A stretch of DNA of 64,000 nt, from contig NZ_SMFK01000005.1 in NCBI RefSeq assembly GCF_004349355.1, forward strand, positions 62,001-126,000, read 5' to 3'. The notes under the pieces were generated by a model. It was not told the DNA's origin. It searched no databases and was given only the letters and a program-made list of their open reading frames with translations. This document shows positions 1-64,000 of the stretch, piece after piece (within the stretch, counting starts at the first letter, position 1; the number at the start of each line of letters is the position of its first letter). The DNA is from Flavobacterium cellulosilyticum (lineage in GTDB: Bacteria > Bacteroidota > Bacteroidia > Flavobacteriales > Flavobacteriaceae). Made by a program: the position numbers and the translations under genes.

Positions 1-171
1 TTGCCGCTCTCTGTTTTTTTGGATGATAAAATTATAGTAAATGTAAATATAGCAACTTCATACGCTAGAAATATATCGGTTCCCGCTTTTAATATTAATG
101 AACATATCGTTTGGGGAGCAACGGCCATGATGTTAAGTGAGTTGAAAGATGTCTTGAAAAAAGTACTTTAA
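1..171 (+). CDS. Nudix hydrolase (CoA pyrophosphatase-like), C-terminal fragment
   Basis: The frame is open from the first base and ends with TAA at 169-171, giving 56 residues with no start in the window. The last part reads NEHIVWGATAMMLSELKDVL, which resembles the C-terminal helix of Bacteroidota Nudix proteins annotated as coenzyme A pyrophosphatases. The Nudix box itself lies outside the window, so activity cannot be judged. The next gene follows on the same strand after about 50 bases and may be cotranscribed. Family assignment rests only on this tail. Confidence 0.5.
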   Translation: MPLSVFLDDKIIVNVNIATSYARNISVPAFNINEHIVWGATAMMLSELKDVLKKVL

Positions 172-223
172 TTTATTATTTTCGTAAGTTTGCCTTTCAG
201 TTTTAACAAAAATATAAATTTTA

Positions 224-1033
224 ATGGGATTATTTAAGAGAAATCCATTTGGGCATATTCTATTTGTAAAAAAATGGTTGATCCGGATTTTTGCCGTTTT
301 AACACATAAACGATACCGAGGGTTTAATGAATTGCAAATTGAAGGTTCTGAAATCATCACTTCATTGCCTGATACCAATGTGCTGTTTATTTCTAATCAT
401 CAAACCTATTTTGCTGATGTAGTGGCGATGTTTCACGTATTCAATGCTAGTTTGAGTGGTCGTCAAGATACGATCAAGAACGTGGGATATATTTGGCAAC
501 CCAAGATGAATATTTATTATGTAGCTGCAAAAGAAACCATGAAAGCGGGATTGTTACCTCGGATTATGGCGTATGCAGGAGCCATTACAGTAGAACGTAC
601 TTGGCGCTCTTGTGGAAAAGATGTAACCGAAAAAAAAGACATAAATCCTAATGATACCGAGAACATAAAAATAGCACTAAATGATGGTTGGGTAATTACA
701 TTTCCTCAGGGAACTACAAAATCATTCAAACCCGTTCGGAAAGGAACTGCACATATTATCAAGCAACACAAACCTATTGTAGTTCCAATCGTGATCGATG
801 GCTTTCGACGTTCGTTCGACAAAAAAGGATTGCGGATAAAAAAGAAAGGAATTCTGCAATCGTTCATCATTAAACCACCAATAGAAATTGATTATGAAAA
901 TGATAGCGTCGAGAAAATTTGTGAACAAATAGAATTTGCCATCGAACAACATCCATCATTTTTAAAAGTAATTCCTGCTGATGAAATTAAGGCCGATGAA
1001 GAACTCAATAAATTAAGAAAGTGGGAATATTAA
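224..1033 (+). CDS. 1-acyl-sn-glycerol-3-phosphate acyltransferase family protein (PlsC-like)
   Basis: This 269-residue protein belongs to the lysophospholipid acyltransferase family, which transfers an acyl chain to lysophosphatidic acid or a related acceptor at the inner membrane. The catalytic block I appears as NHQTYFAD (H-x-x-x-x-x-D, about residues 57-64), and the FPQGTT segment near residue 160 fits block III, which contacts the glycerol phosphate. A basic hydrophobic stretch near the N-terminus (KKWLIRIFAVL) could anchor it to the membrane. A TAAGTTTG hexamer-like promoter element lies at 185-192. The exact acceptor lipid cannot be told from the sequence. Confidence 0.85.
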   Translation: MGLFKRNPFGHILFVKKWLIRIFAVLTHKRYRGFNELQIEGSEIITSLPDTNVLFISNHQTYFADVVAMFHVFNASLSGRQDTIKNVGYIWQPKMNIYYVAAKETMKAGLLPRIMAYAGAITVERTWRSCGKDVTEKKDINPNDTENIKIALNDGWVITFPQGTTKSFKPVRKGTAHIIKQHKPIVVPIVIDGFRRSFDKKGLRIKKKGILQSFIIKPPIEIDYENDSVEKICEQIEFAIEQHPSFLKVIPADEIKADEELNKLRKWEY

Positions 1034-1053
1034 ATAAGTCAAAAAAGGAATTG

Positions 1054-1671
1054 CTAAAGATCTATCTTCTTTAATTCTTCATTATTTTGTTTTAACTTTT
1101 TAAGGAAACCGCCGTATAATATTTTATAAAACAACCAGATTCCACCCATTATCAATAATGCCATTACAATAATCGTAATGTAATTTACCTCGATAACTCC
1201 TATTGTATTTTCGGGTCTATTATTCCCTCCGTTAAAACCTCGATTAAAACCTTCTATTCCACCTATTGCTCCCGAAATTCCACCAATAAAAATATTCCAA
1301 AAAATATAATAAGTAACTATTTTTCTGGTTTTTAGGATGTGTTCAATTAGTTTTTTAGATGAATGTAAAACCGAAATGTTTTTGTAATTACGATAAAACA
1401 AATAGATAAAAACGAGTATAACCAAATAATTAAACTTCTCCAAAAAATTAATAAAGGGATGTAAATCCAAAAATTTTGAATACCCATTATCGCCAATTAG
1501 GAAACTAATTCCATTCAAAATAACGAATTCTATGATACTTACAATCAAAATCCACTTCACAACCGATGAAGATTTGGCATGTAGCATCTTGTAGATTTCA
1601 TTTTCTGAAACTTGCTCAAAAGAATTCTCATTCTTTTTCCAATCTTTTTTTAATAAATCCAGCTCTTTCAT
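1054..1671 (-). CDS. membrane protein paired with ECF sigma factor (possible anti-sigma factor)
   Basis: The 205-residue protein has a charged N-terminal region (MKELDLLKKDWKKNENSFEQ) followed by about four hydrophobic segments, near residues 40-58, 80-97, 120-140 and 163-183, with a Gly/Asn-rich loop before the last. No catalytic motif is visible. It starts 72 bases after the stop of the sigma factor gene at 1744-2238, on the same strand. Sigma factor followed by a membrane protein with a cytoplasmic N-terminus is the usual layout of an ECF sigma and anti-sigma pair, so a regulatory role is inferred. I do not recognise a named domain. Confidence 0.6.
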   Translation of the reverse strand: MKELDLLKKDWKKNENSFEQVSENEIYKMLHAKSSSVVKWILIVSIIEFVILNGISFLIGDNGYSKFLDLHPFINFLEKFNYLVILVFIYLFYRNYKNISVLHSSKKLIEHILKTRKIVTYYIFWNIFIGGISGAIGGIEGFNRGFNGGNNRPENTIGVIEVNYITIIVMALLIMGGIWLFYKILYGGFLKKLKQNNEELKKIDL

Positions 1672-1743
1672 TTGCAGATTTTAATTGTCTTTTGTCGGTC
1701 TTATGTAATTTGCAATTTTTATATATTGCTCATTTCATATTCC

Positions 1744-2238
1744 TTAAGGATTTAATATTTTTTTTAATTTTCCTTTGATTCGATTCATTTTTACCCTAGC
1801 ATTCACTTCACTAATTCCAAGAGTTTCCGATATCTCAGCATAATCCTTGTCTTCTAAATACATGAAAATCAATGCTTTTTCGATGTCATTTAGTTGATAA
1901 ACCGCCTTATACATCAGTTTTAATCGTTCTTCCTCTTCATAATTATAATCTTCCTGACTGATAAAAAACTGATGATTTTCATAATCCACCGTCTTAACGG
2001 AACGCGTGCTTTTTCGATACAAAGTAATAGCAGTATTCAACGCGACTCGATACGCCCATGTCGAAAACTTACTGTCACCACGAAACTTGGGAAAAGCTTT
2101 CCACAACTGAATCGTAATTTCCTGAAACAAATCCTTGTGCGCGTCTTCACCATTCGTATACAACCTACAAATCTTGTGGATTATATTCTGATTGGTCTTC
2201 AATTGCTGCACAAAAGACTGTTCTAAATTCTCGCTCAT
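1744..2238 (-). CDS. RNA polymerase sigma factor, sigma-70/ECF family
   Basis: The protein has a region 2 with LFQEITIQLWKAFPKFRG and FSTWAYRVALNTA, and a C-terminal region 4 helix-turn-helix ending YAEISETLGISEVNARVKMN. Both are typical of ECF sigma factors, which redirect RNA polymerase to a small regulon. The frame is open to 2256, but I choose the internal ATG at 2238 because the protein then starts MSENLEQSFVQQL, the usual length for the family. The downstream gene encodes a multi-pass membrane protein that may hold this factor inactive. The upstream spacer carries a dispersed repeat (2289-2410). Confidence 0.85.
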   Translation of the reverse strand: MSENLEQSFVQQLKTNQNIIHKICRLYTNGEDAHKDLFQEITIQLWKAFPKFRGDSKFSTWAYRVALNTAITLYRKSTRSVKTVDYENHQFFISQEDYNYEEEERLKLMYKAVYQLNDIEKALIFMYLEDKDYAEISETLGISEVNARVKMNRIKGKLKKILNP

Positions 2239-2288
2239 AATGGAGTTAGTGGTCAAAAAATGATTTTCGTTACAAATTAAGTGATTTT

Positions 2289-2410
2289 TTTAGGAGCACA
2301 CACCATCTTGTTCCTAATAAGCAGTTGTCCCGCTTTTCGCTACAATCTCTCGCTAAATTGCTCCGTTCCTCGCAATCTAGCGAGAGGATTTCCACTTCAC
2401 TCGGGGCTAT
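2289..2410 (+). repeat. dispersed repeat family A, copy 1
   Basis: The element begins TTTAGGAGC and ends CGGGGCTA. In between it has GTCCCGCTTTTCGCTACAAT, a hairpin with 9-base arms (2347-2355 and 2378-2386, CTCTCGCTA), and GGATTTCCACTTCACT. The same ordered landmarks occur at 10008-10119 (inverted), 14197-14305 and 19864-20009 (inverted). It is richer in GC than its surroundings. No protein-coding sense is seen in it. Confidence 0.7.
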
Positions 2411-2502
2411 TTTATGACATTTTGTTATTCATAATAACGCTAACAATTTGTCATTTCGACGAAGCTGAAATGACAACTATGAATAAAATTCTTTAATCTT
2501 CG

Positions 2503-2510
2503 TATATTTG
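2503..2510 (+). promoter_or_regulatory. TAnnTTTG promoter element for the NADH dehydrogenase gene
   Basis: TATATTTG lies 18 bases before the ATG at 2528 and matches the Bacteroidota -7 consensus. A clear TTG -33 element is not visible at the expected distance. Confidence 0.55.
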
Positions 2511-2527
2511 TGATATAACTACATTTT

Positions 2528-3832
2528 ATGAATATCAAACAATCTTCTAATCCTAGAATAGTAATCATCGGCGGAGGTTTTGCTGGTATTGCTTTGGCCA
2601 AAAAACTCAAAAATAAAAAAGTTCAAGTAGTACTACTTGATAAACACAATTATCATACATTTCAACCTTTATTGTATCAAGTAGCTACTGGCGGACTCGA
2701 AGCGGGTTCCATTGCTTATCCCATTCGTAAAGTCATTCAGGAATATGAAGATATTTATTTCCGACTCACCTCCGTAAAAGAAATTGACACTGCAAACAAA
2801 AAAGTAATCACCGAAATTGGAGATTTGAGTTATGATTATCTCGTAATTGCTACAGGATCAAAAACCAATTATTTTGGCAACAAAGAAATTGAGCGCAACT
2901 CCATGGCAATGAAAACTATTCCGCAATCACTCAATATCCGTAGTCTAATTTTAGAAAACTTTGAACAAGCCGTTCTTATAGAAGATGAGGCTGATAGAAA
3001 TCGATTGATCAATTTTGTATTAGTAGGAGGAGGGCCAACTGGTGTGGAACTGGCTGGCGCGCTTGCCGAAATGAAAAAAGATATTCTCCAAAAAGATTAT
3101 CCCGATCTCGATATTGCCAAAATGGAAATCAACCTCATTCAATCTGGCGATAGAATTCTCAATACCATGAGTGAAAAATCATCCCAAGAAGCAGAACAAT
3201 TTTTATTGAACCTAGGGGTGAAAGTCAGAAAAAATGTTCGGGTAACCAACTATAATGGCCGAACCATTACCACCAATACTGATTTAACGATAGATACTTC
3301 TACCTTAATTTGGACCGCTGGGGTACAAGGAGCCATGATCGATGGATTAGATGGTAAATCCTTAGTCAAAAAAGTAAAACGCATTCGTGTGAATCAATTC
3401 AGTCAAGTTGTAGGTTATGATGCTATTTTTGCCATTGGCGATATTGCCATGATGGAAATTGATGGGTTTCCTGAAGGACATCCCATGATGGCACAACCTG
3501 CAATCCAACAAGGAAGGTTATTAGGAGAAAACTTGCTGAAACTAGTAAATAAACAACCCATGAAGCCTTTTGAATATAAAGACAAAGGTTCAATGGCAAC
3601 CATTGGTCGCAATAAGGCAGTGGTCGATATGCCACCTTACCATTTTAGTGGAATTTTTGCTTGGTTCGTTTGGATGTTTGTGCATTTGTTTTCACTAATT
3701 GGATTCAAAAACAAAGCGGTGGTTTTCCTGAATTGGGTGTACAACTACATTCGTTTTGACCGCGAAGGAAGATTGATTATTCGTCCTTTTAAAAAGAAAA
3801 GTTTTGTCACTTTTACGAGTGATGAGGTTTAA
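2528..3832 (+). CDS. ndh: type II NADH dehydrogenase (NDH-2)
   Basis: This 434-residue flavoprotein oxidises NADH and passes electrons to menaquinone without pumping protons. The FAD-binding motif GGGFAG is at about residues 15-20, and the second dinucleotide-binding motif GGGPTGVELAG is near residue 166. The second FAD contact AIGDIA is in the C-terminal third. The C-terminus has a hydrophobic segment (FAWFVWMFVHLFSLIGF) followed by basic residues, as expected for a monotopic protein on the inner face of the inner membrane. The length fits the family. The gene stands alone, with its own promoter-like element upstream. Confidence 0.88.
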   Translation: MNIKQSSNPRIVIIGGGFAGIALAKKLKNKKVQVVLLDKHNYHTFQPLLYQVATGGLEAGSIAYPIRKVIQEYEDIYFRLTSVKEIDTANKKVITEIGDLSYDYLVIATGSKTNYFGNKEIERNSMAMKTIPQSLNIRSLILENFEQAVLIEDEADRNRLINFVLVGGGPTGVELAGALAEMKKDILQKDYPDLDIAKMEINLIQSGDRILNTMSEKSSQEAEQFLLNLGVKVRKNVRVTNYNGRTITTNTDLTIDTSTLIWTAGVQGAMIDGLDGKSLVKKVKRIRVNQFSQVVGYDAIFAIGDIAMMEIDGFPEGHPMMAQPAIQQGRLLGENLLKLVNKQPMKPFEYKDKGSMATIGRNKAVVDMPPYHFSGIFAWFVWMFVHLFSLIGFKNKAVVFLNWVYNYIRFDREGRLIIRPFKKKSFVTFTSDEV

Positions 3833-3920
3833 GAGGTCATAAAGTCTAAAGGCTTAAAGTTGAATGTAGTAATAGTAACAATTATTTGATATTATGACAT
3901 TATGACTTTATGACTTTCGA

Positions 3921-4991
3921 CTAAAGCTTATTAGCTTTGTAATAATTCACCATCAAATTCACGAATTTGTTGTAGCTGTCCATACCGTCTTTTTGTTGAT
4001 TCATTTTTAGGAAGTTGTCATAAAAAAGATGGAAACCATCGTCAATAAAAGTGTCATATTGTTTCCAGAAATCTTCACTTTCTTTGTAGTTTTTCAAGAT
4101 TCCGGGATGAACAGTTTTTAGTAATTCATCAAATACTTTCTCATCACGAACGTACCAATTCCGCAAACAATAGCGCAAGGCAAAACTATAACCCGAATAT
4201 TGAAAGTATAAATTGTCGTTTTTTACCGAAGCTAGAAATCCAATAAAATTACATTCACTTTCGCTCGCAAATCCCATTTGGTGTGCCATTTCGTGGCAAG
4301 ATGTCGTTGGAGAATTGAACATCGGCATCAAATAATTGACCTGTGCTTCGTTGGTAAACGGATTCAAATAACCCGCAAATCCCATATAAGTAAGTGGTAC
4401 ACTGAAAAGTGATTTCTTGACACTAGGATGGGTATAAGTGAAAAAAGGATATTGATTCGAAAGTCTTTTGTATCCATTCAAATTCATATCAAAAACTTGC
4501 TCATTCGAATAGGGTAAAACTACTTTAAGAGTATCGTTTTTAGTGATTTGAGTTTGAATTTCATTGGTTTTAGAAATTAGTTCTTTGGTAAAAGTGAGTA
4601 AATCAGCATCTGTGTAATCCCTTTCGATTTTCATTTTTTCAAAAAGCGGTTCGCGGTAATAATTCAATGCCCATAAAATGTGAAACAAAAAATACACAAC
4701 CGAAAGAATACTTAAAACTTTCAAACTATTGTTTTTCCAATTTTGCTTAAATTCACGCCAAGATTTACGACTTTTCCAAAGAAATTGTAGAACATAAATA
4801 ATCACGATTCCATAAAGTACATCACCAACAGAAAACGGAACTTTTCCTAAAATTATTCTCGAAAAATTCGAAAGGTTCACATACAATCCGTTGCTGTAAA
4901 ATTGCTCTACAAACTCTGGAAAAAAGACAATAATTTTCAAAAACAGAATTTGAACGATAAGAAATAAAGGAAGAATGAATTTGCGTTGCAC
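3921..4991 (-). CDS. DUF3810 family membrane protein with HExxH motif
   Basis: The 356-residue protein has three N-terminal hydrophobic segments, around residues 5-25, 52-70 and 92-112, followed by a soluble domain. That domain contains SCHEMAHQMGF, an HExxH zinc-metallopeptidase signature, followed by an E-containing helix (ESECNFIGFLA), which fits the third zinc ligand of gluzincins. It matches what is known as the DUF3810 family, which has no proven substrate. The architecture suggests a membrane-anchored protease acting outside the cytoplasmic membrane, but this is inference. The gene is monocistronic and convergent with the NADH dehydrogenase gene. Confidence 0.78.
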   Translation of the reverse strand: MQRKFILPLFLIVQILFLKIIVFFPEFVEQFYSNGLYVNLSNFSRIILGKVPFSVGDVLYGIVIIYVLQFLWKSRKSWREFKQNWKNNSLKVLSILSVVYFLFHILWALNYYREPLFEKMKIERDYTDADLLTFTKELISKTNEIQTQITKNDTLKVVLPYSNEQVFDMNLNGYKRLSNQYPFFTYTHPSVKKSLFSVPLTYMGFAGYLNPFTNEAQVNYLMPMFNSPTTSCHEMAHQMGFASESECNFIGFLASVKNDNLYFQYSGYSFALRYCLRNWYVRDEKVFDELLKTVHPGILKNYKESEDFWKQYDTFIDDGFHLFYDNFLKMNQQKDGMDSYNKFVNLMVNYYKANKL

Positions 4992-5028
4992 GTGTTTACT
5001 TTTGGCATAAAAATAACAATTAAAATAG

Positions 5029-5056
5029 TTGTAGGCTTTCTTTTTTTGTAAATTTG
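5029..5056 (+). promoter_or_regulatory. promoter of the ParE-type toxin-antitoxin pair
   Basis: TTG at 5029-5031 and TAAATTTG at 5049-5056 are separated by 17 bases. This fits the Bacteroidota TTG/TAnnTTTG promoter, and the antitoxin ATG follows 19 bases later. Confidence 0.6.
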
Positions 5057-5075
5057 TTATTCAATAAAAGGAAGA

Positions 5076-5288
5076 ATGACACAAATCACTTTAAATATTC
5101 CAGATAATGAATTGACTTTCTTTATGAAATTAATAGAAAAGTTTAATTACGAAACAGTTGTAGATGAAATTGCTGTAACTGAGGACATGAAAATTTTGTT
5201 GGATGAAAGAAGATCAACTTCAAAAACAGATGATTTCATTCCTTGGAACGATGCAAAAAAACAATTGCGTTTTAAATCTGAAAAATGA
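5076..5288 (+). CDS. antitoxin component of a RelE/ParE toxin-antitoxin pair
   Basis: This 70-residue acidic/basic mixed protein begins MTQITLNIPDNELTFFMKLI and has a charged C-terminal tail (WNDAKKQLRFKSEK). It is typical of short antitoxins that bind DNA with the N-terminus and the toxin with the tail. Its stop codon overlaps the start of the toxin gene by four bases, so the two are translationally coupled. The family was identified from its partner more than from its own sequence. Confidence 0.75.
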   Translation: MTQITLNIPDNELTFFMKLIEKFNYETVVDEIAVTEDMKILLDERRSTSKTDDFIPWNDAKKQLRFKSEK

Positions 5289-5578
5289 TTTATAAAGTTG
5301 TAATTGAACCAAGAGCTATACTAGACATTCAAGATGCAATTAACTATTATGATTCTAAACAAGATGGATTGGGTGAACTTTTTTACCAAGTTGTTGACCA
5401 ACATATTAAAACTTTAACTAAAAGTCCATTTTTTCAGGTTAGATATAAAGATTATCATGGTTTTCCTATTCGTAAATTTCCTTTTATTATTCTTTATTTC
5501 ATTGATGAAAAACTTAAAACTATTTTTATAATGTCAGTTTTTAATACTTCTTTGAATCCGTCAAAATATCCTAAATAA
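5285..5578 (+). CDS. type II toxin, RelE/ParE family
   Basis: The 97-residue protein starts MIYKVVIEPRAILDIQDAIN and carries YYDSKQDGLGELFYQ and the central strand PIRKFPFIILYFID, characteristic of the ParE/RelE toxin fold. Proteins of this family either poison DNA gyrase (ParE) or cleave mRNA on the ribosome (RelE); the sequence alone does not decide which. The gene overlaps the antitoxin gene upstream (ATGA) and lies 15 bases before the dipeptidase gene, so readthrough into the latter is possible. Confidence 0.85.
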   Translation: MIYKVVIEPRAILDIQDAINYYDSKQDGLGELFYQVVDQHIKTLTKSPFFQVRYKDYHGFPIRKFPFIILYFIDEKLKTIFIMSVFNTSLNPSKYPK

Positions 5579-5593
5579 TATAAAAAAAATAAA

Positions 5594-7054
5594 ATGAGCC
5601 AAGAAATAAGAAATCTAGAGCCAAAAGCGCTTTGGAATAAATTTGCCGATTTAAATGCCGTTCCACGTCCATCCAAAAAAGAAGATCGAGTAATCGAATT
5701 CATGAAAAACTTCGGAAATTCATTGGGATTGGAAACTTTTGAAGACGAAATCCGAAACGTAATTATCCGAAAACCTGCCACAGCTGGAATGGAAAATCGT
5801 AAAACCGTTGTCCTTCAAGGACATTTGGATATGGTACACCAAAAAAACTCGGATACCGTTTTCGATTTTGATACCCAAGGAATTGATATGTATGTCGATG
5901 GCGACTGGGTTCGTGCTCGTGGCACTACACTTGGCGCCGATAATGGACTTGGAGTGGCAATGATCATGGCGATTTTAGAATCCACAGCAATCCAACACCC
6001 AGCAATAGAAGCCTTGTTTACCATTGACGAAGAAACTGGAATGACAGGCGCAATGAATCTGAAAGGAGGAATCCTAAAAGGAGAAATCCTTTTGAATATG
6101 GACACCGAAGAAGATGATGAAATCGACATTGGTTGCGCCGGAGGAATCGATGTTACCGCTACTAGAGAATATCACGAAGAGGAAACACCTGAACATTCGG
6201 TAGGGTATACGATAACGGTTAAAGGCTTAAATGGTGGTCATTCAGGAATGGATATTCACAAAGGTTTGGGTAATGCCAATAAAATTATGAATCGTTTGTT
6301 ATTTGATGCTTTCGAAAACTTTGGACTACAAGTTGCTGAAATCAATGGTGGAAGTTTGCGCAATGCTATTCCTCGTGAAAGTGTTGCTAAAGTGATTGTT
6401 GCCGGAATGTATGATGAAGCCTATATTTTCGATATGCAAGAAATCATCAATGACATTAAAACCGAATTCAAAACGACTGAACCTAACTTGATAATCGAAA
6501 TCGTGAAATGCGATTTGCCGAAAAGTGTTATGGATTTAGGAGTTCAAGAAGGAATTATCCGTTCGATTTACGCAGCTCATAATGGTGTTTACCGGATGTC
6601 GGCTGAAATGAAAGATTTAGTCGAAACTTCCAATAATATTGCAAGAGTTATCATCAAAGACGGAGAAATTAAAATTGGTTGTTTGACCCGTTCTTCGGTG
6701 GAAACGTCCAAATTTGATTTGGCGAATGCCTTACGTTCTTCTTTTGAATTGAGTGGTTGTTATGTGGAATTATCAGGTTCTTATCCAGGTTGGACACCTA
6801 ATGTTAATTCGGAAATTTTAACTGTTTTAGAAAGTGTTTACGAAAAACAAAACGGCACGAAAGCCAATGTGGTAGCATGTCACGCAGGACTAGAATGTGG
6901 GATTCTGGGAACTAATTATCCTGAAATGGATATGATTTCTTTTGGACCAACGATCCAAGGTGCTCACTCACCAGACGAAAGAGCTTCGATAAAATCGTCT
7001 CAAAAATTCTGGAAATTTGTTCTGGAAATTTTGGAGAACATACCTTTAAAGTAG
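5594..7054 (+). CDS. pepD: aminoacyl-histidine dipeptidase / cytosol non-specific dipeptidase (PepD-like, M20)
   Basis: The 486-residue protein is a di-zinc peptidase that cleaves dipeptides such as Xaa-His in the cytoplasm. Metal and catalytic landmarks are GHLDMVHQ (about residue 75), GADNGLGVAMIM (about residue 114) and DEETGMTGAMNL (about residue 145). C-terminal residues include CHAGLECGIL and the final metal-binding histidine in QGAHSPDE. The length matches PepD. It begins 15 bases after the ParE-type toxin gene, an unusual neighbour for a housekeeping peptidase. Confidence 0.92.
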   Translation: MSQEIRNLEPKALWNKFADLNAVPRPSKKEDRVIEFMKNFGNSLGLETFEDEIRNVIIRKPATAGMENRKTVVLQGHLDMVHQKNSDTVFDFDTQGIDMYVDGDWVRARGTTLGADNGLGVAMIMAILESTAIQHPAIEALFTIDEETGMTGAMNLKGGILKGEILLNMDTEEDDEIDIGCAGGIDVTATREYHEEETPEHSVGYTITVKGLNGGHSGMDIHKGLGNANKIMNRLLFDAFENFGLQVAEINGGSLRNAIPRESVAKVIVAGMYDEAYIFDMQEIINDIKTEFKTTEPNLIIEIVKCDLPKSVMDLGVQEGIIRSIYAAHNGVYRMSAEMKDLVETSNNIARVIIKDGEIKIGCLTRSSVETSKFDLANALRSSFELSGCYVELSGSYPGWTPNVNSEILTVLESVYEKQNGTKANVVACHAGLECGILGTNYPEMDMISFGPTIQGAHSPDERASIKSSQKFWKFVLEILENIPLK

Positions 7055-7121
7055 TGTTCAGTGTTCAGTAAAAAAATAGTGTTCAGTACCAAACTGAACA
7101 CTAAATACTGAACACTAATTT

Positions 7122-7232
7122 TTAGTCTCTTTTAGGAGCATTTTTCTTTTCTCTTTTTTCAGCTGCCTTTTCTTTAGGAGTTTTAAGAGGTTCTTTTTTT
7201 ACGGTTTTTTTTGCGTCTTGACTTTTAGCCAT
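7122..7232 (-). CDS. very small, Lys-rich hypothetical protein (36 residues)
   Basis: A 36-codon frame runs from the ATG at 7230-7232 to the TAA at 7122-7124. It encodes MAKSQDAKKTVKKEPLKTP and continues with more Lys, Glu and Ala, ending NAPKRD. The composition is about one third lysine with no hydrophobic core, so it should be disordered and basic. It sits between the dipeptidase gene and the HigBA pair. I recall similar short Lys-rich proteins in Flavobacterium genomes, but no function is known to me. The regular codon use and the clean start and stop favour a real gene. Confidence 0.55.
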   Translation of the reverse strand: MAKSQDAKKTVKKEPLKTPKEKAAEKREKKNAPKRD

Positions 7233-7375
7233 AATAAGTATATTTAAAGGTTAATTTTTTAGTTTTTGATGGAGTAAATGTAAAGAATATTTTGATGAAA
7301 TAATATGAATTTTTCTATTCTTGTCTTTTCATAACACAAGAACTTACCAAATACTATAATTAAACAATACAAAAG

Positions 7376-7406
7376 TTTGCAAATTGAAAACTTTTATTTA
7401 TATTTG
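7376..7406 (+). promoter_or_regulatory. promoter of higBA
   Basis: TTTG at 7376-7379 and TATATTTG at 7399-7406 are separated by 19 bases, a close match to the Bacteroidota promoter. It ends only four bases before the ATG at 7411. This argues that translation starts at 7411 or later, on a nearly leaderless mRNA. Confidence 0.6.
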
Positions 7407-7410
7407 GTCA

Positions 7411-7737
7411 ATGAAAATCCTAGTTAAGAAAACGATTTTATTTTACATCAAAAAATATCCAATGGCAGAAACGCCATTATTAATTTGGTATAATGAGTTT
7501 TCTAAAATAGATTTTAGCAATTTTAACGAACTCAAAAAAGTATATGGAAATGCAAGTGTTGTAAATCATAATAGAGTTGTTTTCAATATAAAAGGCAATG
7601 AATTTCGATTAGTGGTTTCAATAAATTTTGTACAAACGGCTTGCTATGTAATATGGTTCGGAACACACAAAGAATATGACAAAATTAATGTTGCATCTGT
7701 AATTTTTGACACCAAAATCTTAACCGATAAAAAATAG
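7411..7737 (+). CDS. higB: type II toxin HigB (mRNA interferase)
   Basis: The product from the ATG at 7411 is 108 residues, starting MKILVKKTILFYIKKYP, which matches HigB toxins of Bacteroidota. WYNEF, SVVNHNRVVFNIKGNEFRLV and VIWFGTHKEYDKI are the conserved HigB blocks; the family cleaves mRNA at the ribosome. An upstream in-frame start at 7384 would add nine residues, but it overlaps the predicted promoter, so I reject it. The antitoxin gene follows after four bases. Confidence 0.85.
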   Translation: MKILVKKTILFYIKKYPMAETPLLIWYNEFSKIDFSNFNELKKVYGNASVVNHNRVVFNIKGNEFRLVVSINFVQTACYVIWFGTHKEYDKINVASVIFDTKILTDKK

Positions 7738-7741
7738 AATT

Positions 7742-8098
7742 ATGAAATGGAAAGTATTAAAAACAGAAGAAGATTACAACAAAGCTTCCATGCGATTGAT
7801 GGAAATATTCCATGCAGAACCAAACACTCCAGAGGGTGATGAATTAGATTTATTAACTGTTTTGGTTCAAGATTATGATGTGAAAAATTATAAATTACCC
7901 GATCTTGATGCAATAGAAGTTATTAAATATAAAATGCAAGAAATGGGATTGAAAGCCAAAGATCTTGAACCTATAATAGGAAGTAAAGGACATGTTTCAG
8001 CCATTCTTTCTGGAAAACGAGAGTTAACCTTAAAAATGGCACAAAAACTGAAAGATTATTTTAGTATTCCAGCTGAAGTTTTTTTGCACAGCGCATAA
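7742..8098 (+). CDS. higA: antitoxin HigA, XRE-family helix-turn-helix
   Basis: The 118-residue protein has an N-terminal dimer or toxin-binding part and a C-terminal helix-turn-helix: KAKDLEPIIGSKGHVSAILS, then KRELTLKMAQKLKDYFSI. This is the usual HigA layout in which the antitoxin also represses the operon. It lies four bases after higB, in the inverted toxin-first order typical of HigBA. The pair should act as a self-regulated addiction or stress module. Confidence 0.88.
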   Translation: MKWKVLKTEEDYNKASMRLMEIFHAEPNTPEGDELDLLTVLVQDYDVKNYKLPDLDAIEVIKYKMQEMGLKAKDLEPIIGSKGHVSAILSGKRELTLKMAQKLKDYFSIPAEVFLHSA

Positions 8099-8143
8099 AA
8101 AGCTCAAATTTGCAGTAGTTTTATGGTTTTTTAAATTATTCCA

Positions 8144-9343
8144 CTATTCTGAGTTTTTCTTTTTTTCTAAATTTACAACTCTTGGGTTCACCCAAAACAC
8201 AAAATAAATCAGAATGAAAATTGTGGCAATTCCTGTTACGATAAAGGTTTCGCTTGCGCCAAATTGATACCAAATCAATCCCGCCAATGAACTTGCTAGC
8301 ATTGCGCAAATACTTTGAAAACCAGCATAGGTTCCTATTGCGGTTGCTGTGTCTTTTTTGTCGATGCTATTGCTAATCAAAGCTTTGGCAATACCTTCGG
8401 TGGCAGCAGCATAAATTCCGTAAAGGGAAAATAGTCCAATTAGTGTATTTCTATTTGTACTGAAACCCATTCCCAAATACACGAACGCAAATAAACAAAG
8501 TCCAATTACAAACGTTTTTTTCAATCCAATTTTGTCAGCCATTATTCCAATAGGTAAAGCAAAGAGGGCATAAATCAAATTGTAAAATATGTACAATCCA
8601 ATGACGTAAGTGTCGCTTAATCCTGATTGTTTTGCTTTCAATAATAGAAATACATCTGAACTATTGAATAAGGCAAAGGCCAATAATCCAATAACTACTT
8701 TGCGATACAATACAGGACTGTTTTTCCAATAGTGAAAAGAGGCAAAAAAAGAGGTTGAGGTATTCTTTTTTGATATTGAATTCCTATTGTCTTTGAGTAA
8801 AAAGGAAACTAAGATGGCTAAAACACCTGGGAAAAATGCAATGTAAAATAAGGTTTTGTAGTCTTCTGGATAAAAATAGAGGTAGAGCAAGGCTAGTAAT
8901 GGTCCCAAAACAGCTCCTAAAGTATCCATCGAGCGATGAAAACCAAAAACTTTTCCTTTGGTTTCGGGCCTAGCTTCATCTGAAAGAATCGCGTCTCTGG
9001 CTCCAGTTCGGATTCCTTTTCCAATACGGTCGATGGTTCTTGCCAAGAAGATCCAAAGAGGAAATATGAAAATCGCCATCATTGGTTTTGAAATAGCACT
9101 TAAACAATAGCCTATTTGCACAAAAGGAACTCGTTTGCCTGAATTATCAGAAAGTTTGCCAAAATACCCTTTGCTGAGTCCAGCGACTGCTTCGGCAACA
9201 CCTTCAAGAATTCCGATTAGCACAATCGAAAAACCAATAGTTTTTAAATAAATTGGCATAATGGGATACAACATTTCACTTGCCATATCTGTAAACAAAC
9301 TTACAAATGATAAAATCCAAACAGTGCGTGTGATGTTTTTCAA
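8144..9343 (-). CDS. MFS transporter
   Basis: The 399-residue protein has 12 predicted hydrophobic segments and the MFS loop 2-3 signature (GYFGKLSDNSGKRVPF). A second copy of the motif follows segment 7-8 (GIMADKIGLKKTF). RIGKGIRTGARDAILSDE after segment 4 is typical of the branch that includes efflux-type MFS proteins annotated in Bacteroidota. The substrate cannot be predicted. The gene is not in an operon, and a 790-base gene-free spacer precedes it. Confidence 0.85.
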   Translation of the reverse strand: MKNITRTVWILSFVSLFTDMASEMLYPIMPIYLKTIGFSIVLIGILEGVAEAVAGLSKGYFGKLSDNSGKRVPFVQIGYCLSAISKPMMAIFIFPLWIFLARTIDRIGKGIRTGARDAILSDEARPETKGKVFGFHRSMDTLGAVLGPLLALLYLYFYPEDYKTLFYIAFFPGVLAILVSFLLKDNRNSISKKNTSTSFFASFHYWKNSPVLYRKVVIGLLAFALFNSSDVFLLLKAKQSGLSDTYVIGLYIFYNLIYALFALPIGIMADKIGLKKTFVIGLCLFAFVYLGMGFSTNRNTLIGLFSLYGIYAAATEGIAKALISNSIDKKDTATAIGTYAGFQSICAMLASSLAGLIWYQFGASETFIVTGIATIFILIYFVFWVNPRVVNLEKKKNSE

Positions 9344-9358
9344 GTTGATTTTTTTTTA

Positions 9359-9573
9359 GCCACGAATTATACGAATTAGCACAAATTTCTGATTTAATCT
9401 CTTTAGATTTAATTCCTCGAAGATCTCTTTCGATTTTTTTTGCCACAGATTCACAGATTAAAAATGATTTTTTAAAATCTGTGAATCTGTGGCTGTTATT
9501 TCGCTAACACCTCTGGGGCTCTGACCCAAGGTAGTTTGTTGAAAAATTAGTGAAAATTCGTGTAATTCGTGGC
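9359..9573. repeat. nested inverted repeats
   Basis: The outer arms are 19 bases (9359-9377, GCCACGAATTATACGAATT, and 9555-9573), with one mismatch. The inner arms are a perfect 18 bases (9442-9459, GCCACAGATTCACAGATT, and 9476-9493). Both arms share the GCCAC-GA(A)TT lead and an internal direct repeat, so the two palindromes look related. Confidence 0.75.
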
Positions 9574-9652
9574 AAAGTTTTTATACAGTGTTTGTGTCCT
9601 TAAAATTAGTCCGTTTAGCTGACAGTTATGATATTATATTCTTCTCAAATGT

Positions 9653-9690
9653 AAAAAAAAATCCTCAAGTACTATTCGTAATTGAGGATT
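9653..9690 (-). terminator. Rho-independent terminator (shared-sequence type)
   Basis: Arms ATCCTCAA (9661-9668) and TTGAGGAT (9682-9689) are followed on the minus strand by eight T. Its loop resembles those of the terminators at 11591-11628 and 20019-20052. Confidence 0.6.
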
Positions 9691-10007
9691 GAAATTGGAG
9701 TATAGTTATTAAAAATCGGAATTTAATAATTCTTAATTTTTTAAAGGTTTTAATTAAAAACATTATTGTCCAATAAAATTAATTCTTTATAAAAGTACAG
9801 CCCCTACGGGACAAATCACAGATTACAACTTTCTTACTACCAATATTTAACCTCTACGAGGCAAGCTCCGTTAGGAGCAAAATATTGGTAGAAATAAATC
9901 AAGCAAATCCAATCCTAATGTGCAGTAGGGACTGTACCTATTCTGTTTTATCTATTGGGAAAAGAATTAATCGGACAACAATGAATTAACAAATCTAATT
10001 TGAATAA

Positions 10008-10119
10008 TAGCCCCGATTAAAGTGAAAATCCTTTTGTCCCGCTTTGTTTTGCGGGACAAAAGATTGCAACGTAAAGCGGGAAATAGGTCAAAAAGTGACG
10101 ATAATAGTATGCTCCTAAA
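10008..10119 (-). repeat. dispersed repeat family A, copy 2 (inverted)
   Basis: Read on the minus strand it begins TTTAGGAGC and ends CGGGGCTA. It carries TTCCCGCTTTACGTTGCAAT, a hairpin TTTTGTCCCGC/GCGGGACAAAA and GGATTTTCACTTTAAT, in the same order as copy 1. Confidence 0.7.
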
Positions 10120-10136
10120 AACGAATCGAACTCAAG

Positions 10137-11060
10137 TTAAAAGGATTTTATAATTCCAAAACGCAACCGAACTCCAGCATCATTTTGTTCACCATTCATT
10201 TTATTGATGATTGGTACAGAAAGTGTCAAAGGGAAACTCCATTTTTTATGGGAAAGTGTAGTTCCCAAATTGGCAAATCCGAGATAATAGCCTGAGTTTT
10301 CATCCACTTCTAAGTCTTCTTTTAACTTGTCTAGTCCTTCGCCATAATAGCCACCAAAAATATTCCAACCAAAATTGGAGGATTTATTTTCTTCTTTTTC
10401 ATCGATGGAATTTAAACGACCGCCTTCTATTATTTTATAGGATAAGGATAGATTTTGTATGGCAATACTCCCGTAATAATTGTCCTGAAAACCTTTGGTA
10501 GTATATTTATAAAGAGCATTGCCAACGAGTGTCATTTTGTCCCAATGTTTTGAAAATAACACACCAACTATAGGGTCATAAGAACCAGAACCTACCACCA
10601 CAGTAGAGTTGTCGAAATTGGAATTTTTCTGAATTCCGGTTGGTAGTTCAATACCAGCTTGAAGACCAAAATTTAAATTGTTTTTCGAGAAAACAGTGAA
10701 AGTCCCCATAAGATTCAAATCGCCAATTCCGTGATTATTTCCGTCATTTGTATGCAGAAATACATAAGGAACCAATGCCGAAATTGTGATTTTATCGGTC
10801 ACACCATAACGAACACCTAAAGAACTGATGAACATGCTTTTGAGTAGTTTTTCATCATGTTCATGTGCATGACCATCTTGGATTGTTCTATAATCGCCAT
10901 AAGTTTCAATGACGAATTGTTTTTTTTGTAAAGTAAGAATTCCGTTGTTGTAATCGGTTGAAGTTGCGCTGGCACCTGAAGCGGCACAACAAGCGCATTG
11001 GCTGTAAGAAGAGGTAGTAGCAAAAAGAGCTAGAACGAAAAGTAATATTATTTTTTTCAT
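10137..11060 (-). CDS. outer-membrane transporter-like protein with Cys-rich N-terminus
   Basis: The 307-residue protein starts with a signal peptide (MKKIILLFVLALFATTSSYS) followed at once by QCACCAASGASA and later a His-rich HAHEHDEK. The rest is a series of amphipathic strands (ITISALVPYVFL, LNFGLQAGIELPTG, WSFPLTLSVPII), ending in aromatic KSF, as in outer-membrane barrels. The CxCC and HxHEH clusters suggest metal binding, perhaps copper or zinc; this is inference. The small gene at 11159 lies upstream on the same strand and also has paired cysteines, so the two may work together. Confidence 0.65.
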   Translation of the reverse strand: MKKIILLFVLALFATTSSYSQCACCAASGASATSTDYNNGILTLQKKQFVIETYGDYRTIQDGHAHEHDEKLLKSMFISSLGVRYGVTDKITISALVPYVFLHTNDGNNHGIGDLNLMGTFTVFSKNNLNFGLQAGIELPTGIQKNSNFDNSTVVVGSGSYDPIVGVLFSKHWDKMTLVGNALYKYTTKGFQDNYYGSIAIQNLSLSYKIIEGGRLNSIDEKEENKSSNFGWNIFGGYYGEGLDKLKEDLEVDENSGYYLGFANLGTTLSHKKWSFPLTLSVPIINKMNGEQNDAGVRLRFGIIKSF

Positions 11061-11158
11061 TAGAATTTTGTGTAAATTTTATATAGGGGGATTGTTCCAT
11101 GGGTTTGAACCTATGAAAAAGTCATTTCAAGAGGGATGAAATGAAAATTAATAAAGAT

Positions 11159-11530
11159 TTATACGAGTGGTGGACGAAAAATTCCTAACTGAATTGATGT
11201 TGGTTTTTCGCAATGGAGCGTAATCAAAACTTTAGATTTTTCGCTACTAAATTGTGGAGTAAAATGATTTTTTGAAACAGAATAAATATAAACTAATTCT
11301 TGTTTTTCTCTTAAGTTGGCAGCTTCTTTTTTCTCTTTTTCGGCTGCTTTTTTGAGTTGGATAGATAAAAAACATTGACCGTTACAGTGATTGACTTTCA
11401 TCTGACGTTGAACACACAAGTTCTTTGTAATCTCTTCCTGATGAATCTTAAAATTCAAATAAATAAATACATTGCTTAGTGATGGTACAAGCAATAAAAA
11501 TGAAATTAATATGGAGTAAAAAAGTTTCAG
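11159..11530 (-). CDS. small membrane or exported Cys/His protein, start uncertain
   Basis: The frame can start at TTG 11494 (111 residues), but it is open further. Starting at CTG 11530 gives a natural leader, M/L-KLFYSILISFLLLVPSLSN, that looks like a signal peptide or membrane anchor. No ATG lies in the open frame. Downstream are KNLCVQRQMKVNHCNGQCFL, a Cys/His cluster, then a Lys/Ala/Glu helix and a short C-terminal part. Flavobacterium genomes often have such a small Cys protein next to putative metal-related outer-membrane genes. A TATTTTTG promoter element at 11550-11557 (minus strand) supports a start close to 11530. No function is known to me. Confidence 0.6.
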   Translation of the reverse strand: MKLFYSILISFLLLVPSLSNVFIYLNFKIHQEEITKNLCVQRQMKVNHCNGQCFLSIQLKKAAEKEKKEAANLREKQELVYIYSVSKNHFTPQFSSEKSKVLITLHCEKPTSIQLGIFRPPLV

Positions 11531-11549
11531 AAAAGCGAATTTTGTGCGG

Positions 11550-11557
11550 CAAAAATA
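11550..11557 (-). promoter_or_regulatory. TAnnTTTG promoter element for the small Cys protein
   Basis: TATTTTTG on the minus strand lies about 20 bases upstream of the proposed CTG start at 11530. Confidence 0.45.
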
Positions 11558-11590
11558 GTATATTTTTATAGAGAACTTCTTCCTTTAATG

Positions 11591-11628
11591 AAAAAAACCC
11601 CAACTATTTTCATAATTGAGGATGGGTT
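11591..11628 (-). terminator. terminator after the PfpI-like gene
   Basis: An imperfect hairpin pairs ACCCCAA with TTGAGGATGGGT around the loop CTATTTTCATAA. It is followed on the minus strand by seven T. It lies 75 bases after the end of the gene at 11703 and resembles the hairpins at 9653 and 20019. Confidence 0.6.
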
Positions 11629-11702
11629 GAAAAAGACTTTAAACTATGATGGGTTAAACTAATGAGGATATGTCCTATTGGACGGGATTCTAGCTTTTTG
11701 GC

Positions 11703-12278
11703 TTATATCTTAATTGTTGCTCCCATAAGTTTCAAAAATTCTCTTATAAAACTCGGGTGTGCAGGCCAAGCTGGGGATGTAACAAGATTTCCATCTACAT
11801 AAGCTCCGTCTACAGGAATCGATTGGAATTCTCCTCCCGCTAAAGTTACTTCTGGACCAACTGCTGGGTATGCCGTTAGTTTTCTTCCTTTTACCACACC
11901 GGCAGCAGTCAAAATTTGAATGCCGTGGCAGATGGCAGCAACAGGTTTATTGGTTGAGAAAAAATGCTTTACTAATTCGAGTACTTTTGGGTTTAGTCTT
12001 AAATATTCTGGAGCTCTCCCTCCGGCAATCACTAAGCCATCATAATCTTCCACTTTTACAGCATCAAAACTGTAGTTCAACACAAAATTATGTCCTGGTT
12101 TTTCAGTATAAGTCTGGTCACCTTCAAAATCATGAATGGCAGTTTTTATAGAATCTCCCTTTTTTTTGTCAGGACAAACGGCATGAACGTCATAGCCAAC
12201 CATTTCAAGCATTTGAAACGGAACCATCGTTTCATAATCTTCTGTAAAATCTCCAGTTAAGAAAAGTACTTTTTTCAT
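11703..12278 (-). CDS. DJ-1/PfpI family protein (class I glutamine amidotransferase-like)
   Basis: The 191-residue protein has the nucleophile elbow [10 protein letters not shown] (Cys near residue 115) and the conserved [17 protein letters not shown] segment upstream of it. This is the layout of the PfpI/YhbO/DJ-1 superfamily, whose members act as stress chaperones, glyoxalases or proteases. No signal peptide is seen, so it is cytoplasmic. The exact reaction is not determined by the sequence. The gene stands alone, with a terminator-like hairpin downstream. Confidence 0.85.
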
Positions 12279-12569
12279 AAAATCTATTTTTTAGTTTGTT
12301 TATAAGCGTAAGATAAAGACAATGAAAGTCTCAGAAAAAGACTTTGTTTGACAACTAACAAATATAAAAAAATTGTTGTCTAGAAACTTGTAATTTTGTG
12401 TTAATTACTTATTATCAGTAGTTTAATTCTGTTGTATGTGACATCAAAAGTTGGGGTATTCGAGTACTGTTTTTTATTTCATGGTAGCTATGAGAATGTT
12501 TATTTTTCATTTTTTTTATAAATCAAAAACCTGCCTAGGATTGGAAACCCAGTGCCGTGCCAATTTTAA
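12279..12569. other. intergenic spacer, nothing recognised
   Basis: This is AT-rich sequence of about 290 bases between two minus-strand genes. I see no coding frame, hairpin or repeat that stands out. Confidence 0.6.
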
Positions 12570-13742
12570 TTAAAGTTTCGTTTTTTTACTTAACGCCAAT
12601 AAACCAAGGAAGGGGCCGATGGCTAAAAAGCCAAAGATAAAAGTAGTGTCAATCGTGTTTTTTAGCAAGCTGATTAATTGAATACTAAGGATTGTTATGG
12701 CAAAGCCAATACAGTTTACAATGGTAAGCGCTGTTCCTTTTATCTCAGCAGGGGCATTTTGAGCGACTAATGTCGACAGAAGAGGAGAATCGGCAACTAC
12801 GACCATACCCCAGAAAATTAAGAAAGTTATAAAAAAACCTTCTGATGCTTGTGTAAATAATAATGGACAAATAAGGCAACAAATGCAGGATAAAAATAAG
12901 GATATAAAGGCTATGTTTTTAACACCAAAGATTTGTGAGAGATAACCACTAAGTACACATGCAAGTCCTCCAATTCCGATGATTGTAAAAGACAAAACCG
13001 AAATGTTAAAGCTTGCTTCATGGTGCAAATTGCTATATGTTTTTAACAATAATGGTGTAAATGCCCAGAAAGCATACAACTCCCACATGTGGCCAAAATA
13101 ACCAAATGCAGCAGCACGCAAGTTTTGATTTTTAAATACATTAAAGAAAGCCGATAAGTTGATACCTTGACTTTGTTTTCGATACGGACCATCGGGAACT
13201 AAAAAGACCATCATCAAACCACCCAGAATGGCTAGAGAAGAAGTTGTAAATAGTACGGCTTTCCATGGAAACCCATTCGTGATTCCTTTTAATAAATGCG
13301 GAAAAGCAGTGCCTAGTACTAAGGCGCCAACTAAAAACCCCAAGGATTTGCCCAATCCTTTTTCAAAATAATCAGTGGCTATTTTCATTCCAACAGGGTA
13401 AATTCCAGCGAGGAAAAAACCGGTTAAGAATCGTAAAATGAGAATGGAGGTTAAATTATTGCCATCCCATATAATTCCTGCGTTGAATATAGCGCCAAAT
13501 AAAGCGCTTATCAAGAATACCTTTGAAGGGGAAAAACGATCGGCTATTGTTAATAGTGCAAAAACTAAAGTGCCTAAAATAAAACCAAACTGCACTGCTG
13601 AGGTTAAGAATCCCACAGCGTTTTCGTTAAGACCAAAATTGATTACTAAGTCGCTCATTACGGCATTGCTTGCAAACCAAAGTGAGGTACAGCAAAATTG
13701 AGCAATAACAATTATAGGGAGTATTATTTTTGTTGGATTCAT
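12570..13742 (-). CDS. MFS transporter
   Basis: From the ATG at 13742 (MNPTKIILPIIVIAQFCCTS) the protein has 390 residues and about 12 hydrophobic segments. LLTIADRFSPSKVFLIS matches the MFS loop 2-3 motif position. The frame is open to 13796, but the extra 18 residues are polar and precede a natural membrane start, so the shorter form is preferred. The substrate is unknown. No linked enzyme genes suggest a pathway. Confidence 0.82.
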   Translation of the reverse strand: MNPTKIILPIIVIAQFCCTSLWFASNAVMSDLVINFGLNENAVGFLTSAVQFGFILGTLVFALLTIADRFSPSKVFLISALFGAIFNAGIIWDGNNLTSILILRFLTGFFLAGIYPVGMKIATDYFEKGLGKSLGFLVGALVLGTAFPHLLKGITNGFPWKAVLFTTSSLAILGGLMMVFLVPDGPYRKQSQGINLSAFFNVFKNQNLRAAAFGYFGHMWELYAFWAFTPLLLKTYSNLHHEASFNISVLSFTIIGIGGLACVLSGYLSQIFGVKNIAFISLFLSCICCLICPLLFTQASEGFFITFLIFWGMVVVADSPLLSTLVAQNAPAEIKGTALTIVNCIGFAITILSIQLISLLKNTIDTTFIFGFLAIGPFLGLLALSKKTKL

Positions 13743-13944
13743 ATCGTTTACAGCTTCTTTTAATTGGCGAAGATTGTTGTTTTCTAGACAAAACAAAATT
13801 AGAACATTATTAATAACGAAACTTAACTTTTTAAAATCTTAAGGTGAAAGCGCAATATCATTACGTTTATTTGTTGTTTCGAATTTTATAAGCCTGAGAC
13901 GACAATTTTTAAGTGTTAATATGTTAAATTATCGATAACTTTAG

Positions 13945-14097
13945 TTTCCTATTTGGCGATGGAACGGAAAAAAATATGAAAATTATAAGACAATTACAGA
14001 TACCCAATTAAATGCAGCCAAACCCGTATATATTGAAGAAGCTAGCAAACTTTATACTGATAAATTAAAAAAAGATATTTTAAAGAAAAAACAATGA
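13945..14097 (+). pseudogene. 3' remnant of an unidentified gene
   Basis: After a TAG at 13942-13944, a frame of about 50 codons reads WRWNGKKYENYKTITDTQLN and on to KLKKDILKKKQ before TGA at 14095-14097. Codon use and composition look like a genuine C-terminus, but there is no start codon near its beginning. It is best explained as the tail of a deleted gene. No family is recognised. Confidence 0.4.
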
Positions 14098-14196
14098 ATT
14101 TATAAATCCAATCTACAATGCACATATCGATTTTGGGATTGTCGCCTTCTTCTAATTTATAACAAGTTAAGGGAAATTATAAAACAACAATTTTTC

Positions 14197-14305
14197 TTTA
14201 GGAGCAGAACCATTGGCGATTTCAAGAACGAATCCTCCTGCTCTCGCCTTTATCTCCTCTTCTCGATGTATCGGGAAGAGGAGGATATCGGTTCGATCAG
14301 GGCTA
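14197..14305 (+). repeat. dispersed repeat family A, copy 3 (divergent)
   Basis: It begins TTTAGGAGC and ends CAGGGCTA. It has CTGCTCTCGCCTTTATCT, a hairpin CCTCTTC/GAAGAGG and AGGATATCGGTTCGATC in the positions of the corresponding segments of copy 1. It is the least similar copy. Confidence 0.5.
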
Positions 14306-14540
14306 AGAATGATATATTGCTTTCATAATTTTAAAACAGTAGTCTTTATGAGATTACTTCTTTTCACATAGCCAATCAGTAAATTGGTGTCAAACTAAAT
14401 CCTAACCAAAAAAGAAATGTAATTAAAAATTGGAAAGGGCAATTAATTTGGATTTTCCAAGAAATGGCGGCTTCAAAAATCGTACAAAAGAACCTATTTT
14501 AGCTGTAATAGCCACACTTAACCAGATACAGTCAAAAGAT

Positions 14541-14572
14541 TTTGTTTTAAAACATCATTCCAAGTATATTTG
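14541..14572 (+). promoter_or_regulatory. promoter of the peptidase-lipoprotein pair
   Basis: TTTG at 14541-14544 and TATATTTG at 14565-14572 are separated by 20 bases. The ATG follows about 80 bases later. Confidence 0.55.
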
Positions 14573-14652
14573 TAAATATTGAATAATTAGGAAAAATATC
14601 CAATTGCGCCCCCAATTCACCACTATTAAAAAAAACTTCAAGAATTTTATTA

Positions 14653-15570
14653 ATGAATAAGTATTGTTTTATATCTATTGTCTTATTAGTACTAACCCAT
14701 TTAAACCTAGCAGCAAAAAATAATAATTTAAGAATGATAACTATCAATTTGGATAAAGTAGATTTATCTCTTTTATCCAAAAAAACTTTAAGCGAAACCA
14801 TTAATGATAGTATACAATCGATTCCTAAACTTAAAATGTCTTCTTTAAAAGTTTTAGTTGATAAGGAACTAAAAATTAATAATGGAAGTAAAATCGTAAC
14901 CTACAGAATATACAATAATGGACGCATAGTAAAATACATTCCTAAAATTGTAAATAAAAAATTGGAGAATAAATACAAATATGTGTATTTTGATAAAGAA
15001 GGAAATAAACATGTTTTAGGTATATTTACCATCTTCAAAAAGCCACTATACAAAGGAGATAAAGATAAATTTGTCAATTTAATAAGTCTAGAAGAGGTGC
15101 CCAAATATTATAAAGAGGGCAAATATCAATATCATTTTAATGTCGATTCGCCTCGATCCTATTTGAATGAACAAACTTTAGCTGGTTTTTTTGGAGCCAT
15201 GTTCGAGGTTAATTATTTGGATATCAGTTGTAATGGGTTTAGCCATAATGATGGATCATCCAAGCCGAGTAGGAGTCATATCAATGGGAATAATGGTGAT
15301 TTTAAATATTTAAGAAAAGATAAATCGTTACCTTGTGGCAAAGGAACTAGTCTAAATATCATAAAAACGCCAGACTCTTTAGATTATGAAAGGCAAAATA
15401 AATGGAATGATGCATTGTACAAGTTTGGATGGAAAAGTATGTTAGGCTGGTCCTATAAAATAAAAGGCAAAACACACTATCTCAATCACATTACGCACAA
15501 AACTAAAGATCATTACCATCATTTACACGTACAGGGTTTCGAACCCTTATTTAAAGAAATAAAAGAATGA
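14653..15570 (+). CDS. secreted protein with predicted LAS-type metallopeptidase domain
   Basis: The 305-residue protein has a signal peptide (MNKYCFISIVLLVLTHLNLA). Its C-terminal third contains SRSHINGNNGD, which fits the SxHxxGxxxD zinc motif of LAS peptidases (M15, M23, M74). It ends with DHYHHLHVQGF, which fits the second HxH zinc motif. Such enzymes cut peptidoglycan cross-links, so a cell-wall target is plausible. The N-terminal 170 residues are not recognised and may bind a partner or substrate. The stop codon overlaps the start of a lipoprotein gene (ATGA). No close family name comes to mind, so the enzymatic call is inference from the motifs. Confidence 0.55.
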   Translation: MNKYCFISIVLLVLTHLNLAAKNNNLRMITINLDKVDLSLLSKKTLSETINDSIQSIPKLKMSSLKVLVDKELKINNGSKIVTYRIYNNGRIVKYIPKIVNKKLENKYKYVYFDKEGNKHVLGIFTIFKKPLYKGDKDKFVNLISLEEVPKYYKEGKYQYHFNVDSPRSYLNEQTLAGFFGAMFEVNYLDISCNGFSHNDGSSKPSRSHINGNNGDFKYLRKDKSLPCGKGTSLNIIKTPDSLDYERQNKWNDALYKFGWKSMLGWSYKIKGKTHYLNHITHKTKDHYHHLHVQGFEPLFKEIKE

Positions 15571-16193
15571 AAAAAAACTTTTTACTTATAATAATAGGAT
15601 TGTGCACACTTTTTTCTTGCAAAAAGACGAGCGAAAAGGCAGAGACAATAAGCACATCAATTCATGCAAAAAAGAAAGAAATTTATACTAGTGCAGACAC
15701 TAAAAGCTATTTGGATTTCGATAAAGAATTTAACGAATATAAAATTGCAGCTGTAAAAGATCCTCAAAAATTTTCAACTGAAGAAATGGCTTTTGAGGTA
15801 AAAGAAAATGATTTTAATTTTACTAAATCGGATCATTTTGATTATTATACCATCAAATCGTTCGACCTTGGAGATACCAATTTTAAAGTTATTTTGTATT
15901 CCACTTTTGGTGAAAATGATAGTAAGGTGGCCAATATTCAACTGAATAGTTATCGATCTGGTGTTCAGGTTGACGCGTTGTTGTTGGATAGTAGATTTGA
16001 ATTTGAAACTGAATATTACCGCAATTTTGTAATAAAAAACGACAAGACGATTGAAATTAAAAAAATGTCAGTCGACAAATTGCTTTATAATGTAAAAGGA
16101 GATATTATAGGCAATAGAAAAGTAAATGATACTTTGATTGATGTCGTTTCGTACAAAGTAAATCCCAAGGGTGAGTTCTTAAAGTTATTATAA
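15567..16193 (+). CDS. lipoprotein of unknown function, coupled to the peptidase gene
   Basis: The 208-residue protein has a lipoprotein signal (MKKNFLLIIIGLCTLFSC, lipid-modified Cys at residue 18) and then a Ser/Lys/Thr-rich linker. The rest is predicted mixed alpha/beta with no known motif. Its start overlaps the stop of the upstream peptidase gene, so the two products are likely made together. A lipoprotein tied to a possible wall hydrolase could be its partner, inhibitor or immunity factor; the sequence does not say which. Confidence 0.65.
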   Translation: MKKNFLLIIIGLCTLFSCKKTSEKAETISTSIHAKKKEIYTSADTKSYLDFDKEFNEYKIAAVKDPQKFSTEEMAFEVKENDFNFTKSDHFDYYTIKSFDLGDTNFKVILYSTFGENDSKVANIQLNSYRSGVQVDALLLDSRFEFETEYYRNFVIKNDKTIEIKKMSVDKLLYNVKGDIIGNRKVNDTLIDVVSYKVNPKGEFLKLL

Positions 16194-16392
16194 GTTACTT
16201 TTGATTTATATAACAAGAGGTTTCTTCTATCTAATTCAAACGACTTCGTACTCACAATTACATTCGATTTTAACCTTTTCTAAGTTAAGTTTGTTGGCAG
16301 ATAGGTAGACAATGTAATCAGTATTCTATAATTATCGGAATCGCAGTGCTAACCCTATTTTTAATTATTTTTTTAAGTTATACGGTGACTAG

Positions 16393-17850
16393 TTATGCGT
16401 CTTTTCTCTTTAAAATACGCCCTCTCGGTTCATCGCCTTCATGAAGCACAATTTCGGAATGCAAGAACTCTGCAGCGGCAGCAGAATCGCTAACTTTTGA
16501 AGCGCTGCGTGCTAACATTTCTGATTCAAACTTCGTTAATACACTATCTCTCAGTCCCGCTTTTTTCCATTGCGATAAAGACCAACATCCACTAGAAATA
16601 GCCCGAGCTAGCGAGAGTGCGTCTAGCAACGCTTGATTTGCCCCCTGTCCTTTGAATGGACTCATTGGGTGAGCAGCGTCACCAATCAGTGTTATTGGTC
16701 CGCCTTTCTCTAACAATTCTGATTGGAGTAATTCTCGGTCATATACAGGGTATCCAGAAATTTGAGTTTTCAGCGTCGCTTTTAAAATCTGTGGAATGGG
16801 ATCGTGCCATTGTGTTCTACGACACGCTTCTTTCTTGAGGGCTTGCGGTCCTTGAGCACTTAATACCATCGCCTCTTTTTCGGACATTGGGAAGCTCAAT
16901 TGCCACATCACCGAGTCAGACGAATAGGGCATCACGTAGATTCGTTCATTGCCATTGGCAGTTTGAAATACAGTGGCCGAGTCCAGCAAACTACTATTCA
17001 GCCCTTCGAGCGCACTCAAAGGACAAATACCCAATATCACAATACAACCAAGGTAACGTAAAGGAGTAATACCGTCACCAAGAAGCAACTTGCGCACCGA
17101 ACTGCGAATACCATCGGCACCAACCACAAGATCTGCTTTGGCATGCTGAATCTCTCCATTCACTTGAAAACTCAGGTCGACTCCTCCGCCTTCAGATGCT
17201 ACAAAATCGACTAGCTGGTGTCCCCATTGTACCGCATCATGTCCGCCAAGTTGCTCCAGCAGTGCCAAGCGCAAAGACTGCCGTGCGATATGCACATTAG
17301 TACGTTTTGAAGTTATTTTTACATCTGACTGCATTAATTTTCGGATTCCCCATTCCCCAATCACTTTTCCTGTTGTAGTATGAACGAGATGTCTTGTTGA
17401 AATCACTCCTTCATCTAAAGAGAAAATACCCAATCCCTCGATTGCTTTACTCGCTTGTTGCAAGGTGAGACCATAACCCTGAGCTCGAGCTTCGAAGTTA
17501 GTATCACGTTCATAAAGGGTAAAAGGGATGCTGCGGTGCAAACAAGCCACAGCGAGAGCCACTCCTCCAATACCTCCACCAATAATAGCAAGGTGAGGGT
17601 AGTTTTCTGTATCCGCTATTGGTTGGCTATCGGAATGAAGCAAGCCAGAACCACCACATTTCAAGCAGGAGTGAAGGTGAGCTGTAGGACGAATTGGTGG
17701 CGTCCCTTCGTCTTTCAACTTGTCAAAATGATCAAGTGCCCGCTGGTAGTCGAGTCGTGCTTTCTTAGGGAGTCCCCGACTTTTTTTGCCACGCCCCTTA
17801 CATTCGGGGCAAATAGTCCAACATGTAGCTAAATTTTCCGCTTTTTTCAC
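16393..17850 (-). CDS. FAD-dependent monooxygenase with N-terminal DnaJ-like zinc motifs
   Basis: The 485-residue protein has two CxxCxGxG motifs near the N-terminus (CPECKGRG near residue 14 and CLKCGGSG near residue 61), as in the DnaJ zinc-finger domain. A full PHBH-type flavoprotein monooxygenase follows: GGGIGG (about residue 90), VGADGIRSSVR (DG motif) and GDAAHPMSPFKGQGANQALL (GD motif). Such enzymes hydroxylate aromatic or lipophilic substrates using NAD(P)H and oxygen. GC content is clearly higher than in the flanking genes, and codon use is more balanced, pointing to horizontal transfer. The substrate is unknown. The neighbourhood contains a truncated group II intron, which also suggests a transfer hotspot. 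Confidence 0.82.
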   Translation of the reverse strand: MKKAENLATCWTICPECKGRGKKSRGLPKKARLDYQRALDHFDKLKDEGTPPIRPTAHLHSCLKCGGSGLLHSDSQPIADTENYPHLAIIGGGIGGVALAVACLHRSIPFTLYERDTNFEARAQGYGLTLQQASKAIEGLGIFSLDEGVISTRHLVHTTTGKVIGEWGIRKLMQSDVKITSKRTNVHIARQSLRLALLEQLGGHDAVQWGHQLVDFVASEGGGVDLSFQVNGEIQHAKADLVVGADGIRSSVRKLLLGDGITPLRYLGCIVILGICPLSALEGLNSSLLDSATVFQTANGNERIYVMPYSSDSVMWQLSFPMSEKEAMVLSAQGPQALKKEACRRTQWHDPIPQILKATLKTQISGYPVYDRELLQSELLEKGGPITLIGDAAHPMSPFKGQGANQALLDALSLARAISSGCWSLSQWKKAGLRDSVLTKFESEMLARSASKVSDSAAAAEFLHSEIVLHEGDEPRGRILKRKDA

Positions 17851-18372
17851 TTCTTCATAATTTAACTTGAATTTTCAAGCAAGGCCACAAAGATAGAATT
17901 TTTAAATTTCTTGGTTATTTTAATAATGGGCCAGATGAAAGAATTGGTGAGTAGAATTGGACTTTTCGCTTTGGACATAATCTCGACTGCGCTCGATTTC
18001 ACAAAAAGCCATCTTTTACTTTAAAATGTGCTGTCAAGTCGGGCGCAGTCGAGACTCTTTTTTAGGTAAAGTGTTAGGACTCCCGTTTTCTCGAATATGC
18101 ACATATATGTTCTAAAGGATAGCGCAGAATTGTATTCTGTGCCCATTCCTATTAGCAACTAAAACAAATCTAACGCAATTACCTTTTACTCATAATCTAG
18201 TCCTGTATCATTTCTTTCGTAACTATTTTAATAATCATCGGAAAATTATAAATTGCTCAACATTGTGGGCACGGAATAGAATTCCGCGCTATCCGGTTAC
18301 TAGAAATTTACTTCATAACCGCGCGATCGGGATATCCGAGCGATCGGAGTTAGACGTCCTGTACACTTCACA
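17851..18372. other. spacer with two inverted-repeat pairs
   Basis: The first pair is TCTCGACTGCGC at 17981-17992 and its complement at 18043-18054. The second is a roughly 28-base pair at 18117-18144 and 18267-18294, with three mismatches; each arm is also internally palindromic (CAGAATTGTATTCTG and CGGAATAGAATTCCG). The left edge of the group II intron remnant lies near 18370. No gene is seen. Confidence 0.6.
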
Positions 18373-18935
18373 TTGTTGGGATTTGGATTTGTGCCTACGT
18401 ACAAGAAAGGAAGTAAGAACGATTACCAATTGGTGGTGGCAGAAAAGGCATGGGAAAAGCTGAAAGAAAGACTCAAAAGCATCAGCCGAAAGACCGCGCC
18501 AGTGAAGCTAGAAGAGCGTATTGCCAAAATAAAAGAAGTGCAACGAGGATGGTTAAACTATTTTCGGGGAACGAGTATTATGGCAAAACTACGAGCTTTA
18601 GATGGCTGGCTGCGAAACCGACTTCGATATTGCATTTGGCACGATTGGAAAAAACCTGAGAGAAAGAGAAAGAATCTCATACGATTGGGAATTGACCAAG
18701 ACCACGCTTATGCATTTAGTCGCACTCGCAAAGGCGGTTGGGCAATTGCGCAAAGTCCAATTTTAGGCTCAACCATTACTTTAAAACGCCTAAAACAAAA
18801 AGGCTATCAATCCTTAACCGATGTTTACATCGAACTTAACCCATCACTTTGCGAACCGCCGTATACGTGATCCGTACGTACGGTGGTGTGAGAGGCGCAC
18901 TCCGTCAGTTTCTGGCGGAGCCGTCTACTCGATTG
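18370..18935 (+). mobile_element. 5'-truncated group II intron (3' part)
   Basis: The segment has the last third of an intron-encoded reverse transcriptase/maturase, followed by a 34-base domain V-like hairpin around 18853-18888 (GAACCGCC ... GTACGGTGGTG, loop TGATCC). A second hairpin at about 18900-18921 (CTCCGTCAG/CTGGCGGAG) fits domain VI. The 5' end, including the intron's first domains and the RT catalytic part, is missing, so it cannot move by itself. The intron boundary near 18935 is approximate. Confidence 0.75.
18373..18870 (+). pseudogene. group II intron maturase, C-terminal fragment
   Basis: About 165 codons of a maturase remain, beginning LGFGFVPTYKKGSKNDYQLV with no ATG; only a TTG is present at the break. 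The fragment includes the thumb and X domain (VQRGWLNYFRGTSIMAKL, DGWLRNRLRYCIWHDWKKP) and the region used for intron RNA binding. The YxDD catalytic motif of the RT is absent. This is a decayed gene rather than an alternative start. Confidence 0.85.
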
Positions 18936-18952
18936 GCAGATAGCCAGTTTAT

Positions 18953-19603
18953 TTATTTCAGTATTCTATATAAAATCCAGATTACTATAAATATTCCGCC
19001 TAATATTAATATTCTGTTTCCTTGTTTTCTGTCATTTTCTGAATAGGCATAAATTCGGTTTCCATTAGGTAATGTTTTTTTATATGTCAATAAATGCCAA
19101 CCAATAAAAACGCCTAAAAGTCCACCCAAAATAGCACAAATATATCCAATGATTATATATATATTTTGCCCTTCTTCGGGTTTCGATAGTTCAACAATTC
19201 GTTGTTTTTTAATTTCATTTATTTGCTCATCGGTAATTTCATTTCCTCTTTCTTTTAACAATTTATGAGCAAGTTCAACGTCAAATTTATTCCATTCATC
19301 ACTTTTTTCAATTACATCGATTAGTTCTTCGTCTGAGAAACTAAACAAGTAATAATCATCTTGAATTTCATTTATTTCTGCTTTCGCTTTTTCGCTCAAA
19401 ATAACGTTCGCTTTTTCGAAATCAATCTTTTTAATTTTCACGCAATATTCTTTTCCGAACTCATTGTTTGAAAGAATTGGGTCAAAGTTTATTGAAATGT
19501 TTTCAAGTAGATTTTCTATTTTATTTTCGTTTAATAAGCATCCAAAATCTATGGCTAAACTTTCAGTGTTAAATTTCTGAAATATTATAAATTCTTCTTT
19601 CAT
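18953..19603 (-). CDS. hypothetical protein with C-terminal membrane segments
   Basis: The 216-residue protein begins MKEEFIIFQKFNTESLAIDF, which resembles the small N-terminal domain of putative signal-transducing proteins (DUF2007-like) in which a peptide folds onto itself. A long charged helix follows, then two hydrophobic segments: IIIGYICAILGGLLGVFIGW and ILILGGIFIVIWILY. The topology suggests that it monitors or reports membrane state, but I do not know its function. The gene's end lies next to the 3' end of the intron remnant. Confidence 0.6.
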   Translation of the reverse strand: MKEEFIIFQKFNTESLAIDFGCLLNENKIENLLENISINFDPILSNNEFGKEYCVKIKKIDFEKANVILSEKAKAEINEIQDDYYLFSFSDEELIDVIEKSDEWNKFDVELAHKLLKERGNEITDEQINEIKKQRIVELSKPEEGQNIYIIIGYICAILGGLLGVFIGWHLLTYKKTLPNGNRIYAYSENDRKQGNRILILGGIFIVIWILYRILK

Positions 19604-19863
19604 TTACTTTTGGTTGTTGAATTCTGCATTTTTTCTACTGGTTTCTGCCATCTTGTATGTAGGTCTGACGATGTTCGACTTATCACCCCAATTTTGGGTA
19701 GATAGGTTTGATAAAAGTAAGGCTTTATTTTTGTCCAAATGTATAAATTAATCTCCGAAAAAACTGATGTTAATTTTGTAATTTGGTGTTCCTCAAAGAT
19801 AATTTGTTCCAATAAATAAATTTTACGGGAAACCGTAAATGGAGTTATTTTGCACAAAATACC

Positions 19864-20009
19864 TAGCCCCGGTAGCAGTGAAAACCGATGCAGGTAGAGA
19901 ACCGCTTTTTCTGGTGGTGGCAGAGCGACCAACGGAAGCTCCTGCCAGCGCCTAGAAAAAGAGTTCGAGACCAAAGAGGTTGCAACGGATGGCGGGATTA
20001 GCTCCTAAA
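19864..20009 (-). repeat. dispersed repeat family A, copy 4 (inverted, longer hairpin)
   Basis: Read on the minus strand it begins TTTAGGAGC and ends CGGGGCTA. It has ATCCCGC, GTTGCAACCTCTTT, a longer central hairpin region and TTTTCACTGCTACCGG. The central part is expanded compared with copies 1 and 2. It lies immediately before the secA terminator. Confidence 0.65.
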
Positions 20010-20018
20010 TAGATAAAC

Positions 20019-20052
20019 AAAAAAATCCCCAACTACTTTCGTAATTGGGGAT
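20019..20052 (-). terminator. Rho-independent terminator of secA
   Basis: Arms ATCCCCAA (20025-20032) and TTGGGGAT (20045-20052) are followed on the minus strand by a run of T. It lies about 50 bases after the secA stop codon. Confidence 0.8.
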
Positions 20053-20104
20053 AAGATTATTTATTGGGTCTGCAATCTGAAAACTGCAACCTGAATTCTG
20101 CTAA

Positions 20105-23100
20105 CTAGTGAACTAAAACCCAAGCTCCGCTAGCGATTAGGCTTTCGGCTTTTTTGTATTTCATTTCTTGTGTTTGACCACTAGCAACGTTTTGAACCAT
20201 TACGGTATCATTGCGATTGATTTTTGGTTGGTCGCGAACTATTGTTTCTGTAACCTGACGTTGTTGTGTTTGTCCCGCTTCACGATTGGCGCTTTCGCTA
20301 TTCACAATTTCGTCTTTAGAGGTTTTATAATTTTCTTTATGACGTACTTCTTTGGCTTCTTGAATGGCAGGAGCGGCTACTTGTTGCGGTAAATCACCTT
20401 TGAACAAGAACGAAATTACTTCTTTGTTCACCCCATTCAACATCGAGCTAAACAAATTGTAAGCTTCGAATTTGTAGATAAGCAAAGGATCTTTTTGTTC
20501 GTGAACGGCCAATTGAACGGATTGTTTCAATTCGTCCATTTTACGCAAGTGTTTTTTCCAAGCTTCATCAACTATGGATAGTGTGATGTTTTTTTCGAAA
20601 TCAGCAACAAGTTGTTTTCCATGAGTTTCATAGGCTTTTTTCAAGTCTGTAACCACATTCAACGATTTTATTCCATCGGTAAACGGAACAATAATGCGTT
20701 CGTATTGGTTGTTTTTATCTTCATAAACATTGCTGATAATTGGGAATGCTTCTCTTGCACTGCGCTCCGTTTTCTCAGTATAGAATTGAGAAGCTGCTTT
20801 GTATACTTTTGAAGTTAATTCAATATCGGTAAGTTTGCTAAATTCACTTTCAGTAATTGGGGAAGTGATAGAGAAATAACGAATCAATTCGAATTCGAAG
20901 TTTTTGAAATCGTTAGTCGGTTTGTTATCGCTCACAATTAAGTCGCAGGTATCATACAACATATTCGCAATATCTACTTTCAAACGTTCCCCGTGTAAAG
21001 CATGACGACGACGTTTGTACACCACTTCACGTTGGGCATTCATCACATCATCGTATTCCAATAAACGTTTACGAACACCAAAATTGTTTTCTTCTACTTT
21101 TTTCTGCGCACGTTCGATAGATTTTGTCATCATAGAATGTTGGATTACTTCTCCTTCTTCTAATCCCATTCTGTCCATCACTTTGGCGACTCTTTCGGAT
21201 CCAAACAAACGCATTAAGTTGTCTTCAAGCGAAACATAAAATTGAGAACTTCCCACATCTCCTTGACGACCAGCACGACCACGTAACTGACGGTCTACAC
21301 GACGCGAATCGTGACGTTCAGTACCCACGATGGCCAAACCTCCAGCAGCTTTCACCTCGGCAGATAATTTAATATCCGTTCCACGACCAGCCATGTTGGT
21401 TGCAATAGTTACTACGCCAGGTTTTCCAGCTTCTTCTACAATTTGTGCTTCTTGCTTGTGCATTTTTGCATTCAAAACGTTGTGAGCTACCCCACGCATT
21501 TTTAGCATTCTGCTCAATAATTCCGAAATCTCAACAGAGGTTGTACCAATTAAAACGGGTCTTCCTGCTTTGGATAATTCGGTTACATCCTCGATAACGG
21601 CATTGAATTTTTCACGAGTGGTTTTATAAATAAAATCCTCTTTGTCTTTTCTCGCCATTGGTCTGTTGGTAGGAATTTCTACCACATCCAATTTGTATAT
21701 TTCCCAAAGTTCCCCAGCTTCTGTAACTGCAGTTCCAGTCATACCAGCCAATTTGCTGTACATTCTGAAATAGTTCTGTAGTGTAACTGTTGCAAAAGTT
21801 TGAGTAGCATCTTCGATTTTTACATTTTCTTTGGCTTCGATGGCTTGGTGTAATCCGTCAGAATAACGACGACCATCCATGATACGTCCTGTTTGCTCAT
21901 CGACAATCATAATCTTGTTGTCCATGATTACATATTCTACATCTTTTTCAAAAAGAGAATAGGCTTTAAGCAACTGTGTCAAGGTATGAATACGCTCGCT
22001 TTTGATTCCGAAATCTTGAAATAATCTTTCTTTTTCTTCGGCTTCTGCGTCTTTGTCTAAATTCTTTTTTTCGATGGCAGCAATTTCAGTTCCAATATCT
22101 GGAAGAACGAAAAAGTCACTGTCTGTGTCTCCAGAAAGGAATTGAACTCCATTATCTGTCAATTCTACTTGATTGTTTTTTTCTTCAATAACAAAATACA
22201 AAGCCGCATCGACTTTTGGCATTTCTTTATTGTTGTTCTCCATATAGGAGTTTTCGGTTTTTTGAAGCAATTGTTTGATTCCTTCTTCACTCAAATATTT
22301 GATTAAGGCTTTGTTTTTAGGCAAAGCTCTATACGCGCGAAGCAAGATAAAACCACCTTCTTTTGTATTTCCTTCTTTAATTAATTTCTTAGCTTCTGAT
22401 AGGAAACCATTGGCTAATTGTCTTTGAAGTGCGACAAGGTTTTCGATTTTTGGTTTCAATTCGGTAAACTCGTGACGATCTCCTTCTGGAACAGGTCCAG
22501 AAATAATCAATGGTGTACGAGCATCATCAATTAATACCGAATCGACCTCATCGACGATGGCATAATTGTGTTTTCTTTGCACCAAGTCATTTGGCGAATG
22601 TGCCATGTTATCTCTTAAATAATCAAAACCAAACTCATTGTTGGTTCCGTAAGTGATATCAGAATCGTAAGCTTTTTTTCTACCTTCCGAATTGGGTTGG
22701 TGGTTGTCGATACAGTCAACAGTCATACCGTGGAATTCGAAAAGTGGCGCTTTCCAAGTACTATCTCGTTTTGCCAAGTAATCATTAACGGTTACTAAAT
22801 GCACTCCGTTTCCAGTTAAGGCATTCAAATAAAGCGGTAAAGTAGCCACTAAGGTTTTTCCTTCTCCTGTTTGCATTTCGGCAATTTTACCTTCGTGCAA
22901 TACCATCCCACCAATCAATTGGACATCATAATGAATCATATCCCAAGTAATTTGCTTTCCAGCAGCATTCCAGGAATTAGACCATATTGCATTGTCGCCT
23001 TCAATTGTAATATAACTTTTTGATGGTGAAAGCTCGCGGTCTTTGGCAGTTGCCGTTACTTTAATTTCAGTGTTGTCCTTGAAACGACGAGCCGTTTCTT

Positions 23101-23449
23101 TTACAACTGCGAAAGCTTCTGGAAGAATTTCCATCAAGGTTTTTTCAGAAATGTCGTAAGCTTCTTTTTCTAAAGCATCAATAGCCAAGTAAATATCTTC
23201 GCGTTTGTCGATATCTTCAATGCCTTCAGCTTCCGTTTTTAAGGAAGTGATTTTAAGATCTTTTTCTGAACGATCTTGTTTTATTTTTTCTTTGAAAAAG
23301 ATGGTTTTTGCTCTTAATTCGTCATTCGACAATGCGGTTAACGCACTTTCGAAAGTTTTAATTTTTACTAAATAAGGTTGTAAAGCCTTTACATCTTTCT
23401 CCGATTTATCGCCAACAAAGGCTTTAAGTAAGCTATTTATGAAACTCAT
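20105..23449 (-). CDS. secA: preprotein translocase subunit SecA
   Basis: This 1114-residue ATPase drives post-translational export through SecYEG. Landmarks include GEGKTLVATLPLYLN (Walker A, near residue 195), VDEVDSVLIDDARTPLIISG (DEAD-box region), GRGTDIKL and GRAGRQGDVG. The length matches the long SecA of Bacteroidota, which carries an insertion and a tail ending in SLIASGAWVLVH and lacks the zinc-binding C-terminus seen in E. coli. The gene is preceded by a small DUF2795 gene on the same strand. Confidence 0.97.
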   Translation of the reverse strand: MSFINSLLKAFVGDKSEKDVKALQPYLVKIKTFESALTALSNDELRAKTIFFKEKIKQDRSEKDLKITSLKTEAEGIEDIDKREDIYLAIDALEKEAYDISEKTLMEILPEAFAVVKETARRFKDNTEIKVTATAKDRELSPSKSYITIEGDNAIWSNSWNAAGKQITWDMIHYDVQLIGGMVLHEGKIAEMQTGEGKTLVATLPLYLNALTGNGVHLVTVNDYLAKRDSTWKAPLFEFHGMTVDCIDNHQPNSEGRKKAYDSDITYGTNNEFGFDYLRDNMAHSPNDLVQRKHNYAIVDEVDSVLIDDARTPLIISGPVPEGDRHEFTELKPKIENLVALQRQLANGFLSEAKKLIKEGNTKEGGFILLRAYRALPKNKALIKYLSEEGIKQLLQKTENSYMENNNKEMPKVDAALYFVIEEKNNQVELTDNGVQFLSGDTDSDFFVLPDIGTEIAAIEKKNLDKDAEAEEKERLFQDFGIKSERIHTLTQLLKAYSLFEKDVEYVIMDNKIMIVDEQTGRIMDGRRYSDGLHQAIEAKENVKIEDATQTFATVTLQNYFRMYSKLAGMTGTAVTEAGELWEIYKLDVVEIPTNRPMARKDKEDFIYKTTREKFNAVIEDVTELSKAGRPVLIGTTSVEISELLSRMLKMRGVAHNVLNAKMHKQEAQIVEEAGKPGVVTIATNMAGRGTDIKLSAEVKAAGGLAIVGTERHDSRRVDRQLRGRAGRQGDVGSSQFYVSLEDNLMRLFGSERVAKVMDRMGLEEGEVIQHSMMTKSIERAQKKVEENNFGVRKRLLEYDDVMNAQREVVYKRRRHALHGERLKVDIANMLYDTCDLIVSDNKPTNDFKNFEFELIRYFSITSPITESEFSKLTDIELTSKVYKAASQFYTEKTERSAREAFPIISNVYEDKNNQYERIIVPFTDGIKSLNVVTDLKKAYETHGKQLVADFEKNITLSIVDEAWKKHLRKMDELKQSVQLAVHEQKDPLLIYKFEAYNLFSSMLNGVNKEVISFLFKGDLPQQVAAPAIQEAKEVRHKENYKTSKDEIVNSESANREAGQTQQRQVTETIVRDQPKINRNDTVMVQNVASGQTQEMKYKKAESLIASGAWVLVH

Positions 23450-23504
23450 AATCTATTTGTATTTCTATATTGTATTTCTATATTTAAAATCAGTGTAAAT
23501 TTAA

Positions 23505-23535
23505 ACAAAAAAAAAGCCTCTTTAGAGACTTTTTC
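23505..23535 (-). terminator. short terminator between the DUF2795 gene and secA
   Basis: Arms AAGCCTCT and AGAGACTT have a short loop, with A-tract and T-tract flanks. It should end the upstream transcript before secA, though the stem is imperfect. Confidence 0.45.
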
Positions 23536-23548
23536 TTGGGATATTTTT

Positions 23549-23770
23549 TTAATATTCGTCCTCATTCCAAAGATAATCTTCGTCTGTGGGATAATCTGGC
23601 CATATTTCTTCCATCGATTCATATATCTCGCCTTCATCTTCTATAGACTGTAGGTTTTCTACTACTTCTAATGGAGCTCCTGCTCTAATAGCGTAATCGA
23701 TAAGTTCATCTTTGTTAGCTGGCCACGGTGCATCGCTTAGGTAGGATGCTAATTCTAATGTCCAATACAT
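23549..23770 (-). CDS. DUF2795 domain protein
   Basis: This 73-residue acidic protein starts MYWTLELASYLSDAPWPANK and ends with an Asp/Glu/Tyr-rich tail (WPDYPTDEDYLWNEDEY). It matches DUF2795, whose members are small and conserved beside secA in Bacteroidota, with no proven function. The proximity to secA is conserved context, not proof of a shared role. Confidence 0.8.
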   Translation of the reverse strand: MYWTLELASYLSDAPWPANKDELIDYAIRAGAPLEVVENLQSIEDEGEIYESMEEIWPDYPTDEDYLWNEDEY

Positions 23771-23934
23771 CTTTTGTCTGTTTAGTTTTGTGCAAAAATA
23801 AATTTTTTACTGAAAAAGACAAGTAAAAATTCATTTATTTTTTTGTTAAAGATAAGAACGTATTTTTAAAGTGTTCAGTATTCGGTGTTCAGTGTTCAGT
23901 TTTTAACTGCAAATCGATCACTGATCACTGACCA

Positions 23935-24504
23935 CTATTTCCTCGGGATCCATTTTATTTCCTCCGCTTGCAGGTCAAATGACAACTTTCGTGCCAACAC
24001 AAAAAGGTAGTCAGAAAGTCGGTTTAAGTATTTAATTGTCATCTCAGAAATGGGTTCGATATGGTCTAAATGCACAGCTAGTCGTTCTGCTCGACGACAA
24101 ACACAACGCGCAATATGACAATATGACACTGTAGTATGTCCTCCAGGTAAGACAAAATGCGTCATTGGCGGAAGCGCTTTTTCCATGGTGTCGATTTCAT
24201 TTTCGAGTAATTCGAGATCACTTTCTATAATCCCAAGGTTTTTCAATCGGTTTTCACCACTTTTCAAAACTTCTTTTTCTGGTGGAGTGGCAAGAATGGC
24301 GCCTACAGTAAACAATCGATCCTGAATTTCAATCAGAATGTTTTTATAATGAGGACTCATTTCCTGGTCCCGAATTAACCCAATGTGGGAATTTAATTCG
24401 TCAACGGTTCCATAACTTTCTATTCGAATATGATCTTTGGGAACCCGTGTTCCTCCAAAAAGTGCTGTGGTACCGCCATCGCCGGTTTTAGTGTAAATTT
24501 TCAT
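23935..24504 (-). CDS. cob(I)yrinic acid a,c-diamide / cob(I)alamin adenosyltransferase (PduO type)
   Basis: The 189-residue protein adds the adenosyl group to reduced cobalamin, giving adenosylcobalamin, in the cytoplasm. MKIYTKTGDGGTTALFGGTR (phosphate-binding N-terminus) and RCVCRRAERLAV (active-site helix) are the family signatures. The gene lies 225 bases upstream of the next minus-strand gene boundary, so it is probably transcribed alone. Confidence 0.93.
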   Translation of the reverse strand: MKIYTKTGDGGTTALFGGTRVPKDHIRIESYGTVDELNSHIGLIRDQEMSPHYKNILIEIQDRLFTVGAILATPPEKEVLKSGENRLKNLGIIESDLELLENEIDTMEKALPPMTHFVLPGGHTTVSYCHIARCVCRRAERLAVHLDHIEPISEMTIKYLNRLSDYLFVLARKLSFDLQAEEIKWIPRK

Positions 24505-24729
24505 TTTGATTTAGGAATTTTGATTTGAGATTTAGGATTTTAGATTTTCTATCTGAACTCTAAAATTTGTAATCTAAAATTATTTTGAGGTCTAGCTCTT
24601 CTAATTCACCTAGGGTTAAAGAATAAATCTAAGATTTTAATTATTGTAGATTTCCGCTGATCACTGTTTAATTTTATTTTTAACTGACCACTGACCACTG
24701 ACCACTGACCACTGACCACTGCACAAGGA
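24505..24729. other. short spacer with a 7-base tandem array
   Basis: The sequence includes a direct tandem repeat at 24684-24721 and related CTGACCA and CTGATCA motifs on both sides. No coding frame is visible. Confidence 0.6.
24684..24721. repeat. CTGACCA tandem repeat (7 bases, about 5.4 units)
   Basis: Five perfect CTGACCA units run end to end, followed by CTG. A degenerate copy (CTGATCACTGACCACT) occurs near 23920, before the adenosyltransferase stop. The array is a candidate for slippage length change. Confidence 0.85.
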
Positions 24730-25413
24730 TCACTTGGTAATGTCACTTTCTATCATTCCGTCTCTTAAGCGAATTATTCTATTGGCGTGTTCGGCAATTT
24801 CTTCTTCGTGAGTTACAACAATAATAGTATTCCCGTTGTTGTGAATTTCGGCTAAGAGTTTCATGATTTCTTCTGAAGTTTTGCTGTCTAAATTTCCAGT
24901 GGGTTCATCAGCAAGAATGATAGAAGGGTTGTTTACCAATGCTCTGGCAATGGCAACACGCTGGCGTTGACCTCCTGAAAGTTGATTGGGTTGATGCAAT
25001 ATTCTATCTCCAAGACTTACTTGCTCTAAAACTTCAGTAGCTCTTATTCTTCTTTCGGCTTTTGAATATCCTGCATAAACCATGGGCAAAGCCACATTTT
25101 CGAGCGCTGTGGTTCGAGGTAAAAGATTAAAAGTTTGAAATACAAAGCCAATTTCTTTATTTCGAATTTCCGCTAATTCATCATCTTTCATCTTACTTAC
25201 ATCTTTTCCGTTAAGAATATAGTTCCCGGAAGTTGGCGTATCTAAACATCCCAAAAGATTCATTAAGGTTGATTTTCCTGATCCTGAAGGACCCATTAGT
25301 GCAACATATTCTCCTTTATTTATTTCTAAATCAATGCCTTTTAATACATAAACGATTTCATCTCCAAGAACAAAATCTCGTTTGATATTGGTAATTTTTA
25401 TTAGTGGCTTCAT
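24730..25413 (-). CDS. ABC transporter ATP-binding protein (LolD/MacB-like)
   Basis: The 227-residue ATPase has Walker A (GPSGSGKST), the Q-loop ([10 protein letters not shown]), the signature [15 protein letters not shown] and Walker B ([12 protein letters not shown]). It belongs to the branch that drives LolCDE or MacB-type permeases, which extract lipoproteins or export peptides. No membrane partner is adjacent in the window, so the transporter's subunits must be encoded elsewhere. No N-terminal extension is seen. Confidence 0.9.
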
Positions 25414-25715
25414 TTTGATTTAGGAATAGGGATTGACGATTTATAATTTCAGATTTTAAAAGTACAAAATACATTTTATATAGGTTGATTGAAATCTGTA
25501 TTCGTTACATAATTTCACAATTTAAAAACACATTTTTTTTCTTGATTCGAGTTTGAATTTTAGAATTTCCTGTTTTGGTGGATTATCGATGATTTTAATA
25601 CAAAGAAACTGTAATTAAAGGTTTATATAATTTTGATACAAATTTATACAATTCACGCTTTATGTGAAATTATTTCATAATTAAATATATTATTATCATA
25701 ATTACCAGTTATGCA

Positions 25716-25745
25716 TTGTTGATATTGCATTATATGTTATATTTG
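25716..25745 (+). promoter_or_regulatory. promoter of the lipoprotein gene at 25771
   Basis: TTG at 25716-25718 and TATATTTG at 25738-25745 are separated by 19 bases. The gene starts 26 bases after the element. Confidence 0.6.
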
Positions 25746-25770
25746 TTTAAATATTTAACAAAAAGAAACT

Positions 25771-26442
25771 ATGAAAAAAAGAAAATTATTTATTGGAATT
25801 GCGATTATCGCAGTAGGGTTTACATCATGTAAGGATGAAAAAGAAACTCAAGCAAAGAAATCAGTTGACACCTACGTTGTATATGTAGACTCAGTTGAAA
25901 ATGTTGCTATTGAAGACGTCAGAACTAATTGGCAAGCTATTGATGCTGCTTATCAATTAAAAATGAATGAAGCAGAAACCGGTTTGGCAAATTTAAAAGA
26001 AAGTGCTGCTGAACAGGAAAAGATAAATGCTAGTAAAGCTAAATATGAAGATTTAAAAACAAAAGTTCAGGTCGATTTGCAAGCTGCCAGTCCTAATCCT
26101 ATGACTAATACTAAACAAAATTTAAGAAATGCTTTGTTTGGTGAAGGGAAAGTAGGAGACGATATGAATTTTGATTGGGTAAATGCCTCTAATATTCACG
26201 AAGTGTACCAATTATTTGTTCACACAGCTGAAGATAATAAAGATAAATATACTCGTGAAGATTGGGACGAAATCAAATTGATGTACGAAGCTTTAGACAG
26301 TAGAAAAAACACTGTTGAAAAAGAAGGTCTTTCAGCTTCAGATAATAGAAAAATAGCAGGCTTAAAATTCAAATTTGCACCGATGTTGAAAGTAAATAGA
26401 ATGGGAGCTAAATCTGAAGAAATGACTAAAGCAAAACAATAA
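25771..26442 (+). CDS. lipoprotein of unknown function, mostly helical
   Basis: The 223-residue protein has a lipoprotein signal (MKKRKLFIGIAIIAVGFTSC, Cys at residue 20). The mature part is rich in Lys, Glu and Ala with heptad-like spacing, so it should be helical or coiled coil. There is no recognisable enzymatic motif. A clear promoter precedes it and a hairpin follows at 26475-26510, so it is a single-gene unit. I do not recognise a named family. Confidence 0.75.
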   Translation: MKKRKLFIGIAIIAVGFTSCKDEKETQAKKSVDTYVVYVDSVENVAIEDVRTNWQAIDAAYQLKMNEAETGLANLKESAAEQEKINASKAKYEDLKTKVQVDLQAASPNPMTNTKQNLRNALFGEGKVGDDMNFDWVNASNIHEVYQLFVHTAEDNKDKYTREDWDEIKLMYEALDSRKNTVEKEGLSASDNRKIAGLKFKFAPMLKVNRMGAKSEEMTKAKQ

Positions 26443-26474
26443 TTTGATAATTTAATTTGTTAGTTATTAATTCA

Positions 26475-26510
26475 GAAAAAAGGATGGTCAGTAATGGCTG
26501 TCCTTTTTTA
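26475..26510. terminator. bidirectional terminator between convergent genes
   Basis: AAAAAAGGATGG pairs with CTGTCCTTTTTT around a short loop. A-tract and T-tract flanks are on both sides, serving the lipoprotein gene on the plus strand and the methyltransferase gene on the minus strand. Confidence 0.75.
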
Positions 26511-27287
26511 GGTTCTAATCACAAAATGCTCTTTGGGTTGTTCTCTTCTAAAGAACACCAATCCCCATTGAAAAGTATCGATTGTCACAGTCACTTTTGG
26601 ATGGGTTTTAATAATTTCCCAAGCTTCTTCCATTTCTTTTGACCAATGAATATCGTCGAAAATCCAAACTGTGTCGTTAGTAATTGTAGGTAATAATAAT
26701 TCAAAATAGTCTAGTGTGGCCTGTTTTTGGTGGTTGCCGTCGAAGTATATGAGGTTGTAAGTTGTAGGTTGTAAGTTATTTGTCTTGAAGTATGTTGAAA
26801 ATTCCGTTCTTAAAGATACTACATTATTGATATTGAATTTTTGCAATTGCAATTGACATTGATTTGCAGTATTAGGGCATCCTTCTAATGTTATTATTTT
26901 TGTTTTCGGATTTCCTAATGCTAGGGCAGAAGTAGCTAACCCTAATGAAGTTCCTAATTCTAAAACCGAATCGGGTTGAAAATAATTCGTGATTCGGTAT
27001 AATAATTCAGCTCTTTTTCGGCTAATTCCTGCTGTTTTAGCAATCTTTGCAATTGGTCTTGTTTTCGAATTAAAAATTTTCGATCCCGCACCAAAATCAG
27101 TTACATCAATAGTTTCTTTGTTTTCTAAAAGGGATTTCCGATAGTTTTTTAAAACTTGATATTCAGGTTTGTCTTTTTTATCATAAAAACATTTAGTAAT
27201 CAAACTAAATACAAAAGGCGAATGAACAGCGTGTTCGTTCTTAGAATTCCAAAGGAATTTGATATAGGATTTGATTTGGAATATCAT
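26508..27287 (-). CDS. class I SAM-dependent methyltransferase
   Basis: The 259-residue protein has the SAM-binding motif VLELGTSLGLATSALALG, an acidic second motif (KIITLEG) and YFDGNHQKQATLDYFE further on. This fits O-methyltransferase or catechol-type families. The N-terminal part carries FLWNSKNEHAVHSPFVFSL, typical of a Bacteroidota group. The acceptor is not predictable. The gene is convergent with the lipoprotein gene before it. Confidence 0.78.
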   Translation of the reverse strand: MIFQIKSYIKFLWNSKNEHAVHSPFVFSLITKCFYDKKDKPEYQVLKNYRKSLLENKETIDVTDFGAGSKIFNSKTRPIAKIAKTAGISRKRAELLYRITNYFQPDSVLELGTSLGLATSALALGNPKTKIITLEGCPNTANQCQLQLQKFNINNVVSLRTEFSTYFKTNNLQPTTYNLIYFDGNHQKQATLDYFELLLPTITNDTVWIFDDIHWSKEMEEAWEIIKTHPKVTVTIDTFQWGLVFFRREQPKEHFVIRT

Positions 27288-27537
27288 ATAGACTTTTATA
27301 AAACAAGTACGAAGGTACTAAGATATTAGTCCAAAGTCCAAAGTCTTAAAGTCGAATGTTTTGATAACAGATAAAAATAGGTCTAAACTGAGTGAAAAGT
27401 TCAGCTTGCAGATTTTGCCAATGCAATCACTATATACCATAAGAAAGTTAATTTTAAAATTTAAAGAGACCTGTTTAATTCTGAAAGTATATATCGTGTA
27501 GCCTTTCTATGTGTGAAACGTTTAGACTTAAAAAGAC

Positions 27538-27545
27538 TATATTTG
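27538..27545 (+). promoter_or_regulatory. TAnnTTTG promoter element of the SDR gene
   Basis: TATATTTG lies 24 bases before the ATG at 27569. It is inside the longer reading frame, which argues for the later start. Confidence 0.55.
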
Positions 27546-27568
27546 CCACCTTGAATTTTAAGAAACTT

Positions 27569-29116
27569 ATGACATCAGCAATAGATAATAATATCGCCAT
27601 AACTACCGAAGAAATTGACCGATGTATTGCTATTTTGGCACAATTAAATACAGATACGGACCAAATATTTGATATTCCAAAAGAACAACGAACTGCTTTA
27701 ATAAAAGCTGCTGGACAATTTTCACGTCCAGATCGGGATGAATTAGCTAAACGGAAAAAAGATGGCAAAGCAGTAGCCAAACGTAAACAAGATAAAAAAG
27801 ATAGAACGGCTCGTAAGGAAACAGGTATTCGGTATGCGCGTGAAACAAGTGTTTTTATGGCGCCAAAACTTCTAGCATCTCACATTTTGGAAAGCAAAGA
27901 ACAACTGGAATTAGAAACTCCAAGAAAATGCTATGTATGTAAAACGGAGTTCACTAAAATGCACCATTTTTACGATACGATGTGTACCGATTGTGGTGAT
28001 TTTAACTATGCCAAACGGTTTCAAACTGCCGATGTAAAAGGACACATAGCCGTTATTACAGGTTCACGATTAAAAATTGGCTATCACATCAGTTTAATGC
28101 TTTTGCGTGGTGGCGCGACGGTTATTGCTACCACTCGTTTTCCGGTGGATTCTGCTTTGCGATTTTCTAAGGAAGATGATTTTATGGAATGGGGCCATCG
28201 ATTGAAAATTCATGGTTTGGATTTGCGGCATATTCCGAGTGTGGAAATTTTCTGCAATTATATTGAACAAAAATACGAACGTTTGGATATTCTGATCAAT
28301 AATGCAGCACAAACAGTGAGACGACCAGCTGGTTTTTATACCCATTTGATGGAAAATGAAGAACTGCCAATTGGTTCATTACCAAAGCAAGCTCAAGAAT
28401 TATTAATGGATCATGCCAATTGCTTGGATGAATTAAAAGTACTAACAACCGGTTTTTCATCGAATGATAATATGCCAGTAACTTGGCACGGACCAGAACC
28501 TGGAATTGGTTTGCGGGCTTCCGCCAAATTATCTCAAATTCCATATTCGTTCGATAATGCGCTTGTCGCCAATGAGGTTTTCCCTGAAGGAGAACTTGAT
28601 GCCGATTTACAGCAAATCGATTTGCGAAAAACCAACAGCTGGCGATTGCGATTGGGGCAGATTGAAACGACTGAAATGATCGAAGTGCAATTGGTCAATT
28701 CGGTGGCACCTTTTGTGTTATGCAACCGCCTTTCGGAAGTGATGAAAAAAGACAATACGGGTAAAAAACACATCATCAACGTTTCGGCAATGGAAGGGAA
28801 GTTTCATCGCTTTTTTAAAGAAGACCGTCATCCACATACCAATATGGCAAAAGCAGCCTTAAATATGCTGACCCATACTTCCTCAGGAACTTTGGCGAAA
28901 TCCGGTATTTTTATGAATGCCGTTGACACTGGATGGGTTACTGATGAAGATCCAGCAGAATTAGCTAAAAGGAAACAGGAAGAAGAAGATTTTCAACCGC
29001 CATTGGATATAGTAGATGGCGCAGCACGCGTTATGGATCCGTTGTTTGACGGAATCAATACTGGAAAACATTGGTGTGGGAAGTTTTTGAAAGATTACAA
29101 TCCGATTCCTTGGTAG
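27569..29116 (+). CDS. SDR-family oxidoreductase-like protein with zinc-ribbon-like segment
   Basis: From the ATG at 27569 the protein has 515 residues ([19 protein letters not shown]). The N-terminal part has a basic region ([19 protein letters not shown]) and a [10 protein letters not shown]...CTDCGDFN pattern (two CxxC), fitting a zinc ribbon. A Rossmann domain follows with [14 protein letters not shown] (TGxxxxIG) and [12 protein letters not shown] (NNAA). The usual SDR triad is incomplete: NVSAMEG (Ser) and [10 protein letters not shown] (Lys) are present, but Thr occupies the position of the Tyr four residues before the Lys. Whether it is an active dehydrogenase or a binding protein is unclear. 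The longer start at 27509 is rejected because of the promoter. Confidence 0.75.
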
Positions 29117-29130
29117 ATTTCTCTTTTTTT

Positions 29131-29256
29131 GCGTGAGGGATGGCAGTGGAGCTCTTTTTTAGTGAGGCTTTTTTGCCTTGCTAAAAAAAGCGGGAACGTA
29201 CAGCCCGACCCAAAGTTGCTAGGACGCAGGACGTAGCAATCTGAAGGGTCACGCCC
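29131..29256. repeat. dispersed repeat family B (one copy, GCGTGA ends)
   Basis: The element begins GCGTGAGGGATGGCAGTGGA and ends GAAGGGTCACGCCC, so its ends are inverted repeats of GCGTGA. A hairpin inside pairs TTTTTTAGTGAGGC with GCCTTGCTAAAAAA and may act as a terminator for the SDR gene. Its CCCGCTTT and CCACTGCCAT segments (on the minus strand) recall family A, but the ends differ. Confidence 0.6.
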
Positions 29257-29286
29257 AAATAATCAATAGAAAACTGACGAATTGTA

Positions 29287-30531
29287 TTAGAATCCTTCTC
29301 CGTCATTGAAATAGAAAGTTTGAGAATCACGCCCTAATCCATAATTTAATATAAAATTGGTTAAGGTATTTTTGTTGAGAAGAATTCTCAATCCAACGCC
29401 TATAGTGGGTTGGATGAATTGAAATAAATGGAGGTTTTGATCTACATCACTTGCAGTAGTTGCGTTAGTGAATACGGTTCCACTAATTAATTGATTTTTG
29501 GTTATTGGGAAACGGTATTCACATTCAAAATATACTAGATCGGTGCCTCTAAAAAGTCCTTGAGTGTATCCTTTTCCGCTTCGGCTGTTCTGATCCCAAC
29601 CTATTGCAGGCTGATTCAAATAAGGGAGCTTGCCACTAATTAAAAATTGACCATAAGTCCAAAAACCTAGAACGTGTTGCTTATTGACTTTACTTAAGGG
29701 GATGAAATACCTACTTTCGAGTAATAAAGTGCTGCTATTGTATGGATTTTGTTTGGTTTTAGGATTAAAACGGTAATTTGAATTCAGATAAAGTCCTTTA
29801 TTTGTATTGATTAAGTTGTCTCTGGTGTCGTATATCAAATTTAAGCTTACCCCAGTTACGGAGTATTGCTTGTCATTGAATCCGTATTTTTTTGAATAAT
29901 TATAATGGTAGGTGTATTTTTCGTTAGCAACATCCAATAGGGTATCGTTGATCTTGGAGTAACTGTCAATATGAAATCCGACTCCACTAAAAAAATTGGG
30001 AAAGATATTGTAAGATATGGTTTCATGCATTTTGAAGTAATTGTATTCCATAGGTTGTTTTATGGAATTGAAATCGAATTTTTTAAATGTAGCGTCCCAA
30101 GGAATAATATTGGTACCTAATCCATAATTGGCTTGGGAAAATACATAATACCGCAAATCTCCACTTAAAAAGTAGCGATCATCTTTGAGGTACATGTTGT
30201 TTTTAAAATAGGACAATATTTGTTTTTGTGTACTATAAGAAGCTCCTCCAGAGAGTAATGAGATTTTGTTTTCTCGTTTTTCTTTAAAACTAAATTGGCT
30301 AATAAATCCAAAAGTAAAACCATTAGCGGGCTGGTAGCCTAAGGTAGGGAATGCAATTAAATTTGTTTTTGGTTTTAGTTTAGGTTTATTTGCTTTTAGG
30401 GTGTCCTTTTTTTTAAATAAATCTACAATCGAGATTAAAGGACGTTTCTTTTTAACTTCTTTTTTCACATCCTGTGAAAAAGCGTTTTGGAAAAGAAAAA
30501 ACACACATAGGAAAATGGTTCTATAATTCAA
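29287..30531 (-). CDS. BamA/TamA-like outer-membrane protein
   Basis: The 414-residue protein has a signal peptide (MNYRTIFLCVFFLFQNAFSQ) and a Lys-rich linker, then repeated amphipathic strands typical of the Bac_surface_Ag (Omp85) barrel. SLNLIYDTRDNLINTNKGLY and GLFRGTDLVYFECEYRFPI match the barrel motifs, and the protein ends with an aromatic residue. No POTRA domains are present, unlike BamA, so it is not the essential assembly factor. Its function is unknown. Confidence 0.82.
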   Translation of the reverse strand: MNYRTIFLCVFFLFQNAFSQDVKKEVKKKRPLISIVDLFKKKDTLKANKPKLKPKTNLIAFPTLGYQPANGFTFGFISQFSFKEKRENKISLLSGGASYSTQKQILSYFKNNMYLKDDRYFLSGDLRYYVFSQANYGLGTNIIPWDATFKKFDFNSIKQPMEYNYFKMHETISYNIFPNFFSGVGFHIDSYSKINDTLLDVANEKYTYHYNYSKKYGFNDKQYSVTGVSLNLIYDTRDNLINTNKGLYLNSNYRFNPKTKQNPYNSSTLLLESRYFIPLSKVNKQHVLGFWTYGQFLISGKLPYLNQPAIGWDQNSRSGKGYTQGLFRGTDLVYFECEYRFPITKNQLISGTVFTNATTASDVDQNLHLFQFIQPTIGVGLRILLNKNTLTNFILNYGLGRDSQTFYFNDGEGF

Positions 30532-30638
30532 AATAACTTACATTTAAGGTTGAATATCTATTCTTTTTTTATTTGTGTAAATAATCTTTTTTTTCTATCT
30601 AACCCATGAATAATATTGAGTAATAGTTTATTATTTTC

Positions 30639-31493
30639 TCAAGCTGAAGGGCTATTTATACCAGCATGTATTTTTTCGGGACGTGTAAATTGAGCTGTAA
30701 ACATGGCAGCTTCTCCAAATACAACAATTCGACCTGTACCAAATTTTTTATACGCACCTTGAATCATTCCTTTCGCATTGAACTTGGGTGTTTTTTTATT
30801 AAAATCCCAAGCTTTTTCGGGAATGAAGTTCTCGTAGTTTTCATCAAACACTAAAATGGGAGAGGCATCATCAGGTATTTTAAATCCTTGCCCCGTGAAA
30901 GAAACTATTTGGCTTACATTTTCAGTTGCATTTCTACCTTTTGTGATACTATTCTCTTTAAGGGACCCCTTGTTTTTATCAAAATAAGCAGTGCCTTTTG
31001 TAGGTGTATGAAATACAAAGCCATTTGAAAACTCAAACGCAAATTTAGCTGCTAACTCAGTGGCAGCTCCTGCCATTGGCATGTGATCAGCAAAAAGAAA
31101 TAAACTTCCGCCATCAGCTACCCAATTTGCTACATCCTCAATTTCCTTTTTTGAAAAAGCAGATGGAGTAGGTAATTCCCAATTTACTTCATTTACTGCG
31201 TCCACAGCGTTAGCAATCACCAGAATTGTAGCTGCAGCTAATTTGATTGGAAAAATTCTCCATGTATATTTAACTACATTGTATCCGTCTTTTTCTAAAA
31301 CATCGGAGAATAGTTTGTATTGGTCCTCTTTTGTATGAAAGTTAAAATGTCCTTCGTCACTATATACGATTGGCCCTTTTTTCTGTGCATATTCTGGATT
31401 TACTATTGATTGATTATAAAATGAATCCACTAGTTGTTGTGAAAATCCATTAAAAGATAAAACAAAAGCAAGGAAAAGGAAGGAGACTTTCAT
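30639..31493 (-). pseudogene. secreted DUF4350-like protein with premature stop
   Basis: From the ATG at 31493 (MKVSFLFLAFVLSFNGFSQ) the reading frame ends with TGA at 30639-30641, after HAGINSPSA. The same frame continues with ENNKLLLNIIHGLDRKKRLF to a TAG at 30558-30560. This resembles the C-terminal part expected in homologues (NNYKLLLNIIHWLD). The protein contains VANWVADGGSLFLFADHMPM and GTGRIVVFGEAAMFTAQ, which fit a Rossmann/GATase1-like fold. I therefore read the stop as a nonsense change, so the gene may be inactive or truncated. Confidence 0.6.
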
Positions 31494-31517
31494 TGTTACT
31501 TTTTTATTTATAAACAT

Positions 31518-31938
31518 TTGGTTTTACATCAATTCTTCTTAAAAAAACAGTACAAAAGAAATTACAATTTAATCATATAGTAAATATAGGATAATTAGAG
31601 TGAATTATCTAAGTTGTTCTGGCTGTTTTTAAGTTTAAAAACGATAATAATTTTATTTTTTTTCTTCCTTTTTAGAGTCTAATTAAAAACGAGAAATGAG
31701 ACTGTTTTAGTTTAAAATAGTATCTTTTAATTCGAAATCGTTTGCGCACACAGTGTTTGATTTTGTTGAGTTCTTGTAATTTTGCCCAATGGCAACTTAT
31801 TTGTTTTTTTCTTTTTAATTAATAAGTCTTTTTCTTTCATTATTAGTCAGTTTTTGTCATCTTTGTAAGGAGGATAAAAGTTTCCTATATTTTTTAATTC
31901 TAAAGAATATTAAAAATATCATTATAAATTCTACATAA
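31518..31938. other. upstream region of the large PEPCK-like gene
   Basis: This is a 420-base AT-rich spacer between divergent genes. I see no coding frame, and no clear TAnnTTTG element. It probably carries the promoters of both flanking genes. Confidence 0.5.
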
Positions 31939-34900
31939 ATGAGTAAAGAAATTACAATAAATCAAGAACCAATTAAGCAAAATAGAAAAGATACTGTTCA
32001 GTATATTAATCTTCAATTGGCATCATTAGGACAGGCTATTTATCATGATGCCGAAAATTCATCAGAAAAATTTTGCAATCCTAAATTTCAGGCACTAACG
32101 AATGGACTAATTAAAAGTTTCCGTGAAAAATCGCGATTGTTGTCCAACCACCTTTCACCGGCAGACACGAGAATTCAAAACTTTTTGAATGATTATCTTA
32201 AAGAAGTACCTTTTAATAAATCATATAAATTACCAAATGACACTTTAATTTTAACTCAAAGTGGCCATGCGAGAGAATTGAGTTTGCCCCCAAATGGATC
32301 TACTTTTAAGAGTGAGGATATTACATCCTATAGAATTAAACAAGGGATTTTAAATAACCCAGTAAACGATAAAAGAACTACAAAAGGTACCTTTCATATT
32401 GTAGAGGGAGATTTGCCCGCACCATTAGATAAAAAAGAAGTTCCTAAAATAGCTTTTGCACATTTTTTGAATGCAGCAATCAATCCATCGGATAAACTGA
32501 AAATATTGCCTTTTACTTCAAATCAGGAAGACAAAGCGAAATTAATGGTTTCCATGTTGATGAGACCAATGGTTTGTCCGGAAGTGAAAGGTGTTCTTTC
32601 AAAAAAAACAATGGAAGTTCGTTTTTTTGCACCGGGGAGTTTGGTTAGTAATTTGGATTTTGTTGAAGCTATTTTTGGAAATGCAGGAGATCCAAATTTG
32701 GCACAAAATGATGCGGCTTTGGATACAGAACATTGGACAGGCCATACGGGTTGTATTATACTTGCGCCACAATTAAAACTACTTAAGAAAAAAGATATTG
32801 GATTGCCTCATTATAATGATGCGACTGCTCGTCAAAAAAAGGACGAAATGTGTTGGAAAGATGAAAATGAATTGTACAATGATGGAGGCGCATTTAAAGT
32901 AACATGTAGAGATGATAGAGGAGTAGTGGTAACCATAATTGCTGATAATTATTTTGGTTATTCTAAAAAAGAAATTAAAACTCAAATTAGTTATTCGGCT
33001 AATTTATTTGGTTTGGTTGAAGAAGAGCATTCTGGAGGCGCGATTGCATTTCCTAGAGGTGTAATGGGTGATATTGTTGATGGAAGTGTTTTTTCAGAAA
33101 AGTTTGGATGTCAATATAGTTTTGAAGATGTGAAATCTTTTCTAGGAGATAGAATAGAGTTGAAATCAGCCAATTATGCAGTTGATAAAAAATATCCAAA
33201 CATCGTTTATATACCAGAAGACGCTTATATCAATACCAATACCAATAGTATTACATGGACTTATGGAAATCAGGAGCAAAAACTAATTTTATCTCCAAAT
33301 AAAACCTATGTTCATCCAACAGGTAATAAATTTAAATTAGAAAAGCACAATGCAGTTGCTTTGTGGAGGATCGTCAATACGTCTCCTGAAGGTATTTTTT
33401 GCCATAAACCGTGTACAGTTTCGGGCGGGGGAAAATCTGAAATTTCTAAATCAATGCAAAATGCCATTACGTATAATGCATTTAATATTTTAGATATTGA
33501 AGAAGATTTTAAAAAGGCGGATGAAATCATCGAATATAATTATTCCAATAGATGGAAAAAATCCGATCCAACATTGCCTCAATCCAGATCCTTTTTAGAC
33601 CAACGAAGAACCTTAGGTTCAGCAGTGAAACTATTGACACCTTCAGATGATAACAGTGATGAATTTAACGAATTTATTAAAAACATTCCAGTTCATATTA
33701 GATCATTAGTATTATTTGTAAAACGATTGTTCAGACAAGATAGCAGTTCTTTAAACTGGAAAGATTGTATGTCGGTTGAAATTATAAACGGAAAAAACGG
33801 AACTGGATTGCAATACAACAATACACCCGTAATGGGGAGTTATGTGCGTATTGGATTCAATCAAAAAGGGGTTTGGCTATTGAATAAATTGAGATCTGAC
33901 TTTTCTCCTTGCCATAAAATTCAGATGGAAGATGATATTTCGGCTTCGATTACCCTACCACGAAATCAGTTTAAAAATTTAAATCCAGAATATAAAAATC
34001 AAAGTTTTAAAGTCGTTGCCAATTGTGAATCGCATTTGTTTCAAAGACCTGATGAGGCTATTGTAAGAGGGTACGATAAAGGAGCCGAAAAAGATATTGT
34101 AAGTGATAATGTTTACTTGACCAATTTTGAACCTTTACGAAAAAAAGATGCTATTGCCATTTTTGAAGAAACGATCAATTTTGATAAATATACTCAGCCG
34201 GTTAAAGATTTAATCGAAAGTATAGTAAACAGTCCAAATGAAGAGGAATATTTTGCCTTACCTTCTCATACCCGAATTGTTGATGGGGAGCCAACAAAAA
34301 ATCCTCGTTATTTAGAGCCTAATATTTTTATAAATGAAACAGAAGCTAGTTATTTAGGTGAAGTTGGTGTTCGTTTATTCCGGAAAATTAAATCAGAAGA
34401 TCCTGTTATCCAAGTAGTAAATGCCGTTTTGCCAGGAAGAAGAAATAATCCGATTGATAAAAAAGCTGGGATTCGACCATTGGCTGTTTACAATCCAATA
34501 CATTATCAGGAAACTCCTGAATTGTTTATGGATTTTGTATGTAGCCTTACCGGTAAATCACCTTCAACTACAGGTGCCGGTTCTGAAGGAGCGTTAACAA
34601 AAGGCCCTTTTAATATGTTGACACCAACAACGGATTTAAATAACGCCTTGTTATCGCATATTTTAACAGAGTCTAATGCCTTTAGTACTGCTGCAGGTTA
34701 TGTAGGTGGCGAAAACAAAGTAGATCATGATATTAGCCTATTAATACCAGAAATTTGGGCACGACTTAATCCAAATGATCGTGATCCAAAAGTGTTGATT
34801 GCCAATGGTTCATTAGAAAAACTGGAAGATTTTGAATATCAAGGTAAAAAAGTGTTGGCAAGTAGATTAGGTTATCGTATTACACGTACTTTTTCTTTAC

Positions 34901-35418
34901 TATGCTTGAACCGTTTGTTTGATGAACCCAATGCTGTTTTTAACGAAAAAATGTTAAAACCAGAATTGCAGGGAATGGAAGATTATGTAGATGGAATCGC
35001 AAACATTGTAGAAGCACAACAAAAAGTGGCTTTGAGATATTTTGAAGATGGAAGCATTGAATCTGCAATTCCACCCTTGAAAATAGTGTTGCACATGATG
35101 GCTTATGGTAATTATGATGGCAAAGAAATGAGCGACCCTGAATTGAGAAGTTATTTTGATAGAGATCATATCATTAATAGCGATTGGTATAAAGAAAGAC
35201 TGAAATTAAAACAGCAAAAAGACATTCGTTTTTATGCCAATCAAATTAGTTATTTAGAAAAATTCATCTCAAATCCACTGAATGCTGTTTCTGTAATTGA
35301 AATGGATTTAAATACGGGCTTGCAAAATGTAGTAACATTGCTAGCTGTTGCCAGTTCTCCAGAATATATTGAAAGTTTGGTAGGAACTATTGGAGCAGAT
35401 CCTTTGTATAGAAAATAA
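31939..35418 (+). CDS. probable pyrophosphate-dependent phosphoenolpyruvate carboxykinase (PPi-PEPCK)
   Basis: The 1159-residue protein is far longer than the ATP- or GTP-dependent enzymes (about 530-620 residues) and matches the size of PPi-PEPCK. It has TVQYINLQLASLGQAIYHDA near the N-terminus, which resembles PPi-PEPCK sequences I recall, HTGCIILAPQ in the middle, and CHKPCTVSGGGKSEISKS near residue 495. That last segment occupies the position of the PEPCK P-loop, but it lacks the usual GxxxxGKT/S pattern of the nucleotide-using enzymes. PPi-PEPCK makes PEP from oxaloacetate using pyrophosphate, linking the TCA cycle to gluconeogenesis. This assignment is from memory of family features and has not been tested by a search. 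The protein is cytosolic (no signal). Confidence 0.6.
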   Translation: MSKEITINQEPIKQNRKDTVQYINLQLASLGQAIYHDAENSSEKFCNPKFQALTNGLIKSFREKSRLLSNHLSPADTRIQNFLNDYLKEVPFNKSYKLPNDTLILTQSGHARELSLPPNGSTFKSEDITSYRIKQGILNNPVNDKRTTKGTFHIVEGDLPAPLDKKEVPKIAFAHFLNAAINPSDKLKILPFTSNQEDKAKLMVSMLMRPMVCPEVKGVLSKKTMEVRFFAPGSLVSNLDFVEAIFGNAGDPNLAQNDAALDTEHWTGHTGCIILAPQLKLLKKKDIGLPHYNDATARQKKDEMCWKDENELYNDGGAFKVTCRDDRGVVVTIIADNYFGYSKKEIKTQISYSANLFGLVEEEHSGGAIAFPRGVMGDIVDGSVFSEKFGCQYSFEDVKSFLGDRIELKSANYAVDKKYPNIVYIPEDAYINTNTNSITWTYGNQEQKLILSPNKTYVHPTGNKFKLEKHNAVALWRIVNTSPEGIFCHKPCTVSGGGKSEISKSMQNAITYNAFNILDIEEDFKKADEIIEYNYSNRWKKSDPTLPQSRSFLDQRRTLGSAVKLLTPSDDNSDEFNEFIKNIPVHIRSLVLFVKRLFRQDSSSLNWKDCMSVEIINGKNGTGLQYNNTPVMGSYVRIGFNQKGVWLLNKLRSDFSPCHKIQMEDDISASITLPRNQFKNLNPEYKNQSFKVVANCESHLFQRPDEAIVRGYDKGAEKDIVSDNVYLTNFEPLRKKDAIAIFEETINFDKYTQPVKDLIESIVNSPNEEEYFALPSHTRIVDGEPTKNPRYLEPNIFINETEASYLGEVGVRLFRKIKSEDPVIQVVNAVLPGRRNNPIDKKAGIRPLAVYNPIHYQETPELFMDFVCSLTGKSPSTTGAGSEGALTKGPFNMLTPTTDLNNALLSHILTESNAFSTAAGYVGGENKVDHDISLLIPEIWARLNPNDRDPKVLIANGSLEKLEDFEYQGKKVLASRLGYRITRTFSLLCLNRLFDEPNAVFNEKMLKPELQGMEDYVDGIANIVEAQQKVALRYFEDGSIESAIPPLKIVLHMMAYGNYDGKEMSDPELRSYFDRDHIINSDWYKERLKLKQQKDIRFYANQISYLEKFISNPLNAVSVIEMDLNTGLQNVVTLLAVASSPEYIESLVGTIGADPLYRK

Positions 35419-35440
35419 TTTATAAGAGCCTTAAATTAAA

Positions 35441-35472
35441 AAATCGTCTAAAAAGAAATTTTTAGACGATTT
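35441..35472. terminator. bidirectional terminator
   Basis: Arms AAATCGTCTAAAAA (35441-35454) and TTTTTAGACGATTT (35459-35472) are flanked by T and A runs. It serves the PEPCK gene (plus) and the FKBP gene (minus). Confidence 0.8.
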
Positions 35473-35510
35473 TTTTATGAATTTATATTCCTCCAGAAAA
35501 GGGAATTTTA

Positions 35511-35963
35511 TTAATTTGTTGAAAGTAATTTAACTTCAAAAATAAGTACGGAACCTCCAGGAATTCGGCCAGTTGAGTTATTTCCATATCCTAATTGAGA
35601 AGGAATCAAAAGGATGCCGTTTCCACCCGTTTTAAAATAAGAAATTCCTTCTGTCCAACCTTGAATAACCTGATTCAAGCCAAACGAAATTCCTTCGGCA
35701 CTACTTTGGTCGAATACAGTTCCATTAGTAAAATAACCTTTATAGGCCACAGTTACCTTAGAATTTGCAGTTGGATTTGCTCCAGTTCCTGGATTGGTAA
35801 TTATATAATACAAACCAGAATCACTTCTTTGTGCTGTTAAGTTGTTTTTGGCGATGTAGTCTTTAATTTCTTGCTCATTTTTAGTGGCATAATCAATATC
35901 TTTTTCTTTATCACAAGAAATAAAAAGGGTCAAGGCAAGTAGGGCAGTTAAGAAGTGTTTCAT
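35511..35963 (-). CDS. FKBP-type peptidyl-prolyl cis-trans isomerase, lipoprotein
   Basis: The 150-residue protein has a lipoprotein signal (MKHFLTALLALTLFISC) and the FKBP domain: KVTVAYKGYFTNGTVFDQS, FGLNQVIQGWTEG, LLIPSQLGYGN and RIPGGSVLIFEVKLLS. These make the usual active-site pocket. It is predicted to fold proteins at the outer face of a membrane. Flavobacteria also have the FKBP lipoprotein GldI for gliding motility, but I cannot show that this gene is GldI. Confidence 0.9.
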   Translation of the reverse strand: MKHFLTALLALTLFISCDKEKDIDYATKNEQEIKDYIAKNNLTAQRSDSGLYYIITNPGTGANPTANSKVTVAYKGYFTNGTVFDQSSAEGISFGLNQVIQGWTEGISYFKTGGNGILLIPSQLGYGNNSTGRIPGGSVLIFEVKLLSTN

Positions 35964-36146
35964 AGAAAATTATTTTTTTGAATGGCAAATATATAAAAAT
36001 TGTTGGATTAGAAAGTAGGGCTGTTTTTAAAGAATGGGTTTTTGATTAACAAAACAAAGCAGATAAGAGTATTCTAAAATCGCATTGAGAAATATAAAAT
36101 TCAACTAGAAATTGAATTTTATATAAATAGTATGTAATTTCGCCGC

Positions 36147-36911
36147 ATGAATTTAAAAATTGCCAAGTCACTTTTTTTAGCTTTCTACAAAACCATTGGT
36201 TATTTATTTTTATTCATAGCCTTAGGCTTGTATTTGGATAGTAAATATATGGTGCCCTTTTTCGAAAACACACAACAATTAGCAACATTTGTAATGCTAA
36301 TTGGATTTTTCGTATTGTTTTATAGATCGCCAGTTAGGATTAGAGAGCACATGTTATTTGCGGTACTAATTGGCTTTGTTGGCGAGCATTTATTTTCAAT
36401 TGCTTTAGGTATGTATACTTATCGATTAGGAAATGTACCCTTATACGTTCCACCAGGACATGCTATTGTGTATATAGCAGCAGTTTATTTTTGTAAAGAA
36501 GCTGTAGTTAAAACCTATAGAAAGCAACTCGAAAAACTATTTACAATTTTCGTTTTAGGATATGCTACTGCCTTTTTAATTTTTGCTTATGACATCTTTG
36601 GTTTTGTTATGTCATTGTTAGTCCTCTTTTTATTAAGAAACAAACCAAGAGAACGCTTGTTCTTTTTAAGCATGTATATCGTGGTTGCTTTTTTAGAAAT
36701 TGTAGGAACCCATTATGAATGTTGGGCTTGGCCAAAAACGGCTTATGGTACAATTCCGTTTCTAAAAAGTGCCAATCCACCAAGTGGAATTAGTTTGTTT
36801 TATTTCTTATTGGATTTAGGCTGTTTATGGTTGTATAAGCAAAGACACCTAGTCGCTTGGAAACGAATGAAAGGAATTCGAGAATTGAAACTAATCAAGG
36901 TGTATAACTAA
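36147..36911 (+). CDS. multi-pass membrane protein of unknown function
   Basis: The 254-residue protein has about seven hydrophobic segments, connected by short basic loops. GEHLFSIALGMYTYRLGNVP, PGHAIVYIAAVYFCK and GTHYECWAWPKTAYG are conserved-looking polar or aromatic segments that could line a site. There is no signal peptide, no known family and no linked gene on the same strand nearby. Confidence 0.7.
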   Translation: MNLKIAKSLFLAFYKTIGYLFLFIALGLYLDSKYMVPFFENTQQLATFVMLIGFFVLFYRSPVRIREHMLFAVLIGFVGEHLFSIALGMYTYRLGNVPLYVPPGHAIVYIAAVYFCKEAVVKTYRKQLEKLFTIFVLGYATAFLIFAYDIFGFVMSLLVLFLLRNKPRERLFFLSMYIVVAFLEIVGTHYECWAWPKTAYGTIPFLKSANPPSGISLFYFLLDLGCLWLYKQRHLVAWKRMKGIRELKLIKVYN

Positions 36912-37182
36912 AGAATAAAGTTTGTAGTAAAGTTAAGACGAGAGTTTCTTGTTTATTTCCGAACGGCCTAGATGGGAATATCTTTTGGTTAGTGAAGAAT
37001 TATAATCGGTACCAATATAATACACACCTTATTAAAATCTAATAAAACCTTAGGATGTAATTTTTCATTATTGGTTTTTTTTGTAGACAACGAATGTGAT
37101 TTTTTAGCTAAAATTTTGAATATAAAAGTGGAGTATTCAGGTTAGGGTTTTTCCTTAAAACTCAATTATTCTACTGCGTTTC
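36912..37182. other. spacer, nothing recognised
   Basis: AT-rich stretch of 270 bases between convergent genes, with no hairpin or frame that stands out. Confidence 0.5.
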
Positions 37183-37803
37183 TTATACTAGCGTCTTTTT
37201 TTGCTGATGTTCTGGGCAATCAAAACGTAATTCATTATCGGCTAGTTTAGTATTGAGAAGATTGCAAAAGTGTTCTTCTCCATTTTTGTTTGATTGATAA
37301 AAATGACAAGTAAAGCACATTCTTTGAATAGTAATAACTCCCGCTTTATTCAAATGATGAATAATGTCCAATAAGCTTAAAAGTAGATTTTCTTTGTCTG
37401 TTGTTTGTAAATTTTCAATAGGAACTTGAATTTGGTTTGCAAAAAGTGCGGTTTTCTCAGCCGTTTCTTTTCCTTTCTTGGTCAGATGAATGATGTAGCT
37501 TCTGGAGTCGTGTTGTTCGTATACTTTTGTGATAAGGAGTTTTTGTTCCAATGTTTTTATGGTGTCGCTAATAGTTGCCTTTGTCATGTTAAATTCGTCA
37601 GCCAAATAACTTACTTTTCTTTTTTTGTCTGAATGATGCAATAGAAAAACTAGTACCTGAACCTGAATTGGACTTAATGAAAACTCTTTGCTTTCGTTCC
37701 AAAGTAAAACTCTAAAGGCTTGAGAAATTCTTTCCAGTGAAGCTACAATTTTGCTTTCTATATTTGAATTTTGATATTCTAAATCAAAAGAAGATTTTTT
37801 CAT
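37183..37803 (-). CDS. MarR-family regulator with Cys-rich C-terminus
   Basis: The 206-residue protein has a winged-helix domain (SPIQVQVLVFLL, VSYLADEFNMTKATISDTIK, HDSRSYIIHLTKKGK), as in MarR. The C-terminal 60 residues contain CFTCHFYQSN, HFCNLL and FDCPEHQ. The four Cys plus His would fit a metal or Fe-S site. This makes it a candidate redox- or metal-responsive regulator. The nearby thioredoxin-like gene at 38082, on the same strand, supports a redox role, though cotranscription is uncertain. Confidence 0.8.
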   Translation of the reverse strand: MKKSSFDLEYQNSNIESKIVASLERISQAFRVLLWNESKEFSLSPIQVQVLVFLLHHSDKKRKVSYLADEFNMTKATISDTIKTLEQKLLITKVYEQHDSRSYIIHLTKKGKETAEKTALFANQIQVPIENLQTTDKENLLLSLLDIIHHLNKAGVITIQRMCFTCHFYQSNKNGEEHFCNLLNTKLADNELRFDCPEHQQKKTLV

Positions 37804-38034
37804 ATAGTTCTAAATTAATAATTCAGGTACAATTTCCTGTTGTAAATAAACAAGATACGGAATTGCTACTTTTCGATCCGCTTAAAAAGTATTTTTACTT
37901 AATAACAAACTTAACAAAAAAGGGATCTATTCTATACCAATTCGGTTCCCAATCTAATAAAATTACTTTTGTATTCTTATATTACTTTAAGGAATGATAA
38001 ATAAATCAATGTCATGAGTTGCTAGTTCTTTATA

Positions 38035-38079
38035 AATATGCCTCATAAAGTAAAGTGTTCTCCTTTTATGAGGCATATT
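38035..38079 (-). terminator. terminator of the small thioredoxin-like gene
   Basis: Arms AATATGCCTCATAAA (38035-38049) and TTTATGAGGCATATT (38065-38079) form a perfect 15-base stem directly after the stop codon. Confidence 0.75.
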
Positions 38080-38081
38080 TG

Positions 38082-38315
38082 TTAACCTTTAACATCAGCC
38101 ATAGAAGCACCAAAGTTGATGTGTAATACATTTCCGTTTGGTGTCACCAAAGCGGGAACAGATTTTACTCCAGCTTTTTCGGCTTCATCAATTCTTGATT
38201 TGTCGTTGCCAATGTGTACAACTTCTACTTTGTCGGCACCTAAAAGGTTGACAATGTCTTGTTCTGCGCTTACACATACAGAACAACCTGCGTGATAGAA
38301 AACTGATTTACTCAT
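38082..38315 (-). CDS. small thioredoxin-like protein
   Basis: The 77-residue protein begins MSKSVFYHAGCSVCVSAEQD, with a CSVC active site, and has KSVPALVTPNG, the cis-Pro loop of the thioredoxin fold. It is shorter than classical thioredoxin, resembling small glutaredoxin-like proteins in Bacteroidota. It has no signal, so it is cytosolic. It lies upstream of the Cys-rich MarR regulator on the same strand, but the 280-base spacer and a terminator separate them. Confidence 0.82.
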   Translation of the reverse strand: MSKSVFYHAGCSVCVSAEQDIVNLLGADKVEVVHIGNDKSRIDEAEKAGVKSVPALVTPNGNVLHINFGASMADVKG

Positions 38316-38708
38316 CTTTTAAGAATTAAAAAGTTATGACATTATTGCCAATACAAATATAGTTAGGATAGCTAACAAAACAAAATAAAAATTTACAACA
38401 ACTTTATATTCGGTCCAATTTGTTCTGTTTTTTGTGTTGATTTGGGGAAACTATAAGGGAATGCTTATATAAGTGATGTTTTAAAAACGTAATGCAATAC
38501 TTTCTTTTTAGGTTGATGAATCGTTCAGGAATGAATACTTAGGACTTTCATTTTTATTTATTCGTGTTGCAAACGCTACGATTTGTTTTCTAATTGAAGT
38601 AGGTACTCTATGCAATCGAGCACGAGTGAAAGTGGAGCGAGCGGGTAGGGCAAACGAGCGTCAGTGGGAGACTTCGAGAAGCTAGGGTGTTTTAATATCT
38701 GATTGTCT
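38316..38708. other. spacer with GC-rich block
   Basis: The first 240 bases are AT-rich with nothing recognised. From about 38590 to 38690 there is a stretch of higher GC, containing GAGCACGAGTGAAAGTGGAG and CGAGCGGGTAGGGCAA, unlike its surroundings. It may be a degenerate member of the dispersed repeats, but landmarks are too few to be sure. Confidence 0.4.
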
Positions 38709-39440
38709 TTAATCTGTTGTTTTAAATTGATTATAATAACTAAATTCAGGGTTGAATTTAATGTCAAATTTATCATTTGACATACTTGTGTATGAAATAA
38801 ATTCAAAAAGAGAAATTATAGCAGGAATTAGTAAAAATGAAAACATTAAATACAAAATTCCATATCCAATTTGTCCCAAATAAAATTTATGAATACCTAA
38901 GCCTCCTAAAAGAGGGAAAGCAAGGATTGTTGCTGTCTTTTTTGATTTTCTTTTTTGAGAAGCTAATTCAAGATTATTAGTTATAAATACTATAGTGTCT
39001 TTATTAAATTGATTCATCAATTCTACAAATTCACTTCTTTTTTCGTTTAAATAATCAATACTTTTATCTTCAAATTTATCATCAATTAAAGAGCTTCCAT
39101 GGTCAAATTTATTATTATATAATATAACCAATTCATTAAGATCGGCTAATTGATTTAATGTTTCATTCCCATTAAATGAAAAGTTAGAAAGCATTAAATC
39201 AGTTAATTCTATTAATCTTGAAGCGTTTGCTTTATTGGTAGAAACGAATTTTAAATTTTGGATTTCTTTAATTGCCTTTATTGTTTTATTATCTGAAGGC
39301 TTAATTCTTCCTGAATAATCACTAATTCCTCGAATTGTATAGGAATTTGTACCTTTTAAAATTACGTTTGCTCCAGCGCGTCCAAATTCCCTTCCAAACT
39401 GTTTAGATGCTCCGCTTACGATGTCATTAAGTATATTCAT
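38709..39440 (-). CDS. TM2 domain protein
   Basis: The 243-residue protein has a C-terminal pair of hydrophobic segments joined by the TM2 signature FPLLGGLGIHKFYLGQIGYG and IPAIISLFEFI. The N-terminal 170 residues are soluble, rich in Lys, Asp and Asn, and not recognised. The gene starts six bases after the stop of the potassium channel gene, so the two are very likely cotranscribed, suggesting that it modulates or scaffolds the channel. Confidence 0.78.
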   Translation of the reverse strand: MNILNDIVSGASKQFGREFGRAGANVILKGTNSYTIRGISDYSGRIKPSDNKTIKAIKEIQNLKFVSTNKANASRLIELTDLMLSNFSFNGNETLNQLADLNELVILYNNKFDHGSSLIDDKFEDKSIDYLNEKRSEFVELMNQFNKDTIVFITNNLELASQKRKSKKTATILAFPLLGGLGIHKFYLGQIGYGILYLMFSFLLIPAIISLFEFISYTSMSNDKFDIKFNPEFSYYNQFKTTD

Positions 39441-39446
39441 AGGACT

Positions 39447-40178
39447 TTAAATTTTTTTAATTTCATCATCTTCTATTTCTTCTATTTCTCGGGCTTTTGA
39501 TAAAGCACTAGCAACTAATCCAGCAGGAATTGTTACAATCCCAACACCAATTAGCAATATAAAAAAGGTAAATACTTTTCCTCCATTTGTTATAGGATAA
39601 ACATCACCATAACCAACAGTTGTTAATGTTACAATAGCCCACCATCCACTATGAAAAATAGATGTAAAAACTTTGGGTTGAGCTTCATTTTCAAAAAAGT
39701 AAATTCCGGCTGAGGAAAGGAAAATAAAAATTCCAGTAATAATTAAAAATAAAATTATTTCTTCTTTAACTATTTTTGCTGCGATACTAAACCTGTTTAA
39801 TGCTCTATTATATCGAATTAATTTCAAGGCTCTAAATATTCTAAATATTCTGAAAGCTCTTAATGCTCTTAAATCGTATGCTCCTCTTAGATAAAATGGA
39901 AAAATAGCTAAGAAGTCTATAATTCCATAAAAACTAAAAATATAATTGAATGGTTTATTTGAAACAAAAATTCTTAATAAATATTCTATGGAAAAAAATA
40001 TTACACAGATTAATTCGAAGGTATCTAAAATCTCAATTGTATAAACAGAATTATCTGGTAATGTTTCAATTGAAAAAGCAATAAGTGATAATAGAATCAA
40101 AACTTGAATTAAATAATCAAATACTTTCCCTTTTGGGGAGGTATTGTCTTCAATTATAATTCTAATTTTTTCTTTCAT
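39447..40178 (-). CDS. voltage-gated potassium channel family protein
   Basis: The 243-residue protein has six predicted hydrophobic segments. The fourth is arginine-rich (LRALRAFRIFRIFRALKLIR), fitting a voltage sensor. The pore loop has the selectivity signature TTVGYGDVYP, near residue 186. The C-terminal tail is short and acidic (REIEEIEDDEIKKI) with no regulatory domain. It is likely to form tetramers in the inner membrane. The TM2 gene directly follows. Confidence 0.88.
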   Translation of the reverse strand: MKEKIRIIIEDNTSPKGKVFDYLIQVLILLSLIAFSIETLPDNSVYTIEILDTFELICVIFFSIEYLLRIFVSNKPFNYIFSFYGIIDFLAIFPFYLRGAYDLRALRAFRIFRIFRALKLIRYNRALNRFSIAAKIVKEEIILFLIITGIFIFLSSAGIYFFENEAQPKVFTSIFHSGWWAIVTLTTVGYGDVYPITNGGKVFTFFILLIGVGIVTIPAGLVASALSKAREIEEIEDDEIKKI

Positions 40179-40340
40179 TTGCTAATTTTAAATAGTTTCA
40201 AATATAAATTTTCTACTATGAAACAGATTGTGTTATGTGTCCTTTGTATTTAATGCTAAACGTCAATTCTTATATATTTGCAAATGCCTATAATCGTGTA
40301 ATGTGTGTGGTGTTTTTTTTAGTCTATTTTTGTATTTGTT

Positions 40341-40670
40341 TTAATGACCAATTTTAATTTCACCCTTAAAACTATTTTGTAATTTTTCAATAGTATGAGC
40401 TGAAAAATACCAATAACAATTTTCTTTTCCTTTACGTCCTATATCTCTAAATATATTTAGATTAGGGCTCATAACAACTCCACATAGTATTTTATTATCT
40501 TCGTCTGCAATTGAATTTATTTCAACAGCAGGATTTGATACCAATGCTATAGCAGTAATTATTCCACCAATTGATTCATATAAAGGTAAGTTGTTATATT
40601 CGCCTCTTAATATGAGTCTGTTTTCTATTAATTCAATTGAAAACCCCGTTTTTGTTTCAAATGTATTCAT
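40341..40670 (-). CDS. orphan XkdF-like phage protein domain
   Basis: The 109-residue protein contains IITAIALVSNPAVEINSIAD, then CGVVMSPNLNIFRD, CYWYFSAHTIEKLQ and FKGEIKIGH. This order resembles the start of XkdF-like putative serine protease domains in Bacteroidota phages (I.AI.LV..PA, GVVM.P...I.R, YYV.FS...I). In phages the domain is part of a head-maturation protein; here it is alone, with no other phage genes in sight. It may be a domesticated remnant. The match is from memory of family patterns. Confidence 0.5.
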   Translation of the reverse strand: MNTFETKTGFSIELIENRLILRGEYNNLPLYESIGGIITAIALVSNPAVEINSIADEDNKILCGVVMSPNLNIFRDIGRKGKENCYWYFSAHTIEKLQNSFKGEIKIGH

Positions 40671-41010
40671 CTGTTTACTAGGTTTTATTTTTTATTTCTA
40701 GTTTGATATTAAGTGCAATACTTTAAACAAGACTGAAAATTCAAAACTTATTCCTTTTGCTAAAATAACAATAAAGCTTTACAAATCATTAAAATGCTAT
40801 TTGTTTTCATCTTTTTTCTTACTTTTTATTAACAAAAAGAAAACCCCAAGCAATTTCAGTGTTTGCACTAAAGTTGTAGGGGTATAGATTATTTATTTCA
40901 CGAAGATACACTAAGCCTACACGAAGAAGCACAAAGAAAAAAGATTATAAAAAGTAGAACTTTGAGAATCTTTGTGTTTTTACTTTGCGACTCTTAGTGA
41001 AAGAAGACAT
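40671..41010. other. spacer with loose inverted repeat
   Basis: A sequence like CACGAAGATACACTAAGCC and CACAAAG (around 40900-40932) is echoed in reverse by CTTTGTGTTTTTACTTTGCG (around 40971-40990). This suggests a degenerate palindromic repeat of a type often seen in Flavobacterium intergenic DNA. No gene is visible. Confidence 0.45.
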
Positions 41011-42873
41011 TTACCCTTCCATTTTGGCACTTAGTTCAAACCAACGTTCTTCTTTGGCTTCCATTTTCGAAATGATATTTTTCAATTCATTTGCTTTTTT
41101 CTCGATATCTCCTTCGGCTATTTTTCCTTCAGAAAATAAAAGTTCGATTTTTCCTTTTTCGATTTCTAAATCCTTGATTTCCTTTTCGGTTTTCTGGAAT
41201 TCCTTTTGCTCGTTGAACGTTAGATTTCCAGTCGGATTGTTTTGTTTCCAGTCTTTCTTTTCGGCTTTGTTGTCTTCTTTTTGAGCTACATCGGTGCTGT
41301 CTTCGTACGCTCTAAAATCAGAATAATTACCAGGAAAATTTTCTATCTCGCCTTGACCTCTAAAAACAAATAAATTGTCGACAATCTTATCCATAAAGTA
41401 ACGGTCGTGAGAAACCACTAGCAAGCATCCTGGATAATCCAAAAGGAAACTTTCTAAGACATTCAAGGTTACAATATCCAAATCGTTGGTAGGCTCATCG
41501 AGAATCAAAAAGTTAGGGTTCTGGATTAAAACCGTACACAAATACAAACGTTTCAACTCGCCTCCACTCAATCGATCCACAAAATCATATTGTTTTTTGG
41601 AATCGAATAGAAAGCGCTCCAATAATTGGGAAGCCGATATCAATCGTCCTTTCATCAACGGAATAAATTCTCCATATTCTTTGATGACATCAATAACGCG
41701 TTGACCCGGTTTTGGGTTGATTCCGCTTTGGGTATAATATCCGATTTTTATGGTTTCACCAATTACCACTCTGCCGCTATCTAGTGGTAAAGTTCCAGTA
41801 ACTAGATTCAAGAAAGTTGATTTTCCTGTTCCGTTTTTTCCAATGATTCCAATGCGTTCTCCAGGTTGAAAATCAAAACTGAATTTGTCCAAAATCACAT
41901 GATCGTTGAACTTTTTAGAGATTTTGTGAAGCTCGATAATCTTGCTTCCCATGCGCTCCATATTGATTTCTAGTTCGACCTTGTTTTCCCTACGTCGACT
42001 TTGGGCTTTTTCTTTGATGTCATAAAAATCATCCTGACGCGATTTCGATTTGGTCGTTCTTGCCTTAGGTTGGCGACGCATCCATTCTAATTCTTTTACG
42101 AATAAGTTTTGTGCTTTGTCCACGCTGGCATTTTCAGAGGCGATGCGTTCTTCCTTTTTTTCTAAATAATAAGAATAATTTCCTTTGTATTGGTATATTT
42201 TTCCGTTGTCTAATTCAATGATTTCATTGCAAACACGTTCTAAGAAGAAACGGTCGTGCGTTACCATAAACAAAGTAATATTTTCTTTGGCAAAATAACT
42301 TTCTAGCCATTCTATCATCTCTAAATCCAAGTGATTCGTAGGTTCATCCAGAATCAATAAATCAGGACGGTTGATCAAAATGATAGCAAGGGACAACCGT
42401 TTTTTCTGTCCACCCGAAAGGTTTTTTACTTTCAGTTTAAAGTCTTCCAACTTCAATTTGAATAAAATTTGCTTGAATTGGGTTTCAAAATCCCAAGCAT
42501 TGTGCTGGTCCATTCCGTCAAAAGCTTTTTGGTACGCTTCTTCGTCTTCGGGATTTTCTAATGCTTTTTCATACGCTTCGATTGCCTTTAAACTCTCATT
42601 ATCAGAGGCGAATATACTTTCTTCAATCGTCAATTCATCTTGCAATTTATTGTCTTGTGACAAGAAAGCCATTCTAATGCTTTTGCGAATCACCACTTGG
42701 CCTGTATCGGGTTCGTCAAAACCATTAATGATGTTCATTATGGTGGTTTTTCCAGAACCGTTTTTGGCTATAAAAGCAATTTTTTGGTCTTTATTAATCC
42801 CGAATGATATGTCTTTAAACAGCACGCGTTCTCCAAAAGATTTTGATATATTTTCTACTGATAAGTAATTCAC
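41011..42873 (-). CDS. ABC-F family ATPase (Uup-like)
   Basis: The 620-residue protein has two ABC domains in one chain: Walker A AKNGSGKTT and GKNGTGKST, and signature LSGGQKKRL and LSGGELKRL, each with Walker B and DEPTNHLD or DEPTNDLD. No membrane segments are present. A Lys/Glu-rich coiled coil forms the C-terminus, as in Uup. ABC-F proteins bind the ribosome's E-site and rescue stalled translation, or affect antibiotic tolerance. The linker has a charged segment (MRRQPKARTTKSKSRQDDFY). It is a soluble protein. Confidence 0.93.
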   Translation of the reverse strand: MNYLSVENISKSFGERVLFKDISFGINKDQKIAFIAKNGSGKTTIMNIINGFDEPDTGQVVIRKSIRMAFLSQDNKLQDELTIEESIFASDNESLKAIEAYEKALENPEDEEAYQKAFDGMDQHNAWDFETQFKQILFKLKLEDFKLKVKNLSGGQKKRLSLAIILINRPDLLILDEPTNHLDLEMIEWLESYFAKENITLFMVTHDRFFLERVCNEIIELDNGKIYQYKGNYSYYLEKKEERIASENASVDKAQNLFVKELEWMRRQPKARTTKSKSRQDDFYDIKEKAQSRRRENKVELEINMERMGSKIIELHKISKKFNDHVILDKFSFDFQPGERIGIIGKNGTGKSTFLNLVTGTLPLDSGRVVIGETIKIGYYTQSGINPKPGQRVIDVIKEYGEFIPLMKGRLISASQLLERFLFDSKKQYDFVDRLSGGELKRLYLCTVLIQNPNFLILDEPTNDLDIVTLNVLESFLLDYPGCLLVVSHDRYFMDKIVDNLFVFRGQGEIENFPGNYSDFRAYEDSTDVAQKEDNKAEKKDWKQNNPTGNLTFNEQKEFQKTEKEIKDLEIEKGKIELLFSEGKIAEGDIEKKANELKNIISKMEAKEERWFELSAKMEG

Positions 42874-42973
42874 TTTGTAAAGTATGAGTTATAAATTAGG
42901 AGTTATGAAAACATAACTTTTTTGCAAAAGTAAGCTATTAAAGTAGTAAAACCGAATTGTTTGTTTGGATACT

Positions 42974-43112
42974 AACCATATAAGGCATTTAAGGTCATTA
43001 AAATTTTTGTATCTTAAAAACAATTAGAAATTAAGTCGAAACTAATATTGGAATGACAGGTATATTCTTGTATTTAATTCTGCTTATATTACCTTAAATG
43101 CCTTATATGGTT
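42974..43112. repeat. perfect 22-base inverted repeat in the ABC-F/secreted-protein spacer
   Basis: Arms 42974-42995 and 43091-43112 are exact reverse complements (AACCATATAAGGCATTTAAG plus GT), separated by 95 bases. The gap has no coding frame. It could form a long hairpin or be a pair of insertion scars. Confidence 0.85.
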
Positions 43113-43139
43113 TAAAACTTTTGAATGCTTGCGAATTAT

Positions 43140-44090
43140 TTACTCTTTCAAATACGAAGTCAAATCCACTAAATGTATTTGTTGACGAACATTAAAAAAC
43201 GGTTTTCGAATGAAGGATTCGTTGGTGAGAAAGAATTTTTTTCCGTCTAGAGTGGCAATACTTTCAATTTGATGAAAAGGAAGTTTTAATTTGATTTTTC
43301 GTTTGTTAGCACTAGCAAAATCAAAGTTTTCGTAACAGTATAGTAAGTAAATAAAAGGTTTTAGCTTTTTAGAATAGCCGCAAAGAATAATATTATTTTT
43401 TGGAGTTAATGTAGCACCCGTGATTAATCCTTTCACCTTTATTGTTTCTTTTAATTGTGCAATGTGGTTCCCGGCTGTTTTGGGTAAGGTATACACAGCC
43501 GTTCTCTTGTGCTTCCATTGTTTCGTAAACAAATAAATACTGTCATGCGAAACGATAAAAGCCTCGCAATCAAAGTCGGTTTTGTTTTGCTTTTGGACAC
43601 TAAAATCGATTTGATTGGAATAAGAAAACGAAATCGTATCTATTAGTGGCGCATTCGACAGGAATGATTTTTTTTCGATTCTTAAAATGTGCAAATCCGT
43701 TCGGTTTCCTTGATTGTTATTGCCAAAATCACCAATATAAAGATAATTGCTGTCTTGAGATATTTCTTCCCAATCCGTATTTTTAACCTTTTCGAGTTTG
43801 ATTTTAGTTTGGATTTTTCCATTTGCATCCAAACCATAAATGGTCGTATCATGGTCGTCATTGTGAGTCCAAAGTAAATTATTGAAAGCAAGTAAGCCCG
43901 AAGTTTCGATTAACGAATCACTCAGTTTTATTGTAGTTTCGGGTTTGATTTTGGTGCAATTATAGTTGCAACTTCCGTCGTTTACAGTCGCTTTTGGATT
44001 GAAATTTCTAGCAAGCGAATCGGTACAATCCGAGATTTGGCTGTAGGTTGTAGTTATAAATAGAAAGAAAAAAAGAATTGATTTTTTCAT
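43140..44090 (-). CDS. secreted protein with propeller-like repeats
   Basis: The 316-residue protein has a signal peptide (MKKSILFFFLFITTTYSQ) and DCTDSLARNFNPKATVNDGS, a short Cys-containing motif common in Flavobacteria surface proteins. The remainder has repeated short strands and turns (LLWTHNDDHDTTIYGLDANG, YLYIGDFGNNNQG), like a beta-propeller. Its role is unknown. It has no type IX sorting domain, so it may remain periplasmic. Confidence 0.7.
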   Translation of the reverse strand: MKKSILFFFLFITTTYSQISDCTDSLARNFNPKATVNDGSCNYNCTKIKPETTIKLSDSLIETSGLLAFNNLLWTHNDDHDTTIYGLDANGKIQTKIKLEKVKNTDWEEISQDSNYLYIGDFGNNNQGNRTDLHILRIEKKSFLSNAPLIDTISFSYSNQIDFSVQKQNKTDFDCEAFIVSHDSIYLFTKQWKHKRTAVYTLPKTAGNHIAQLKETIKVKGLITGATLTPKNNIILCGYSKKLKPFIYLLYCYENFDFASANKRKIKLKLPFHQIESIATLDGKKFFLTNESFIRKPFFNVRQQIHLVDLTSYLKE

Positions 44091-44257
44091 TTTAATAGGA
44101 AGCGAACTTATTTTTCAAAAGTAAGTTTTTATATTGAAACTTTTAATAGAAGAAATTATGATTTAATAAATCGACTCAATCAATTTAATTATTATATTGT
44201 ACTAGAATTTAACAATATCTAGGATTTAGGGCTCAAAATTTAATAAAATGACAAAAC

Positions 44258-45265
44258 ATGTACCATTCAAAAATAGCAGGATTGGGTTTTTATGTTCCAA
44301 GTAATATAGTGACAAATGATGATTTATCAAAAGTAATTGATACCAACGACGAATGGATTCAGGAACGAACCGGAATTCAGGAAAGGCGACATATCATTCC
44401 GGGTGAAGATACGACCACAACCATGGGAGTTAAAGCGGCAAAAATTGCTATTGAGCGTTCAGGAGTTGCAAAAGAAGATATCGATTTCATAGTTTTTGCA
44501 ACGCTAAGTCCTGATTATTATTTTCCTGGCCCAGGAGTTTTGGTGCAACGTGACTTAGGTTTGAAAACTGTAGGTGCATTAGACGTTCGGAATCAATGTT
44601 CTGGTTTTGTATATGCAATTTCGGTTGCTGATCAATACATCAAAACAGGAATGTATAAAAATGTTTTGGTGATTGGTTCCGAAGTTCAGTCAACAGGAAT
44701 GGATATGACTTCGAGAGGTCGTAGTGTCTCTGTGATTTTTGGAGATGGCGCTGGAGCAGCTGTTTTGAGTAGGGAAGAAGATGTGACGAAAGGAATCTTA
44801 TCGACTCATCTGCATTCAGAAGGAGAACACGCCGAAGCACTTATTGTAAAAGCACCCGGAATGGGCGGACGATGGGTGACAGATATTCTTAAAGAAAACG
44901 ATCCAAATGACGAAAGTTATTTTCCGTATATGAATGGTCAATTTGTTTTTAAAAATGCGGTAGTTCGTTTTGCCGAAGTGATTAACGAAGGTTTGGAAGC
45001 GAATGGTTTAGAGGTTTCAGATATTGATATGATGATTCCCCATCAAGCCAATTTGAGAATTTCTCAATTCATTCAAAAGAAATTTAATTTAACAGACGAT
45101 CAGGTTTTTAATAACATTCAAAAATACGGCAATACAACCGCTGCCTCCATTCCAATTGCCTTAACAGAAGCTTGGGAACAAGGAAAAATAAAATCGGGTG
45201 ATATTGTTGTATTAGCTGCTTTTGGAAGTGGATTTACTTGGGGAAGTGTGATTATTAAATGGTAA
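44258..45265 (+). CDS. fabH: beta-ketoacyl-ACP synthase III
   Basis: The 335-residue enzyme condenses acetyl-CoA or branched acyl-CoA with malonyl-ACP to start fatty acid synthesis. The active-site Cys is in RNQCSGFVYAI (near residue 113), His in PHQANLRISQ (near residue 261) and Asn in YGNTTAASIPIAL (near residue 291). No neighbouring fatty-acid genes are on the same strand. FabH sets branched-chain selection in Bacteroidota membranes. Confidence 0.92.
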   Translation: MYHSKIAGLGFYVPSNIVTNDDLSKVIDTNDEWIQERTGIQERRHIIPGEDTTTTMGVKAAKIAIERSGVAKEDIDFIVFATLSPDYYFPGPGVLVQRDLGLKTVGALDVRNQCSGFVYAISVADQYIKTGMYKNVLVIGSEVQSTGMDMTSRGRSVSVIFGDGAGAAVLSREEDVTKGILSTHLHSEGEHAEALIVKAPGMGGRWVTDILKENDPNDESYFPYMNGQFVFKNAVVRFAEVINEGLEANGLEVSDIDMMIPHQANLRISQFIQKKFNLTDDQVFNNIQKYGNTTAASIPIALTEAWEQGKIKSGDIVVLAAFGSGFTWGSVIIKW

Positions 45266-45289
45266 ACAACTCCCTTTAATTTAATATAG

Positions 45290-45356
45290 AAATACCGCAA
45301 ATTTGCAAATTATTCAGTATTTGTCTGAACTTAAAATTTGCGAATTTGCGGTATTT
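45290..45356. terminator. long inverted repeat between convergent genes
   Basis: Arms of 22 bases (45290-45311 and 45335-45356, AAATACCGCAAATTTG...) have one mismatch. It lies just after the fabH stop and just before the end of the large secreted-protein gene, so it should serve both. Confidence 0.8.
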
Positions 45357-45386
45357 TATTTTTTATTAATTAAAAATTACTTCAAG

Positions 45387-48300
45387 TTATCTTTTTAAAG
45401 TAAAATGGGATTTAAACGTTTTTTGAATTCCTTTCTCTGAATAGTCCACTGTAAACCAATAGTCAGAGGAAGGCAATAATTGTCCGTTCAGTAAGCCATT
45501 CCAACCTTGGGTAGAAGGTGTGATTTGAGTGATTTGTTTTCCGAATCGATCAAAGATTGCAATCTGTGCATTTGGATTAGTTGATAACAGATGTTTTATA
45601 TTCCATGTTTCATTATAACCATCGCCATTTGGAGTAAAGAATTTCGGATAATTAATGATAATGACTTTGATAGGAGCAGGATTACAATTGCCATTTTTAT
45701 CATTTACTGCGATGGTATGTTCTCCAGGAATAAAAGCATTAAAAATGTTGCTGTCTTGATAATTGGAACCATCTATTTGATATTCATAATTTTCTGATCC
45801 ATTGCCCAAAACAGTGACAGTTATAGAGCTAGGTTCTTCAAAAGCATCACTATATGTGATCTCAATATGTGGATTGTAAATTGTGATTTTAGTTTCATAA
45901 GTCGATGTACATAATGTTGTAGTATTAGTAGCGATAACAGCGTATGTGCCACTTTTAGATGAGGTAATAGACGCTGTGTTTCCGCCATAGGACTCTCCAT
46001 TAAAGGTCCATGCAAAACTATAATTTGTTGTAGACAAACCAGTGTTTAAAGTAGCGGAATTCAATAATAATCCAGTTGCATAGTCCTCACAAACAAAATA
46101 TTCAGTTTTTAAATTGATATTAGGTATTCGATTGACTTTTAATTTTAATTCTACAGTATCAAAACAGGGGTTTGCTATCGAATTATTAGCAACTCGTATC
46201 CAAACGGAATCGTTATTTGGATTTAGGTTTTGGTATTTTTGTGGATTCGCAATTGGAATCGCATTTGGATTATTAGCCTCTGCTTGAGAGTTGTAAAAAG
46301 TTAAAGTAAATTCAGAATCAGGATTTTGACTGCTTAATATTTGTCTTCTAATATCTGATGTTGTTAAATCAAACTGATAGATACCATCGTTAGGGCCAAA
46401 AGTGTCACATACTTCAATTGAATTTACAGGGTTTGCAACAGGTTTATTTACAATAGTAATTTTAAAAGCGTTCTCGTTAAAACAGTTTAATCGGTCGCCT
46501 GTTTCATAATATGTATAATAGAAAGGCATTGCAGTTGCTTTCGTAATTGTTGTTCCAAAAGGAATTTTATTTCCGCCACCACTTGGACCACCTGGCGCAT
46601 CATAATAAAAATTGTTAGGAGATGGCAAAGGAGGAAAGGTAAAACTATCACAATAGGTTAATTGTGATGGAATAGGGTCGGCTTTTGCTCCATTTATAGT
46701 AATGTCAAAAAAGTTTTCAGCATAGCAGGATTTATCATTTTGATTTACAGCATAGATATAAATTCTTTTATTTTTCTCGCTAATGATTGTTCCTGTTGGA
46801 ATTGGATTCACTCCGTTTGGTTCATTGAAATAATTTCCATTTTCTAAAGGTGTCAATTGATAATCATCACATTGTACGATGCTACCCCTTGAGTCAATTT
46901 TCGGTTTTTTATTAATTGTAATTGACCAAGGTATTTCATTATAACAGTCCGCAACTTCCAATGATTTTTTAAAGATATATAGGGTTGAAGTTTCTGTTAT
47001 GATGCTCTTGTTAGGAATTAATTTCACATTTTCAGCATTAGTGGAACCACCCGGTAGCGTATAATATTCTTCTTGATCTATCTGAGAAGGTAATAGGTAA
47101 CTTTCACATGCGGTTACATCTGCTGGTTTTGTCAAAAAAGGAGCGTTTATTTTAATTTTAAAAGATTGATTTGCTGTACAATTAGGTGTTCCAGCACCTG
47201 ATACATAGGTATAAATTGTTGTTGATTTACTAATAATTCCAGGTTGGATCAAATTCCCACCTCCGTTTGGTGCATCACGATATTCGCCAATAGGAGCTGA
47301 AGGTAAATTATAAGAATTACACTGATTGATATTGGATAGTCCTAAAGATCCAATATAAACCGTAAATATTATATCAGGAGTTCTACAGGAATTGTTTTGT
47401 GCAAAAACATATAATGTTGTTGTACTTATTATTGGAGAAACTGCAAGTGTATATTTGTCATTTGACTTATTATAAGTGTAATAATTGCCCACACTTAATG
47501 GAGGTAAATCATAAGAAATACATTCAAAAATGTTAGTAAATGTCCCAGTTATTTTTGGTGTTTCATCTATAGTAATATCAAATTTACTTTCTAATGTACA
47601 AGAATTTAATTCGGTTGATTCAAAATAAGTATATAGTGTGGTTAAACCAATTGTTGTAAGTATTGTTTTTCCACCAAAAAGTTCATCTCCACCACCATTT
47701 GGTCCACCTGGCATAGTGAAATAGCGCATGTTGAATAGATTTGCTGGTAATAAATATTGATCACACACCGTTATCGAATTGGGTGTAATATCTACTGGTT
47801 TAATAATTTTAATTGTAAAATTATTTTCTTCGGAACAAACTGGTGTGTTTGCAGTTTCGTTATAAATATATATTTTTTTATCAATTGAAATTTCATCACC
47901 TGCATAAAGTATGGGCAAACCCTTATTTGCTCCAGAATAATAAGTGCCAGTATTTTCTAATACTGGAAGTATAAAACTTTTACAAACATACTGATTTGGA
48001 ATAACATCTAATAAAGGCCTCGGAATTACATTCAATTTAAAGCTCGTAATAGAATAACATTTGGGGCCCGTATTGTTTTGAATTCTTGCAAAAATAGTGG
48101 CGTTTCCGGAGGTAATATTTGATGTAGCTATTGGGTTTGTTCGAGAATCTGCCTCAGCTAAATTTGAATAATAAGAAACAGAATAGATGTCAGAAGATTG
48201 TCCATTTAAAATGGCTGTTGTTTGTGATGAAATAGCAAAAGAAGCTGTTTTTGATCCTTGGGTATTTTCGCATAAACTAATATTCCCTGGAAAATTAGCA

Positions 48301-49658
48301 ACAGGAGGTGGTGTGGTTTTTAATTCGAAAGATTTAGTAATTACACAGCCTTTAGAAGTGTTTTCAATTCGAATCCAAATAGTTGTGGGAAAATTTCCAG
48401 AAGAAATAGTATAAGTTGCAGGTAAAGGATTAGCATTTGAAAGTGCGTCATTTTTAGAAGCGTGATAGCTTATTTGGTTTCCAGGAACATTTACGATAGG
48501 AGTGTTTATAGCCAAATCGAATGTAAAATTCGATTGTCCCGAATCGCATTTATATAAATCTATAGGTTCAGGAGTTATAATTGGATCATAATATTCGATT
48601 TTTATAAAATCGGTGGTTACAGAACAACTGGTCGATTTTATTGAATAAGTAAGACCATATTTCCCTGGTTTATTTGCAATTATACTGGGAGTGTTCCCAC
48701 CAATAGGAGTGTCGTTATAAGTCCATTCAAAAGAATAAATTGTAGGGTCTAAACTGGAATTTATTGTATAACTGGTATTTTCACAAAGTGCTGTTTTACT
48801 GGCAATAGTTAAGTCTGGTCCTAATACATCTTGTCCTACATTAAAACTATTAGCACCTAAAAAAATAGCTGAATCGGCTTTAAAATCTTTTCTATCTGCA
48901 ATTACTAATTTTATGTGATAGGTAGTGTTGGGAATTAAAGTGGTTGAAGAAGCATTCATTACTACGGTTTGTCCATTAAAATTTGTTGCTGAACTTTCTG
49001 CAGCGGATCCCCCATTAAATGAACCAAAATAATTTGAATTTGCCGATGGGCAAGAAGAGTTATACAAGAAATCCCGAATTGTTACTACCGAAATAGGTGT
49101 TGTTGTTCCAGCTATAACGGCTAAATTTGTAGTTACTCCTGTTGATTCATTGGTGAGCAAAAAGGCAAATGCATCTGAAAATTGACATTGATAATTACCA
49201 TACTCCTCAGAAGCAAATAAGAATTGAAAGTCGAAATTGGAGGAAAATGGAATAAAATCAAATTCTAGTACTGTAGCGTTTAGTGATTGCATTGGAATTC
49301 CAGCTGATGAAAGTGTCGCTTCTAAATCGGCATCACCAAGCCAAGTATCATTTCCGTCATCAAGCATACTGGTATTTGGTCCCGCTGCATTTAATACATT
49401 TCCTGTACTTAATACCACTCCTTTTTTTAATGGAAAATTAGGATTTGTGTTTTCAAAATAGCCTATTCCATTTGTAGATCCATATCCATTTGTATTACCA
49501 GTTCTCCAGGTAATATTATTTAATGTTATGCAGTTTTTATTGATTAATACATCTTTAACTAATTCTGGAACGGAATAAGTACTTGTATTGATTTGTATAC
49601 TTTGAGAATAGCACAAAAAGCAACTAATTAAATTGAAAACCAAAAATATCTTTTTCAT
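45387..49658 (-). CDS. giant type IX-secreted repeat protein with choice-of-anchor L domain
   Basis: From the ATG at 49658 the protein has 1423 residues (MKKIFLVFNLISCFLCYSQ, signal peptide). I rejected the longer frame to 49814 for lack of a leader. The N-terminal region (NNITWRTGNTNGYGSTNGIG, LEFDFIPFSSNFDFQFLFAS) fits choice-of-anchor L. Seven modules of about 85 residues follow (46440-47985), each starting Cys-x2-[Tyr/Phe]-x-[Leu/Phe]-x-Pro and ending with a second Cys before a FxITI-like strand. The C-terminus (FFTPNGDGYNETWNIKHL) is the gliding-motility-type (type B) sorting domain. It is probably a surface adhesin or matrix protein. Confidence 0.88.
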   Translation of the reverse strand: MKKIFLVFNLISCFLCYSQSIQINTSTYSVPELVKDVLINKNCITLNNITWRTGNTNGYGSTNGIGYFENTNPNFPLKKGVVLSTGNVLNAAGPNTSMLDDGNDTWLGDADLEATLSSAGIPMQSLNATVLEFDFIPFSSNFDFQFLFASEEYGNYQCQFSDAFAFLLTNESTGVTTNLAVIAGTTTPISVVTIRDFLYNSSCPSANSNYFGSFNGGSAAESSATNFNGQTVVMNASSTTLIPNTTYHIKLVIADRKDFKADSAIFLGANSFNVGQDVLGPDLTIASKTALCENTSYTINSSLDPTIYSFEWTYNDTPIGGNTPSIIANKPGKYGLTYSIKSTSCSVTTDFIKIEYYDPIITPEPIDLYKCDSGQSNFTFDLAINTPIVNVPGNQISYHASKNDALSNANPLPATYTISSGNFPTTIWIRIENTSKGCVITKSFELKTTPPPVANFPGNISLCENTQGSKTASFAISSQTTAILNGQSSDIYSVSYYSNLAEADSRTNPIATSNITSGNATIFARIQNNTGPKCYSITSFKLNVIPRPLLDVIPNQYVCKSFILPVLENTGTYYSGANKGLPILYAGDEISIDKKIYIYNETANTPVCSEENNFTIKIIKPVDITPNSITVCDQYLLPANLFNMRYFTMPGGPNGGGDELFGGKTILTTIGLTTLYTYFESTELNSCTLESKFDITIDETPKITGTFTNIFECISYDLPPLSVGNYYTYNKSNDKYTLAVSPIISTTTLYVFAQNNSCRTPDIIFTVYIGSLGLSNINQCNSYNLPSAPIGEYRDAPNGGGNLIQPGIISKSTTIYTYVSGAGTPNCTANQSFKIKINAPFLTKPADVTACESYLLPSQIDQEEYYTLPGGSTNAENVKLIPNKSIITETSTLYIFKKSLEVADCYNEIPWSITINKKPKIDSRGSIVQCDDYQLTPLENGNYFNEPNGVNPIPTGTIISEKNKRIYIYAVNQNDKSCYAENFFDITINGAKADPIPSQLTYCDSFTFPPLPSPNNFYYDAPGGPSGGGNKIPFGTTITKATAMPFYYTYYETGDRLNCFNENAFKITIVNKPVANPVNSIEVCDTFGPNDGIYQFDLTTSDIRRQILSSQNPDSEFTLTFYNSQAEANNPNAIPIANPQKYQNLNPNNDSVWIRVANNSIANPCFDTVELKLKVNRIPNINLKTEYFVCEDYATGLLLNSATLNTGLSTTNYSFAWTFNGESYGGNTASITSSKSGTYAVIATNTTTLCTSTYETKITIYNPHIEITYSDAFEEPSSITVTVLGNGSENYEYQIDGSNYQDSNIFNAFIPGEHTIAVNDKNGNCNPAPIKVIIINYPKFFTPNGDGYNETWNIKHLLSTNPNAQIAIFDRFGKQITQITPSTQGWNGLLNGQLLPSSDYWFTVDYSEKGIQKTFKSHFTLKR

Positions 49659-49895
49659 AAAATAACATCTTAGATCAAATATATAAAAATGACGATTAAA
49701 AGTATAATATAATCGATTAAGTACACAAAGTAGTGAAAAAATAAGGTAATTATTTACATGATAATAGTATAGAATGATCTTAAGAAACTCCAATACTGAC
49801 TTCATAAAACCCAAAAAAAGGATTCTTAGAAAGGGGATATACCACTTTGATAAATAAGGTGTTTTTTAGTAAAAAACGTTGGTATAAAAATAGAA

Positions 49896-50680
49896 TTATC
49901 TCTTTAAGGAAAAATGAGATTTAAATGTTTTAGGAATTCCCTTTTCAGAATAATCAACAGTATACCATTAATCCGAATCTGGCAATGGTAAACCAGTATA
50001 TAATCCGTTCCAGCCATTAGCTGCAGACGAAATTTTGCTTATTAATTTCCCATATCGATCAAAAATAGATATTGGTGCATTAGGATTTGTTTTTAGTAAA
50101 TTGGTAATATTCCAGGTGTCATTATAACCATCTCCATTTGGGGTGAAAAATGTAGGGTAATTGATAATAATTGCATTAAAGGAGCAGGATTACAATGGCC
50201 GTCCTTGTCTCTTACAGAAATGAAATGTTCTCCAGCTGCAATATTTGAAAAGATAGTACTGTCTTGAAAAAGAGAATCATCTAATTGATATTCATAATTT
50301 CCAGAACCTGTACCCAATACCGTGACAGTGACAAAGGTTGGGTTTTCAAAAGCGTCACTCATTGTTATTTCTAAATAGGGGTATATTTAGTAATAAAATA
50401 TTCTGGTTTTAATTGGACAACAGGCAATTGATTTACAACTAATTTTAATTCGACAATGTCAAAACAAGAACTAGGAATGGTATTATTGGCAACTCTAATC
50501 CAAACGTTATCATTAAATGGGGTGTGGTTTTGGAAGGCTGCTGGACTGGTGATTGGAATTGCGTTTAAATTATTGGCATCAGCCAAAGTGGTATAAAAAG
50601 TCAAAATATAGTCGCGATCTGGACATTGACCATTCAGTACTTGATTTCTAATAGCGGTTGTAGTTAGATTTAAAGTCGCT
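49896..50680 (-). pseudogene. decayed partial paralogue of the giant type IX-secreted protein
   Basis: The fragment resembles the last repeat plus the sorting domain of the gene at 45387. It has lost the 5' end, has a deletion between KPEYF and SDAFENP that shifts the frame, has another frame shift before the sorting domain, and has TAA in place of a Tyr codon (DSD-stop-WYTVDYSEKG). Several short frames remain (50093-50362, 50371-50604), but none is complete. It lies 240 bases upstream of the intact copy, so a partial duplication followed by decay is likely. Confidence 0.85.
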
Positions 50681-50920
50681 TATTACTAATAGAAGCTCAA
50701 AAAAAAGTAGAATTTTTAATCAGTGAAATTTTTGTAAGTTAAAGCCTTATAATAATTTTAAAACCTTTTTCTATTTTAGATTGATGAAAATATTTTGTAG
50801 AGATATAAATCAGTCCTATAAAGTATTATTAATATTGATTTTCAGAATAGCTAGACACAAGAAACCCCAAAACAAGCTATTTTGGGGTCTCAACTGCAAC
50901 AAAATTATTAAAACTAAATT
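50681..50920. other. spacer with hairpin
   Basis: About 240 bases without a frame. It holds a hairpin ACCCCAAAA (50864-50872) / TTTTGGGGT (50880-50888), probably the terminator of the TonB receptor gene that ends at 50921. Confidence 0.55.
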
Positions 50921-53290
50921 TTAAAATCCACCACTACTTTGGGTCTCATTATTTTCTCTTGCTTTTCGTTGAATGGCTTTGTTTTTTCCAGAACCAAAAC
51001 GGTAATTAAACCCAAGAAAAGCAGTTTGACTTTCCCATTTAAATTCTCCATTAATGGGTTTTGGTTCACTTCTTTCAAAAGCAAAATGCATAGAATTAAA
51101 TACATCACTTACACGTGCTGTAATTGTTCCATTACCTCCTAAAACAGTTATGCTAGAGCCAGCATCTATCTTCCACATTGGTTTTGCCAATGCTTGAATA
51201 CTTAAATCAGGTCCGCGATACATACCAGATAATTGAAAACGTAACGCTTTAGAAACCTTAAATGTATTTGCTATTCGGGCATTGAATGCGGTATTGTTTA
51301 CTTCAATATAATCCTTATCTGAATATCCTTTTACGGTTTTGTTGTAGGCGTCAAAACTGATGTTGGTACTAAGCCATTTTGTGAAATCTAAATTACCTGA
51401 AATTTCAACTCCAAATGCTTTATTGTCATTTAAATTGTTATATGATAATATTATTTTGTCAGGACTTGTAGGGTTTTCTATAGCAGTTCTTGTGATTTCA
51501 TTATTGATTTGTCTGTAAAAAATTCCCGAAGTTATAGAACCAATTTTTGTTTTTCGCGTATAGTTTACTTCAAATGAATTGGTATATTGAGGTTGCAGAT
51601 TCGGATTACCTAGAAAATCAATTTGAGGGGTGCTTCTTTCTAATATTGGGCTAATTTGTGAAATACTAGGTCTATCTACTCTTTTAGAAACACTGAAATT
51701 ATAGGAGTTTTTGTCATTTGGAATGTAACTAGCAAAACCTGAAGGATAAATTGTAAACCGATTATTTTCGTATTTGGTATCATTCATATTTAGATTTTTA
51801 AATAAAGCATTAGCTAAGTAATCTTCCATTCTTGCTCCAGCTTGTAAATTCCATTTTCCAATTTGTTTTGAATAGGTTGCATATCCAGAATATATCTTAC
51901 GATCGTAATTGAAATTTGAATTTAATACATTATTCTCCAAAAAATTATTATTTGTTTTTTCTAATCTACTCTCTAATCCTAACTCTAATTTTGAGGTTTC
52001 GGATAAAGGATTAGTATAATCTAAATTGATTAAAGTGCTGTTATTTGAATTAGGAGTGTCATTTATTCTATTATTAAAACCACTATATACTATGTTTTCA
52101 GTATTGTCACCCAAACTATAATTGGCTTCAAATTCTAAAGTATGACCTTCTTTTTTGAATTTTTTCTTGTAATTCAAATTATAGGTGTGATTGTAATTAT
52201 CTTTTTGGTTATTTGAAAATTGCTGTATGTTTTTATTTGGATCTGGATAGACAATACTTGTTAATGAATTTCCTTTGTTGAAAGAACTATTTTGAATAGT
52301 GTAAATGGAGAAGGTATTGGTGTCATTTAAGTAAAAATCAAATCCCATTTTTAAGAGATTTGAAGTATTTCTATTGTCAAAATTAAAGGACTGATTATTT
52401 TCTTGACCTGGAGTTAAGAACTGTACAAAACCATTTCGAGTTTGTTTTCCACTATTTAATCCATAGTTGCCAAAAAGATTGAATTTTCCATTTCGATAAT
52501 TCATATCCGTAGAACCATTAAATTTAGGAGTTTTACCTTGTGTGATACCACCATTTAAATTCCCATTAAAACCAACTTTACTATTTTTATTTAAAACGAT
52601 ATTAATCATACCACTCATTCCTTCGGGATTGTATTTTGCCGAAGGATTGGTAATCAGTTCAATTTGTTTTATAGAACTAGAAGGGATTTGTTGTAATAGT
52701 TGGGCAGCGCTGATTGTACTGGGTTTTCCATCAATTAATATTCGAACATTCGAGTTGCCTCGAAGACTTATTTCATTGGTTTGTTGATCAATACTTACAG
52801 AGGGGATGTTGTTCAAAATTTCAGCAGCTGTAGCACCAGCACTCAATAAATCTTTACCTACGTTTATGACTTTTCGGTCTGTCTTTTGTTCAATTATAGA
52901 TCGTTCCTGAACAATTTCAACCTCAGAAAGTTGGGTAGCATCTTCTTCAATTGCAATTGTGTTTAAATCCACTGATTTATTTTCTTCTGACAAGGCAACC
53001 TTTTTCAGAATGGTTTTATATCCAATGTATTGTATCTCAACTGAATAATTTTTTAAAGCTAAATTTTTGATTGCAAAAGTTCCTTTGTCAGTTGTGATTA
53101 CTCCAGTGATAATTTTATTGTCTAGTTTCACAATAACATTTACGTACGAAAGTGGTGAATTACTTTTTTTGTCAATAATCTTGCCGATAATAATTCCAGA
53201 TCCAGTTGAAACAGATTGATTAACTGGGTTTTGGGCTTGTATGGAAAGTACAAATCCAATTAAGCAAAGTAAAATTAGTTTTAAGTTCAT
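50921..53290 (-). CDS. TonB-dependent receptor-like outer-membrane protein
   Basis: The 789-residue protein has a signal peptide (MNLKLILLCLIGFVLSIQAQ), a carboxypeptidase-regulatory-like domain (IIGKIIDKKSNSPLSYVNVI), a plug domain (GATAAEILNNIPSVSIDQQT, RILIDGKPSTISAA) and a barrel of the OMP_b-brl_3 type with Asn-rich loops. This architecture takes up or secretes unknown substrates with TonB energy. No substrate-binding lipoprotein (SusD-type) or FecIR pair is next to it. Confidence 0.87.
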   Translation of the reverse strand: MNLKLILLCLIGFVLSIQAQNPVNQSVSTGSGIIIGKIIDKKSNSPLSYVNVIVKLDNKIITGVITTDKGTFAIKNLALKNYSVEIQYIGYKTILKKVALSEENKSVDLNTIAIEEDATQLSEVEIVQERSIIEQKTDRKVINVGKDLLSAGATAAEILNNIPSVSIDQQTNEISLRGNSNVRILIDGKPSTISAAQLLQQIPSSSIKQIELITNPSAKYNPEGMSGMINIVLNKNSKVGFNGNLNGGITQGKTPKFNGSTDMNYRNGKFNLFGNYGLNSGKQTRNGFVQFLTPGQENNQSFNFDNRNTSNLLKMGFDFYLNDTNTFSIYTIQNSSFNKGNSLTSIVYPDPNKNIQQFSNNQKDNYNHTYNLNYKKKFKKEGHTLEFEANYSLGDNTENIVYSGFNNRINDTPNSNNSTLINLDYTNPLSETSKLELGLESRLEKTNNNFLENNVLNSNFNYDRKIYSGYATYSKQIGKWNLQAGARMEDYLANALFKNLNMNDTKYENNRFTIYPSGFASYIPNDKNSYNFSVSKRVDRPSISQISPILERSTPQIDFLGNPNLQPQYTNSFEVNYTRKTKIGSITSGIFYRQINNEITRTAIENPTSPDKIILSYNNLNDNKAFGVEISGNLDFTKWLSTNISFDAYNKTVKGYSDKDYIEVNNTAFNARIANTFKVSKALRFQLSGMYRGPDLSIQALAKPMWKIDAGSSITVLGGNGTITARVSDVFNSMHFAFERSEPKPINGEFKWESQTAFLGFNYRFGSGKNKAIQRKARENNETQSSGGF

Positions 53291-53499
53291 AAGGTTTTTC
53301 AGTGAATATTAGAATGACGCTAGTTTGTTTTTGAGTAGAATTAGTGCAAAATAAAGCAATTTGTATTTTAAATCATAAATGTAATTATGCAAGTAGACTC
53401 CGATTGATAAAAAATGTTACAGTTCTATTTTAAAAATACAGCGAAAAATATTTTTTCTAATCAAATAGCTAATAATTTTAGGTCAGAAATTATCTTGTT

Positions 53500-53519
53500 T
53501 CTCAATTTCCTAATTGAGA
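53500..53519. promoter_or_regulatory. palindrome upstream of argS
   Basis: TCTCAATT (53500-53507) and AATTGAGA (53512-53519) form an 8-base palindrome just before the argS promoter. It could be an operator or part of a terminator for the opposite strand. Confidence 0.4.
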
Positions 53520-53528
53520 CATTATGCC

Positions 53529-53536
53529 TATATTTG
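53529..53536 (+). promoter_or_regulatory. TAnnTTTG promoter element of argS
   Basis: TATATTTG lies 21 bases before the argS ATG at 53558. Confidence 0.55.
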
Positions 53537-53557
53537 CACCCTTAAAATCAGAACAAA

Positions 53558-55336
53558 ATGACCCTATCCCAGATTCTTACTCCTTATATCGAAAAAGCGG
53601 TGCAAACTTTATTTGACGTCAACCTTGATAAAGTTGAATTTCAATCCACTCGCAAGGATTTTGAAGGTGATATTACAATGGTAATTTTTCCATTATTGAA
53701 AATTGTTAAAAGTAATCCAGTAGAATTAGGAAATAAAATAGGGGCTTATTTAGTCGAAAATGTATCGGAAGTAAGTAAGTTTAACGTAGTTTCTGGATTT
53801 TTGAATATTGTTATTTCAGATAAATACTATTTAGATTTTTTCAATGAAATCAGAACTATCGATAATTTCGGATTTGTAAAACCAAATTCGGATGAAACTG
53901 CGGTAATGGTCGAATATTCCTCGCCAAATACAAACAAACCTTTGCATTTAGGGCACGTTCGAAATAATTTATTGGGATATTCCGTTGCCGAAATTATAAA
54001 AGCTTCTGGAAAAAAAGTATATAAAACTCAAATTATCAACGACCGAGGAATTCATATTTGCAAGTCGATGTTGGCTTGGGAAAAATTTGGAAACGGAGAA
54101 ACTCCAGAATCTACTGGATTAAAAGGAGATAAATTAGTTGGGAATTATTATGTAGCTTTTGATAAAGCTTACAAAGAAGAAATTGCCCAATTAATGTTGG
54201 AAGGAAAAACCGAAGATGAAGCCAAAAAACAAGCTCCAATTATTCTCGAAGCTCAAGAAATGCTATTAAAATGGGAAGCTGGAGATGCGAAAGTAATGGC
54301 ACTTTGGAAAACCATGAATCAATGGGTTTATGATGGATTTGCTACAACTTATTCCAATCTTGGAGTTTCTTTTGACAGTTATTATTACGAAAGTAATACC
54401 TATTTGCTTGGAAAAGATGTCGTTCAAGTTGGATTAGAAAAAGGAGTTTTCGAAAAAGATCCAGATGGTTCTGTTTGGATCGATTTGACTGAGGAAGGAT
54501 TAGATCGAAAAATCGTTTTACGATCAGACGGAACTGCCGTTTATATGACACAAGATATTGGAACAGCCATTCAGCGAGTGAAAGATTTTCCAGATGTGGG
54601 AGGAATGGTTTACACGGTGGGAAATGAACAGGATTATCATTTCAAAGTGTTGTTTTTGATATTGAAAAAACTAGGTTTCGATTGGTCAAAAAACTTGTTT
54701 CATTTGTCTTATGGAATGGTGGATTTGCCTTCAGGGAAAATGAAATCACGTGAGGGAACAGTCGTAGATGCGGATGATTTAATGACTGAAATGACTGAAA
54801 CTGCTCAAAAAATAGCCGAAGATTTAGGGAAATTAGATGGTTTTTCTGCTGATGAAAAATTAAAATTGTACAAAACCATTGGTCTTGGTGCATTGAAATA
54901 TTATATATTAAAAGTGGATCCTAAAAAACGAATTCTTTTCGACCCAAAAGAATCAGTTGATTTTGCTGGAAATACGGGATCCTTTATTCAGTATACCTAT
55001 GCTAGAATCCAATCAATAATACGCAAAGCTAATTTTGATTTTAGTGTTACATCGAGTATAGTTCAGTTACATGAAAAAGAGAAAGAATTAGTAAAACAAA
55101 TTGAATTATTTCCTGAAGTAATTCAAAATGCAGCGCAAAATCACAGTCCAGCATTAATTGCAAATTATACTTATGATTTAGTGCGCGAATACAATTCGTT
55201 TTATCAAGCGGTTTCTATTTTAGGTGAAGATGATTTAGACAAAAAAGTATTTAGAGTGCAGCTTTCAAAAAAAGTAGCCGATACTATTGCATTAGCATTT
55301 CAATTATTAGGAATTGATGTTCCGGAAAGAATGTAA
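53558..55336 (+). CDS. argS: arginyl-tRNA synthetase
   Basis: The 592-residue class I synthetase charges tRNA-Arg. NTNKPLHLGHVRNNLLGYS is the HIGH-type motif, and SGKMKSREGTVVDADDLM is the KMSKS-type motif near residue 395. An N-terminal Add-1-like tRNA-binding region and a C-terminal DALR-type anticodon-binding domain are both present. The length is typical. The gene has its own promoter element and a clean terminator. Confidence 0.96.
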   Translation: MTLSQILTPYIEKAVQTLFDVNLDKVEFQSTRKDFEGDITMVIFPLLKIVKSNPVELGNKIGAYLVENVSEVSKFNVVSGFLNIVISDKYYLDFFNEIRTIDNFGFVKPNSDETAVMVEYSSPNTNKPLHLGHVRNNLLGYSVAEIIKASGKKVYKTQIINDRGIHICKSMLAWEKFGNGETPESTGLKGDKLVGNYYVAFDKAYKEEIAQLMLEGKTEDEAKKQAPIILEAQEMLLKWEAGDAKVMALWKTMNQWVYDGFATTYSNLGVSFDSYYYESNTYLLGKDVVQVGLEKGVFEKDPDGSVWIDLTEEGLDRKIVLRSDGTAVYMTQDIGTAIQRVKDFPDVGGMVYTVGNEQDYHFKVLFLILKKLGFDWSKNLFHLSYGMVDLPSGKMKSREGTVVDADDLMTEMTETAQKIAEDLGKLDGFSADEKLKLYKTIGLGALKYYILKVDPKKRILFDPKESVDFAGNTGSFIQYTYARIQSIIRKANFDFSVTSSIVQLHEKEKELVKQIELFPEVIQNAAQNHSPALIANYTYDLVREYNSFYQAVSILGEDDLDKKVFRVQLSKKVADTIALAFQLLGIDVPERM

Positions 55337-55353
55337 TAGCATAAAAACTAAAT

Positions 55354-55385
55354 AAAAAAAGACTTCATTTGAGGTCTTTTTTTAT
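55354..55385. terminator. bidirectional terminator after argS
   Basis: AAAAAAAGAC pairs with GTCTTTTTTT around a short loop. It serves argS on the plus strand and the DOMON gene on the minus strand. Confidence 0.78.
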
Positions 55386-55418
55386 GAAAAGAAATAGTTA
55401 AAAAAAAAGGATTAGTAA

Positions 55419-56198
55419 TTATTCTATAATTATTTTTTTCCAAGTTTTTTCTGTTCCATTTTGCAATTCGATTAAATAAATTCCTTTTTGCAAACTTTCC
55501 AAGGTTACTTCAACTTTATTAGATTTGTCACTCATTTCAATAGTTTTTATAAGTGAACCTGTTTGAGAATATACATTTATTTTGTCTATACCTGATTTTT
55601 TTTCAACGCTAAAACTACCGTTTGATGGATTAGGATAGATTGAAGATGCTTTCAATGAAAAATCTTCAATACCCAAAGTTGTTGTAAGCGGAACACTCAC
55701 AACATAACCACGATTTCCTCCTCCGTGGTTGTTTAGTGTGTAACCTGCATTACCTCTACGAGCCCAAGCAAAATCTATTGTTGAATTTGTATAATTAAAT
55801 GTGTAATCATTGGTATCGCCAGTCGATAAATCTCGTTGTGCAATTATAGTTCTAATTCCTGATGTTATTGTATTTGAGGTAATTGCCCAATTTTGGATTG
55901 CATCAGTATTTGGTGTTACTCCAACATCTACCATATTTCCATCAATTAATGTTGTGCCGTCGGCATATACAAAATCTTTTCCAAGAGCCATTCCATCGCC
56001 AACTACAAAAGTTCCAAATTGTAAAGCAAACCATCTGTCTGATGGACCAGTAAGTACCATTGTTGCTTTTAGTTTTGTGTTGTCTAATGTTAAATTTACT
56101 GTCATATTGGTTGACATCGTAATATTTCCAGTAGATTTTTGTTAAGAAAAACCTACAAGGCTAGTCATTGACAATGTTAGAAGAGTAATTTTTTTCAT
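55419..56198 (-). pseudogene. DOMON-like secreted protein interrupted by a stop
   Basis: From the ATG at 56196-56198 the frame reads MKKITLLTLSMTSLVGFS, then TAA, then QKSTGNITMSTNMTVNLTLD and on without a break for 233 further codons. The stop falls at codon 19, right at the signal-peptide junction, where homologues would have another residue. The body (WFALQFGTF, DFVYADGTTLIDGN) matches DOMON-like domains, which bind haem or sugars, and the C-terminus (IYPNPSNGSFSVEKKSG) is a type A sorting domain. Only an ATG at 56117 could restart translation, without a signal. I treat the gene as disabled or as carrying a consensus error. Confidence 0.68.
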
Positions 56199-56258
56199 AG
56201 ATTTACTTTAATCGGTTAATTATTGGTTCGTTTTCAGAAAAAACTGCATATTAAAAAG

Positions 56259-56735
56259 CTATTTTCCTTTTTTGTCTTTGAGGGTTTTATCGGCATTATA
56301 TTCTAAAAGTATTTTGACTAATGGAATGTTTTTGAATTGCACAGCTAGTAACAATGCTATTGTTCCGTTGGCATCAGTGGTATTGGGATTGGCTTTGTTT
56401 TCTAATAATAATTTTACTAATTCAGTTTGATTTTTATAAGTTGCAGCCATAAGTGCTGTTCCCATATCAGAACTATAATTAATATCTTTCCCATTTTTTA
56501 TTAAGAATTTAGCAACCTCAATATAGCTTCTATAACAAGCTAATATAAGAGGACTTGATTTGTTCTCGTTAACTGAATTGATTGAATTGGGATTTGTTTT
56601 GTATATTGATTGAATTTCAGACAATGTTCCATTTCGGGCTATTTCAAAAATAGTTTTGTTTTGTGCTTTGGCGATAATGAAACAAAATAAAGTAAGTAGT
56701 ACTAGTTTTTTTTTATTTTTGAATAGTATTTTAAT
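56259..56735 (-). CDS. exported ankyrin-repeat protein, likely ATT start
   Basis: The protein has a signal-like leader (KILFKNKKKLVLLTLFCFII) followed by three ankyrin repeats (PLILACYRSYIEVAKFLIKN, TALMAATYKNQTELVKLLLE, IALLLAVQFKNIPLVKILLE). No ATG lies in the frame before the repeats. The stop of the YceI gene overlaps the first base of ATT at 56735, in the arrangement TAATT instead of the usual TAATG, which suggests ATT is the start (158 residues) or a mutated ATG. An internal ATG at 56624 would lose the leader. Ankyrins mediate protein contacts. Confidence 0.65.
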   Translation of the reverse strand: MKILFKNKKKLVLLTLFCFIIAKAQNKTIFEIARNGTLSEIQSIYKTNPNSINSVNENKSSPLILACYRSYIEVAKFLIKNGKDINYSSDMGTALMAATYKNQTELVKLLLENKANPNTTDANGTIALLLAVQFKNIPLVKILLEYNADKTLKDKKGK

Positions 56736-57286
56736 TAATTTGCTTCAAGTGTAAAACTCATCGATATTTTTACGTTTTCGGCAATCTTATCTTTTACAAG
56801 ATTGGGAATTTCAATTTTGTAATCTTGCGGTTTTACGAAAATTACACTCGTAGCAATAATTTTGTCCCCATTTTGAGAAAGATTAAGTTTAGTTTTTATC
56901 TTTTTCGTAACACCATGTATTGTTATATCTCCTTCTAAATCATAAGTAGATTTTGTTACGGATAATTTTTTGACATCAAAACCTGCTATTTTACCTTTGA
57001 AACTAGCCTTTGGAAACTTAGAAGACTCCATATAATTTTCATTAAAATGTTCTTCCATCAAAGGTGATTTGAATTTGAAAGCTTTTATAAGAACTAAAGC
57101 GGCAAAATCAGCAGTAGATTCATCAAGAATGCAAGAGGCCGTATTGTTTGTTCCTGCTATTTCTTCAAAAGCAGCCATAGAAGCCTCAAATTTTACTTCT
57201 CCCTTGCGAGTCATCAATTTTTGCGAGAAAATTATATTTCCAGCTAAGAGGCATATTGTTGCTATTATTAACTTATTCGTTTTCAT
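56735..57286 (-). CDS. YceI family periplasmic protein
   Basis: The 183-residue protein has a signal peptide (MKTNKLIIATICLLAGNIIF). Its body, with FEASMAAFEEIAG, LVLIKAFKFKSPLMEEHF and SFKGKIAGFDV, fits the YceI lipocalin-like barrel, which binds polyisoprenoid lipids such as quinones. It is the fifth gene after the Rieske, OB-fold, DUF5777 and CxxCH genes, all on the minus strand with 20-40 base gaps. A quinone-binding role beside redox proteins is plausible but unproven. Confidence 0.88.
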   Translation of the reverse strand: MKTNKLIIATICLLAGNIIFSQKLMTRKGEVKFEASMAAFEEIAGTNNTASCILDESTADFAALVLIKAFKFKSPLMEEHFNENYMESSKFPKASFKGKIAGFDVKKLSVTKSTYDLEGDITIHGVTKKIKTKLNLSQNGDKIIATSVIFVKPQDYKIEIPNLVKDKIAENVKISMSFTLEAN

Positions 57287-57307
57287 GTTTTTTATATAGA
57301 TTTTATT

Positions 57308-57649
57308 TTAATTTTGGCATCCTTGGGTTTGCCATAGTAAAAACATAGCAATTGTTGTTTTTGGCATAGAACCTGATTGTGGCATTACTCGTCCACAAGC
57401 TTGAGTTTGATCAATTCGGCATATTAGTTCACCATTTATAGTGGCATCCTTTACTTCGGCATACGTTTCTAAGTTTGGAGATTGTGCATTTCCAGAATGG
57501 CAACTTGTACAGCTGGATTTAATAATTGGACCTATATTGGCACTATAAGTAGGATTTGTAACAACAGCGATGTCACTATAGGTGTTCGATTCACAAGAAA
57601 CAATGAATATTGAACTGATAAGGATTAATAATATTTGTATATTTTTCAT
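57308..57649 (-). CDS. lipoprotein with c-type haem motif
   Basis: The 113-residue protein has a lipoprotein signal (MKNIQILLILISSIFIVSC). The mature part contains IIKSSCTSCHSGNAQSPNLE, with CxxCH as the haem c attachment site, and later MPQSGSMPKTTIAMFLLW, where a Met could be the distal ligand. Extra Cys residues (LICRI, ACGRVM, QGCQN) are unusual for cytochrome c. It may carry electrons between a membrane donor and a periplasmic or surface partner. Confidence 0.75.
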   Translation of the reverse strand: MKNIQILLILISSIFIVSCESNTYSDIAVVTNPTYSANIGPIIKSSCTSCHSGNAQSPNLETYAEVKDATINGELICRIDQTQACGRVMPQSGSMPKTTIAMFLLWQTQGCQN

Positions 57650-57669
57650 AATATAATCTTATTTATTTT

Positions 57670-58539
57670 TTAAAAAACTCTGTACATATTGAAACCAAAA
57701 TAGATACTTCCACCATTCCAATTTCCGGTAGTGTTTGAAAATACGGCTACATCATTCATAGGTTGACTATTTGAAAATACCAATTGAAAAACGTGACCAC
57801 CAGTTTCGATGTCCAAACCTACAGATAGTGGATTTTGATAAGGAGATACAAATCCTTCAACAAATTCCAAACGAGCTGCATATTCTAAATTAAGACTCAA
57901 TCTTTTTGATAATTTGTAGCGAGCACCTGCACCAACAAAAAATTGATCTTTATGATCTATACCATATTCATATAAATTTTTATGTAAATAAATAGGGGCA
58001 ACCTCAAATGAAAAAGATTCCGAAAATTTTCTTGAAACTATTAATTGAGAAGTATAGGCCAATCGATTGGTGAATTTTATTCCTGGATTTGCCGCTTTTT
58101 TTAATTCACTATTAATGTCCATAGTATTATATCCAACAATGGTAACCGGAAAACCATCTTCTATCTGATTAGCAAATTTGTATTTTGCTGTTAATTCATA
58201 TAGTTTATTATAGGTGTGTCGTGAAGCGCCTAGCGAAAGCCAATTTGTAGCTCCATAAATGCCACCAATTTTTGTTAAAGCATTGTCTAATCCAAAAAAA
58301 TTATCTAGCCCATTAGTCAAATCTCCAAAGCGATGCGAAACAACCATATACCATTCGCCTTGTGCTGGTAATTTAGTCGATTGCATATTACATATTTGCA
58401 ATCCTTTGAAAGCAGCTGGTACAATTTGTTTTTCAGTAGGTGATTGATTGTTTAATTGATTCAGCAAGTCATCTTGGGCAAAAAGGGCTCCAGTCGTAAA
58501 AAAGATAAACATAAAACCTATAAAGTATTTCTTTCTCAT
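57670..58539 (-). CDS. DUF5777 family beta-barrel protein
   Basis: The 289-residue protein has a signal peptide (MRKKYFIGFMFIFFTTGALFAQ). FKGLQICNMQSTKLPAQGEW, MVVSHRFGDLTNGLDNFFGL and YGATNWLSLGASRHTYN match DUF5777, whose members are predicted outer-membrane barrels of unknown function. It ends with aromatic FNMYRVF, a barrel-insertion signal. It lies between the haem lipoprotein gene and the OB-fold gene. It could be a pore or scaffold for the cluster's periplasmic proteins. Confidence 0.85.
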   Translation of the reverse strand: MRKKYFIGFMFIFFTTGALFAQDDLLNQLNNQSPTEKQIVPAAFKGLQICNMQSTKLPAQGEWYMVVSHRFGDLTNGLDNFFGLDNALTKIGGIYGATNWLSLGASRHTYNKLYELTAKYKFANQIEDGFPVTIVGYNTMDINSELKKAANPGIKFTNRLAYTSQLIVSRKFSESFSFEVAPIYLHKNLYEYGIDHKDQFFVGAGARYKLSKRLSLNLEYAARLEFVEGFVSPYQNPLSVGLDIETGGHVFQLVFSNSQPMNDVAVFSNTTGNWNGGSIYFGFNMYRVF

Positions 58540-58577
58540 TTAATTTATTTTAGTTTTTAATAATTTTTTGTTAGAAA

Positions 58578-58970
58578 TTAAAATGCTTTAAAGCATTGAT
58601 CTAGTTTTAACTCTCCTATTAAGTCATCATAACCTACTACTCGACCTTTTAATGTTATGACTTGGTTTTTTAGGATGGAAGGGTCTAATTCTTTTAAATT
58701 ACAAATAACGTAATCATCAATAATCACTTCATTGCCAGCTACTTTTGTGATGGTTCCTTTTATGGCGATTGCTTTTTCAAGATATTTTTTATTTGATATT
58801 TCAACATTAGCAGCAAACTCATTTGAAATACTTTTTGCGGTAACGGTAAAAGCGGTATCTTCATTGGATAAATTTCTTGCTCCTCCATACATTACATAAT
58901 AGTAACTTGAGATTCCCAAAAGACCAATAACTAATAATGCTATAAGAATTATTTTATTTATTTTTTTCAT
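58578..58970 (-). CDS. OB-fold (tRNA_anti-like) membrane-anchored protein
   Basis: The 130-residue protein has an N-terminal membrane helix (KIILIALLVIGLLGISSYYY) and a C-terminal OB-fold domain (LEKAIAIKGTITKVAGNEVI, QVITLKGRVVGYDDLIGELK) of the tRNA_anti-like type. In Bacteroidota this fold occurs in membrane-anchored proteins without a proven nucleic-acid role. The single-span anchor suggests a periplasmic orientation. The gene is between the Rieske and DUF5777 genes. Confidence 0.8.
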   Translation of the reverse strand: MKKINKIILIALLVIGLLGISSYYYVMYGGARNLSNEDTAFTVTAKSISNEFAANVEISNKKYLEKAIAIKGTITKVAGNEVIIDDYVICNLKELDPSILKNQVITLKGRVVGYDDLIGELKLDQCFKAF

Positions 58971-59001
58971 AATTTATTTTGGGGTTTTAAATATTAAACT
59001 A

Positions 59002-59424
59002 TTAGGAATAGACTCGTAACGAATTTCCGGTAAGAGTAACATTGTATTGTTTTAAATTGGCTGAGCCCGGTCCGTTTAAGTGTATTCCAGTGTTACTGTA
59101 ATTGGCACCGTGATTTGGACAATGAAAAGAATTACTTGGTCCAACATAATTTACATTTGTTCCTTCGTGAGTGCATGCTGCTGAAACGGCAATAAAAGTG
59201 GAGGCATCAACTCGGGCAACAATAATTTGATTCGAAACTAAATATCCTTTATCTACGGATAAAGATCCAGTAGAAGTATCTAAAGTAAAATCTACATTTG
59301 TTGGTGCAACACTGGAGTTTCCTCCGTCTGTACTACAGCTCAATGCTAAACCAGAGATACAAGCTGGCACCAAAACTGAAGCGGCACCAAAGCCAGCTCG
59401 AGCAAAAAATTCTTTTCTAGTCAT
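59002..59424 (-). CDS. Rieske [2Fe-2S] protein with Tat-like leader
   Basis: The 140-residue protein starts MTRKEFFARAGFGAASVLVP, with a leader containing Arg-Lys and a hydrophobic stretch (a non-canonical Tat-like signal), then a lipobox-like ALSC. The iron-sulphur ligands are ACTHEGTNVNY and FHCPNHGANYS (CxH...CxxH). Such small Rieske proteins pass electrons in the periplasm or on the membrane surface. It is the first gene of the redox block, 140 bases after the TonB receptor gene. Confidence 0.9.
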   Translation of the reverse strand: MTRKEFFARAGFGAASVLVPACISGLALSCSTDGGNSSVAPTNVDFTLDTSTGSLSVDKGYLVSNQIIVARVDASTFIAVSAACTHEGTNVNYVGPSNSFHCPNHGANYSNTGIHLNGPGSANLKQYNVTLTGNSLRVYS

Positions 59425-59563
59425 ATTATATGTTTATTTGATTCCAATAATACAACAATTTTGATGTAGCTTACCCTACCGTGTTTTACTTTTAATTTTT
59501 TAAATGTAATTTAAATATTTGATAATTAGTTTTTTACATGGAAATTTAATTTTTAAAATAGGA
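59425..59563. other. spacer between TonB receptor and Rieske gene
   Basis: About 140 AT-rich bases with no frame and no clear terminator hairpin, so transcription may run through from the TonB receptor gene. Confidence 0.4.
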
Positions 59564-62101
59564 TTAAAACTGCACTCTAAAACTCAGGTTTGGAGTTCTT
59601 TGAAGAGAGTATGTTTCTACTTCTTGTATAGAATTTGTCAAAGGACTGATTCTATAAAATTCATTAATTTCATTTTTCTTATTCAAGATGTTTACTATAG
59701 ATACACCTATTTTAAATTGAATGCCTTTTATAGTTTCCCATTTATAAGTAGAGGAAAGGTTAATTTGGAAAAAAGGGTTTAAATTAGTGTTGTTTGGGCT
59801 GTTATATACAATTTCAGGATTAGATGCATTTACTTCTGTACTACGTGGAGAAGTTATAGGTCGACCGGAAGACCATTTTGCCCCCAAAGCAATTTTAAAA
59901 TTATTTTTTTCATAAATCCCAGCCCAAGAAAGGTTATGGTCCATTTCAAAGTTGTTTGGGAAAATGGGGTATTCGTAATTTTGAAATTGGTAATTATTGT
60001 CATTATAGGTATAACTCAACCAAGTTAAAAAGTGATTTATTTTTTTTTGAATCAGAATTTCGGTTCCAAAAACCACATAGTTCCCCGTTATTTTTAAAAA
60101 TTCTAATTGGTTTTGAAAACCTTGGCTTGAGCTCGTTATTCCATCCACTTTCTTGTAAAAGTTCTCTATATTTAGCAACCAATTGTTCTTTTTATAGAAC
60201 AGACTTACTGATAATTGTTTGCTTTTTTGAATAGGAACAGTACTATTGTTTGATAAGATCCAACGTCTTTTTTCAATTCCAAAATAATCTTTTTGCAAAT
60301 CAATTATTTGCTGACAATTTTGACTTTTAAATTCTCCTAAAACTTCTAGATTTAGATTTTTGTTAAGACCATAATTAAACTGTAATCGAGGTTCTACTAT
60401 AAATTTATTGAATTTTTCAATATAATTGTATCGCATTCCTATGTTCAAATATATTTTCGAAAGGGTATCATTGTATTTTCCTTCAAGAATTAGCGCATGG
60501 GTTCTTAATACATCTTTGATTTTCCGATAGAAATTAGGACTATTCACTTGATCTAAATTAATTGCACCTATTTCATTGTACTGATATCCATTATTAAATG
60601 TGAATTTTGAACTCAGAATATGATTGTTTTCGATGTTTATACCATTGTCTTGAATAGTGTTTTGTTGTGTTACTATTTGATTTCCATCTGTTATGGTTTT
60701 ATCGGCTAAAAGCTCGTAAGAGGAATAGTAAGTGTTTATTTTTGTAGTATTAAAATTATTCCAATTTCGTTTCCAAAATAAATTGCCTCCAAAATTTGTT
60801 TGACGCAAAACATCTTTTTCAGAATCGATTGAATTATTTATAGTGGCGCTCTGAATAACATTGAGATTGTCTTTTATGGTTATTAAATCGACTATAATTT
60901 GATCTTTAAGCCCTATTTTTTGAAAATATTTTATTGTAGCATCATAGAAACTAAATTTCTTATTGCTTTGATAGTCAATGTTTTGATTTTGTGAAAAATC
61001 AGTAATAGTGGCGTTTTGAAATACTTTATTAAAATATTCTTTGTAGGTTGGAGTCTCTAAAAAATCAGTAATGGATTTTCGTCCAGAAACTTCAATGTAA
61101 CTGTTTTTAGAAAGATTGTGCTTTGCATAAATATCAGCATTAATCATATTGATTCCGGCACTAAAATTATCTTTCTCAATCGCATCATTATTTGAAGAAA
61201 TAGCAACTACACTAGACACACTTTCACCATAAAAAGCCGAACTTCCATTTTTATATATTGAAATTGTATTGGCTAAATTTGGATTGAAGACCGATATTAA
61301 ACCAAAAAAATGTCCCGTTTGGTACATTCTTATTCCATTCCAAAGAAATAAATTTTGATCATGAGTGCCGCCACGGACATTGATACTGGCTACACTTTCA
61401 TCGATACTGTTAATGCCTGGGATTTGTTGCATCGTTTGTAATGCATCGGGTTCAATTAATCCTGGTAAGATTCCGAATTTTTTTGGTTTAATTTCAAATG
61501 ATCCATTCGCGTTTTTTGAAATTCCTGATGCCAAAATAGCATTGGTTTTGATTTCTGGAAGTTCAGTAACTTCAGGTTCTAATACTATTTTAAGATAATT
61601 TTTAGAGTCTATATTGACTATCGAAATCTTTTGTGTTATAAATCCGACATGACTAATCCAAAAATAATTTTTTATATTATTTTTAAATTCAAAATAGCCA
61701 TTGGAGTTGGTGATAATTCGGCTGGCATCAACAAAATTTATATTGACGTTTTCAAGGGGTTGGTTGTCTGTTTTGGAATAAATATACCCACAAATTATTT
61801 TTGACTCAAGATGTTTTTTACTATAAATATTGATAAATTTATTGTTAATGTTTTCAAAAGAAAGAGTGGTCTTTTTTTCGAGATATCTGAGTTTTTGATC
61901 TAACGAAAGTGATTTATTTGGAGGAGTTAATTGAATGCCATCCACATTATCGTCGGTGTAATTAAAACTAACTATATGCTGTTTTTCAATTTCGATTAAT
62001 ATATTTTTCAATGCTACAACTTTGCTTTTTTCTTGAGCTGAAACGTTCAGCACAAGAAAAAAGAAATAAAATAAGACACCAATACGTTTGTGATGGAGCA
62101 T
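59564..62101 (-). CDS. TonB-dependent receptor with STN domain (FecA-like)
   Basis: The 845-residue protein has a signal peptide (MLHHKRIGVLFYFFFLVLNV), an STN domain (residues about 30-95, IVSFNYTDDNVDGIQL), a carboxypeptidase-regulatory domain (IICGYIYSKTDNQPLENVNI), a plug (LPGLIEPDALQTMQQIPGIN, INVRGGTHDQNLFLW) and a long barrel ending in a Phe. The STN domain normally contacts FecR to signal substrate binding. The ATG directly follows the fecR-like stop (TAA-ATG). Substrate is unknown. Confidence 0.92.
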   Translation of the reverse strand: MLHHKRIGVLFYFFFLVLNVSAQEKSKVVALKNILIEIEKQHIVSFNYTDDNVDGIQLTPPNKSLSLDQKLRYLEKKTTLSFENINNKFINIYSKKHLESKIICGYIYSKTDNQPLENVNINFVDASRIITNSNGYFEFKNNIKNYFWISHVGFITQKISIVNIDSKNYLKIVLEPEVTELPEIKTNAILASGISKNANGSFEIKPKKFGILPGLIEPDALQTMQQIPGINSIDESVASINVRGGTHDQNLFLWNGIRMYQTGHFFGLISVFNPNLANTISIYKNGSSAFYGESVSSVVAISSNNDAIEKDNFSAGINMINADIYAKHNLSKNSYIEVSGRKSITDFLETPTYKEYFNKVFQNATITDFSQNQNIDYQSNKKFSFYDATIKYFQKIGLKDQIIVDLITIKDNLNVIQSATINNSIDSEKDVLRQTNFGGNLFWKRNWNNFNTTKINTYYSSYELLADKTITDGNQIVTQQNTIQDNGINIENNHILSSKFTFNNGYQYNEIGAINLDQVNSPNFYRKIKDVLRTHALILEGKYNDTLSKIYLNIGMRYNYIEKFNKFIVEPRLQFNYGLNKNLNLEVLGEFKSQNCQQIIDLQKDYFGIEKRRWILSNNSTVPIQKSKQLSVSLFYKKNNWLLNIENFYKKVDGITSSSQGFQNQLEFLKITGNYVVFGTEILIQKKINHFLTWLSYTYNDNNYQFQNYEYPIFPNNFEMDHNLSWAGIYEKNNFKIALGAKWSSGRPITSPRSTEVNASNPEIVYNSPNNTNLNPFFQINLSSTYKWETIKGIQFKIGVSIVNILNKKNEINEFYRISPLTNSIQEVETYSLQRTPNLSFRVQF

Positions 62102-63001
62102 TTATTTTTGTTCAAAAATTATTTTGTTTTTTGCTGCTTTTTTAACTTCTAAATTATAGGTCGTTCCTATAATTTGTAATGCAACATCTAAATTATTAGT
62201 TGGTAATTTACCAGTGAATAGGGCGTTGGTGTCTTTAGAGTGTAATTCAATTATAATGTTATATTGCCTTTGAACTTCGTCTAGTAAATTGCTAATATTT
62301 TCTTTATTGAACGCAATTTGATGGTCGATCCACTCTGGTTTTAATGCGTTTATACTAGTGTTTGTTTGTATTCCATTTTCAAATATTACGTTTTGACCCT
62401 GTGTCAAAATAAGTTGAGTGTCTTCATAATTCACCTTTACTCGACCTTCATAACAAGTGATGTCAAGTCTGTTTTTTCTAGCTTTAACATTAAATTGAGT
62501 TCCTAAAACAGCTACCGTTCCCAAATTTGTTTTAACTTCAAAACGACTGCCTTTGGCAACCTTAAAATAGGCTTCTCCCTCTAATTCAATTTCTCGGTTA
62601 GCATTCCATTTCCATTTTTTGTATTCAATTTCAGAGCCTGAATTCAGTACCACTTCTGAATTATCAGGTAAGGAGAAAGTAGTTGTTTTACCAAATTCGG
62701 CAGTTTGTGTTTGCGGTACAAAATTTTTCATCACAAAGGTGATACTAAGTCCCAAAATAAAAATAGCGGCTACTCTAACAATCCATTTTCTGTACATTGG
62801 AATTATTTTAGGAGTTGCTTTTTTGTGTTGAAGTATTTTTCCTAAAATTTTGTTTTCATCAATTTCATCAACTTCTAAATGAGAACTATGCTTTTTTATT
62901 TTATTGTATTTTTCGAAATCAGGACTCGCTTGAAATTCGGCAAGTTCCATATCCGATAATTCGTTGTTTAGCCATTTGGCCAATATGTAATTTTTTTTCA
63001 T
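62102..63001 (-). CDS. FecR-family anti-sigma factor
   Basis: The 299-residue protein has a cytoplasmic N-terminus, one membrane helix (KWIVRVAAIFILGLSITFVM, residues about 72-91) and a periplasmic FecR domain: TTFSLPDNSEVVLNSGSEIE and GEAYFKVAKGSRFEVKTNLG. A DUF4974-like C-terminus (NISNLLDEVQRQYNIIIELH) contacts the receptor. It transmits the receptor's signal to the sigma factor encoded 51 bases before. Confidence 0.93.
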   Translation of the reverse strand: MKKNYILAKWLNNELSDMELAEFQASPDFEKYNKIKKHSSHLEVDEIDENKILGKILQHKKATPKIIPMYRKWIVRVAAIFILGLSITFVMKNFVPQTQTAEFGKTTTFSLPDNSEVVLNSGSEIEYKKWKWNANREIELEGEAYFKVAKGSRFEVKTNLGTVAVLGTQFNVKARKNRLDITCYEGRVKVNYEDTQLILTQGQNVIFENGIQTNTSINALKPEWIDHQIAFNKENISNLLDEVQRQYNIIIELHSKDTNALFTGKLPTNNLDVALQIIGTTYNLEVKKAAKNKIIFEQK

Positions 63002-63052
63002 TGTATTGGTATTGTTATATTAAAACAATTAGATGTCTATTCACCCTACTTT

Positions 63053-63568
63053 TTATAAATCTATTTGTTTTCGTAAAGTTAATAAAGCTAGATGAATGCG
63101 TTTCTCGACTGTCTTAACACTAATTTCTAACTCGATAGCAATTTCACTATATTTCTTTCCATCAATTCGATGCATCAAAAAAGTGACTCTTTGTTTTTCG
63201 TTCAATTCTTCAATAGCTTTCAAAAGGTTGGATTGAAATTGTTTTTCTTCCAAAATGTATTCTGGATTTTCATTTGTCTTATCTGATCCACCAAAGTTTT
63301 TTGCATATCGTAAAACCACTTTTTGATGCGCAATTTGATTTAAAGAACTGTTATTTGCAATAGTGTAGACGTAGGATTTTGCTTTTTCTATTGGAACCGA
63401 TGCACAATTTTGCCAAAGTTTTATAAAGGCATCCTGAGCCAAATCTTCTGCTTGATCTCTATCTCCAAATTTGTAATAAAGATAATTCCGTAATGATTTA
63501 AAATGATTTTTAAAAAATGACGAAAAAATGATTTCATCACAAGTAGTAGACCTATTTTTATTTGACAT
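63053..63568 (-). CDS. ECF sigma factor, FecI-like
   Basis: The 171-residue protein has region 2 (DRDQAEDLAQDAFIKLWQNC, SYVYTIANNSSLNQIAHQ) and region 4 (LNEKQRVTFLMHRIDGKKYS, VKTVEKRIHLALLTLRK). It is the first gene of a sigma/FecR/TonB receptor unit and probably drives transcription of the receptor and perhaps the downstream redox block. The C-terminal part matches the family length. Confidence 0.93.
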   Translation of the reverse strand: MSNKNRSTTCDEIIFSSFFKNHFKSLRNYLYYKFGDRDQAEDLAQDAFIKLWQNCASVPIEKAKSYVYTIANNSSLNQIAHQKVVLRYAKNFGGSDKTNENPEYILEEKQFQSNLLKAIEELNEKQRVTFLMHRIDGKKYSEIAIELEISVKTVEKRIHLALLTLRKQIDL

Positions 63569-63814
63569 TTATATCTTTTGGTTTTAACTTTTTAAAATAC
63601 ATATAAAATAAATTTTTAGTAGGGTAAAAGTAAACTAAATTGTTTTATAGTAGTCTAGGAAAACGTATTGTTCGCTTAGAAAATCTAAACGCAGCATTAA
63701 TATAATTATTTTCGAATAAAATTAATTTTTTTAACTTTAGTTCCGATTTAGTTAAATTATATAGAATAAAATTAATAAGTTTAAAATTCATTACTTTTGA
63801 TTATTAAAATTACC
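63569..63814. other. divergent spacer
   Basis: About 250 AT-rich bases between divergent genes; it contains a TACTTTTG element (63792-63799) upstream of the last gene and nothing else recognised. Confidence 0.5.
63792..63799 (+). promoter_or_regulatory. TAnnTTTG element for the last gene
   Basis: TACTTTTG lies 16 bases before the ATG at 63815; no clear TTG element is visible at -33. Confidence 0.4.
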
Positions 63815-64000
63815 ATGTTAAGTAAAAAATATTTCCAGTTTTTAACTTTAATAAGTTTGTTTCTGCTTTTCTCTTGTCAAAGTGAAACAGCGGAACAAGT
63901 TTATAACAATCAGGCAACAATTACAAAATTTTCACCACTTACTACTGAGCTTAAAAGGGTTGCAATGGTGAATACTGCTGATGATAATATAATTGACCAA
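63815..64000 (+). CDS. lipoprotein, 5' part only
   Basis: The 62 residues present start MLSKKYFQFLTLISLFLLFSC, a lipoprotein signal with Cys at residue 21, followed by QSETAEQVYNNQATITKFSP. The frame runs off the window with no stop. The gene is divergent from the sigma/FecR/TonB block, so it could be its regulated neighbour. No family is recognised from this short piece. Confidence 0.7.
   Translation, partial: MLSKKYFQFLTLISLFLLFSCQSETAEQVYNNQATITKFSPLTTELKRVAMVNTADDNIIDQ

What the first reader, a model, noticed from the sequence alone, without database searches (positions are those of the whole stretch)
55419..63568. FecI-FecR-TonB receptor unit followed by a periplasmic redox block
Seen: sigma, FecR and STN-TonB receptor genes (63568-59564), then Rieske, OB-fold, DUF5777 barrel, CxxCH lipoprotein, YceI and ankyrin genes, all on one strand with gaps of 20-40 bases after a 140-base spacer, ending in a DOMON gene with a stop. 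Known: YceI binds polyisoprenoids, Rieske and haem c carry electrons, DOMON can bind haem or sugars. Inference: the block may be one signal-regulated outer-membrane/periplasmic electron-transfer or ligand-oxidation system with no name I know.
Basis: partly seen in the sequence, partly recalled or inferred. Interest (0 to 1): 0.62.

Follow-up and report, generated by a model that had tools for sequence, protein, structure and literature searches.

The report
Receptor-switched bacterial surface electron-transfer cassette
A flavobacterium carries a set of electron-carrying envelope proteins whose switch sequence matches that of a neighbouring outer-membrane receptor, and its relatives swap in different surface electron carriers (haem-type, flavin-type or copper-type), which suggests an unnamed system for passing electrons across the cell envelope.

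Summary
The genes are there as described, except that two end genes (ankyrin and DOMON) are broken. A two-box motif, GTAGGGT-N14-TTGT, occurs three times in the 4.66 Mb genome, all at this locus: before FecR, before a divergent lipoprotein gene (LipoD), and in the 139-base spacer before Rieske. A matrix trained only on sigma-unit sites scores above 10 upstream of 37 of 106 related cassettes against 8 of 925 control genes, and of 17 of 17 lying behind the receptor; box spacing is fixed (34 of 36). So the spacer ties the block to the sigma factor. The core (OB fold, DUF5777 barrel, mini-cytochrome c lipoprotein, YceI) is an old Bacteroidota cassette that also occurs without the receptor. Its type IX-secreted slot holds one of three carriers: DOMON with Met/His (41), DUF2271-like with flavinylation motif (13) or blue copper (4); 48 show none. 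These switch at least nine times; ankyrin goes with DOMON (41 of 41), ApbE with DUF2271 (10 of 13). I read it as a receptor-signalled envelope electron-transfer chain with exchangeable surface carriers, perhaps reducing metals before uptake. The regulatory link is strong; electron transfer is inferred; the substrate is unknown.

The parts
63815..64000 (+). LipoD: divergent ~341-aa lipoprotein (runs on past the window to L004:2841); C-terminal lipocalin-like barrel, N-terminal part unmatched
   Evidence: (no Pfam above cut-off)
63619..63643 (+). sigma-type motif GTAGGGT-N14-TTGT before LipoD
63053..63568 (-). FecI-type ECF sigma factor
   Evidence: TIGR02985, exactly at cut-off
63025..63049 (-). 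motif GTAGGGT-N14-TTGT in the FecI-FecR gap
62102..63001 (-). FecR anti-sigma/sensor
59564..62101 (-). TonB-dependent receptor, plug and CarbopepD_reg_2, weak FecR_C-like N terminus
59455..59479 (-). third motif GTAGGGT-N14-TTGT, in the 139-base spacer before Rieske
59002..59424 (-). Rieske [2Fe-2S] lipoprotein, CTH(84-86)/CPNH(102-105)
58578..58970 (-). OB-fold protein (tRNA_anti-like) with N-terminal hydrophobic stretch
57670..58539 (-). DUF5777, predicted 12-strand outer-membrane barrel
57308..57649 (-). monohaem mini-cytochrome c lipoprotein, CxxCH (47-51) and Met89
   Evidence: (weak Pfam hits)
56735..57286 (-). YceI-like periplasmic protein
56206..56711 (-). ankyrin-repeat gene, broken (no start codon; frame change near the 3' end)
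55419..56198 (-). DOMON + type IX sorting tail gene, broken (stop after signal peptide)

Best explanation
LipoD, FecI, FecR and the receptor form a cell-surface signalling unit. When the receptor (and perhaps LipoD) meets its ligand, FecR frees FecI to act, and FecI transcribes three units from GTAGGGT-N14-TTGT promoters: FecR-receptor, LipoD, and the redox cassette. The cassette is an envelope electron-transfer chain. The OB protein is anchored in the inner membrane; YceI is in the periplasm; the His/Met mini-cytochrome c is a lipoprotein; DUF5777 is a barrel in the outer membrane. A cofactor protein sent to the cell surface by type IX secretion is the outer electron carrier. That carrier is exchangeable: DOMON (Met/His, as in haem b DOMONs) with its own ankyrin partner, DUF2271-like with FMN put on by ApbE, or a blue-copper domain; Rieske is a further carrier. 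Shown by computation: gene set, conservation, motif, module exchange, conserved ligand residues. Inferred: sigma binding, places in the envelope, electron flow, and a role in reducing a metal complex that the receptor then takes up. In this genome the DOMON-ankyrin pair of this copy is broken; a second cassette on contig 31 has full-length copies of both.
For: Motif: three sites in the whole genome, all here; present in 29 of 47 FecI-FecR gaps and 39 of 47 divergent sides of mapped units, a few of them repeats of one genome. Trained on the 55 distinct unit sites only, a matrix scores above 10 for 37 of 106 cassettes against 8 of 925 control genes of the same loci (Fisher 5e-32), 17 of 17 behind the receptor; GTAGGG to NTGTTT spacing is 15 in 34 of 36 cases over 21 spacings. 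Four of the eight control hits are CxxCH proteins and two are small ORFs between receptor and cassette. A distant motif site heads a Rieske-thioredoxin-ApbE run of genes (L229). Linkage in several orders: behind the receptor, behind LipoD, beyond LipoD, or divergent; receptor and DUF5777 co-occur in 50 of 53 genomes against 53 of 97 (Fisher 1.2e-7). Module exchange: 41 DOMON, 13 DUF2271-like, 4 cupredoxin, never two kinds, in 106 cassettes; ankyrin 41 of 41 with DOMON and 0 of 65 without; ApbE 10 of 13 and 0 of 93; 9 changes on the barrel tree. Ligands: Met 42 of 42, His 35 of 42 (DOMON); H, C, H, M 4 of 4 (cupredoxin); [ST]GA[ST] 13 of 14.
Against: No experiment. One haem and a 12-strand barrel cannot by themselves carry electrons through the outer membrane (general knowledge); more cofactors or a diffusible carrier would be needed. 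48 of 106 cassettes show no recognised surface carrier within seven genes. His of the DOMON pair is Q or E in 7 of 42. 69 of 106 cassettes do not score above 10: 51 of 53 in L111-L164, which are mostly other genera, and 18 of 53 in L045-L110 (in two of the 18, L104 and L105, the site lies before a small ORF upstream). The nearest other sigma unit in this genome has a similar motif (L169), so cross-talk is possible. The loose pattern is at its chance number genome-wide (3 found, 3 for the reversed pattern); it is the position that is telling. Acidic residues after the lipobox do not separate LipoD (29 of 33) clearly from CxxCH (33 of 60) or Rieske (6 of 9), so surface exposure is weakly supported. 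Rows are related, so Fisher values overstate.
Confidence: 0.6

Rival explanations
1. Shuttle of a hydrophobic redox molecule: DUF5777 and YceI move a quinone-like or other amphiphile between membranes, and the cytochrome, Rieske and surface carriers oxidise or reduce it; electrons are not passed protein to protein through the outer membrane.
For: YceI proteins bind polyisoprenoids (recalled); the minimal core over the phylum is a carrier + YceI + barrel (YceI beside DUF5777 in 16 of 19 readable regions); the barrel model also resembles FadL/TodX-type channels; a single haem cannot bridge the membrane (general knowledge).
Against: Best barrel matches are FapF and KdgM/NanC porins (Z 18.1, 17.9 and 17.2), FadL-type ones come at Z about 12-13; exchange of one-electron carriers in the exported slot is best explained by electron hand-over at the surface.
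Confidence: 0.2
2. Two neighbours with separate jobs: an iron-type receptor unit, and an envelope redox or stress-repair block that only happens to lie beside it and shares a general sigma specificity.
For: The cassette occurs without the unit in the fetched stretch in most named loci, and in two loci checked (L115 Chryseobacterium, L111 a Flavobacteriia MAG) stands behind a Crp-family regulator gene, with ORFs of similar size in the same place in other Chryseobacterium loci; a paralogous sigma unit has a similar motif.
Against: Motif also before cassettes that lie away from the unit of the same genome (L058, L059, L073); linkage in several different arrangements; co-occurrence 50 of 53 against 53 of 97.
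Confidence: 0.15
3. A special case of the best explanation rather than its opposite: reductive metal acquisition. The surface carriers reduce ferric or cupric complexes so that the receptor's cargo can be released or taken up.
For: FecI/FecR/receptor units usually serve iron carriers (recalled); Meheust et al. 2021 (PMC8238504, abstract and passages) report DUF2271 as ApbE substrate and flavinylation genes near iron transporters; in Bizionia a Rieske and a cytochrome c with neighbouring locus tags fall with a siderophore receptor in a mutant of an iron-homeostasis regulator (PMC9478572, passages).
Against: No ligand known; receptor has no PDB sequence relative at E 0.01; whether the Bizionia pair belongs to this cassette was not tested, and its authors read it as complex III and its cytochrome.
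Confidence: 0.3

Closest known systems
FecI-FecR-FecA cell-surface signalling
   Same: sigma, FecR and TonB receptor in one unit; weak N-terminal signalling-domain hits
   Different: a divergent lipoprotein is part of the unit, and the motif-linked genes are a redox cassette rather than an ABC transporter
Flavinylated extracytosolic electron-transfer systems (ApbE/DUF2271; Meheust et al. 2021, PMC8238504, abstract and passages seen)
   Same: related cassettes hold DUF2271-like proteins with [ST]GA[ST] beside ApbE; the abstract speaks of flavinylation/cytochrome functional redundancies
   Different: here the carrier has a type IX sorting tail, the core is DUF5777/YceI/mini-cytochrome, and DOMON or cupredoxin can take the place; the window has no ApbE in this block; 'YceI' and 'Bacteroid' do not occur in that paper's main text
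Porin-cytochrome conduits (MtrCAB, Pcc) and Cyc2 (recalled)
   Same: outer-membrane barrel with a c-type cytochrome next to it and a surface redox protein
   Different: one haem, not many; separate from the barrel (Cyc2 is fused); barrel of 12 predicted strands
Cellobiose dehydrogenase-type DOMON cytochromes (recalled)
   Same: conserved Met and His in the DOMON set
   Different: type IX sorting tail, no dehydrogenase domain, paired with an ankyrin protein

Membership tests
FecI/FecR/TonB-receptor surface signalling | ECF sigma followed by FecR with FecR domain | tested here: met
FecI/FecR/TonB-receptor surface signalling | receptor with N-terminal signalling (STN) domain | tested here: inconclusive
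   own piece hits only FecR_C at 0.0054; of three relatives two hit STN at 0.025 and 0.21, all below cut-off
FecI/FecR/TonB-receptor surface signalling | sigma transcribes the receptor operon | not testable with these tools
   conserved motif at the right place only
Porin-cytochrome conduit (MtrCAB/Pcc) | multihaem cytochrome inside a large barrel | tested here: not met
   one CxxCH, 113 aa; 12 predicted strands
Cyc2 | cytochrome fused to the porin | tested here: not met
   separate genes 57649-57308 and 58539-57670
Flavinylated ApbE/DUF2271 system | ApbE with a flavinylation substrate in the cluster | tested here: not met
   absent from this block; in relatives ApbE stands with 10 of 13 DUF2271-like cassettes
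SusC/SusD glycan locus | SusD beside the receptor | tested here: not met
   no SusD among the ten genes or LipoD
Cytochrome bc1/b6f complex | cytochrome b beside the Rieske gene | tested here: not met
   no such gene in the block
haem-binding DOMON | Met/His ligand pair | tested here: inconclusive
   Met 42 of 42, His 35 of 42; haem not measured

The most novel reading that the evidence does not exclude
A plug-in electron outlet: a conserved Bacteroidota envelope chain whose surface terminus is an exchangeable carrier (haem, FMN or blue copper) delivered by type IX secretion together with its own helper (ankyrin for DOMON, ApbE for DUF2271), put under the control of a TonB receptor's surface signal so that the cell switches on electron export when the receptor's ligand is present.
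Probability: 0.35. Interest if true: 0.87.

Novelty: new variant of a known kind. Interest (0 to 1): 0.72.

Why it matters
Electron transfer to the cell surface seems little described in Flavobacteria, as far as the listing of one literature search shows. If true, this gives a widespread, testable system (DUF5777 in 110 of 296 genomes of the phylum sample), a function for DUF5777, a use for type IX secretion in electron transfer, and a defined sigma promoter that predicts regulon members from sequence. It also suggests that an ankyrin protein is a helper for a DOMON carrier as ApbE is for a flavoprotein.

Tried and rejected
Primary sigma-70-type promoters: 58 found against 55.3 expected, no use. 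Receptor ligand from solved structures: no sequence match at E 0.01. DOMON of L054 against PDB sequences: three weak matches, none to a DOMON entry; the best covers only its C-terminal tail. LipoD against PDB: the C-terminal lipocalin-like domain matched (Z 10.7, 2.8 A over 90 residues, potempin E); the N-terminal two thirds stayed without a match, which proves nothing. Lipoprotein export signal as a sorter of surface proteins: not clean. A published promoter map of Flavobacterium psychrophilum (PMC9723704, passages) names an ECF-type motif with a CGT box, unlike the one here, and does not mention FecI or FecR. Distant motif sites: of 16 stretches read several lie before housekeeping or no clear genes and look like chance (for example L236, L237, L238, L240); L226, L232-L235 and L239 were not followed further, L225, L227, L229, L230 and L231 only by Pfam. 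'Rieske replaces DOMON' was considered because L048 and L051 have Rieske and no DOMON, but L057, L059, L077 and L098 have both. Literature: ten searches; DUF5777 gave no paper; no paper describing this cassette was seen in the listings; the library lacks most subscription journals. Papers were seen as listings, abstracts or passages only.
Full report
What is there. The block ends facing argS. Two corrections matter: the ankyrin and the DOMON gene at the end are both broken, and a divergent lipoprotein gene, LipoD, begins at 63815 and runs over the window edge.

The motif. Reading the gaps by eye showed the same two boxes three times: before FecR, in the spacer before Rieske, and on the other strand before LipoD. 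GTAGGGTRA-N(9-15)-ATTGTT hits these three places and nothing else in 4,657,187 bases (none for the reversed pattern); window shuffles gave 0 in 100. The looser GTAGGGT-N14-TTGT again hits only these three, but its reversed control also gives 3, so position, not number, carries the argument there. I found the pattern on these sites, so the independent test is in relatives: in 150 genomes of the genus 44 have GTAGGGTRA-N(9-15)-WTTGTNNTA, and GTAGGGT-N15-TGTTTTA is in 45 of 121. In mapped units GTAGGGT-N14-TTG[TC] lies in 29 of 47 FecI-FecR gaps and on 39 of 47 divergent sides; a few of the 47 are the same genome seen twice.

Does the motif reach the redox block elsewhere? A matrix was trained on 55 distinct sites of the sigma units only. 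Upstream of the first gene of 106 distinct cassettes (from 40 loci fetched by place and 80 public contigs; cassettes with identical barrels counted once; the window is not among them) 37 score above 10, against 8 of 925 other genes in the same loci. By arrangement: 17 of 17 behind the receptor with LipoD and FecI in the stretch, 1 of 1 behind the receptor in Kaistella (L136, no LipoD seen), 7 of 12 otherwise placed near the unit, 1 of 6 directly behind LipoD (where LipoD's promoter could serve; the one is L055), 11 of 70 without LipoD plus FecI in the stretch. Of these 11, L052 has the rest of the unit and is cut by the contig end, some lie on short contigs, but L058, L059 and L073 come from genomes whose unit was mapped elsewhere (L081, L080, L072). 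GTAGGG to NTGTTT is 15 bases apart in 34 of 36 pairs over 21 spacings tried. The window's own site scores 18.7. Of the 8 control hits, L058, L086, L092 and L154 are CxxCH proteins (Pfam hits weak or none) and L104 and L105 are small ORFs between receptor and cassette, so the control rate is if anything overstated. In G309 a distant site heads a Rieske-thioredoxin-ApbE run of genes (L229). Other sigma units in this genome: of seven FecR matches, one is the window's; the nearest other (L169, 36% identical) has a similar but not identical element; the stretches of the other five hold no GTAGGG.

The cassette. OB-DUF5777-CxxCH-YceI is complete in 81 of 106; 23 lack only a recognised OB. Over the phylum DUF5777 is in 110 of 296 genomes, 0 of 14 controls. 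Of 20 regions taken outside the family (one too short to read), YceI stands beside DUF5777 in 16 of 19, a CxxCH protein in 17 of 19, and a Rieske gene instead in the other two (L207, L224); OB is seen in 3 of 19. The receptor's own family is ordinary: 181 of 249 family genomes have a relative at 1e-30.

The exported slot. Within seven genes of the barrel, cassettes carry a protein with a type IX sorting tail of one of three kinds: DOMON (41), DUF2271-like (13), plastocyanin-like (4; all four above the Pfam cut-off); 48 show none; none shows two kinds (the profiles were made from members of these loci, so misses are possible). The DUF2271 Pfam hits are below cut-off or absent, but 13 of 14 proteins have [ST]GA[ST], the motif shown to be flavinylated by Meheust et al. 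(passages), and ApbE stands with 10 of 13. One DOMON, of L123, also has that motif. Ankyrin is with all 41 DOMON cassettes and with none of the other 65. The DOMON set keeps Met43 in 42 of 42 and His131 in 35 of 42; the cupredoxins keep H, C, H, M in 4 of 4; the mini-cytochrome keeps CxxCH and a later Met in at least 97% of 105; Rieske keeps both cluster-binding pairs in 10 of 10 and lacks the disulfide cysteines of bc1 (ligand meanings recalled). On the barrel tree the three kinds change at least 9 times over 59 rows (quick tree, 26 of 104 inner branches open). The window's nearest barrel, L085 at 84%, goes with a DUF2271-like protein. That just the DOMON-ankyrin pair is broken in the window fits the view that these two work together; a second cassette on contig 31 has a full-length pair (L065).

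Linkage. The cassette lies behind the receptor in Flavobacterium and Kaistella, behind LipoD in Winogradskyella, Aequorivita, Flavivirga, Xanthomarina and two others, beyond LipoD or divergent in further Flavobacteria. In 150 genus genomes 50 of 53 with the receptor at 1e-200 have DUF5777 at 1e-20, against 53 of 97 without. In the two loci checked, L115 (Chryseobacterium) and L111, a Crp-family gene precedes the cassette instead. So regulators change while the cassette stays.

Models. DUF5777: mean pLDDT 76.7, 12 strands; best matches FapF (Z 18.1, 4.3 A, 211 residues) and KdgM (Z 17.9, 2.1 A, 166). LipoD: pLDDT 87.7, lipocalin-like C-terminal domain.

Judgement. That the block belongs to the sigma's regulon in this lineage is likely (about 0.9). 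That it is an envelope redox chain ending in exchangeable surface carriers is probable (about 0.6). What it reduces or oxidises is open; metal reduction for uptake is my first guess (about 0.3). Rieske and cytochrome c genes with neighbouring locus tags that fall with a siderophore receptor in a Bizionia mutant (PMC9478572, passages) are a lead, not a test. No paper seen names this system (ten searches).

Noticed in passing
L065 (G000:C31), 5428-10085: A second, diverged cassette in the same genome: two YceI and a CxxCH gene on one strand, OB-Ank-DOMON-DUF5777 on the other, all full-length, without the motif.
   Followed up: partly
L169 (G000:C23): A paralogous LipoD-FecI-FecR-receptor unit (FecR 36% identical) with a similar but not identical two-box element before FecR.
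   Followed up: partly
L053 15491-17071 and L075 8108-9676: A protein with a type IX sorting tail and SBBP propeller repeats inserted between FecI and FecR in two relatives.
   Followed up: partly
L061, L062, L071, L073, L079: Cassettes away from the receptor in several Flavobacterium-like genomes lie next to a radical SAM gene of about 730 aa; in L060, L061, L062 and L079 an ORF of about 530-550 aa nearby is, where checked (L060), bacillithiol gene bshC.
   Followed up: no
L052 10607-11788, L086 6747-8117, L088 6442-8094, L092 6701-7723: Pairs of CxxCH lipoproteins divergent from the cassette, some with their own motif; likely further regulon cytochromes.
   Followed up: partly
L225, L227, L230, L231: Distant motif sites before secreted lipoproteins: one DUF4382-like (L231), one CAP-domain (L227), one Lipoprotein_15 (L230), one without a Pfam hit (L225).
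   Followed up: partly
window 53558-55336 and L004 3190-4548: The unit sits between argS and ffh, and one or both of these neighbours flank it in many relatives.
   Followed up: no
L063 4438-6968 (G383): The receptor gene of this relative is split (one stop inside) while FecI, FecR and LipoD look full-length.
   Followed up: no
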